Positions 1 through 34,178 of a stretch of 34,178 nt of DNA are shown one piece after another. Where the stretch lies: NCBI GenBank assembly GCA_020345805.1, contig CP070772.1, positions 91,408 to 125,585 of the forward strand, read 5' to 3'. The notes under the pieces are model-generated. The model was not told the origin of the DNA and made no database searches. It saw only the letters and a program-made list of their open reading frames with translations. The position numbers and the translations under genes were made by a program. Position 1 is the stretch's first letter. Every line of letters starts with the position of its first letter. The DNA is from Phycisphaerales bacterium. GTDB lineage: Bacteria; Planctomycetota; Phycisphaerae; Phycisphaerales; SM1A02.

Positions 1-204
1 GGTAAGAAGACGGCATTGGCATCTGGGGCGTTGGGGGCTGCGTGTCTGATCCTGACGGCGGGTTGTGACAACACGATACGGACGCATCCGCCGACACAGA
101 CGCGAATCGAGCAGATGCAGGAGCAACTGCGACAGATGGAAGACGAGCCGGCGGCATCAGACGCCGAGTCTGAACCGCCGATGGTTGATGAGGCGCAGCA
201 ATGA
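1..204 (+). CDS. Small lipoprotein, 5' end cut by window edge
   Basis: The reading frame is open from the first base (Gly-Lys-Lys-Thr-Ala-Leu...), so the true start probably lies outside the window; a TTG at 16 is the first start-type codon seen inside. The visible part has a basic residue pair, a hydrophobic stretch and a lipobox (L-T-A-G-C), so it should be an exported, lipidated protein. The mature part is only about 47 residues, hydrophilic and acidic, with a short helical Glu/Gln/Met-rich stretch (QMQEQLRQMEDE) that could form a small coiled coil. Its stop overlaps the ATG of the next lipoprotein (ATGA), so the two are probably translationally coupled. I do not recognise a family. Confidence 0.6.
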   Translation, partial: GKKTALASGALGAACLILTAGCDNTIRTHPPTQTRIEQMQEQLRQMEDEPAASDAESEPPMVDEAQQ

Positions 205-812
205 GAAAGCGTACTAGTTCTTTCGTGTGGTTGAGCGTGATTGTCATGTCGGCCGGCGTGCCTGGCGGCTGCAGCAAGAACCTCGGGGTCCCCGAGCGCG
301 AGCAGCTGGTGTCGGCCGTGCCGCAGATCTATCTTCTCCAGAATCCGCCCCGCGAGGTCTTCCGTGCTGTTCGGCAGGCGGTGGCCAACACGCCGCAGGC
401 CGGACTCATCGTGTGCGACGAAGCTTCGGGCATCATCACCTGGTCGGTGAGCGCCGATCCCGGGCAGGAAGGCACCGGCCAAGCATCAGGTCGATGGGTT
501 TCGGCGCAAAACGCCCTCAAGGAGGAAAAGGCCGTGCGAGAAGGCGCGGCTGAAGCATTGAGGCGCGCTGTGCCGGGTGTTCTTACAGTTGGGACCGACG
601 GGACTTCCTGGATGACGGGTCAGGATCCGAAGTTCGTGATCTGCACCGCGCTGGTGCGGCCCGAAGGCCGGGGCTCCCGGGTCCACCTCCGCCGCGTGTG
701 GAGCGGTCTCGGCTCGGTGCACGCGGGTCAACCGCACGCATGGTTGTACGAGCCGGTGGTGTTTGCCCAGGCAGGGCTGCGACCACTTGACGTCGCGGAC
801 CCTCCACGTTGA
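201..812 (+). CDS. Lipoprotein with a small alpha/beta domain
   Basis: This 203-residue protein begins with Arg-Lys-Arg, a hydrophobic segment and Gly-Gly-Cys at residue 24, a lipoprotein-type signal with a slightly irregular lipobox. The mature part contains the pattern PQIYLLQNPPREVFRAVRQA followed by a stretch ending in SGIITW. This is a strand-helix-strand layout that recurs in the two-domain lipoprotein at 3295-4485 and, more weakly, in the first metalloprotease at 874-2403. Start ATG 201 overlaps the preceding stop. The family is unknown to me. Given the neighbours, a role as a partner or sensor in an envelope protease operon is a reasonable inference, but nothing catalytic is visible. 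Confidence 0.7.
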   Translation: MRKRTSSFVWLSVIVMSAGVPGGCSKNLGVPEREQLVSAVPQIYLLQNPPREVFRAVRQAVANTPQAGLIVCDEASGIITWSVSADPGQEGTGQASGRWVSAQNALKEEKAVREGAAEALRRAVPGVLTVGTDGTSWMTGQDPKFVICTALVRPEGRGSRVHLRRVWSGLGSVHAGQPHAWLYEPVVFAQAGLRPLDVADPPR

Positions 813-873
813 CCCTGACTGCGGAGAATTGATCATTCCGTCGAAATCTGTCGGAGGAACAGGCGAGGTTGCC

Positions 874-2403
874 ATGAGTCATCTATCAGCATCCCGGATC
901 CTGTTGCCCTTACTCACAGTTCTCGCGGTAGTGTGTGCCGGCTGTGCACCGTCGGCCCAACAACGCGAGCGGATGGCGGAGTACGAGCAATATGCCAGGC
1001 AGTTGGACCAGGCATATCTGAATGCGCCGTCGTCTGTGCGGATACCCACCCATGCTCAGGCTAGGGCCGGCGGAGTGAGCTGGACCTTCGCCCGGCCCCT
1101 TGAGGAAGTCTGGAGAAGCTGTGTGGATCTGTCCGGGCAGTATCCGGGGGTCATGGCCGTGCAACGCGGGCGCGACGGTTCGCGCCAGCTCCTCATGCTC
1201 ACGGCGCGACACTACTCCTATTTCAGTTCCGTTGGATTGTGGCTTTCCGTCAGTGTAAGGCCGCTCTCGTCGCGGCAGACCGAAGTGGCCGCCGCCCTTG
1301 TCGATCCCGTCAAGGGCGAATTGTTCCCGCTTTCGACGTCCGGATTGCAGAATGCTCCGAAGGTCATAATCGATCGGAATACATATTCGGCGATCTCCAC
1401 GAGGCTGAGCGATATCCGTTCGTCCGTGAAGGACGACCCAATTGCGCAGGCGAGCGTGCATAGTCACATGGTCGTCAACGGCTTCTTCAACGAACTTGCG
1501 ATGCAGTTGCTGGCGCCGGGGCGATGGAAGGCCAAGTATGTCGCCTCCGGACGGGCTGTCGGCTTTGACCCGGATCACAAAGTGCCCGGGCTCAAGCGGC
1601 GAAGGCCGTTCAGCTATGGCGGTCTGGAGAACAGAACCGGCAACTTCGCCTCGGCAGTCCTGCGCCGCTCGCATGTTGTCATCGACGATCCCGCGGTGAG
1701 CGGCATACTCGACGAAGTTGTGGGTGAACTGCTACAGGCCGCGGGTCAGGCCGAGTGTAAAGTCAACACCTACGTGCTCGCGTCACCGGACGTCAACGCC
1801 TTCGTGATGCCGAACGGCGATGTATTCGTGTGCAGTGCGCTGCTGGATACGCTGGAGGATCGCAACGAACTGGCTTTCATTCTCGGGCACGAATTGGACC
1901 ATCTGCTTCATCATGACACTCTGGCGCGCCTGAAGAAAGCGCACTCCACCAGAGTGGCGCAGTACACGATTGTGGGAATGACCTCCGCGATCGCTCCGAT
2001 TCTGGGCCCCGCACTGGGGATCACCTCCGGCGTGGCCGGCGCCGCCACCACCAGCACCTCGACGATGATCGCCCAACAGGCGGCCTCGCAGGCGATCCAG
2101 AGCACGGTCGCCTCGGTGGCGGGCGTGCTCGGAGACGCCGTAAGCGCCGCGATCATCGAGGGCTACTCCCAGGGCAGTGAGTTGCGGGCAGACGGCAACG
2201 GCGCGCGGTACGCGCTCGCCGCCGGGTATGATCCGGCCGCTTCGTTGGGCGTCCTTGCGACGCTTCAGGCGATCGAAGCGGAAGCAACGAACGCTCAGAC
2301 GGCAATCACATCTCAACTGATCAACTCCAAACCGGGCCTGGAGAAGCGAACCGATCGGATGCGCGACACGTTGACGAAGCTCGGCGTGGCGTCGGCGGAC
2401 TAG
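874..2403 (+). CDS. M48-type zinc metalloprotease lipoprotein
   Basis: This 509-residue protein starts at ATG 874, the codon just before a typical lipoprotein signal ending in Ala-Gly-Cys at residue 24; the frame is open further upstream but that part does not look like protein, and GGAGG (853-857) and GAGG-like bases lie upstream of 874. Residues about 40-210 form an N-terminal domain containing the recurring alpha/beta pattern (FARPLEEVWRSCVDLSGQYP). The C-terminal half is an M48 peptidase: HELDH at 339-343 gives two zinc ligands and the catalytic Glu, and SELRAD places the third ligand at about Glu436, followed by the usual AAGYDP. Between them lies a Gly/Ala-rich hydrophobic insert. Known M48 lipoproteins cleave or check misfolded outer-membrane proteins; the substrate here is inferred only. 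It sits between two lipoprotein genes on the same strand. Confidence 0.88.
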   Translation: MSHLSASRILLPLLTVLAVVCAGCAPSAQQRERMAEYEQYARQLDQAYLNAPSSVRIPTHAQARAGGVSWTFARPLEEVWRSCVDLSGQYPGVMAVQRGRDGSRQLLMLTARHYSYFSSVGLWLSVSVRPLSSRQTEVAAALVDPVKGELFPLSTSGLQNAPKVIIDRNTYSAISTRLSDIRSSVKDDPIAQASVHSHMVVNGFFNELAMQLLAPGRWKAKYVASGRAVGFDPDHKVPGLKRRRPFSYGGLENRTGNFASAVLRRSHVVIDDPAVSGILDEVVGELLQAAGQAECKVNTYVLASPDVNAFVMPNGDVFVCSALLDTLEDRNELAFILGHELDHLLHHDTLARLKKAHSTRVAQYTIVGMTSAIAPILGPALGITSGVAGAATTSTSTMIAQQAASQAIQSTVASVAGVLGDAVSAAIIEGYSQGSELRADGNGARYALAAGYDPAASLGVLATLQAIEAEATNAQTAITSQLINSKPGLEKRTDRMRDTLTKLGVASAD

Positions 2404-2455
2404 CCACCACGGCCCGGGCCGGGAGCGCCTGCGAACGATCAATCCTTTCCTCTCA

Positions 2456-3295
2456 ATGAAGATTCCCTACCGAAAGCATTCGTTCTCTTCGCGAGCCGTG
2501 CTCAGCCTGCTGACGGTGGTTGCGGTGCTGGGCTCAGGTTGTGCGGGTCCCGCTTCGCCGAGGGTTGACCGCGAGACCATTCTGCAGGCCGAAGAGGCCG
2601 CCGTGATTCAGCTCGGCCTGATCGAGGCCGCGGCGCATCGGCAGGCGGCGGTGAGTATCGTCGCCCCGAGGTTGAAGGAGATGCTGCAGGAACTGGTCGA
2701 TGAGTTGGCTTATGTCGCCGACTGCCCGATTCCGTGCCGCGTCCGCGTGGTGAACTCACCGGTGATACACGCCTTTGCCCTGCCGACCGGCGATATTTTC
2801 ATCTACGCTGGCATGCTGGACCTGGTGGAGAATCGGGATCAACTCGCGGTGGTCCTGGGTCATGAAGTGGCCCACATCAAACACAAGGATGGGCTGCGCA
2901 AGGTGCGACAGATGCTCAACGAGCAGGAGAAGGCCGCCGTGACCGCGGCCCTGCTCGGCGCGGTCGTGGGCGGCGCCGCGTCCGGCGCGCTCGGCGGGAT
3001 CCTGGGGGGAGTCGTAGTCGATCCCCTGCTCACGGTGGCTTATCACCAGTACCTGGTCGGTATCTCGTGTAATGTTGCCGCCCGGCTGGCGGCAAGCCTG
3101 CCGCAGCAGTTGGTCCTGGACCTGATGCGGCAGAGCATAGGGCGGTACAGTCAGGCGACCGAGCTGCGCGCCGATCGCTTGAGCCTGGAGTTTGCGAGCG
3201 CGGCCGGCTATGACCCGGAAGCCGGCGTGGAGGTCATGCAACTGGTCGAAGAGGCCCGGGATCGCGCCTTGAATCAGCAGACGGGGTCGCGCTGA
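2456..3295 (+). CDS. Second M48-type zinc metalloprotease lipoprotein
   Basis: This is a 279-residue protein with a basic N-terminus, a hydrophobic core and Gly-Ser-Gly-Cys at residue 29, so it is probably lipidated. It is a minimal M48 peptidase: the zinc motif is HEVAH at 136-140, preceded by DIFIYAGMLDLVENRDQLA, and the third ligand is Glu236 in TELRADR, followed by AAGYDPEAGV. A hydrophobic Gly/Ala-rich segment (about 157-190) separates the motifs, as in the upstream paralogue. Unlike that protein it lacks a large N-terminal domain. No Shine-Dalgarno site is visible before ATG 2456. Its stop overlaps the start of the next gene (TGATG), pointing to coupled translation. Two differing M48 paralogues in one operon suggest a division of labour on envelope proteins. 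Confidence 0.87.
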   Translation: MKIPYRKHSFSSRAVLSLLTVVAVLGSGCAGPASPRVDRETILQAEEAAVIQLGLIEAAAHRQAAVSIVAPRLKEMLQELVDELAYVADCPIPCRVRVVNSPVIHAFALPTGDIFIYAGMLDLVENRDQLAVVLGHEVAHIKHKDGLRKVRQMLNEQEKAAVTAALLGAVVGGAASGALGGILGGVVVDPLLTVAYHQYLVGISCNVAARLAASLPQQLVLDLMRQSIGRYSQATELRADRLSLEFASAAGYDPEAGVEVMQLVEEARDRALNQQTGSR

Positions 3296-4485
3296 TGTGC
3301 CGCGAAGACGACTCAACCGCCGTCATGTGCCGGGCAGCGCTGCTGCTGATCGTATTGTGGTGGTCGTCAGTGGTGGGTTGCGGACCGAAACCGTCGGCGC
3401 TTCTCAAGGCCGGCGCGACCCACGTCCCTGCCAAGCCTTACGAAAACAGGTTGTTTATCAAGCGATCCCCCGAGGCGGTCTATTCGGCACTGCTCGCGGT
3501 GCTCGACGAGAATGCGGCGATGGTCAGCGCCGCCGACGCAGATCGGGGGCTGCTGGCCTGGTGCGACAGAAGCGGGCTCTTCCACCCACTGACGCCGGAC
3601 CGCCCGGAATCGACGACGTACACCTCCCGCACCCTCGGGTCACTTGAGCCGTCAAGATTCCACGGCGTCGTCTACGCCTGCGCGCGCTTGAGAGCGCACT
3701 CGGGTGGGACGGTGTTCCGCCTGCACGCCACCCGGCGCGACGAGCGGCCGTGGATCCTCGCCTATTCGAACGGGGACTACGAGAGATACATCTTCCGATG
3801 CCTGACGGCGCAACTGGATCGGATGAGGAGATCCGACGGACAAGGAGGGGCCGGCTCCCGAGGGCGGCATTACACTTCGCCTTCTCAGACGACGCCACTG
3901 GAGGGAGCGACAGCAGGCCGGGGCGCTGCGCATCCGAGCGGTGATGCCACTGACTATGGAGGACTCTATTTGAGGCATCTGGGGGACGTCCGGATTCCGC
4001 CGACCGATCGTATAAGAGAAACGGGGCTGCACGAGGTGTACCCGGTTGCGGTCGATCGCTTCTGGTCGGCGTGCCTGGATGTGGTGTGGCAGTACGATGC
4101 CGTGGCGAAACTCGATCGTGCCTCCAGGATCGTGGTATTCAGCCACGGAACGGCGCTGCCGACCGAGGCCGATTCCGAGGCTGACGCCGCCAGGTACTGC
4201 AATGCACTCTTGGTGGTGCTGGCGGAATCCCGCGGCAGCAGCGCCACCGATGTCTACCTTGCATGGCTTCCGCCCGACAGTCTCGTCCCCACCGCGATCG
4301 AGCCGCCCTCGGAGGAGATGGTGAAGAACATTGCCGAGGCGGTGAAGACCGACGCTCATCGGATTACCGCGGCCAAAGTTGCCGGTCAGTTCTATGGGCA
4401 CCTCTCCACCCAACTCTTCTGGGACGAGCGGTGGCTTGAGAAGCTGCAGCGTCGACGGACTGAAGAAGCAGCAGTCACCCGATAA
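3295..4485 (+). CDS. Two-domain lipoprotein of the M48 operon
   Basis: This 396-residue protein starts at ATG 3295, overlapping the preceding stop; an in-frame ATG at 3325 (residue 11) is an alternative that would give a more compact signal peptide. The hydrophobic stretch ends in Val-Val-Gly-Cys at residue 29. Two similar domains follow, each opening with an Asn/Glu-rich strand and a helix of the type SPEAVYSALLAVLDE (about 48-62) or AVDRFWSACLDVVWQYD (second copy, about 250-267), then a strand ending at an aromatic residue or Ser/His. A Ser/Gly/Arg-rich linker (about 180-225) lies between. The same domain appears once in the 203-residue lipoprotein upstream. Function unknown; likely a structural or substrate-binding partner of the two proteases. 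Confidence 0.72.
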   Translation: MCREDDSTAVMCRAALLLIVLWWSSVVGCGPKPSALLKAGATHVPAKPYENRLFIKRSPEAVYSALLAVLDENAAMVSAADADRGLLAWCDRSGLFHPLTPDRPESTTYTSRTLGSLEPSRFHGVVYACARLRAHSGGTVFRLHATRRDERPWILAYSNGDYERYIFRCLTAQLDRMRRSDGQGGAGSRGRHYTSPSQTTPLEGATAGRGAAHPSGDATDYGGLYLRHLGDVRIPPTDRIRETGLHEVYPVAVDRFWSACLDVVWQYDAVAKLDRASRIVVFSHGTALPTEADSEADAARYCNALLVVLAESRGSSATDVYLAWLPPDSLVPTAIEPPSEEMVKNIAEAVKTDAHRITAAKVAGQFYGHLSTQLFWDERWLEKLQRRRTEEAAVTR

Positions 4486-5243
4486 ACAGACAGGCCGGAT
4501 CTCCAGATCGCGGATGACTGCGTCTTGCCTGCATCGAAAGCGGTGAACCTTCAGAGGTTTTGCCGCGGACCCCAATCACCCACCGATAACTTCCCAGACC
4601 ATCGCCACGACGCCCGCTCGTACCGCCTCCGGCAGCTTCGGCCATACGTCGATGACTGCCGCCAAGTCAGGGTCGGACGGGGCCGAATCGCGGGCATCTG
4701 TTGCGTATTCCCAGTGCCGCGTTCCTGGGAATTCTCCAAGTCGTTGTCGCTGCAGTCGGTTACGGAACCCGATTTGATTACCACCGGCCCCACTCCGGGT
4801 AAGTGCTTTATTTCAACGGGGTTGCATCGTTTCATGGAGGCCGCCGCTGCCGGCCGTTGCGTAATGACGCCCCCGGAAGCAGCGACTCGACGCGGCGGAT
4901 CGCGGCACGGCATCCTCCGCGTGATCGCGGCGAAGCCCGGCCCCCCGGGGCAATCACCGACGCCGAAGCCGATTCCTTCCATTCTCGAGAGCGGGGCGTG
5001 GCGGCTCCGCCGAAGAGGATGCGCCCGCCGTGTACTGCTCCGCAGGCTCCGGTGAACCCGTACAAGTCCGACATCAGAGACACCCCACACAGAAGGCAGG
5101 ATCCTCCTAAACCTCACCGCCCAACCGTTCGATAACTCAGTCGAGGGCGATCCTCGATGATCCGGTGTCCCTCATGTCAGCCCCGGCGCTGGAAGAGACG
5201 TGCCTCCACGTGAAGCAGGTAATCGGCCTGGGGCTACGTGTAT
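4486..5243. other. Gene-poor stretch with integrase debris
   Basis: About 760 bases lie between the lipoprotein operon and the peptide cassette without an intact gene. Open frames exist on both strands but their translations are Arg/Pro/Ser-rich and show no domain. The one recognisable piece is the minus-strand integrase-type tail at 4576-4812, described separately. No T-tract terminator hairpin was seen after the lipoprotein operon, and I could not find a convincing promoter for the cassette downstream. Confidence 0.5.
4576..4812 (-). pseudogene. Remnant: C-terminal tail of an integrase-like gene
   Basis: Reading the minus strand from 4812 down to the TGA at 4576-4578 gives a short open frame containing GTRHWEYATDARDSAPSDP followed by DLAAVIDVWPKLPEAVRAG and a hydrophobic end (VVAMVWEVIGG). 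I recognise this Asp-Leu-Ala-Ala-Val...Trp-Pro-x-Leu-Pro pattern as the variable C-terminal tail found on predicted phage-type integrases and related proteins of planctomycetes. The frame is closed by a stop at 4813-4815, and none of the three minus frames beyond it shows a recombinase core (no HxLRHT-like box), so the gene body has been lost or scrambled. The recognition is from memory, not from a search. Confidence 0.5.
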
Positions 5244-6707
5244 ATGACCGCAGTATTATCGGAAGAACGCGCCAGTGGGGCTCGGGTGGTATCGCTCGCC
5301 CGCGAGGACAACGTTGCCGGCTCCTCCCGCGATGACGCGACGGCGAGTGCCGCGCCTTCGCGCGGCGGTAGCCGGTGCCTTCGGCCCGCCGCCTTGCGGA
5401 ACGTTCGCATGATGCACCTGCTGGAACGGATTGCGGGCAAGTTCAACGAAGCCGGCATCCCCTTGATGCTGCTGAAGGGCGCCGCCCTGAACCTGACCGT
5501 ATACCGGCATCCCCATGAGAGGGAGATGCGCGATCTTGATCTCCTCATCCGGCCAGAGGATCTCAATCGCACCTCGGAGCTCCTTGAGGCTGAGGGGGCC
5601 CTCCGCCGAGACGTGGCAATCTGCGAAGACTTCATTCCCCGCTTCCACTTTGAGAAGGAATACAGCTTCGGCTCCGTGCTTCCGGTTGCCGTTGATCTGC
5701 ACACGCGTCCGTTTGGCGTGCTCAGGTATTCCCGATTCATGCCAGAGGATGCATTTTGGGAGCGGTCGACGAAAGTCCGGTTCGGCCGATCCGCCGTCTT
5801 CCTGCCATCCGCGGAAAACATGCTCATCCACCTTGCTGCCCATTGCACTTTCCACAGGTGCTGTCATGCAAAATGGCTGGAGGATATCTCCCGGTGGTCG
5901 CGTATACGCGGAGATCTCATAGATTGGGATCGCTTCCTGATTAAGATTCGGGCCTGGCGCCTCTCGCACGCCATCTCAATATCTCTGGCGGCGGCGGAAC
6001 GAGCGTACGGCCCGATTTGCCCCCCCGCGGTCTGCCAGGAATTGTCAAGAATGCCGGTCTCCTGGCGGGACCGTCTGGCCATTCGGCATTCCCGCGGCGG
6101 CAGCGGCGATTTGTTCACTCGGGCGTTGGTCAATCTTCTAACGACGCCGGGTCTCGCATACGTGCTGGCCTATCTCCTCACCCTTGTCAATCCCAATCGG
6201 GAGTACATTGACGACTGGTGCGTGCGCCATCGCTTCCCCTGGCCGCGAGTGGCTCGCATCGCCCGATGCCTCTGGCCCTTGCTTCGCCACCTGAATCCGT
6301 GGTGGGAGCATCAGGCGAAGATCGAGAACCGAGAGAGCTCAATCCACGGGATCGGAGTCTTCGCCCTTCGCGAGCTCGGGCAGGGCGAGCTCATCGCGCG
6401 CTACCGTGGCGGTGAAACCACGAAGTCCGGCACCTACGATTGCTGGCACACGGGTCGCGATGGTGAATCGATCCGCCATGCGATCACCGGGCCCTTGCGG
6501 TACCTCAATCATTCCTGCCAGCCGAATGCCAGGCTCTCCGAGTTCCGGCTGATCGCCCTGCGTCCGATTCGCTCCGGACATGAGATCACCATCGACTACG
6601 GCACTGACGCGTGTCTTTGCCGTCGCAAGCAAGACGGAATCAATTCCCGCGCCGGCTCGTCTTCATCCCCAGGCGGACAACTTTGCTCCCAGGTTACTGT
6701 CATGTAG
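5244..6707 (+). CDS. Nucleotidyltransferase fused to a SET domain
   Basis: This protein of 487 residues is counted from ATG 5244; a GTG at 5238, two codons earlier, is also possible, but the GGGG at 5230-5233 fits the ATG better. Residues about 45-350 match the uncharacterised nucleotidyltransferase family (NTP_transf_5): LLKGAALNL, then REMRDLDLLI with the metal-binding Asp97-x-Asp99, and later HFEKEYSF and VDLHTRPF. From about residue 360 a SET methyltransferase domain begins (SIHGIGVFALREL), with the substrate/cofactor motif RYLNHSCQPNA (Asn422-His-Ser-Cys425), EITIDYG (Tyr452) and a C-L-C pair at 457-459 that may bind zinc with Cys425. The frame runs unbroken across both parts. It opens the five-gene peptide cassette; I infer it modifies the peptide or a carrier. 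Confidence 0.8.
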   Translation: MTAVLSEERASGARVVSLAREDNVAGSSRDDATASAAPSRGGSRCLRPAALRNVRMMHLLERIAGKFNEAGIPLMLLKGAALNLTVYRHPHEREMRDLDLLIRPEDLNRTSELLEAEGALRRDVAICEDFIPRFHFEKEYSFGSVLPVAVDLHTRPFGVLRYSRFMPEDAFWERSTKVRFGRSAVFLPSAENMLIHLAAHCTFHRCCHAKWLEDISRWSRIRGDLIDWDRFLIKIRAWRLSHAISISLAAAERAYGPICPPAVCQELSRMPVSWRDRLAIRHSRGGSGDLFTRALVNLLTTPGLAYVLAYLLTLVNPNREYIDDWCVRHRFPWPRVARIARCLWPLLRHLNPWWEHQAKIENRESSIHGIGVFALRELGQGELIARYRGGETTKSGTYDCWHTGRDGESIRHAITGPLRYLNHSCQPNARLSEFRLIALRPIRSGHEITIDYGTDACLCRRKQDGINSRAGSSSSPGGQLCSQVTVM

Positions 6708-6777
6708 TTTCCCTCTTCCAATCAGACCTGTTGCCGTCAAACCCACGCCGCCGCCGGACACCGGACAATCCGCCATC

Positions 6778-7065
6778 ATGAACCCCGCACTCAAGCCGCG
6801 CACAGATGATGCTCACCCGCCGGGCCAGGCACCGGCGCCTCTGTATGCCCGCCGGGACTTTCTGGCCCGGGTCGTCACGCGGACCGCCTATGTCGCACCG
6901 GCGGTGATCGCCCTTTCGTCCCGAAAGGGCCTTGGGCGTCTTCAACCCTGTGCCGAACAGGGATCGCCCTGCTCGACGGACGCCGACTGCTGCGCGGGGC
7001 TTTTCTGCGTGGACGACATGGGTGATCCGGTGATGCAGGGAGGAATGGGCACTTGCGAACCATGA
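6778..7065 (+). CDS. Twin-arginine peptide with cystine-knot cysteine pattern
   Basis: This 95-residue protein starts at ATG 6778 (no strong Shine-Dalgarno site), 70 bases after the NTase-SET gene. A Pro-rich N-terminus leads to YARRDFLARV, a twin-arginine motif at Arg25-Arg26, then a modestly hydrophobic stretch (TAYVAPAVIALSS, 36-48). The remaining 40 residues carry six cysteines at 58, 65, 71, 72, 77 and 93, spaced C-x6-C-x5-CC-x4-C-x15-C. That is the inhibitor-cystine-knot order, with a vicinal CC in the middle. It is probably exported by Tat or targeted to the membrane, then oxidised to three disulfides. Its stop overlaps the VKOR-DsbA start (ATGA). I see no homologous toxin by name; an ordinary Cys-rich exported protein is the alternative. 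Confidence 0.72.
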   Translation: MNPALKPRTDDAHPPGQAPAPLYARRDFLARVVTRTAYVAPAVIALSSRKGLGRLQPCAEQGSPCSTDADCCAGLFCVDDMGDPVMQGGMGTCEP

Positions 7066-8492
7066 CACATGGAAAAACAACATCGCGGTCCGAAGGCTGC
7101 ATGGGCGTCGGTGGCGCCGGACCATCCGCGCTTCATCGAGGCTTGCGGCTGCGCATCATCATTGTTTTCTTCCTGTGCGCTGCCGGGGCATTGATCTCCT
7201 GGCAGCTCCTTCACCAATCCCTCGGCCATTCGTCAGGAGGGGGACAACCGGGTTTTCTCGCCCGCATCTGTGGGGCTGCCAACGCATCCGGCCTCGCTTG
7301 CGATCCCGCACTCGACAGTAAGTGGTCCAGACTGACCGTTCCCTTGCCTCTGTTGTCTTCCGAGCATTTTCCAGCCGTTCGGAAGGTGAGAATCCCGGTT
7401 GCATTTCTGGGCGCGTCGTATTTCGTCTTACTTGCGGTCTGGTTCGGCACGCTGGGCGGACCCCGCGCCGCCGCTCGGGGCGTGATGCGCTTGCCGCTCC
7501 ACGCAGCGAACTGCGGACTTGTGGCGAGCGTGTTCTATTCGGGCCTGATGGCCACCGGCGCCGCTCCGCCGTGCATCTGGTGCGTGCTCGTTCATCTGAT
7601 CAATCTCGCGGTCGTGGTCGGCACCTGGGGCATGTTCCGCGATCCGGAGAGGAAAGCTGTAACGGCAACCGCCGGAACGCCCCAAGTGACACCAACCGCA
7701 ATTCCTTTGAAGCAGATCCTCACCTCGCTCGCCCTGGCCATGGTCATCATCGCCGCGATCGGGGTTCATTATCGGCAGGAACGGCTCCACGTTCGTCAGC
7801 TCCGAGCACTTCGCCCGTACCGGGCCATGGTGGCAACCCTGCAGCACGATCCGGATTTTCTCCTGCGCGAGTTCTCTACCCAGCGGCAGTATGACATTCC
7901 ACCACGCACTGACGAACCCGGACAGCACGGACGGGCGCTTCTTGTGGTGTTTACGGATTACGAATGTCGGTCGTGCTACTGCGACGACCGAGCCCTGCGT
8001 GAAGAGGTGATCCCTCTGGTGGGTGATCGGATCGAGGTTGCAGTCAGGCATTACCCGCTTTGTGCGGAATGCAATACGGCGGTAACCGGATCGATGCACG
8101 CCAACGCCTGCGACGCGGCGTTTGCCGCCGAGGCTGCGAGGCTCCTGGGAGGGGCCGGGGCCTTCGAGCGGATGCACTGTCTGCTCTTTGAACATCAGGC
8201 GGAGCTGAAGCCGGAACTGTATGACGAACTTGCAGTGGAAGCGGGTCTCGATCCGGATGCATTCCGCCGCGCGATGCAGAGCGAGCAGGTCCGGCAGGTC
8301 GTCCGCGACGATATTGCCCTCGCGGAAGAGCTGGGCGTAAACGGGACACCGACTCTGTTTCTTGATGGCCGGCGGGTGCCGCATCTGTGCCGCACGCCGG
8401 TGTTCTGGAGGGCGTTCGCACAGGACCGGGCGCAGCTTGCCGCGGGGGACGGGACGGAGGTCGCGGGGGTGGTGGCGGTCGCAGCTCACTAG
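7062..8492 (+). CDS. VKOR-DsbA fusion, disulfide-forming membrane protein
   Basis: This protein of 476 residues is counted from ATG 7062, which overlaps the stop of the Cys-rich peptide; a TTG at 7053 is less likely. The N-terminal 220 residues form a vitamin K epoxide reductase domain: a transmembrane helix, a loop with two cysteines (CGAANASGLACDPALDSKWS), further helices and the quinone-linked active site C171-I-W-C174. After another membrane segment (about 220-245) comes a DsbA/thioredoxin-like domain with Cys302-R-S-Cys305-Y-Cys307 after FTDYE and the cis-Pro motif NGTPTLFLDGR. Such fusions pass electrons from a substrate thiol to quinone and so make disulfides outside the cytoplasm. The extra Cys307 is unusual. 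Coupling to a six-Cys peptide strongly suggests dedicated oxidative folding. Confidence 0.88.
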   Translation: MTHGKTTSRSEGCMGVGGAGPSALHRGLRLRIIIVFFLCAAGALISWQLLHQSLGHSSGGGQPGFLARICGAANASGLACDPALDSKWSRLTVPLPLLSSEHFPAVRKVRIPVAFLGASYFVLLAVWFGTLGGPRAAARGVMRLPLHAANCGLVASVFYSGLMATGAAPPCIWCVLVHLINLAVVVGTWGMFRDPERKAVTATAGTPQVTPTAIPLKQILTSLALAMVIIAAIGVHYRQERLHVRQLRALRPYRAMVATLQHDPDFLLREFSTQRQYDIPPRTDEPGQHGRALLVVFTDYECRSCYCDDRALREEVIPLVGDRIEVAVRHYPLCAECNTAVTGSMHANACDAAFAAEAARLLGGAGAFERMHCLLFEHQAELKPELYDELAVEAGLDPDAFRRAMQSEQVRQVVRDDIALAEELGVNGTPTLFLDGRRVPHLCRTPVFWRAFAQDRAQLAAGDGTEVAGVVAVAAH

Positions 8493-8509
8493 CGGAGGAC
8501 TTCGGGACA

Positions 8510-8836
8510 ATGTCCGATCAACACAACGATCTGCCGGAGCCGGCGTGGGTGGCGACATCGGCAACCATCATTCCACCGTCGCGCCGAACGGATGTTGTAT
8601 CGTGCGTGATTGACCGCGAGATCGTGCTCTCGGAGCCCGATCGGGGGGATGTGTACTACCTGAATGAGACGGCGTCGGCGGTCTGGACCAGTTGTGACGG
8701 CGCCACAAGCACCAGAGACATGGCGGAGGCACTTGTCGCCCGATTCGAGGTGCCGTTTGAACTCGCCCTTGACAACGTGGAGCAGGTCGCTGCGTGGTTC
8801 GCGGAATCGGACCTGCTCGAAACGCCCGACCAGTGA
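8510..8836 (+). CDS. PqqD-like peptide-binding protein
   Basis: This protein of 108 residues is counted from ATG 8510, preceded by GGAGG at 8494-8498; the open frame extends upstream but that part is low-complexity Gly/Arg. The core matches the PqqD family: EPDRGDVYYLNETASAVW (residues 42-59), then a Cys-Asp-Gly turn and an amphipathic C-terminal region (VARFEVPFELALDNVEQVAA). PqqD proteins and RiPP recognition elements form a small winged helix-turn-helix that binds the leader of a precursor peptide and presents it to a modifying enzyme. It lies 17 bases after the VKOR-DsbA gene and its stop overlaps the next start (TGATG). By position it may recognise the N-terminal part of the Cys-rich peptide; no radical SAM partner is present. 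Confidence 0.85.
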   Translation: MSDQHNDLPEPAWVATSATIIPPSRRTDVVSCVIDREIVLSEPDRGDVYYLNETASAVWTSCDGATSTRDMAEALVARFEVPFELALDNVEQVAAWFAESDLLETPDQ

Positions 8837-9783
8837 TGACACACAGCCGCAGAGGACAACGCGATGATGCCGCGGGGGCGGAGTGGCGATTTACCATCGG
8901 CGAAATCGATCTCGACTTGCGCAGCGACGCGAAGGGGATTGTCGACGAGCTGGCCGGCTTATATCCCCGCTGCCGTTCCTCCTCATCGCGCAACGGGTGC
9001 ATCCGGCTGGCGGTAATGCGGCGGAGGCGGAGGCTGTTGGGCGCGGCCCGCTACGACATCGTCAGTGACGGCGTCAAGATGACCGGCGGCCATCGCGAAG
9101 AGAACCTGCTGCCGCATCTTGAGTGGGCGATCAGCGGCAAGGTCATCGAAACCTGCAGTCAGTACCTGCAGATCCACGCGGCTTCGCTGTCATTCCGGGG
9201 AATGGGGGCGATCCTGGCCGGGCCGTCCGGTGCGGGGAAGTCCACGCTGGCCGCGGGTCTCCTCGCCGGCGGCTGGAAATACATGTGCGACGAGTTTGCG
9301 CTGGTTGAACCGGAAAGCGTGACGTTGCGCCCGTTTCCGAAGGCCCTGTGCGTCAAGTCCGGCGCGTTCGAGATCGTTAGAGAACTGGACTTGAAGCTGT
9401 CGCGGAATCGTCCCTACGTGAAAACATACAAGGGCAACGTCGGGTACATCAGCCCTCGGACTGTGCCGCGGGCGGTGGCGGAGAGGCCGGCCTCGATCGG
9501 GATGGTGCTGTTTCCGAAGTACACGGGTCAGAGGACGCCGTGCATCCGGCCCTTGCTGCGAGGAAGGGCGGCTTTCAATCTTGCCGCCTACGTGTTGAAC
9601 ACCGATGCCTTTGCCGACCGCGGCCTGTCAACGATCCGGCGGATCGTGGACGGCGCCCGGTGTTTCGTGGTCGAGACCGGCTCGATCGGGGACACGATTG
9701 AGCTGATCAAGTCCATCGCCGGCCAAGGCAACTCCGCAGCCGATCGGGATCACGCCCAGATGACACAGACAGGCGTTGCGTGA
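8836..9783 (+). CDS. HPr-kinase-like P-loop protein
   Basis: This protein of 315 residues starts at ATG 8836, overlapping the PqqD stop. It resembles the HprK-related kinases found beside PqqD genes in peptide cassettes: a strand and HAASLSF, then the Walker A loop GPSGAGKST (129-137) and MCDEFALVEP with Asp152-Glu153, where true HPr kinases have Asp-Asp. The family's HPr-binding and phosphorylase features are not evident, so it is probably not a carbon-catabolite regulator. In lasso-peptide and related systems such kinases phosphorylate the peptide; a similar activity on the Cys-rich peptide is an inference. It is the last clear gene of the cassette, and 724 gene-poor bases follow. Confidence 0.82.
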   Translation: MTHSRRGQRDDAAGAEWRFTIGEIDLDLRSDAKGIVDELAGLYPRCRSSSSRNGCIRLAVMRRRRRLLGAARYDIVSDGVKMTGGHREENLLPHLEWAISGKVIETCSQYLQIHAASLSFRGMGAILAGPSGAGKSTLAAGLLAGGWKYMCDEFALVEPESVTLRPFPKALCVKSGAFEIVRELDLKLSRNRPYVKTYKGNVGYISPRTVPRAVAERPASIGMVLFPKYTGQRTPCIRPLLRGRAAFNLAAYVLNTDAFADRGLSTIRRIVDGARCFVVETGSIGDTIELIKSIAGQGNSAADRDHAQMTQTGVA

Positions 9784-10139
9784 ATGACCGGGAAGCGGCC
9801 CGGCTTGCCCCATGGTGACCTGATGAGAACGCAGGTGCGGTCAATAAGCTCAACCGGTCCGGTGAATTCCCGAGCAGGGGCAGATTGCCTCGCCGGAGTG
9901 AATGAAGGCCCGGGACCACCCGATTCCACCATTCTGTTGTTCGCAATGTGTAAGGCAGGTGAAACTCCAGGGGCACTTCGGCCGTACAACATTCCTGGTC
10001 GGGGATCCCGGCGGTGAGTGTGCGCGGCGTGCCCGCCCGTCAGCTCCGTCGGGCCCGGCCGACTGGGATTGGGAGGCAGGAAACGGTTGTTGTGGTTCTG
10101 TGCAAAGCGGCATCGGCGATCCGGGGCGGAGCGTCACCG

Positions 10140-10172
10140 CGGCCCCCGGCGCGGTTGCAGCGCCGGGGGCCG
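10140..10172. repeat. 13-bp inverted repeat (GC-rich hairpin)
   Basis: The arms at 10140-10152 and 10160-10172 are perfect complements of 13 bases (core GGCCCCCGGCGC) around a 7-base loop. No T-tract follows on either side, so it is not a classical intrinsic terminator, but a stem this stable could stop or pause RNA polymerase after the peptide cassette or protect an mRNA end. It could also be a copy of a dispersed palindromic repeat. Confidence 0.6.
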
Positions 10173-10272
10173 TTGAGACGCCGAGCCGGGATGCCGCGCC
10201 GCCGGCGCCCCTGAAAAGGCCGTGGATCGGGCAGGGAGTCGTCAATGGAGGTTCACCGGATCCGAAACGGAA

Positions 10273-10296
10273 GCCCGCGCCGGGACCGGCGCGGGC
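10273..10296. repeat. 11-bp inverted repeat with minimal loop
   Basis: The arms at 10273-10283 and 10286-10296 are perfect complements (GCCCGCGCCGG and CCGGCGCGGGC) separated by two bases, so about ten pairs can form. It lies 212 bases before the protease start and 100 bases after the larger hairpin. No T-tract follows. Its role is unknown: attenuator, mRNA stabiliser or repeat element are all possible. Confidence 0.5.
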
Positions 10297-10507
10297 GCCG
10301 CCGAAGCAGGCCCGGGATGGGTGGTTGGACGGCAGTGATGGCCGATGGGATGATGACCGAAACGTGCTGTGCGACGGCCGCACGCTGTCGCGAGGCGCTG
10401 CCTTCTGATGTTGGGAGGACAGAAGGCGGCTGCAGCAATGAAAATCGCCATGGGAAAGGTTCGGCCTGAAGCGCCGACGAGAATCGGATCTAAATGGGAG
10501 TCACGAC

Positions 10508-13336
10508 ATGAGATTTCGCGCGTTACCAACGGGCGCCGCGGCGTGGGGATGTATGTTCCTGACGTTCGGCGCAATCGCAGAGCCGGCCCCGCCGCAGGGT
10601 TCGGTCAGCGTCACCATACCGGTAGGCGGCTACCAGGTGACGAAGACGGAACGGGGCGACGAGCTGACCATCGAAGATTTCGGCTACCTGAACACGCCCG
10701 GGATGCCGCAACTTCCGACCAGGATCTTCGCCGTCGCCATTCCGCCCGGTGCCGAGTTCGTCGATCTTCAGTACGACCCGGGCCAGGGCGTGGTTCTTCC
10801 CGGCACTTATCAGGTCCCGCCCGCGACGTTGCCGCGGGTGATCGGGCAGGAAGACGCAGCCCTTTACGAAGCGGAACTCCGGCAATGCGAGATCAACCGC
10901 GCCGCCGTTTATGGAAGCGACGATGCGTTCCCGCGGCAGCCGGTGGAGTTCGTTCGCACCGCCGGTTACCGCGGCTACAACCTGGTGGATGTAATGGTCA
11001 CGCCGTTCGCCTACTACCCGCAATCCGGGCAACTGGTTTATTACCCGGACGTGACGGTCAATGTGACCTACCTGCCGTCGCGGAACGAAGCGGGGGCCAT
11101 CGCCGACGATTCCGCCCGCATCGAGGCGCTGGCGGCGGAGATCGTGCTCAATCACGATCAGGCCCGATCCTGGTATCGGGAGGATGCCTCCACGGATCGC
11201 GGACTTCACGATTTCGTGATCATCACGCTCGATTCGCTGTCCGCGTCGATCAACGCCATCGTGGACTGGGAGTCCACCAAGGGCAGGACGGTGGAAGTGG
11301 TCAGCACCTCCTATATCAACTCCTTCTACACCGGTTATGACCTGGCCGAGAAGATGCGGAACTTCCTCCGGGAGAAGTATCCCGCCGATCAGTGGGGCAT
11401 CGAGGACGTGCTCCTCATCGGACACTACGACGACGTGCCGATGCGCCGCACCGCCCAGAACACGGGATACGGCCAGCCCGAGACCGACTTCTATTACGCG
11501 GAACTGACCAAGGCGGACGCCGACTCCTGGGATGCGGACGGCGATCATCAGTGGGGCGAGGATTCGGACCCCATCGACTTCTATGCCGAGGTGAACGTGG
11601 GCCGCATTCCCTGGAGCCAGCCGGACATCGTTCTGAGCATCTGCGAGAAGTCCGTCGCCTACGAGCAGAACACCGACCCGAGCTTCAAGAACAACATCCT
11701 GCTGCTCGGGGCGTTCTTCTGGCCCGACACCGACAACGCGGTGCTCATGGAAGCCAAGGTGGATCAGTCGTGGATGGCCGACTGGACCATGACCCGCATG
11801 TACGAGCAGGGTTACACCACCTATCCGATGGATTACAACCTCAACAACGTCAATGTCCAGTCGGTGTGGTCCGCGGGCAAATTCGCGTTTGTGAACTGGG
11901 CCGGCCACGGTTCTCCGACCTCCTCGCACATTTACTACTCCACGGGTGAGGCGTTCATTGCAAACAGCAATTGCCCCTACCTCAACGACGACTACCCGGC
12001 GATCATCTTCGCCGATGCCTGCTCCAACTCCGACACCGATTACCTCAACATCGGCCAGGCCATGATGGAGCAGGGCGGCGTGGGATTTCTCGGGGCGACC
12101 AAGGTCGCCTACGGAATGCCCGGCTGGTATCAGCCTTACAGCGGCTCCAGCCAGTCTCTGGATTACTTCTTCACCACCTACCTCACCAGCCGCGACTACA
12201 CGCTCGGCGGGGGACATCAGCGGGCCCTGCTGGAGATGTACACACATAACATGTGGTACTACCTCAAGTACGAGACCTTCGAGTGGGGAGCCATCTGGGG
12301 CAACCCGAACCTGGCCATGGGATCGCCGGCGGCCCTGAGCATCTCCTTCCCCGACGGTTTGCCCGAACTTCTCGCGCCGGGAGTCGAGACGGCAATCACC
12401 GTGAAGATCACCGACGGCCTGGAAACTTACGTTCCGGGCACGGGAACGCTCTACTGCCGTTATGACGGCGGCACATATGTAACCTCGCAACTGACTTCGA
12501 TCGGCGGGGATCTCTACGAAGCGATCCTCCCGCCCGCCGCCTGCGATGACGTGCCGGAGTTCTACTTCAGCGCCGAGGGTGACGGCAGCACCGTCATCTA
12601 CAGCCCCTACGGAGCGCCGGACAACGTCTATACCGCGGACGTCGGCGTCATCAACGTCGCCGTCGAGGACGATTTCCAAGACGACCTGGGCTGGACGGTC
12701 GAGAACTTCGATCTCGACACCGGGGCCTGGGAGAGGGTCGATCCCGTCGGCAGCAACGGCAACCGCGGCGATCCGCCCGACGATTACGACGGCTCCGGCA
12801 AGTGTTACGTCACGGGCGACGGCTACGACGAAGACATCGACGGCGGGCCAACCGTGCTTACCTCCCCCACCATCGACCTCAGCGGCGTGCCCGAGGCGGA
12901 GGTCAGTTACGCCCGGTGGTTCTACAACGACGACAACGATGCCGACCGCCTGCTCTGCGAGATCTCCAACGACAACGGGGCGTCCTGGGTGACCCTGGAG
13001 AACGTCTCGCACGATCCCGGCTGGACGGTGGTCTCGTTCTTCGTCGCCGACTACGTGACGCCCACCGATCAGATGGTGTTCCGCTTCAGCGCCGATGACA
13101 ATCCCAATGACTCGGTCACCGAGGCGGGTATCGACGCGTTCATGATCACTTCCTTCGATTGCGATAATGATTGCCCGGAGGATGTGAACAGTGATGCCGT
13201 GGTCAACATCGACGATCTGTTTGAGATTCTCGGCCACTGGGGCGAGACCGGTGGTACTTACGATGTCAACGCTGACGGCACCGTGAACATCGACGACATC
13301 TTCGCGGTCCTCGCCGCCTGGGGCCCCTGCCCGTGA
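10508..13336 (+). CDS. Gingipain-type (C25) cysteine protease with dockerin-like end
   Basis: This 942-residue protein has a signal peptide that probably ends at AIA near residue 24, an N-terminal propeptide-like region with DFGYLNTPGMPQLP, and a Peptidase_C25 domain (about 228-610). The catalytic pair is visible: His467 in NWAGHGSP and Cys505 in FADACSNSD, followed by GGVGFLGAT. An Ig-like and a jellyroll/MAM-like region (about 610-880) follow. Residues 884-942 hold two dockerin-like calcium-binding repeats (DVNSDAVVNIDDLFEILGHW and DVNADGTVNIDDIFAVLAAW) ending in GPCP. C25 enzymes cleave proteins after Arg or Lys; specificity cannot be read here. The dockerin-like end suggests attachment to a cohesin-bearing surface partner, which is not in the window. 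A terminator follows at 13377-13405. Confidence 0.88.
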   Translation: MRFRALPTGAAAWGCMFLTFGAIAEPAPPQGSVSVTIPVGGYQVTKTERGDELTIEDFGYLNTPGMPQLPTRIFAVAIPPGAEFVDLQYDPGQGVVLPGTYQVPPATLPRVIGQEDAALYEAELRQCEINRAAVYGSDDAFPRQPVEFVRTAGYRGYNLVDVMVTPFAYYPQSGQLVYYPDVTVNVTYLPSRNEAGAIADDSARIEALAAEIVLNHDQARSWYREDASTDRGLHDFVIITLDSLSASINAIVDWESTKGRTVEVVSTSYINSFYTGYDLAEKMRNFLREKYPADQWGIEDVLLIGHYDDVPMRRTAQNTGYGQPETDFYYAELTKADADSWDADGDHQWGEDSDPIDFYAEVNVGRIPWSQPDIVLSICEKSVAYEQNTDPSFKNNILLLGAFFWPDTDNAVLMEAKVDQSWMADWTMTRMYEQGYTTYPMDYNLNNVNVQSVWSAGKFAFVNWAGHGSPTSSHIYYSTGEAFIANSNCPYLNDDYPAIIFADACSNSDTDYLNIGQAMMEQGGVGFLGATKVAYGMPGWYQPYSGSSQSLDYFFTTYLTSRDYTLGGGHQRALLEMYTHNMWYYLKYETFEWGAIWGNPNLAMGSPAALSISFPDGLPELLAPGVETAITVKITDGLETYVPGTGTLYCRYDGGTYVTSQLTSIGGDLYEAILPPAACDDVPEFYFSAEGDGSTVIYSPYGAPDNVYTADVGVINVAVEDDFQDDLGWTVENFDLDTGAWERVDPVGSNGNRGDPPDDYDGSGKCYVTGDGYDEDIDGGPTVLTSPTIDLSGVPEAEVSYARWFYNDDNDADRLLCEISNDNGASWVTLENVSHDPGWTVVSFFVADYVTPTDQMVFRFSADDNPNDSVTEAGIDAFMITSFDCDNDCPEDVNSDAVVNIDDLFEILGHWGETGGTYDVNADGTVNIDDIFAVLAAWGPCP

Positions 13337-13376
13337 GCGGAGAGCGCCGGACGATGAGTGAATAAACCTTAGAACG

Positions 13377-13405
13377 GCCGCGGGCACAGTGTCCGCGGCT
13401 GTTTT
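13377..13405 (+). terminator. Intrinsic terminator after the C25 protease
   Basis: A 9-base-pair stem (arms 13377-13385 and 13391-13399, one G-U pair) with a 5-base loop is followed by TGTTTT. It begins 40 bases after the protease stop, so the protease is probably transcribed separately from the FG-GAP gene. Confidence 0.72.
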
Positions 13406-13916
13406 CTCATGAGGCTGACCACCCCTCTCCCCGACACCTGATACGGATCACAATTGGAATTCACGCGTCAGATCGGGAGCAAACCGTTCCCCCCTACCTT
13501 TCAGGGAGAGGGCGAGGGGGTGGGTTGGCGCGCTCGCAGGGCATTGTGCGCTTATTCGACGCCTCCATCGGTTCGTTCGAACCACCCTCACCCTAACCCT
13601 CTCCCTCAAGGGAGAGGGGAATGCCTGCCCCCGTCTCAGATGGAATTCGTATGAAGGGGGGGTCGGGGGTCAGGGACGATCGCGGGCTGCCGCCGCGCCG
13701 GGATCGACATGCGCAGCGGCAGGCACCTTACGATGGCCGGAATCGGCAGGGGCGTGTCTATTGTTTTGGCCGTCATTTCACGATGTAGCCGACACACAGT
13801 GTAGTGGCGACCGCGAGCACGGCCGGCTACGCGCAATGCCTGCCCAACCTGCCTGGGCGGGGCTGGAGCAGCCCCGGAGCCGCGGTGAGGCGCGGGAAAC
13901 CGCAGGGAGATATGCA
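13406..13916. other. Intergenic region before the FG-GAP gene
   Basis: Besides the paired palindromic repeats, this 511-base gap contains a short hairpin at 13859-13875 (7-base stem, 3-base loop) in the presumed leader of the FG-GAP gene. Frames crossing it are Arg/Pro-rich and look non-coding. No good promoter match was found. Confidence 0.45.
13488..13623. repeat. Inverted pair of CCCTCTCCC-type palindromic repeats
   Basis: A GGGAGAGGGCGAGGGGGTGG-like unit (about 13488-13528) and its inverted relative, ACCCTCACCCTAACCCTCTC plus CCTCAAGGGAGAGGGG (about 13581-13623), face each other across roughly 50 bases. The right unit contains its own palindrome (CCCTCTCCC TCAA GGGAGAGGG). This class of short palindromic repeat is dispersed between genes in many bacterial genomes. 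Two facing copies form a paired, REP-like element that could fold as one large hairpin. It lies between the C25 protease terminator and the FG-GAP gene. Confidence 0.6.
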
Positions 13917-16235
13917 ATGAGGTGTTCGGATCACGCAGCGTCTGTGGTGGTTCTGCTCGCGGTGTCAGGAACTTGCGGCAACACCGGGCCCCTCTTCCCA
14001 TGTCAGCAGATCCAGGTGGGGGCGAACCCATTTTCTGTCGCGTCCGCCGATCTGAACGGCGATGGCGAGCACGACCTGGCAGTGACGGACCGTGAAGACT
14101 GCACCGTCTCGATCCTCCTGGGTCATGGCGACGGGACTTTCGCCGACCGAATGACGGTCCAAGTGGCCTGCAAACCCAGTTGGATCGAGGCGGCAGACCT
14201 GGATGCAGACGGCGATGTTGACCTGGCGACCGCCAACGCCAGCGTAGATACGATTTCAGTCTTCTTGAACAACGGCGATGGGACATTCGCCCCGCAGGTA
14301 ACCTACGGCGCGGGCGAGGCGGCCAACGCGCTGAAGATCACGAATCTGGACGGGGACGGCGATCTCGATCTTGTGGTGTGCAACGCCGGGGCCGCTACGG
14401 TCTCGATTCTCTTCAATCACGGAGACGGCACGTTCGGCCCTGCTGACGTTTACGCGGTTGATGCCGATCCGGGATCGCTGAACACCGCAGATCTGGACGG
14501 GGATGGCGACAGCGATATCGCCGTGGTCCACGGTGATACCGATACCGTCTCGATCCATTTCAATCAGGGCGACGGTTCGTTCGTTCCCGGCGAAACCTAT
14601 GAGGTTGGTGATAGTCCGTGGGGCGATAATCCGTATTCAGTCGAACCAGCCGATCTTGACAACGACGCTGACATAGATCTGGCTGTTGTGAACCTGTGGG
14701 GAAGTACGGTTTCGATCCTGCTCAACGAAGGCGATGGTACCTTCGGGCCGTTCAGGCAATATGAGGTGGGATCCTACGCGTGCATGACCGGAATCGAAGA
14801 CTTCAATGGAGACGGCAATCTCGATCTCGCCGTGACAAATTTTTACGATGATGATGTTTCGATCCTCTTGAACACCGGCAACGGGACCTTCATCTGGGGC
14901 AAGAGAATCGCTGTCGGACAGAGTCCGCACGATGTAGCGGTCGAAGACCTCGACGGCGACGGTTGCCACGATCTTGTGGCGGTGAATTTCTACGGCGACG
15001 ACGTGTCCGTCGTCCTGGGCCGTGGGGACGGCACGTTCGATGCGCGTGTGCCCTATTCCCTGCAGGACTACCCGAGCTTCGTCACCAGCGGCGATCTGAA
15101 CGACGACGGGAAACCGGACCTGGTTGCGACCCGCGGGGACGACAGGGTCTCGATCCTGTTCAACGAGGGCGATGCAGTGTTCGCACCTGAGAGGAGCTAT
15201 GGCGTGGGCCCCAGGCCCGTCTCTGCCGCGGTCGCCGACATGGATGGCGATGGAGACCTGGACGTGGTCACCGCCAACAGCCAGATCGGCAGCGTCACCG
15301 TCCGGTTCAACGATGGCTTTGGGGACCTGCTCTGGGGTGTGACATCCTTCTCCGGCTATCACCCCTGCTCCGTGGCGATCGATGACCTGGACGGCGACGG
15401 TGACGGCGATGTCGCCGTCGCCGCCTTTGGCGAGGATAGCGCATCCGTAATGCTCAACGTCGGCTACGGCACGCTGGCCCTGCCCGTGTTCTACGCGACC
15501 GACGAGGGCACGCGCGCCATTGCGATCGGAGACCTCGATCGGGATGGCGATCCCGATCTGGCGACCGCCAACCGTCCCGACGATTCGGTGTCGATTCTCA
15601 TGAATAACGGCGATGGTTCGTTCGCATCAAACGTCAATTACGATGCGGGCGACGATCCCCGCTCTATTGCCATCGACGACCTGGACGGTGATGGCGATCC
15701 CGACCTGGTCGTGCTCGTCTTCCTGGAGAACGCGATCGCGACGTTCATGAACGCGGGTGACGGCACTTTCCTGCCTCGGGTCGTCTACGGCGTCGGGAAT
15801 GAGCCACGCGGACTCGCGGTTGCCGACTTCAACGGCGATGGCGCGCCGGATCTGGCCACAGTTAACAAGTGGGACGATGATGCCATGATCCTGCTCAACC
15901 TCGGCGACGGCACCTTTGCCGTCCCTCTATCGTTTGGCGTGGGGTATATGCCCGTTTCCGTGACGGCCGCGGACCTGGACGGCAACGGCGCCGTCGACCT
16001 GGTCGTGGCCGATGAGCTGGATCAGACCCTGTCCGTTCTCCTGAACCGCCTCGATCCGCAACTCCCCTGCCCGGCCGACCTCAACGACGACGGCAAAGTG
16101 AACATCGATGATCTGTTCCTCATCCTCGGCGCCTGGGGCCTGTGCAATGACTGCCCGGAAGACCTGAACGATGACGGGAAGGTCAATATCGATGACTTGT
16201 TCGCAGTGCTGGGAGCGTGGGGGCCGTGCCCGTGA
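13917..16235 (+). CDS. Secreted FG-GAP/VCBS repeat protein with tandem dockerin-like repeats
   Basis: This protein of 772 residues is counted from ATG 13917, preceded by AGGGAGA; the open frame extends upstream, but this start gives a plausible signal peptide. The body consists of 14 repeats of about 48 residues of the form DLDGDGDLDLAVVN....VSILLN.GDGTF......VG..P.SV, each with a calcium-binding DxDxDG loop; the last one is short. Repeats 9 and 10 are the most diverged (GFGDL and GYGTL in place of GDGTF). Seven such repeats make one beta-propeller, so 14 suggest two propellers in tandem. The end (718-772) carries two nearly identical copies of DLNDDGKVNIDDLF..LGAW, a dockerin-like pair like that of the C25 protease. 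It is probably an adhesion or binding protein at the cell surface. Confidence 0.88.
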   Translation: MRCSDHAASVVVLLAVSGTCGNTGPLFPCQQIQVGANPFSVASADLNGDGEHDLAVTDREDCTVSILLGHGDGTFADRMTVQVACKPSWIEAADLDADGDVDLATANASVDTISVFLNNGDGTFAPQVTYGAGEAANALKITNLDGDGDLDLVVCNAGAATVSILFNHGDGTFGPADVYAVDADPGSLNTADLDGDGDSDIAVVHGDTDTVSIHFNQGDGSFVPGETYEVGDSPWGDNPYSVEPADLDNDADIDLAVVNLWGSTVSILLNEGDGTFGPFRQYEVGSYACMTGIEDFNGDGNLDLAVTNFYDDDVSILLNTGNGTFIWGKRIAVGQSPHDVAVEDLDGDGCHDLVAVNFYGDDVSVVLGRGDGTFDARVPYSLQDYPSFVTSGDLNDDGKPDLVATRGDDRVSILFNEGDAVFAPERSYGVGPRPVSAAVADMDGDGDLDVVTANSQIGSVTVRFNDGFGDLLWGVTSFSGYHPCSVAIDDLDGDGDGDVAVAAFGEDSASVMLNVGYGTLALPVFYATDEGTRAIAIGDLDRDGDPDLATANRPDDSVSILMNNGDGSFASNVNYDAGDDPRSIAIDDLDGDGDPDLVVLVFLENAIATFMNAGDGTFLPRVVYGVGNEPRGLAVADFNGDGAPDLATVNKWDDDAMILLNLGDGTFAVPLSFGVGYMPVSVTAADLDGNGAVDLVVADELDQTLSVLLNRLDPQLPCPADLNDDGKVNIDDLFLILGAWGLCNDCPEDLNDDGKVNIDDLFAVLGAWGPCP

Positions 16236-16249
16236 GACGTGTGCGGCGG

Positions 16250-16573
16250 CTACCGCTTGACTTTCTGGTGTGACACCACCCGCCAGCGGTCGCCGGTTTT
16301 CTCGAAGTTGAAGCGGAAGTGAACCTGCACGTTGCCGTAAGCCTCGTCGGCGTGGCCCATTGAGATGACCGCGGTGGCGGTTGCACCATCCTCGGCCATC
16401 TCGAACTCACGATACTGACGGATTGCCAGCTCCATCGCCTGGCGATCGAGGTAGCTTTCTACGGCTGCGTCAAACGCCTCGCGGTTGGGAACGGTCGGCG
16501 GCTCTTTTCCTCCACAGCCGGTCAACAGACAAATGATCAGGATCAGATGGAGAAGCTGGGGGGTGAGTCTCAT
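16250..16573 (-). CDS. Small lipoprotein, function unknown
   Basis: This 107-residue protein begins with MRLTPQLL, a hydrophobic core and the lipobox LLTGC (Cys20). The mature part has a helix-rich start (AFDAAVESYLDRQAMELAIR) and then several strands (TATAVISMG, NVQVHFRFNFEK, DRWRVVSHQKVKR). This order resembles an NTF2-like cone fold, but I cannot assign a family. It converges on the FG-GAP gene with only 14 bases between the stops and no visible terminator between them. The 320 bases on its other side separate it from the divergent sugar-nucleotide genes. Confidence 0.75.
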   Translation of the reverse strand: MRLTPQLLHLILIICLLTGCGGKEPPTVPNREAFDAAVESYLDRQAMELAIRQYREFEMAEDGATATAVISMGHADEAYGNVQVHFRFNFEKTGDRWRVVSHQKVKR

Positions 16574-16769
16574 GGGCGGGCCCGCCTGTAAATGGTGCTT
16601 TCGTTGATGCTCAGGATACCTTCGGGGCCATGTGCGGTAAGGGGTCCGGAGACGTAAACCTGCCCGCCTCAGGGTGTTGTGCCGCTTGCGGCTTCGCGAT
16701 TGCGTCAGCGCCGGCTTTCGGGCGATTCCGGCGGCGGTTTCGGGGGAAGTTCCGGGGGGGCTCGGTCCG

Positions 16770-16798
16770 TTGACCGAAACGGCGGCGCGGGCTATTCT
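16770..16798 (+). promoter_or_regulatory. Sigma-70-like promoter of the wbp operon
   Basis: TTGACC at 16770-16775 and TATTCT at 16793-16798 are separated by exactly 17 bases. Transcription would start near 16805 and leave a leader of about 90 bases before the GTG at 16894. It is the best promoter match noticed in the window, and its position just ahead of wbpB-wbpD-wbpE makes sense. Confidence 0.55.
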
Positions 16799-16816
16799 GG
16801 CCCTGAGGATCCGGAT

Positions 16817-16858
16817 GCGAAACCGAGGGGCCGGCCACGCGGTAAGTCCCGGTTTCGC
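16817..16858 (+). promoter_or_regulatory. Leader hairpin upstream of wbpB
   Basis: GCGAAACCG at 16817-16825 and CGGTTTCGC at 16850-16858 are perfect 9-base complements around a 24-base loop. The element would lie in the predicted 5' untranslated leader, 35 bases before the start codon and outside the ribosome binding site (GGAGG, 16883-16887). It may be a protein-binding or mRNA-structure element; no known riboswitch class was recognised. Confidence 0.35.
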
Positions 16859-16893
16859 CTTGTCTTATCCGGCGCATCCGGCGGAGGAAAAGG

Positions 16894-17982
16894 GTGACTG
16901 ACAAGATGCCTATCGCGGTCCTGGGCTGTGGAGGCTGGGGCAAGAACATCGTGCGGACCGTCAACGGTCTGGGCTGCCTGAAATCGGTGGTGGATCCGAC
17001 CGAACAAGGGCGGCAAACCGCCGCGTCTCTCGCCCCGGAGGCCGAGGTTTTTGAGAATCCCGAGCCGGTCTTCGCCGATCCGGCGGTGAAGGGGGTGATG
17101 ATCGCCACCCCGGCCGAGACGCATTACACCCTCGCCCGGGCCGCCCTCGAGGCCGGCAAGGATGTGTTTGTCGAAAAACCCCTGACCATCGACGTCGAAG
17201 AGGCCCATCAGCTCGTTGATCAGGCGGCCAAAACCGGACGAGTCCTGATGGTCGGCCATCTCCTGGAGTATCACCCCGCGGTTCTGAAGCTTCACGAGAT
17301 GATCCAGGCCGGGGAGTTGGGGAATATCCGCTACCTGATTTCCAACCGCCTGAACCTGGGCAAGATCCGCACCGAGGAGAACGCCCTCTGGTCGTTCGCC
17401 CCACACGACATCGCGGTGATTCTCCGGCTTGTCGGAGCCCTGCCTTTTGAAGTGGTGGCGACGGGCGGCTCTTATCTGACCGCCAACATCGCCGACGTCA
17501 CCGTCACCCAACTGCTTTTCGACAACGGCGTGCGATCACACATCTTCGTCTCCTGGCTGCACCCGTTCAAGGAGCAGAAACTGGTGGTGATCGGCTCGAA
17601 GAAGATGGCGAGCTTCGACGACGTGGCCAAGGAGCTGGTGCTCTACGATCAACGCGTCGATTGGCACGAAGGACAACCGATTCCCGTGCGGGGTGAAGGT
17701 CAGCTTGTCGATTTCCCCGGCGCGGAGCCGCTGAAGGAAGAGTGCCTGCACTTCATCGAGCGAATGGCGGATCGCCGCCCGCCCCGGACCGACGGCCTCA
17801 ACGGCCTGCGCGTCCTTCAGATCCTGCACGCCGCCCAGCGTTCGCTGGTCACCAACGGCCAGCCGGTTCCCTTCTCGCTCGATTGGCGCTCCGGCGATGG
17901 AGCAGTCGGCGAGGTGAAACCCTTTCGCCCCCCTGTAAGCGCCGCCAGAGAGGAAGTGGTTGGAGCCCATGCCCAAGGTTGA
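16894..17982 (+). CDS. wbpB: Gfo/Idh/MocA sugar-nucleotide dehydrogenase (WbpB/WlbA type)
   Basis: This 362-residue enzyme starts at GTG 16894, six bases after GGAGG; ATG 16906 is too far from that site. The NAD-binding loop is Gly11-C-Gly13-G-W-Gly16, then come [11 protein letters not shown] and the family's EKP motif (Glu94-Lys95-Pro96). The C-terminal sugar-binding half includes [19 protein letters not shown] and PHDIAVIL. Members of this group oxidise the 3-hydroxyl of UDP-N-acetylglucosaminuronic acid, the second step toward UDP-2,3-diacetamido-2,3-dideoxy-glucuronate. The following acetyltransferase and aminotransferase genes are exactly the enzymes of the next steps, which makes the assignment stronger than sequence alone. 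It overlaps the next gene by 14 bases. Confidence 0.87.
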
Positions 17983-18589
17983 CCCCGCAAGGTTCCCGGG
18001 AGTCCAGATCCACGAGTCGGCATACGTCGACGAACCCTGCGAGATCGGGCCCGGCACGAAAATCTGGCACTTCACCCACCTCATGCCCAACTGCCGGCTC
18101 GGCCGGAACTGCAACCTCGGGCAGAACGTGGTCGTCTCACCCGACGTGACGCTGGGCGACAACGTGAAGGTCCAGAACAACGTCTCCATCTACACCGGGG
18201 TGATCCTGGAGGACGACGTCTTCTGCGGGCCTTCCATGGTGTTCACCAACGTCATCAACCCCCGCAGCGAGATCATCCGGCGCGGCGAGTATCAGAAGAC
18301 CGTGGTCCGCAGAGGCGCGACCATGGGCGCCAACTGCACCATCGTCTGCGGCATCGAGGTCGGGCGCTACGCGTTCATCGCCGCCGGGGCGGTGGTTCCG
18401 AAGGATGTGCCCCCCTACGCTCTGATGGCGGGCGTGCCGGCGAAGCGCATCGGCTGGGCCTGCCGCTGCGGCATCATCCTGCCGAAGACCCCCGCCGACG
18501 GCCTCTTCTCCTGCGATGCCTGCGGTAACCGGTACCGGGAAGAAAACGGAACTCTCAACCCCGTCAAGGAAGTGCAAGAAAATGGCTGA
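17969..18589 (+). CDS. wbpD: Left-handed beta-helix N-acetyltransferase (WbpD/WlbB type)
   Basis: This 206-residue protein is counted from ATG 17969; a TTG at 17960 is also in frame. It consists of hexapeptide repeats ([60 protein letters not shown]) typical of the acetyl-CoA-dependent enzymes that acetylate the 3-amino group of UDP-GlcNAc(3NH2)A. The family signature [11 protein letters not shown] and the end GVPAKRIGW are present. After the core lies a small zinc-ribbon-like tail with two cysteine pairs (C-R-C-G and C-D-A-C-G). It overlaps wbpB upstream and the aminotransferase downstream, so the three are surely one operon. Confidence 0.88.
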
Positions 18590-19775
18590 AAAGACCACCG
18601 TTCCCCTGCTCGACCTCAAGGCCCAGTACGCCACCATCCGGGACGAGATCGCCGAGGCGATGGAAGAGGTGATCGAGAGCCAGTGGTTCATCATGGGGCC
18701 CAACGTCAAGTCCCTGGAAGACGACATCGCCTCCTACTGCAACACAAAGTTCGCGATCGGCTGCGCCTCGGGGACCGACGCAATCCTCCTGGCCCTGATG
18801 GCCATCGGCATCGAGCCGGGCGACGAGGTGATCTGCCCCTCCTACACCTTCTTTGCCACCGGCGGGTGCATCCACCGGCTGGGAGCGAAACCCGTCTTCG
18901 CCGACATCGACCCCGTCACCTACAACATGGATCCGGCATCCGTGAGGGAGGCGGCCTCAAAGTGCAAGCGCCTCAAGGCGATCATGCCCGTGCACCTCTT
19001 CGGCCAGGCCGTGGACATGGATGCGATGCTGAAGCTGGGTGAGGAACTGAATGTCCCCATCATCGAGGATGCCGCCCAGGCCATCGGCACCGAGGACAGT
19101 CAGGGCATACGCACCGGCTCGCGGGGCACCGTCGGCTGCTTCAGCTTCTTCCCCTCCAAGAACCTCGGGGCGTTCGGGGACGGCGGCATCTGCACCATGA
19201 ACGACGAGCGGCTCGCCGGTCTCATCGGAATCCTCCGCGTGCACGGCGGCAAGCCCAAGTACTATCACAAGATTGTCGGGGTCAACTCCCGGCTTGATGC
19301 CCTCCAGGCCGCCATCCTCCGGGTGAAGCTGAAGTACCTCGATTCCTGGACCGCGGGCCGGCAGGAAAACGCCGCCGCCTACGACCGGATCTTCGCCGAG
19401 GCCGGGGCCGCCACCAGCGCCACGCCCCTGCACGAAGGCGGTTTCCCCCTACGCACTCCCCAGCCCGCCTCCCGGCCCGCGCGGCACATCTACAACCAGT
19501 ATGTCATCCGCGTCCCCGCCGCCATCCGAGATGAGCTGCGTGATGAGCTGAAGGACCGGGGCGTGGGGACCGAGGTCTATTACCCCGTCCCCCTGCACCT
19601 GCAGGAGTGCTTCGCCTATCTGGGCCATTCCAGGGGCGATCTTCCGCACTCGGAGCAGGCCGCCGATCAGACCATCGCCCTGCCCATCTATCCGGAACTG
19701 ACCGACGAGCAGATCAACCACGTCGCCCGGACGGTGGTCTCCTTTGTCGGCTCGCGCAATCCGGCGGCGGTCTGA
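18582..19775 (+). CDS. wbpE: DegT/DnrJ/EryC1 sugar aminotransferase (WbpE type)
   Basis: This PLP enzyme of 397 residues is counted from ATG 18582, which overlaps the acetyltransferase stop; AAGGA lies at 18566-18570. The order of motifs is typical: [17 protein letters not shown] at the start, [50 protein letters not shown] and the PLP-binding Lys193 in [14 protein letters not shown], then [14 protein letters not shown]. In this context it would transfer an amino group to the 3-keto sugar made by WbpB, after which WbpD acetylates it. The gene is followed by a hairpin at 19801-19830. Confidence 0.9.
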
Positions 19776-19800
19776 ACGGATCAGTCAACATCTTTTTACG

Positions 19801-19830
19801 GAGGCGTCCCGAATCACGGGATGCCTCTTT
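19801..19830 (+). terminator. Terminator-like hairpin after wbpE
   Basis: An 11-base stem (19801-19811 with 19817-19827, one G-U pair) and a 5-base loop are followed by only TTT. A T-run (CTTTTT) precedes it on the plus strand. It lies 25 bases after the wbpE stop and may end or attenuate the operon before the glycosyltransferases. Confidence 0.6.
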
Positions 19831-19905
19831 ACACTTACGGCCTGCTGGGATGCCCGTCTTTCATGAGCCGGCCGAACTGAGCCGGCGGCCAGTCAGAGTA
19901 CGCCT

Positions 19906-21090
19906 GTGAAGGTTCTCCACGTAAACGATTATGCCTGGGCCGGCGGATGCGAAGTCCTGATGAACGAAACCATCGCCGCCCTGAATGAGCGTGGCCTGAC
20001 TGCCGAGATGTTCACCGCCGACGAGGTGGTCAATTACCGGCGCACTCCGCTGAGCTACATCGATTCCTGTCGCTGCCGCCGGGCCCTGAATAGACGGCTG
20101 GAGGCGTTCGATCCGGATGTCGTGCACCTGCACAACTTCTATCACCGGCTGTCTCCGGGAATCCTCGCTACGCTCAAGAAATGGCGACAGGCCAGACGGG
20201 CCTGCGGCCTGCCCGCGCAGGTGGTGATGACCGCCCACGATCATCACCTGATCTGCCCCAACAGCGGGATGCTGTCTTACAAGGGCCGGAAGATCAGGCC
20301 GGTCCCACCCGCCCATCTGGACCGCCTGTGGAGGATTCTGATCACCCGCTGGGATCACCGCAGTGAGCTGCACTCGATGCTCAAGATCGCCCAGCACGTA
20401 TGGAACTACCGCCTGTTGAAGCGGCAGCGAACCATCGATCTGGTGATATGTCCCAGCCGCTACCTGCAGGACCTGATGCGGCGCTTCGACACGCTCTTTC
20501 TCCCGCATCCGACGCCGCAGGTCGATGCGGGCGAAGCGAGGCACGACGATGAGCTGCGCCTGGTGTTTGCGGGGCGCGTGGAGCCGGAAAAGGGGCTGGG
20601 ATTGTTCCTCCGCGACCTGCCGGCGGAGTTTTCCGGGAGCCTGGAAGTGATCGGGGATGGCTCCTCACTTCCCGCCTGCCGGGCGATCTGCCGGCGGACC
20701 GGCCTGGACAACCGCGTGCGTTTCCTGGGCGCGCTGCCGCGGGCGGAGGCCATCGCCCGCATCGCCGCGGCCCACGTGCTTCTGCTGCCCTCGCTGTGCC
20801 CGGAGAACTACCCCATGAGCCTGCTGGAGGCGCTGGCCTGCTCCACGAATATCCTGGTGTCCGACCTCGGCGGGGCGCGGGAGATCGTGCGCGACTCCGG
20901 CGTCGGCTTCGTCTTCACGCCCGCCAATCGCGGCAGCATCGCCTCGGCTCTGAACAAGGTCCGCCGGCGGTTTGAGGATCACACGCTCAACGATTTCGAC
21001 GTCTCGGCGTTCCTTCAGCAGCGCAGCCGCGACGCCTATGTCGACGGTCTGTTGCATGCCTACGGCCTGCCGGATGGGGATCCCGCCTAG
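19906..21090 (+). CDS. Glycosyltransferase family 4-type protein
   Basis: This 394-residue protein starts at GTG 19906. It has the GT-B fold signs: MKVLHVNDYAWAGGCEVLMN in the N-terminal acceptor domain, VVHLHNFYHRLSPGI, TAHDHHLICPNSG, then the donor domain beginning LVFAGRVEPEKGLGLF. The family's E-x7-E motif is Glu300...Glu308 in PENYPMSLLEAL, followed by VSDLGGAREIV. It should transfer a sugar from a nucleotide donor in retaining mode. Adjacent polysaccharide genes suggest it builds a surface glycan, but neither donor nor acceptor can be read from the sequence. Confidence 0.88.
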   Translation: MKVLHVNDYAWAGGCEVLMNETIAALNERGLTAEMFTADEVVNYRRTPLSYIDSCRCRRALNRRLEAFDPDVVHLHNFYHRLSPGILATLKKWRQARRACGLPAQVVMTAHDHHLICPNSGMLSYKGRKIRPVPPAHLDRLWRILITRWDHRSELHSMLKIAQHVWNYRLLKRQRTIDLVICPSRYLQDLMRRFDTLFLPHPTPQVDAGEARHDDELRLVFAGRVEPEKGLGLFLRDLPAEFSGSLEVIGDGSSLPACRAICRRTGLDNRVRFLGALPRAEAIARIAAAHVLLLPSLCPENYPMSLLEALACSTNILVSDLGGAREIVRDSGVGFVFTPANRGSIASALNKVRRRFEDHTLNDFDVSAFLQQRSRDAYVDGLLHAYGLPDGDPA

Positions 21091-21181
21091 CCGCCCGGCG
21101 GCGGCCTCCCTCTCGAACATTGCGAGCCTCTCCGGCGACTCCGGCCCATGCTAACATGCCCTCGACAGGAGACTCTCCGAA

Positions 21182-22531
21182 GTGCCAGGCCGATCACCAG
21201 CCGATGATGACTCACGCTGCCGAGTCGTGATGCTGGTTGACAACAACTTCAAGCACGACGCGCGCGTAGCCCGGGAGGCAAACGCCCTGCGGGACGAGGG
21301 ATGCGAGGTGATCGTCTTCGCCGTCGCCGATCCGGACTGCCCGCCGCGCGAAACGGTCGATGGTATTGAGATCCGCCGGGTGGGGACGCGCTCCCTGCGG
21401 TTCTGGCGGGCGGTGGCGGCGGTCCTGCTCTGGTGGAATACCGCCGCGCTGAGATGGATCCTCCCGCCCCGCGATCCGGCGGAGCCGTCGAAGTCTCGAT
21501 GGCTCGACCGGGTCCTGCCGAAGGTGTTCTGGTATATGGCGCTCAACGTGGACCTGGCGCGTGCGGCCGCCCGTCTCCGGCCGCAGGTTGTCCACGCGCA
21601 CGATCTATCCACGCTGCCGGCGGGACGGATCCTAAAGCGGCTGATCGGGGCGCTGCTGGTGTTCGATTCCCACGAGCTGTTCCTGCACCGGAACGTGGGG
21701 CAGGGCGCCCGCCGGCGCAATCAGATGTTCTGGACGCTCGTGGAGAAGCTGGCGATCGGCCGAAGACGCCGTGAAGACCGTCGTGCCGTCGACGCATTCA
21801 TCACCGTTAACGACAGCATCGCCGGGCATCTCAACGATCGCTATCCGGCCCTGCCCCGGGCGGTCATCGTCCGCAACGCCTCGCCCGCGCCGGACGGGCC
21901 GGTCAACTACGATGGACGTCTGCACGACGCCGCGGGGCTGCCGCGCGAGTCAAGGATCCTGCTTTTTCAGGGTGGGATTGTGCCCTGCCGCGGCCTGGAA
22001 GCGCTCGTGCGCAGCGGGCCGCTGCTCGGGGACGATTGGGCCGTCGTGCTCATGGGGCCGGGTGGCTACCGCGCGCGTCTGCAAGAGCTGGCCCGCGAAA
22101 TCGACCCCGCCGGCCGGCGCGTCAGGTTCATCGGCCCCGCGCCGCATGCCGAGCTTCTCCGCTGGACCGCCGGCGCGACCCTCGGGGTCATCCCCTATGA
22201 GAATGTCTGCCTCAATCACTGGTACTGCACACCGAACAAGCTCTGGGAATATCCCGCGGCCGGCGTGCCCATCCTGGCGAGCCCGTTTCCCGAGATGCGC
22301 AAGTTGATCGAGGGCAACGGCATCGGCCGGCTGCTCGGCGATCCGGTTACCCCTCAGAATCTCGCGGATACCGTCGCCTCCATAACGGACCAGGAACTGT
22401 CGGAGATGCGCGACGCCTGCGCTGAGTTTGCGAAACGTGATAACTGGTCGATATACGCCGAACGCCTCCGCGATCTGTATCATCACCTGCGGAATGACCT
22501 TGTGGATCCGGGCACGGAACCCGGTGCATAA
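21182..22531 (+). CDS. Glycosyltransferase family 4-type protein
   Basis: This 449-residue protein starts at GTG 21182 with AGGAG ten bases upstream. The acceptor domain starts with VVMLVDNNFKHDARVAREAN and contains VVHAHDLSTLPAG and FDSHELFLHRN. The donor domain begins ILLFQGGIVPCRGLEAL, with VRFIGPAPHAELLRW and PNKLWEYPAAGVPILASPF. A hydrophobic patch (AVAAVLLWWNTAALRW, about residues 78-93) in the acceptor half may contact the membrane. It is the second of three consecutive glycosyltransferases; a 91-base gap precedes it and 25 bases separate it from the next. Confidence 0.88.
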   Translation: MPGRSPADDDSRCRVVMLVDNNFKHDARVAREANALRDEGCEVIVFAVADPDCPPRETVDGIEIRRVGTRSLRFWRAVAAVLLWWNTAALRWILPPRDPAEPSKSRWLDRVLPKVFWYMALNVDLARAAARLRPQVVHAHDLSTLPAGRILKRLIGALLVFDSHELFLHRNVGQGARRRNQMFWTLVEKLAIGRRRREDRRAVDAFITVNDSIAGHLNDRYPALPRAVIVRNASPAPDGPVNYDGRLHDAAGLPRESRILLFQGGIVPCRGLEALVRSGPLLGDDWAVVLMGPGGYRARLQELAREIDPAGRRVRFIGPAPHAELLRWTAGATLGVIPYENVCLNHWYCTPNKLWEYPAAGVPILASPFPEMRKLIEGNGIGRLLGDPVTPQNLADTVASITDQELSEMRDACAEFAKRDNWSIYAERLRDLYHHLRNDLVDPGTEPGA

Positions 22532-22556
22532 GAAGGCATTGCATCGCGGACCATTC

Positions 22557-23903
22557 ATGCGCATCCTGCTGATCACGCCTTACTTCCCGCCCCAGCACGC
22601 AGTGGCCTCGCTGCGCACCGCGCATCTGGCCCGTTGCTGGTCGGCGCTGGGGGAGGAGGTGACCGTCCTGACGACGACCAAGCGCGCCGATCAGCGCGGG
22701 CTTGACCTCGATATCGCCGACGCGCGGGTGGTGGAGATCGACTACCGACCGCCCCGCGTGCTCGAACGCCTGCGCGCTTCTCACAAGGGCTCCGATGAGG
22801 GCGGCGCCGATCGACCGCCGGCGACCGCTGATGGCCTCCGACCCCTCGGACTGATGCGCAGGGTGAAACAGCGCTCCGGCGCGTTCAGCTCCGTGCGCAT
22901 GCCGGATCTCACCGACTGGTGGGTGAAACCGGCGACGCACTGGGCGAGGGAGCACGGACCATGGGATGTTGCCGTCAGCTCATCCGGCCCCTACACCGCG
23001 CACCTGGTAGGGTTGCGGCTTCGCGTCGGCGGCGCGGTCGGAAAATGGGCGGCGGAGTTCCGCGACCTGTGGACGCAGAACCACACCTTCCGCGGGCTCT
23101 TTCCCTTCACCTTGCGCGAGCGGATGCTCGAGGCACGATGTCTCCGCCGCGCCGATCTGCTCGTCGCGGTCACCGAGGGTTTCGCCCGCGGCCTGCGCAG
23201 GCGGGCCCGCCGGACGGTGGAGGTGATCTACAACGGGTTTGACCCCGCGGAGACGCAGCGCGAGGCGACTTCGCCCAAGTTCACCGGCAGCGATCTTGTC
23301 AGGCTGATCTACACCGGCACGTTATATCCGGGCATGCAGGATCCGCTGCCCCTGATGCGGGCAATGAAGATGTTGAAGGACCATCATCCCGCGGAGGCGG
23401 CGCGGTTCAGGCTCGTCGTCGCAGGGCAGGGCGATGAGATCTGGTCGGACCTGGTTCAACGCCACGAGGTCGGCGACTTGGTCGAGGTTCTCGGCGTCGT
23501 GCCGCGCGATCAGGCCCTCGCCATGCAGAGGCAGGCCCACGGACTGTTGCTGCTGGATGCCGTCGATCCGGAGCGCGGCGTGCTGTTCGCCAAGGTGTTC
23601 GAGTATCTCTTGGCAAGCGCGCCGGTGCTCGTGGTGGGCGGCGCAGCGAAATCCGAACTCGGCCGGCTCATTGCGGATTCCGCCCGGGGCCTCCACGCGG
23701 GTAACGATGCGAACCGCGTTCTGACTGCCCTGCGTGACCTGATCAACGGAGTTGCGGCGGATGTCGGTGAGCGCAACGACGAGCTGATCGCCACCTACAG
23801 CCGGGATCACCAGGCCCGTCGCTACCTGTCGCTGCTGGAAGCGATGGTTGGATCGGAAACAGGCTCCAGCGCGAAGCGCCCGGCATCGGCGGGATCGGCC
23901 TGA
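22557..23903 (+). CDS. Glycosyltransferase family 4-type protein
   Basis: This protein of 448 residues is counted from ATG 22557; the frame is open upstream into the previous gene, but MRILLITPYFPPQHAVASLR is the classic start of this family. The linker-like region at about 80-105 is charged and variable. Later motifs are WAAEFRDLWTQNH, the donor-domain start LIYTGTLYPGMQDPL, LVEVLGVVPRDQALAMQRQA, and FAKVFEYLLASAPVLVVGG. The last 82 bases overlap the 3' end of the MBL-fold gene on the opposite strand. Substrates are unknown; a role in the same glycan as the preceding two is inferred from position. Confidence 0.87.
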   Translation: MRILLITPYFPPQHAVASLRTAHLARCWSALGEEVTVLTTTKRADQRGLDLDIADARVVEIDYRPPRVLERLRASHKGSDEGGADRPPATADGLRPLGLMRRVKQRSGAFSSVRMPDLTDWWVKPATHWAREHGPWDVAVSSSGPYTAHLVGLRLRVGGAVGKWAAEFRDLWTQNHTFRGLFPFTLRERMLEARCLRRADLLVAVTEGFARGLRRRARRTVEVIYNGFDPAETQREATSPKFTGSDLVRLIYTGTLYPGMQDPLPLMRAMKMLKDHHPAEAARFRLVVAGQGDEIWSDLVQRHEVGDLVEVLGVVPRDQALAMQRQAHGLLLLDAVDPERGVLFAKVFEYLLASAPVLVVGGAAKSELGRLIADSARGLHAGNDANRVLTALRDLINGVAADVGERNDELIATYSRDHQARRYLSLLEAMVGSETGSSAKRPASAGSA

Positions 23904-24685
23904 ACCCGAACCACCGGCGTTTCCGGTTCGTGGTCCAGCGCGATGCGCCAGTTCTCCGCCGCCGCCTGCCGCAGAAGCGTGAGCTTCGATTGCATGTTGG
24001 CGTGCGGCAGCATGTCATAACCCATGCTGAAGGCCGCCCCGACATGGTGAACCGTGGGCATCACATCGCCCGCGAAACACACCGTCCCCGCCTCGTCGGC
24101 GAAACGCACCACCTGGTGTCCCCAGGTGTGGCCGGTCAGGGGCCATACCCGCAGTCCGGGCAGAATCTCCGCCTCCCCATCGACAAGCCGCATCTGCTTT
24201 TGCACGGGATCGAGATGGTCGCGCAGGTAAGTCCGCGACATCGTGCTTCTGCCCGCCACCGCATCTTCCCATTCCGTCTTCTGACTTAGTATCTTCGCGT
24301 TGGGAAACGAGCTTACCGCGTTGCCGTTCGCATCGAGATGGGTCAGCCCGCCGGCGTGGTCGAAATGAAGATGCGTGACGATGACGCGGGTGATCTCATT
24401 CGGATCGACGTCTTCCTCGCGCAGAGCGTCGAGGATCGTGCGGCCGTCCATGGCGAAGATCTGCCGATCCTTCTCCGCCCACTTCCCCCCGCAGCCGGTT
24501 TCGATCAGGACCTTATGTTCGCCGTCCTCCAGCAGCAGGCAGTTGGCGTGCAGGGGGATGCGGTTCAGCTCGTCCGGCTCGACAAGTCTCGACCAGAGGA
24601 CTTTCGGAACCACGCCGAACATGCTTCCGCCGTCGAGGCGGAACGAGCCGGCTTTCAAGAGCTTCCAGGACCAGGTGGCGGTCAC
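23822..24685 (-). CDS. MBL-fold metallohydrolase
   Basis: This protein of 287 residues is counted from GTG at 24685-24683, which has GAAGG nine bases upstream; a TTG at 24694 is directly next to that site and thus less likely. The metallo-beta-lactamase signature is His105-L-His107-F-Asp109-His110 in VTHLHFDHAGGL, followed by LTGHTWGHQVVRF and FAGDVMPTVHH, which supply the further metal ligands. It resembles the quorum-quenching lactonase and related hydrolase branch, but a precise substrate cannot be given. It follows wbpA by 46 bases on the same strand and ends inside the convergent glycosyltransferase gene. Confidence 0.87.
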   Translation of the reverse strand: MTATWSWKLLKAGSFRLDGGSMFGVVPKVLWSRLVEPDELNRIPLHANCLLLEDGEHKVLIETGCGGKWAEKDRQIFAMDGRTILDALREEDVDPNEITRVIVTHLHFDHAGGLTHLDANGNAVSSFPNAKILSQKTEWEDAVAGRSTMSRTYLRDHLDPVQKQMRLVDGEAEILPGLRVWPLTGHTWGHQVVRFADEAGTVCFAGDVMPTVHHVGAAFSMGYDMLPHANMQSKLTLLRQAAAENWRIALDHEPETPVVRVQADPADAGRFALEPVSDPTIASSSDR

Positions 24686-24731
24686 GGTGATCAACCTTCA
24701 CAGACAGGTGGCGAGACTCGTCAATTCCCCG

Positions 24732-26123
24732 CTATGCCTTGACGATGGGCGCCTTGACGTCGGCCACCTTCGCCATGGCGTTGCGGGTGTCCACGATCAG
24801 CTTCGCGTGCTGCCCGATCAGCCCGTAATCGACGTTGGTGTGGTCGGTGACGATGAGGACACAATCGTGTTCGGCGAGCGTTTGTTCCGTCAGTTCCACC
24901 GAGGCAAGGTCGATGCGGTGCTTGCGCATCTTGGGGAAGTGCGGAACATGAGGATCGTGGTAGCTCACCTCCGCGCCGCCCGCCCACAACAGCTCGATGA
25001 TCTCCGCGGCGGGGCTCTCCCGCAGATCGTCGATGTCAGGCTTGTAGGCCACGCCTGACACCAGCACCTTCGCGCCGCGCAGGGCCCGGCCCCGTTCGTT
25101 CAGGGCGCTGATGACCTGCGATACGACATACACCGGCATGCGGGCGTTGATCTCGCCGGCCAGCTCGATGAACTTCGTCGCGCAGCCGATCTCCTTGGCC
25201 TTCCAGGTCAGGTAGAACGGATCGATGGGGATGCAGTGCCCGCCCAGCCCCGGGCCGGGATAGAACGGCTGGAAGCCGAAGGGCTTGGTGGAGGCCGCCT
25301 CGATCACCTCCCATACGTCGATCCCCATGTCCGCCAGCACGGTCTTCAGCTCGTTGACCATGGCGATGTTCACCGCCCGGTAGATGTTCTCAAGCAGCTT
25401 GGCGGCTTCGGCGATTTCGGCGGAGCTGACCCGGTGAATCTCGGAGATCGCCCCGGAGTAAAGCGCCATCGCCAGACCGGTGCTCGTTTCATCCACCCCG
25501 CCCACGAGCTTGGGAATCGTTGCGGTGGAGGCGGTCTTGCGCCCCGGATCTTCCCGCTCGGGGGAGTATGCGAGGAAGAAATCCACGCCGCACTTCAAGC
25601 CCGAGGTTTCCAGCAGGGGCAGCATCTCCTGGCGGGTGGTGCCGGGGTAAGTGGTCGATTCCAGCACCACCAGCTGACCCGGCCGGAGGATCTGGGCCAC
25701 CATCTTCGTGGAGGAAAGGACGAAGCTGAGATCCGGCTCGCGGTGGCGGCCCAGCGGCGTGGGAACGCAAAGAAGGATTGCATCGGCTTCCGCCAGGCGG
25801 GCCGCGTCCGCGGTGGCGTCGAACCGATCCGACTCCGCGAGCACCTTCGCCAGACCGTCGCCGATATGCTCCATGTAATCCACGCCGCGCTTGAGCGAAT
25901 CGACCTTGCTCTCGTCCACGTCGAAGCCGAGCACCTTGTAACCGGCATCGTGCATCGCCCGGGCCAGGGGCATGCCGACATAGCCCATGCCCACGATGCC
26001 GATCGTGGCGGTCTTCGATTTCAGCAGGTTCATCAACATGTCGGCGGGGTGGCCGTGGGGCTTATCGTGGGGGGCTGCGGGCACGCGGGTCACCTCATCA
26101 GGGGCGTTGGTGATTTGAGGCAT
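24732..26123 (-). CDS. wbpA: UDP-GlcNAc/ManNAc 6-dehydrogenase (WbpA type)
   Basis: This 463-residue enzyme starts at ATG 26123-26121 with GGAG eight bases upstream. After a Pro/His-rich leader of about 37 residues come the NAD site IGIVGMGYVGMPLARAM, LLCVPTPLG, LESTTYPGTT, FFLAYSPEREDPG and the central helix region (ENIYRAVNIAMVNEL). The catalytic cysteine is Cys297 in GPGLGGHCIPIDPFYL. The C-terminal domain has LVSGVAYKPDIDDLRESPA. Such enzymes oxidise C6 of UDP-N-acetyl-hexosamine to the uronic acid. This would be the first step before the WbpB/E/D enzymes encoded at 16894-19775 on the other strand. Confidence 0.9.
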   Translation of the reverse strand: MPQITNAPDEVTRVPAAPHDKPHGHPADMLMNLLKSKTATIGIVGMGYVGMPLARAMHDAGYKVLGFDVDESKVDSLKRGVDYMEHIGDGLAKVLAESDRFDATADAARLAEADAILLCVPTPLGRHREPDLSFVLSSTKMVAQILRPGQLVVLESTTYPGTTRQEMLPLLETSGLKCGVDFFLAYSPEREDPGRKTASTATIPKLVGGVDETSTGLAMALYSGAISEIHRVSSAEIAEAAKLLENIYRAVNIAMVNELKTVLADMGIDVWEVIEAASTKPFGFQPFYPGPGLGGHCIPIDPFYLTWKAKEIGCATKFIELAGEINARMPVYVVSQVISALNERGRALRGAKVLVSGVAYKPDIDDLRESPAAEIIELLWAGGAEVSYHDPHVPHFPKMRKHRIDLASVELTEQTLAEHDCVLIVTDHTNVDYGLIGQHAKLIVDTRNAMAKVADVKAPIVKA

Positions 26124-26181
26124 CGAGAAAACTCCACAGGATCGTCTCCAGCGCGAGCGCCCCGGTCGCCTGCGTTTGATG

Positions 26182-26187
26182 AGTATA
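26182..26187 (-). promoter_or_regulatory. Possible -10 element of wbpA
   Basis: On the minus strand this reads TATACT, about 60 bases before the wbpA start and just beyond the E2 stop. No good -35 match sits 16-18 bases upstream, so it is only a candidate promoter separating wbpA from the dehydrogenase-complex genes. Confidence 0.3.
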
Positions 26188-26207
26188 GCGGAGCCGCTGC
26201 CGGTCTA

Positions 26208-27539
26208 TCACAGTCCCCTGACCAGCGTTTGGGGGGATTCCAGCGACTTTACCACCGTGTTGAGGAACCGCACGCCCTCGGCCCCGTCCACCACCCGGTG
26301 GTCGCAACTGAGGCTCAGGGGCAGGGATCGACCCGCGTAGAACTTCCCGCCCGAGGTCATCACCTTCTCCCGGGCCCGGCCCACGGCGAGGATCGCCACT
26401 TCCGGGTAGTTGATGATCGGCGTGGCGAACATGCCCCCGTAACTGCCCACGTTGGAGATGGTGAACGTGCCGCCCGTCAGATGCTCCCGGCCGATGGTCC
26501 GATTGCGGCAGCGCTTGGCGAGATCCGCCACCGCATCGCCGAGCTGCACCAGCCCCAGGTTCTCGGCGTCGCGGATGACCGGCACCATCAGGCCGTGCTC
26601 GGTATCCACCGCGCAGCCCAGGTGAATGCCGCTGCGGATGAGGATCTCGCCATTCTCATCGTCCACGTTGGCGTTCAGCGCGGGGTGCTCGCGCAGGGCT
26701 CGGCAGACCGCGATCATCACGAACGGCAGAAGGCTGAGCTTGCGCCCCAGGAGCGACGCGTACTCCCGGCGCTTGGAGTTCAGGGCGGTGACATCCGCTT
26801 CATCGACGGTGGTGAAGTGCACGGTGGTCTGCACGGAGTGGTGCAGCGCCTCGGCGATCTTCCGCCGCACGCCGCGGAATGGGATGCGCTGGGCGACGCC
26901 GTCCCCGGTGATGGCGGAGGTCGGCGGGGCGGCGGGGGGTGCCGCGATTGCCGGTGGCGACGGCTCGGTCTGCTCGTCTCCTGCGGCAGCCCGGACATCC
27001 CCGGCGGTGACCCGGCCGCCGCGACCGGTACCCGCCACCAGCCGGATGTCCACGCCCAGCTCGCGGGCCAGGCGGCGCACGGCCGGGGTGGCCAGGGCCT
27101 TGCCTTCCGGTTCGGCCTGATCGGTTTCGGCTCTGCGCAGGAAGCGATCGGAAACGGTGAGGGACGAATCCACCGAGCCGACCACCGTGCCCGCATCCTC
27201 GCCCCGGTCCTCGCCCGGCTCGGCGTGGATGGCCTGGGTCACCCCCGATTCCACCTTGTCGGTCTGGTGGGCCAGCTTGTCGTCGGTTTGGTATTCCACC
27301 AGCACCGAGCCGACGAGAATGATGTCGCCCTCCTTGCCGTGGAGCTTGCTGATCGTTCCCGACCAGGGGCTGGGCACCTCCACCAGCGCCTTGTCCGTTT
27401 CCATCTCCGCAATGATCTGGTGCTCCTTCACGTACTGGCCCGGCTCGACGCGCCACTTGATGAGCTCGGCCTCGTGCACGCCTTCACCGAGATCCGGAAG
27501 GATGAAATGCGACTTGTCTTCGGGTTGCTTGATGGCCAT
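26208..27539 (-). CDS. Dihydrolipoamide acyltransferase, E2 of a 2-oxoacid dehydrogenase complex
   Basis: This 443-residue protein has the canonical E2 layout. A single lipoyl domain comes first (about 9-85) with the lipoylated Lys50 in EMETDKALVEVPSP. A peripheral-subunit-binding domain follows (ATPAVRRLARELGVDIRLV from residue 150, GTGRGGRVTAGDV). After a Pro/Ala linker comes the catalytic acyltransferase domain with FTISNVGSYGG and the active-site signature Asp413-His414-R-V-V-Asp418-Gly419. It transfers the acyl group from E1 to CoA. It stands third after the E1 alpha and E1 beta genes. Whether the complex uses pyruvate or branched-chain 2-oxoacids cannot be told by eye. No Shine-Dalgarno site is evident. 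Confidence 0.92.
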   Translation of the reverse strand: MAIKQPEDKSHFILPDLGEGVHEAELIKWRVEPGQYVKEHQIIAEMETDKALVEVPSPWSGTISKLHGKEGDIILVGSVLVEYQTDDKLAHQTDKVESGVTQAIHAEPGEDRGEDAGTVVGSVDSSLTVSDRFLRRAETDQAEPEGKALATPAVRRLARELGVDIRLVAGTGRGGRVTAGDVRAAAGDEQTEPSPPAIAAPPAAPPTSAITGDGVAQRIPFRGVRRKIAEALHHSVQTTVHFTTVDEADVTALNSKRREYASLLGRKLSLLPFVMIAVCRALREHPALNANVDDENGEILIRSGIHLGCAVDTEHGLMVPVIRDAENLGLVQLGDAVADLAKRCRNRTIGREHLTGGTFTISNVGSYGGMFATPIINYPEVAILAVGRAREKVMTSGGKFYAGRSLPLSLSCDHRVVDGAEGVRFLNTVVKSLESPQTLVRGL

Positions 27540-27644
27540 GGCGGGTTGAACGTCGGTTGTTAATAAGGAAGCGTTGAATCCAGGAACCGGGACTGGCCCG
27601 GACGATGAAGGGCCGCGCCGCCTGCCGGCAGCGCGCCGATTCGG

Positions 27645-28613
27645 TCAATATGCCGCAACCTCCTCCAGGGCGGTCCCGATCCGGTTCGATTCCGGCAGGT
27701 ACTCAAGCTCCAGCTTGTAATACGGCATGATCGTGTCGTAGCCGGTCACCCGCTGGATCGGGGCCTCCAGGTGAAGGAAGCACTGTTCGGTGATACGGGC
27801 GGCAATCTCGGCACCCAGCCCGCAGGTCTTGGAGGCCTCGTGCACGATCACCACTCGACCCGTCTTCTTCACGGAACTCACGATCGCGGGCATGTCGATC
27901 GGGTAGATGGTGCGAAGGTCGATCAGCTCGATCGACCGGTGGGACTTCTCGATCGCGTTCATGCACTGCACGACGGTCGCCCCCCAGGAGATGAGGGTGA
28001 TCTCATCGCCTTCCGTAACCACGCGGGCCTTCCCGATGGGAACGGTGAATTCATCCTCCGGCACTTCCTCGCGGAACGCCCGGTAGATGCGCTTCGGCTC
28101 GAAGAAGATGACCGGATCGGGATCCCGGATCGCGCTGATGAGCAGACCCTTGGCGTCATACGGCGAGGAGGGCATGACGATCTTCAGACCCGGGGTATGG
28201 GCGTAGATTGCCTCGGGGCTGTCGGAATGAAGCTCCGGAGCATGGATGCCCCCGCCCACCGGCACCCGGATGGTCATCGGGATGGTGAACGCCCCGCGGG
28301 AACGGGTCCGCATCCTTGCCGCATGACTGCAGATCTGGTCGTACGCCGGCCCCATGAAGCCTTCGAACTGAATTTCCGGGATGGGGCGCAGGCCGGCCAT
28401 GGCCAGTCCGATGGACGTGCCAATGATCCCCGATTCGGCCAGGGGGCTGTCCACCACCCGCTCCGGGCCGAAGCGCTTCTGCAGCCCTTCGGTGACGCGG
28501 AACACGCCTCCGTTCAGGCCGATGTCCTCCCCCAGGAGAATGATCCGGTCGTCGGCTTCCATCTCCTGGGCCAGGGCAAGGTTGATTGCTTGTACGAGTG
28601 TGAGATTGGACAT
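27645..28613 (-). CDS. 2-oxoacid dehydrogenase E1 component, beta subunit
   Basis: This 322-residue protein is a typical transketolase-like beta subunit. It begins NLTLVQAINLALAQEMEADD, then LLGEDIGLNGGVFRVTEGL and VVDSPLAESGIIGTSIGLAM, which form the thiamine diphosphate pocket, and later VPVGGGIHAPELHSDSPEA and PYDAKGLLISAIRDPDPVIF. The C-terminal domain holds ELIDLRTIYPIDMPAI and VIVHEASKTCGLGAEIAARI. With the alpha subunit it decarboxylates a 2-oxoacid and acylates the lipoyl group of E2. It begins 39 bases after the alpha gene and ends 105 bases before E2. Confidence 0.93.
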   Translation of the reverse strand: MSNLTLVQAINLALAQEMEADDRIILLGEDIGLNGGVFRVTEGLQKRFGPERVVDSPLAESGIIGTSIGLAMAGLRPIPEIQFEGFMGPAYDQICSHAARMRTRSRGAFTIPMTIRVPVGGGIHAPELHSDSPEAIYAHTPGLKIVMPSSPYDAKGLLISAIRDPDPVIFFEPKRIYRAFREEVPEDEFTVPIGKARVVTEGDEITLISWGATVVQCMNAIEKSHRSIELIDLRTIYPIDMPAIVSSVKKTGRVVIVHEASKTCGLGAEIAARITEQCFLHLEAPIQRVTGYDTIMPYYKLELEYLPESNRIGTALEEVAAY

Positions 28614-28652
28614 GGCGAATATCGAATTACCGCCTTGGCGGTGATTGGCTTG

Positions 28653-29774
28653 CTATGGGTTCGTCACTTCGACGGCATCTTCGATCTGGGCCGGGTCCTG
28701 GCCGATGCTGCTGGTGCGCATGGTGTCGCGCTGCACGCGAAGCTCCTCGGGGAGCTCGGCGAACATGTGATCGAACATGTCCCGGGCGTGGGGAGCGGCA
28801 ATCTCCTCGGCCCGCTTGACCACCGCGGCGACCTCCTTCTCCGCACGCTTCTGAATGTCCGCCTGCTTCTGACTGTCCCAGAGCCTGCGATCCTCAAGAT
28901 GCCTGCGGAACCGGATCATCGGATCTCGCTTCATCCAGGCATCCACCTCGTCCTGGTCGCGGTAGCGCCGGGCGTCGTCGGCGGTGGTGTGGTCGCCCAG
29001 GCGGTAGGTGACCGCCTCGATGAACGTGGGCCGGCTTTCGCGGCGGGCGCGATCGGCCGCCTCGGCCGTCGCCTTCACCATCGCGAAGATGTCGTTGCCG
29101 TCCACCTGCACGCATTCCATGCCGTAGGCGATCCCCCGCTGGGCAAGAGTCGGAGCCGAGCACTGGATTTTTGTGGGCACGCTGATCGCCCAGGAGTTGT
29201 TCTGGCAGACGAAGATCACCGGCAGGTCGAGGTTGGCCGAGAAGTTCGCCGCCTCGTGGAAATCGCCCTCGCTGGTGGCCCCGTCGCCGAAGAACGTGCA
29301 GGCAATGCGGTCCTCGCCCCGGTACTTGGCGGCCCAGGCCAGGCCCGCGGCGTGGAGCATCTGCGTGCCGATGGGCACCGCCAGCGGCGTGCAATAGACG
29401 CCCTCAGGAATCCGGTTCCCCCGCTCATCGCCCATCCAGCTCAGGAGAATGTGCTCCATGGGCAGCCCGTGCCAGAAGAGGCCCGCGTTCTCCCGGTAGC
29501 AGGTGACCATCCAGTCATCGCGGCGCAGGGCGTAGGCGGCGCCGAGGCTGGTCGCCTCCTGGCCCTTGTTCTGGGGATAGGTTCCCATCCTGCCGGAACG
29601 CTGGAGCTTGAACGCCACCTCGTCATATTGACGGCAGACCACCAGGTGCTCGTAGAGCCGCACCTGGTCGTCGTCCGGAATCAGCCCCTCGCCGAGCTCG
29701 GCATCGAAATCGCCGTGCTCGTTGAGGATGGAGATTCGCCTGATCTTCGTGTCAAGAACAGTGGTTATTGGCAT
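28653..29774 (-). CDS. 2-oxoacid dehydrogenase E1 component, alpha subunit
   Basis: This protein of 373 residues is counted from ATG 29774-29772; the open frame continues upstream, but that portion is Gly/Arg-rich and unlike the family. The thiamine diphosphate motif is Gly163-Asp164-Gly165 in FFGDGATSEGDFHEAANFSA, ending at Asn192-Asn193. Other family blocks are YPQNKGQEATSLGAAYALR, CYRENAGLFWHGLP, and the phosphorylation-loop-like region YRLGDHTTADDARRYR. The sequence suits the branched-chain or pyruvate type. It is the first gene of the E1 alpha, E1 beta, E2 run; the lipoamide dehydrogenase (E3) is not in the window. Confidence 0.92.
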   Translation of the reverse strand: MPITTVLDTKIRRISILNEHGDFDAELGEGLIPDDDQVRLYEHLVVCRQYDEVAFKLQRSGRMGTYPQNKGQEATSLGAAYALRRDDWMVTCYRENAGLFWHGLPMEHILLSWMGDERGNRIPEGVYCTPLAVPIGTQMLHAAGLAWAAKYRGEDRIACTFFGDGATSEGDFHEAANFSANLDLPVIFVCQNNSWAISVPTKIQCSAPTLAQRGIAYGMECVQVDGNDIFAMVKATAEAADRARRESRPTFIEAVTYRLGDHTTADDARRYRDQDEVDAWMKRDPMIRFRRHLEDRRLWDSQKQADIQKRAEKEVAAVVKRAEEIAAPHARDMFDHMFAELPEELRVQRDTMRTSSIGQDPAQIEDAVEVTNP

Positions 29775-29900
29775 GAAGCGACTTCCCAGGCTCCGGTTTT
29801 TGCTCGATCCACGGCCGGCACAGCCCCATCCCTCGCGGCGCGGCGACCCCCCGTCAACAATCCTTCGCCCGCCGGAGGTATTCCGCCGGTCCGGGGGGGC

Positions 29901-29906
29901 AGTATA
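29901..29906 (-). promoter_or_regulatory. Possible -10 element before E1 alpha
   Basis: The minus strand reads TATACT here, about 127 bases before the E1 alpha start, preceded by GGGT. The bases 17 positions upstream do not match a -35 box. The same hexamer occurs before wbpA, which makes it a weak but recurring candidate. Confidence 0.25.
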
Positions 29907-29998
29907 ACCCGGTCTGCCGGCCGGGAGAGCGGCCTCCACCTCCGCCAGACCGGCTCCGGCCCTCCGGACCGGCTTGGGGGCCGCTCCCGCCTCCCCCG

Positions 29999-32521
29999 TC
30001 ACGGCCTCGAATTGGCCTCCAGCGACACCGGCACCGGCCGGAGCTTCCAGACCTCCTCCGCGTACTGCCGGATCGTGCGGTCGCTGGAGAACTTGCCCAT
30101 CCGGGCGGTGTTCAGGATCGACTTCCGCGTCCAGTGGGCCTGGTCCCCATAGGCCCGGCTGACCCGCTGCTGACATTCGACATACGACTCGTAATCGGCC
30201 AGCACCATGTACGGGTCGCCTTCCTCCAGAAGCCGGTCCGTCAGGCATCGGAACAGGCCGGGCTCGGTGGGAGAGAAGAACCCTCCGCTGATCTGGTCGA
30301 GAGCGGTGCGCAATTCTTCATTGGCGTGATAGTGGTCCCGGGGGTCGTAGCCGGCCGCCTTACGGGCTTCGATCTCCTCGGCGGTGAGGCCGAACAGGAA
30401 GAAGTTGTCCTCGCCCACCTCTTCCCGGATCTCGATGTTCGCGCCGTCGAAGGTGCCGATGGTCAGCGCCCCGTTCAGGGCGAACTTCATGTTCCCGGTG
30501 CCGGAAGCTTCCATTCCCGCGGTGGAGATCTGCTCGGAAAGCTCGGCGGCGGGGATGATGAACTCCGCCAGGGCCACGCAGTAGTTCTCCGGCACCACCA
30601 GCTTGAGGCGGTCGCCGATGTCCGGGTCGTGGTTGACCACCTCCCCGATCGCGGTGGCGAGCTTGATGGTCATCTTGGCGTGGTGGTAACCCGGGGCGGC
30701 CTTGCCCGCCAGCAGCACGGTGCGGGGCACGAAATCCTCCGCCCGGCCCGCCTTGAGGCGGTTGTAGAGCGTGACCACGTGCAGCAGGTTGAGGATCTGG
30801 CGCTTGTAATCATGGATGCGCTTGACCTGGCAATCCAGCAGCGGCTCCGGATTGATGATGAGGTCCTGCTTCATCTGCACGTACGCGGCCAGGCGCACCT
30901 TGTTGAGCCTCTTCGCTTCCCGCCACGCCGCCTGGAACCCCTCATCGTCCGCCATCGGGATGAGCTTGCGCAGCTGATCCAGATCCCTGATCCAATCCTC
31001 GCCGATCGCTTCGTTGATCAATCTCGAAAGCGGTATATTGGCCTTGCGCAGCCAGCGCCGCGGCGTTATGCCGTTGGTCTTGTTGTTGAATTTGTCGGGC
31101 CAGAACTCGTGGAAGTCGCGCATCACCTCGCGCTTGACGATTTCTGTGTGCAGCGCCGACACCCCGTTGATCGAATGACTTCCGACCGCAGCCAGGTGCG
31201 CCATGCGCACCTTCTGATCTTCGCCTTCCTCGATGATCGACATCCGCGCCCGCCGATCGCCGTCACCGGGATAGCGGTGGTGGACGTCATCCAGGAACCG
31301 CCGGTTGATCTCGAAGATGATCTCCAGGTGGCGCGGAAGCAGTTGCCCCAGCAGTTTCACCGACCATTTCTCCAGGGCCTCGGGCATGACGGTGTGGTTG
31401 GTGTAGGCCAGGGTGTTGGTGGTGATCTCCCAGGCCTGATTCCAGGTGAGGCCGTGATGATCAAGCAGCAGTCGCATCAGTTCCGCGACCGCCAGGGCCG
31501 GGTGGGTGTCGTTGAGCTGAATCGCCGCCCGGTCCGGAAGCAGGTTCCAGTCATCGTGATGGGCCCGGAAACGGTTGAGAATCTCCTGCAGTGCCGAGGA
31601 AACCAGCAGATGCTCCTGCTGCAGGCGCAGCTCCCGTCCCTGCATCGACTGGTCGTTGGGATACAGCACGCGGGTGACGTTCTCCGTCAGCGACTTGTCC
31701 TGGCAGGCGCGGAGGTAATCGCCGTGATTGAAGTACGCCAGGTCGAACTCGCGAGTCGCCTTGGCGGAGAACAGCCGCAACGTGTTGACGGTGTTGTTGC
31801 GGTAACCCGGGATGGGCATGTCGTAAGGCAGCGCGTGCACGTCGTGAGTGTCCACCCATTGCCGGCGCCGATTGCCCTTCTCGTCGATGTAGGAATCGAC
31901 CCGGCCGTGGAACTGGACGGTGAGCACGTCCTCGGGCCGGGCGATCTCCCAGGGGTTGCCCAGTCGCAGCCAGTCGTCCGGCTCTTCCACCTGATACCCG
32001 TCGCGGATGCGCTGGTGGAACATGCCGTAGTCGTAGCGCAGGCCGTAGCCGTATCCGGGCAGCTCCAGCGTGGCCATGGAATCGAGAAAGCACGCCGCCA
32101 GCCGCCCCAGCCCCCCGTTGCCCAGGCCCGCTTCCTCTTCCAGGTCGCGGACATCCTCCAGGTCGTAGCCGAGTTCCTTCAGCGCCTGGTTGTACTCATC
32201 GTAGAGGCCGAGGTTCACCAGGCTGTTGCCCAGCGCCCTCCCCATCAGGAACTCCAGCGAGAGGTAATACACCCGCTTGGTGTCCGGCTTGTTGTAGTAC
32301 GCGTTGCGGGTGGCGATCCACCGATCATTCAGCCGGTCGCGCACACTCATGGCCACGGCAACCCAGATGTCCCACGGCGTGGCGTACTCCGGCACCGTCG
32401 CCTGAGTGAAGGAGACGTGGCTCAGGATCGCGTTTCGCAGTGATTCGACATTCAGCCCGCGACGTTCATCGCAGGCGCCGCTCTTGGCGTCCAGCACAGT
32501 CATGACTCGGTCCTGGTTCAC
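29999..32521 (-). CDS. glgP: Glycogen/alpha-glucan phosphorylase
   Basis: This 840-residue enzyme is counted from GTG 32521-32519, with GAGG upstream; ATG 32503 (residue 7) is an alternative. Family blocks are all present: YYLSLEFLMGRALGNSLVNL, EEEAGLGNGGLGRLAACFLD, YGYGLRYDYGMFHQ, IQLNDTHPALAVAELMR, NGITPRRWL, VKRIHDYKRQ, and the PLP site Lys679 in EASGTGNMKFALNG followed by TIGTFDGANIEI. It releases glucose 1-phosphate from stored alpha-glucan. Length is normal for bacterial phosphorylases. It lies 224 bases before the E1 alpha gene on the same strand and divergent from the membrane protein at 32762. Confidence 0.95.
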   Translation of the reverse strand: MNQDRVMTVLDAKSGACDERRGLNVESLRNAILSHVSFTQATVPEYATPWDIWVAVAMSVRDRLNDRWIATRNAYYNKPDTKRVYYLSLEFLMGRALGNSLVNLGLYDEYNQALKELGYDLEDVRDLEEEAGLGNGGLGRLAACFLDSMATLELPGYGYGLRYDYGMFHQRIRDGYQVEEPDDWLRLGNPWEIARPEDVLTVQFHGRVDSYIDEKGNRRRQWVDTHDVHALPYDMPIPGYRNNTVNTLRLFSAKATREFDLAYFNHGDYLRACQDKSLTENVTRVLYPNDQSMQGRELRLQQEHLLVSSALQEILNRFRAHHDDWNLLPDRAAIQLNDTHPALAVAELMRLLLDHHGLTWNQAWEITTNTLAYTNHTVMPEALEKWSVKLLGQLLPRHLEIIFEINRRFLDDVHHRYPGDGDRRARMSIIEEGEDQKVRMAHLAAVGSHSINGVSALHTEIVKREVMRDFHEFWPDKFNNKTNGITPRRWLRKANIPLSRLINEAIGEDWIRDLDQLRKLIPMADDEGFQAAWREAKRLNKVRLAAYVQMKQDLIINPEPLLDCQVKRIHDYKRQILNLLHVVTLYNRLKAGRAEDFVPRTVLLAGKAAPGYHHAKMTIKLATAIGEVVNHDPDIGDRLKLVVPENYCVALAEFIIPAAELSEQISTAGMEASGTGNMKFALNGALTIGTFDGANIEIREEVGEDNFFLFGLTAEEIEARKAAGYDPRDHYHANEELRTALDQISGGFFSPTEPGLFRCLTDRLLEEGDPYMVLADYESYVECQQRVSRAYGDQAHWTRKSILNTARMGKFSSDRTIRQYAEEVWKLRPVPVSLEANSRP

Positions 32522-32761
32522 GATTTGTGCCTCGGATTCCCGGGCGGCGATCGACGGCGGTCTTACCCCGGCCGTGTCGGCTCCGCCCGGCGAGGTGGTG
32601 AGAGTCCGATCGCCTTCAGGATACGTCTTTTCCCGCCCGTCCGGCCAAAAACGGGGCCCCGCGTTGCCCGCTTCTCCCCTTTGAACTAGCCTGCCCGCGT
32701 TTGCGGATCATTTCATCCGTTGATCCGCCCGGCGGTTTCAAGCACCAAAAGGGAGACTCCC

Positions 32762-33469
32762 GTGGCTCAGTCCAAGACCGGCTCGCGGATTCTGGCGGCG
32801 TTCTTCGCACTCGGGGCGGCGATCATCATCCTCTACGCCACCGGCCTCTGGCCCGGCCTCTTCGCCCTCTTCGGGCTGGAAGAAGGCTTCGGCGAAACCA
32901 CCAAGGCCCATCCCTTCATCATGGGCTTCATCAAGCTCTTCTTCCTCGGCACCCTCGGCGAGTTCATCAAGTTCCGGATCGCCCGAGGCAGCCTCGACTT
33001 GGACAAGGTCTTCCAGCGGGCCGTCGTGTGGGGCATCTGGGGCCTGTGGTTCGCCCTGGCCTTTCCCGCCTTTGCCGCCGCGGTCACCGCCCTCGTCCAG
33101 GCCGAGCCCCAGCTCTGGCCCGGCCGCATCGGTACCGACGAAGACCCCCTCAACTTCGGCGAGAAACTCTGGCTCGCCTTCTCCATGAGCCTCTGGATCA
33201 ACGTCCTGGGCATGTACGCGCTGGGAATGATGGTCACTCACGAGTACTTCAACCGGCTCATCGCCACCGGCTGGCGGTCCTGGTCCCTCAACGCCTTCGC
33301 GGATCACAGCCAGCCGCGCTTCGTCCTTTCCTTCCTGCCCAAGACATTGCTGTTCTGGATCCCCGCCCACACCTTCACCTTCGCCATGCCCGGCGAATGG
33401 CGGGTGTTCATCGCCGCCTTGCTGGCCATCGCGCTTGGTTTCTTCCTGAGTGTGGGGAGGCGTTCCTGA
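32762..33469 (+). CDS. Membrane protein resembling Mpv17/PMP22
   Basis: This protein of 235 residues is counted from GTG 32762, six bases after GGGAG; an upstream TTG at 32720 would add a non-hydrophobic stretch. It has several hydrophobic segments (about 9-31, 48-60, 85-112, 138-158, 200-232). The last part, FWIPAHTFTFAMPGEWRVF plus a final helix, resembles the C-terminal Mpv17 signature (Trp-x-Pro...Asn/Thr-Phe...Pro...Arg). I make this call from pattern memory and with moderate confidence. Function in bacteria is unknown; relatives in eukaryotes are organelle inner-membrane channels. It is divergent from glgP and appears to be a single-gene unit. Confidence 0.75.
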   Translation: MAQSKTGSRILAAFFALGAAIIILYATGLWPGLFALFGLEEGFGETTKAHPFIMGFIKLFFLGTLGEFIKFRIARGSLDLDKVFQRAVVWGIWGLWFALAFPAFAAAVTALVQAEPQLWPGRIGTDEDPLNFGEKLWLAFSMSLWINVLGMYALGMMVTHEYFNRLIATGWRSWSLNAFADHSQPRFVLSFLPKTLLFWIPAHTFTFAMPGEWRVFIAALLAIALGFFLSVGRRS

Positions 33470-34178
33470 CCTCCGGACACCGGCAGCTCCGACCGCCTGA
33501 CGGAGTTTGTGAATCATCTGCCGGCGGACGTGATGGTATGTGCGGCCCGGATGCCAGGCGGCAGTCGGTGGTTCGTCTGGCACCCGGGCCTCACCATCAC
33601 CTCCTCTCGCGGGACCCGGTCCGGCCGGTTCCGATGCTTACGCACTCCTGCGCGGGCGCTCCGGGTGGCTCCGGGATTCCGGATCGCCCGCCAAGCGGGC
33701 GAGCGCGGATCGCCTCATATGCCGAAGCATGATTTGTCCCGAGGCGAATTGCCACGCATGCGATTCGGAACATGCCTCCATGACCGGGAGATTTCGGAAC
33801 GGGGCGTTTGTTATGGTGCTCTTGTTTGCCTGTCGATGCTGCCGGCTGCCGCAGGGTTGACCAACCGCAGGGCAGTCCGACAGGTCTTCTTCCAGAAGCC
33901 TATTCGGGGCAGATCCGGTCGTGTTCCATCATCCGGAAGCGGCAGATCAATCCAACCCAGCCCACCGTGGGCTGCCCGGCCGGGGGCCGCCGCCTCCTCA
34001 CGTCCTAACTGCCACAATCACAACTCCTTGAACGCTCTCTCGTGCACCTCGCATCTCGCCGGAGCCGGGGACAGAATCTCCGATCAGGCCGGCGGGTTCG
34101 ACTGCTTTCGCGGCCTGATCACGTGCGAACGCCCGAGCCTACCGGCCGCCCGCCGCCGCCTGAGGTACAATTGCCGAA
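33470..34178. other. Right-end stretch without a convincing gene
   Basis: About 700 bases with only short, Arg/Cys/Pro-rich frames on both strands. The one structural element is a hairpin at 33684-33702 (8-base stem, 3-base loop CAA) without a T-tract, about 215 bases after the membrane-protein stop. The last 20 bases include GGTACAATT, which could be a -10-like element for a gene beyond the window edge, but nothing can be confirmed. Confidence 0.45.

Follow-up and report, generated by a model that had tools for sequence, protein, structure and literature searches.

What does a Cys-rich peptide gene do in one operon with genes for a PqqD-like protein, an HprK-like kinase, a nucleotidyltransferase and a disulfide-generating enzyme? 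The question is raised by a 34,178-nt stretch of a Phycisphaerales genome (hereafter the window). Judged from its sequence, the operon likely serves an RRE-guided, cyclase-less phosphopeptide (RiPP) pathway for the Cys-rich peptide.

Organization of the operon

The five genes form one tight operon. As originally noted, they lie on one strand with gaps of at most 70 bases, and the gene coordinates and domain matches agree with this. The largest intergenic gap is 70 bases (6708-6777) and neighbors are joined by ATGA and TGATG overlaps: the VKOR-DsbA ATG (7062) overlaps the peptide stop as ATGA, and the kinase ATG (8836) overlaps the PqqD stop. The features are as follows.

5106-5134, + strand: promoter-like element CCTAAACCTC-N14-CGATA, upstream of the operon
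5238 (GTG) or alternative ATG 5244 to 6707, + strand: NTP_transf_5-SET fusion gene (Pfam)
5391-6278, + strand: NTP_transf_5 nucleotidyltransferase (NTase) domain (PF14907, E 7e-40)
6321-6608, + strand: SET domain of the NTase-SET fusion (PF00856, E 3e-11)
6778-7065, + strand: precursor peptide gene, 95 aa
6850-6906, + strand: peptide leader segment with RR and Y38-V-A-P41-A-V43, fitting the RRE-binding consensus
6949-7056, + strand: six-cysteine tail, C-x6-C-x5-CC-x4-C-x15-C
7062-8492, + strand: VKOR-DsbA fusion, disulfide generation (PF07884, E 2e-10; PF01323, E 2e-14)
8510-8836, + strand: PqqD-like RiPP recognition element, RRE (PF05402, E 8e-13)
8836-9783, + strand: HprK-like kinase of HprK_rel_A type (TIGR04352, 150 bits)

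At an E threshold of 0.001, the 3.94 Mb genome has no PqqD match other than the PqqD-like protein. A profile built from 24 relatives hits two RREs of solved structure, TfuB1 (E 3e-9) and TbiB1 (E 1e-7). In the aligned kinase homologs the H, the Walker-A K and the D are invariant (75/75). The NTase D-x-D motif (RDLDLL) is intact, as are the SET motifs GIGVFA, NHSC and EITIDYG and the CxxC motifs PCIWC and CRSC of VKOR-DsbA. By our reading of the alignment rows, NHxC is intact in 11/12 Cys-type loci with SET vs. 0/6 Cys-poor loci with SET, five of the latter six belonging to one kinase clade. A role of SET as a peptide methyltransferase is not supported, as a conserved Lys was not seen in the tails; nor is the broader proposal that SET modifies the peptide, there being no conserved target residue in sight and a SET domain in only 16/75 HprK loci.

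The neighboring C25 peptidase gene (10508-13336) was also rejected as a part of the system. It gave five weak matches in the set of loci compared, which probably reflect dockerin-type similarity in part, and no recurrent family of the C25-peptidase type was found among the neighbor gene families listed for the cassette loci.

Recurrence of the cassette in relatives

A protein search with the window peptide as single query returned only an own-genome paralog, so profiles were required. Likewise, scanning genome contigs with a single HprK sequence yielded zero relatives, while an alignment-based scan succeeded. A phylum-wide HprK search (50/294 genomes) gave mostly weak kinase matches, which were excluded from the counts, and statements on the NTase omit one alignment row (L173:4260-5300) that corresponds to the VKOR region.

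Peptide, PqqD, HprK-like kinase and NTP_transf_5 occur together in 57 of the 75 distinct HprK loci, and 20 of these 57, the window included, also carry VKOR-DsbA. No recognized peptide was seen in 12/75 loci, five of which are cut by contig ends; VKOR without a recognized peptide was noted in seven loci. In five genomes (loci L079, L080, L083, L121, L203) the kinase reading frame runs on without a stop into the peptide, which thus becomes the C-terminal end of a fusion protein. Recurrence, these fusions and the RRE-type leader motif described below support the view that the core four genes belong together, and with it the predicted linkage of peptide, PqqD, kinase and NTase. The case that was to speak against this linkage, peptide homologs unlinked to the other four genes, was checked in relatives and is not what is seen there.

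TatC is present in all 15 cassette genomes examined. A recurrent ORF family adjoins the cassette in 15 loci (the single member scanned has glycosyltransferase domains), and an ABC exporter family (ABC_membrane and ABC_tran in the scanned member) lies near six loci at variable position and strand. The window itself contains a glycan-type locus at 16894-26123.

Leader and tail of the precursor peptide

The peptide carries RR at residues 25-26, followed by the leader motif and the cysteines C58-x6-C65-x5-C71C72-x4-C77-x15-C93. The pattern first proposed, C-x6-C-x5-CC-x4-C, had five of these right and missed the sixth, C93. All six are invariant in the 28 aligned Cys-rich peptides.

RR and Pro are found in all 54 aligned leaders (28 Cys-rich and 26 Cys-poor), an invariance that is partly built in, as most peptides were retrieved with patterns or profiles demanding RR and P. 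An aromatic residue stands at P-3 in 51/54 (Cys-rich 28/28, Cys-poor 23/26). RREs of this type are described to bind aromatic-x-x-P (PMC13381572, PMC12710340, PMC10368454), with [Y/W]xxPx[L/V/I/A/F/Y] given as the consensus (PMC13381572). The window leader, Y38-V-A-P41-A-V43, fits it; 10/28 Cys-rich leaders have Phe at P-3, outside the published [Y/W]. An aromatic-x-x-P leader beside an RRE gene is, at the sequence level, a feature expected of an RRE-dependent RiPP. The RR and TatC are also those expected of a Tat substrate, but at the expected cleavage place the window copy has G-L-G instead of A-x-A. It also lacks a C-terminal Ser.

The cystine knot of the original prediction is less well supported. 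The Cys spacing fits an inhibitor cystine knot, and in the predicted 95-residue model, whose ten-residue tail blocks from residue 61 have pLDDT 79-91, knottins make up six of the seven best PDB matches. None of these is significant (E 0.5 or worse), and knottin Pfam models score below cut-off on the window peptide.

Two tail classes and their partners

The peptides fall into two tail classes, Cys-rich (the window type) and Cys-poor mini-tails with a few to ~20 residues beyond the A-x-A region. VKOR-DsbA lies beside Cys-rich peptides in 21/28 loci and beside Cys-poor ones in 0/35 (Fisher P 4e-11, kinship ignored), and five of the seven Cys-rich loci without a neighboring VKOR are kinase-peptide fusion loci. 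On the HprK tree, the Cys state changes 3 times and VKOR 6 times. Independent pairs number two on well-supported branches and three on all branches, with none contrary and some uninformative; a sign test on so few switches is unable to reach significance. The data support an association of VKOR-DsbA with Cys-rich peptides, as had been expected.

C-terminal Ser is found in 26/35 Cys-poor peptides and in 34/41 database matches to the Cys-poor peptide profile. Paeninodin-type kinases are reported to phosphorylate a C-terminal serine, and PadeK to modify this residue (PMC9266682).

Solitary paralogs and a promoter-like element

Elsewhere in the genome there are three stand-alone paralogs, 62-69% identical to the window peptide, one of which (paralog C) is preceded by an NTase-SET relic (71% identity, E 2e-9). 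Among the four own-genome copies, purifying selection is evident in the leader and the tail and slight in the first 23 residues. Together with the recurrence of the set in relatives, this selection places the cassette beyond chance.

Perfect copies of the promoter-like element number four genome-wide, one before the operon and one before each paralog; as the pattern was derived from these four sites, only its absence elsewhere in the genome is new information. Conservation of the element across the family was examined and is not supported: it occurs in 5/77 upstream stretches, three being those of the own paralogs. Among 10 stretches before a first gene, only that of the window has it, and in relatives it was not found save for two possible matches, where chance alone would give 0.3 over all stretches.

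A putative pathway and its alternatives

In the probable RiPP pathway, PqqD would bind the leader at the aromatic-x-x-P motif, by analogy to the lasso, LPP and PQQ systems. The HprK-like kinase would act first, phosphorylating Ser/Thr of the peptide (in most Cys-poor peptides the C-terminal Ser), and the NTase would then add to the phosphate of phosphoserine, as in the pseudomycoidin analogy. The leader would double as a Tat-type signal cleaved near A-x-A. After export VKOR-DsbA would form the disulfides, and the three solitary paralogs would be matured in trans by the single cassette. A fuller version is offered only tentatively: the leader would combine a twin-arginine signal with an RRE motif inside the hydrophobic stretch, PqqD shielding it until kinase and NTase finish the tail, followed by export, a checkpoint that would put modification before secretion; branches would have diverged into Ser-tipped mini-peptides only a few residues long and phosphorylated or glycosylated cystine knots, with substrate and kinase fused in some lineages.

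We consider it unlikely that the peptide is instead a membrane-anchored adaptor or sensor on which PqqD docks while kinase and NTase act elsewhere, e.g., on a surface glycan. The shortness of the Cys-poor tails, the missing A-x-A of the window copy, the adjoining ORF family with glycosyltransferase domains and the glycan-type locus would all suit such an adaptor, and in the kinase-peptide fusions the kinase would be held at the membrane. Yet purifying selection acts on tails of the window type, Ser is the last residue of most Cys-poor tails, and six invariant Cys with VKOR-DsbA would be sensible only if the tail enters an oxidizing compartment. Rather improbable, too, is a Tat-exported disulfide-rich mini-protein whose release or expression is regulated by PqqD, kinase and NTase without covalent modification. 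The RR leader, TatC and the VKOR-DsbA found with most Cys-rich peptides agree with it, but PqqD, kinase and NTase persist in the Cys-poor branch despite its lack of the six Cys and VKOR, the leader has aromatic-x-x-P, and C-terminal Ser is enriched.

Very little speaks for an ordinary lasso-peptide cluster with cyclase and protease encoded elsewhere, and we rejected it. Six-Cys or very short tails are unlike lasso cores. RRE, HprK and NTase are indeed reported as common to paeninodin and pseudomycoidin clusters (PMC8498205), but a scan of 16 window proteins (positions to 26123) showed neither cyclase nor B2 protease (Asn-synthase-type and Transglut_core3 domains). Transglut_core3 has no match in 11/15 cassette genomes and three weak matches under the cut-off; a fourth, in the window genome, is a distant 547-aa frame just over cut-off. 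Chance adjacency of unrelated genes, for which we found nothing in favor, is contradicted by the return of the set in dozens of genomes, by the fusions and start-stop overlaps and by the shared promoter-like element, and its probability is negligible.

If the RiPP pathway is true, cyclase-less, kinase-centered RiPP biosynthesis extends from Bacillota to Planctomycetota and is linked to disulfide-rich peptides; a limited literature search found no publication on PqqD-linked RiPP precursor peptides in Planctomycetes. The leader would have to be read by two receptors, RRE and export, so that the ordering of modification before secretion becomes a concrete question. Kinase-peptide fusions and Ser-ended mini-tails would also be simple substrates for NTase action on phosphoserine, a question left by the work on LppN and PsmN.

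Comparison with known systems

The SynChlorMet cassette (TIGR04248/TIGR04249) has PqqD- and HprK-like proteins of weak sequence similarity; the window proteins score 26.7/100 and 22.7/125 bits, far under the cut-offs. The SynChlorMet cassette contains radical SAM enzymes, and a scan of window proteins showed none. Likeness to HPr-rel-A (NCBIfam TIGR04352/TIGR04353), a term not met in the literature searched, extends to both proteins: 24/24 kinases match HprK_rel_A at E 1e-5 (best E 2e-59) and PqqD_rel_X is matched at E 0.01 by 20/24 PqqD proteins, although the window kinase (150 bits, cut-off 200) and PqqD (14.5/35 bits) are below the curated cut-offs.

With the phosphorylated lasso peptides paeninodin, pseudomycoidin and Bsf, the cassette has the RRE and HprK-like kinase in common (PMC8498205, PMC9266682, PMC10368454), as well as a YxxP-type leader; the nucleotidyltransferase is likewise reported in pseudomycoidin and Bsf (PMC8498205, PMC10368454), and the C-terminal Ser targeted in paeninodin is present in most Cys-poor peptides. 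In Bsf, the RRE is described to stimulate the kinase (PMC10368454). The window differs in having Cys-rich tails and no ring-forming core, cyclase or B2 protease (16 scanned proteins).

The system published in May 2026 as LPP (Linear Polyphosphorylated Peptides) has an RRE, HprK and NTP transferase core without cyclase and is called restricted to Bacillota in that report (PMC13381572). Its leader motif is given as YxxPxVLxHQxIxFETxxS, and it is described with an archaeal-type SpI peptidase, an MsbA-like transporter, capsule/glycan genes, sometimes several precursors and polyphosphate on a core Ser (PMC13381572). The claim that no described system has this set therefore stands for all five genes, none having been found in the literature searched, and falls for the core, published as LPP. 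The 16 scanned window proteins include neither SpI peptidase nor MsbA-like transporter; the window yielded no candidate for a dedicated leader peptidase or transporter, and no SpI peptidase was noted by eye in the neighbor clusters of relatives. The window leader has RR and a hydrophobic stretch rather than HQxIxFET, only the YxxPxV part being common. The cassette further has VKOR-DsbA, SET and six-Cys tails, which LPP lacks, and belongs to Planctomycetota. What the two have in common is a discrete RRE, an HprK-like kinase and an NTP transferase with no macrolactam cyclase (16 scanned window proteins), a YxxP leader, a C-terminal part that varies, capsule or glycan genes in the vicinity and sometimes several precursors. 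The LPP leader is removed by a signal-peptidase-like enzyme, and that of the window resembles a signal peptide. Of the known systems, LPP is the closest to the cassette.

Organization of the operon

The original observation of five same-strand genes with overlaps or gaps of at most 70 bases was borne out by the following layout:

5238-9783, + strand: NTase-SET, a 95-aa Cys-rich peptide, VKOR-DsbA, PqqD-like protein and HprK-like kinase, in that order
6321-6608: SET domain, used as the reference for those of Cys-poor loci

The VKOR-DsbA start overlaps the peptide stop (ATGA, 7062-7065), the kinase start overlaps the PqqD stop (TGATG, 8834-8838), 17 bases lie between VKOR-DsbA and the PqqD start, and the largest gap is 70 bases. 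PqqD has a single match in the whole genome (one contig, 3.94 Mb). Upstream of the cassette stand two adjacent M48-type peptidase genes (883-3295); on its other side are a C25 (gingipain-family) peptidase with a dockerin-like C-terminus (10508-13336) and an FG-GAP repeat protein (13761-16235) whose C-terminus resembles, by eye, that of the peptidase.

Recurrence in relatives

Searching 397 genomes of the class with a four-peptide profile yielded matches, many of them weak, in 44 (E 0.01). Of these places 20 were fetched, and NTase-SET relatives were present at 11, PqqD at 13 and full-length kinase matches at 12. With the NTase as query, 63 of the 397 genomes had a match at E 1e-10, in a few through the SET part alone, and 56 further stretches were then fetched. 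Scanning contigs with the kinase alignment returned 57 loci, 53 with a Planctomycetota name (29 with a Phycisphaer- name), one from an unnamed bacterium and three from other phyla. Of all the loci gathered in these searches, 75 remained when only kinases above 150 bits were counted and near-duplicates were dropped, with PqqD in 69, NTase in 64, an assigned peptide in 63, VKOR-DsbA in 28 and SET in 16. Peptide, PqqD, kinase and NTase occur together in 57 of the 75, and all five genes in 20 including the window, 10 of these with SET. Twelve loci have no assigned peptide, five of them being cut by contig ends according to the locus list; inspection by eye of the seven uncut loci and one cut locus revealed none. 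Judged by sequence comparison, the cassette is real and conserved, its chemistry, export and function being predictions only. The system may extend beyond Phycisphaerae, since similar leaders adjoin PqqD and kinase in L224 and L225 (Planctomycetales, Planctomycetaceae) and L227 (Myxococcaceae). In the last, a twin-arginine, IAPAV-type leader peptide (L227:1968-2237) directly precedes PqqD and the HprK-like kinase.

Glycan-type genes were also seen near the cassettes:

16894-26123: Gfo/Idh oxidoreductase, DegT aminotransferase, three glycosyltransferases and UDP-glucose/GDP-mannose dehydrogenase

Relatives of the third glycosyltransferase (22551-23900) lie within 6 kb on the same strand at 8 of 27 Cys-type loci; the 35 Cys-poor loci gave one match, on the opposite strand, to another of the three. 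An ORF family occurs near 15 loci, and the one member scanned has glycosyltransferase domains.

Leader and tail of the peptide

Among 54 aligned peptides (from 51 of the 75 stretches plus three own-genome paralogs), RR and one Pro are invariant, which is partly built in because the patterns or profiles used to find most of the peptides demand both. The P-3 position is aromatic in 28/28 Cys-rich peptides, being Tyr except for ten Phe and one Trp, and 23/26 Cys-poor ones have Tyr there. By eye, A-x-A follows the leader motif in most relatives; its place is taken by G-L-G in the window copy and by G-M-A in the paralogs. Database matches to the peptide profiles, where named, were 'hypothetical protein' and, where assigned an organism, planctomycete.

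The 28 Cys-rich loci have at least six Cys each; 23 segments have exactly six and 5 have more. The 35 Cys-poor loci have none after the leader, except four with one Cys in A-C-A; their tails are short and Ser/Thr/Gly-rich (e.g., SPSS, SGVSATS, SGGSGVS). VKOR-DsbA lies within 7 kb of 21/28 Cys-rich and 0/35 Cys-poor loci (Fisher P 4e-11, kinship ignored), and no peptide could be assigned at seven of the loci with VKOR. On the kinase tree, with 3 tail-type and 6 VKOR changes, there are 2-3 independent pairs, none contrary and too few for significance. An AlphaFold2 model from 28 sequences (mean pLDDT 68.5, tail blocks 79-91; pTM 0.38) has a single helix at residues 24-50. Knottins make up six of its best seven PDB matches, the first being a Draxin chain; as the best E is 0.54, a knottin-like fold of the Cys-rich tail is only suggested by the model.

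Solitary paralogs in the same genome

The window genome encodes three further peptides, 62-69% identical to the window peptide:

G000:C1:756348-757865, minus strand: three stand-alone peptide genes in tandem (A-C), 0.66 Mb from the window peptide
L038:8658-8758, minus strand: decayed NTase-SET 3′-end relic upstream of a stand-alone peptide paralog

Each paralog has a separate upstream region containing CCTAAAYCYC-N14-CGATA, also present before the window NTase-SET gene. The four perfect copies genome-wide are exactly these (one-mismatch copies: three; backward-read control: one); the pattern was built from its four sites, so only absence elsewhere in the genome counts as a test. The relic, between element and peptide of paralog C, matches window 6573-6676 (71% identity, E 2e-9) and suggests how solitary copies arose. 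We infer that they derive from a duplicated promoter-NTase-peptide segment and that their products mature in trans. When the own-genome copies were compared in six pairs, dN/dS was 0.13-0.43 in the leader, against 0.35-1.1 in residues 1-23. Four pairs gave 0.09-0.21 in the tail, where window-C and window-A were saturated. By these ratios, constraint acts on leader and tail.

Kinase-peptide fusions and enzymes

As read from the genes, the most direct evidence for kinase and peptide belonging together is their fusion. In five loci (L079, L080, L083, L121 and L203) a stop-free frame joins the kinase, by way of 30-36 residues, to a complete leader with its Cys-rich tail, an in-frame C-terminal extension that puts the HprK-like kinase and its predicted substrate in one open frame. 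An internal start codon is possible in the fused frame, the kinase itself having no stop before the peptide. All five belong to one kinase clade (support 86), hence one event or a few. VKOR-DsbA is nearby in none, and they are five of the seven Cys-rich loci lacking it. Genome G492 carries two different cassettes, one with VKOR-DsbA and the other with a fusion (L077 and L121).

The kinase His, Walker-A Lys and Asp are kept in 75/75 sequences; they account for three residues of the four-residue lasso-kinase motif, His-Lys-Asp-Asp, described in PMC9266682. The PqqD profile matches TfuB1 and TbiB1, both of them solved RREs, and five more PqqD-type chains, and the NTase LKG and D-x-D are found in 18/18 correctly aligned rows. 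The SET motif NHxC is intact in 11/12 Cys-type loci with SET vs. 0/6 Cys-poor ones (L072, L075, L118, L172, L191 and L192), whose NTase-fused domains have lost both the NHxC and tyrosine motifs. TatC was present in 15/15 cassette genomes tested.

Comparison with known systems

The reading with the best support is a cyclase-less phosphopeptide pathway of predicted chemistry, guided by an RRE. In lasso-peptide systems, BsfB1 is described as stimulating phosphorylation by BsfK (PMC10368454); the target of PadeK is given as a C-terminal Ser, and added hexoses as requiring PsmN (PMC9266682). C-terminal Ser occurs in 26/35 Cys-poor loci and in 34/41 database matches of the Cys-poor profile (20/27 distinct tails). 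The leader motif resembles [Y/W]xxPx[L/V/I/A/F/Y], reported as the consensus of discrete lasso RREs and of the Linear Polyphosphorylated Peptides (LPP) of Bacillota (PMC13381572), and also the W/Y/LxxP groups of PMC12710340. As presented in PMC13381572, LPP have the same three-protein core, likewise without a cyclase; by that account the planctomycete system differs in leader consensus and, among the 16 window proteins scanned, in SpI and transporter, and falls outside LPP, although by analogy it probably works like them. No description of it was found among the titles and abstracts listed from the open-licence PMC literature (at most 20 papers per search).
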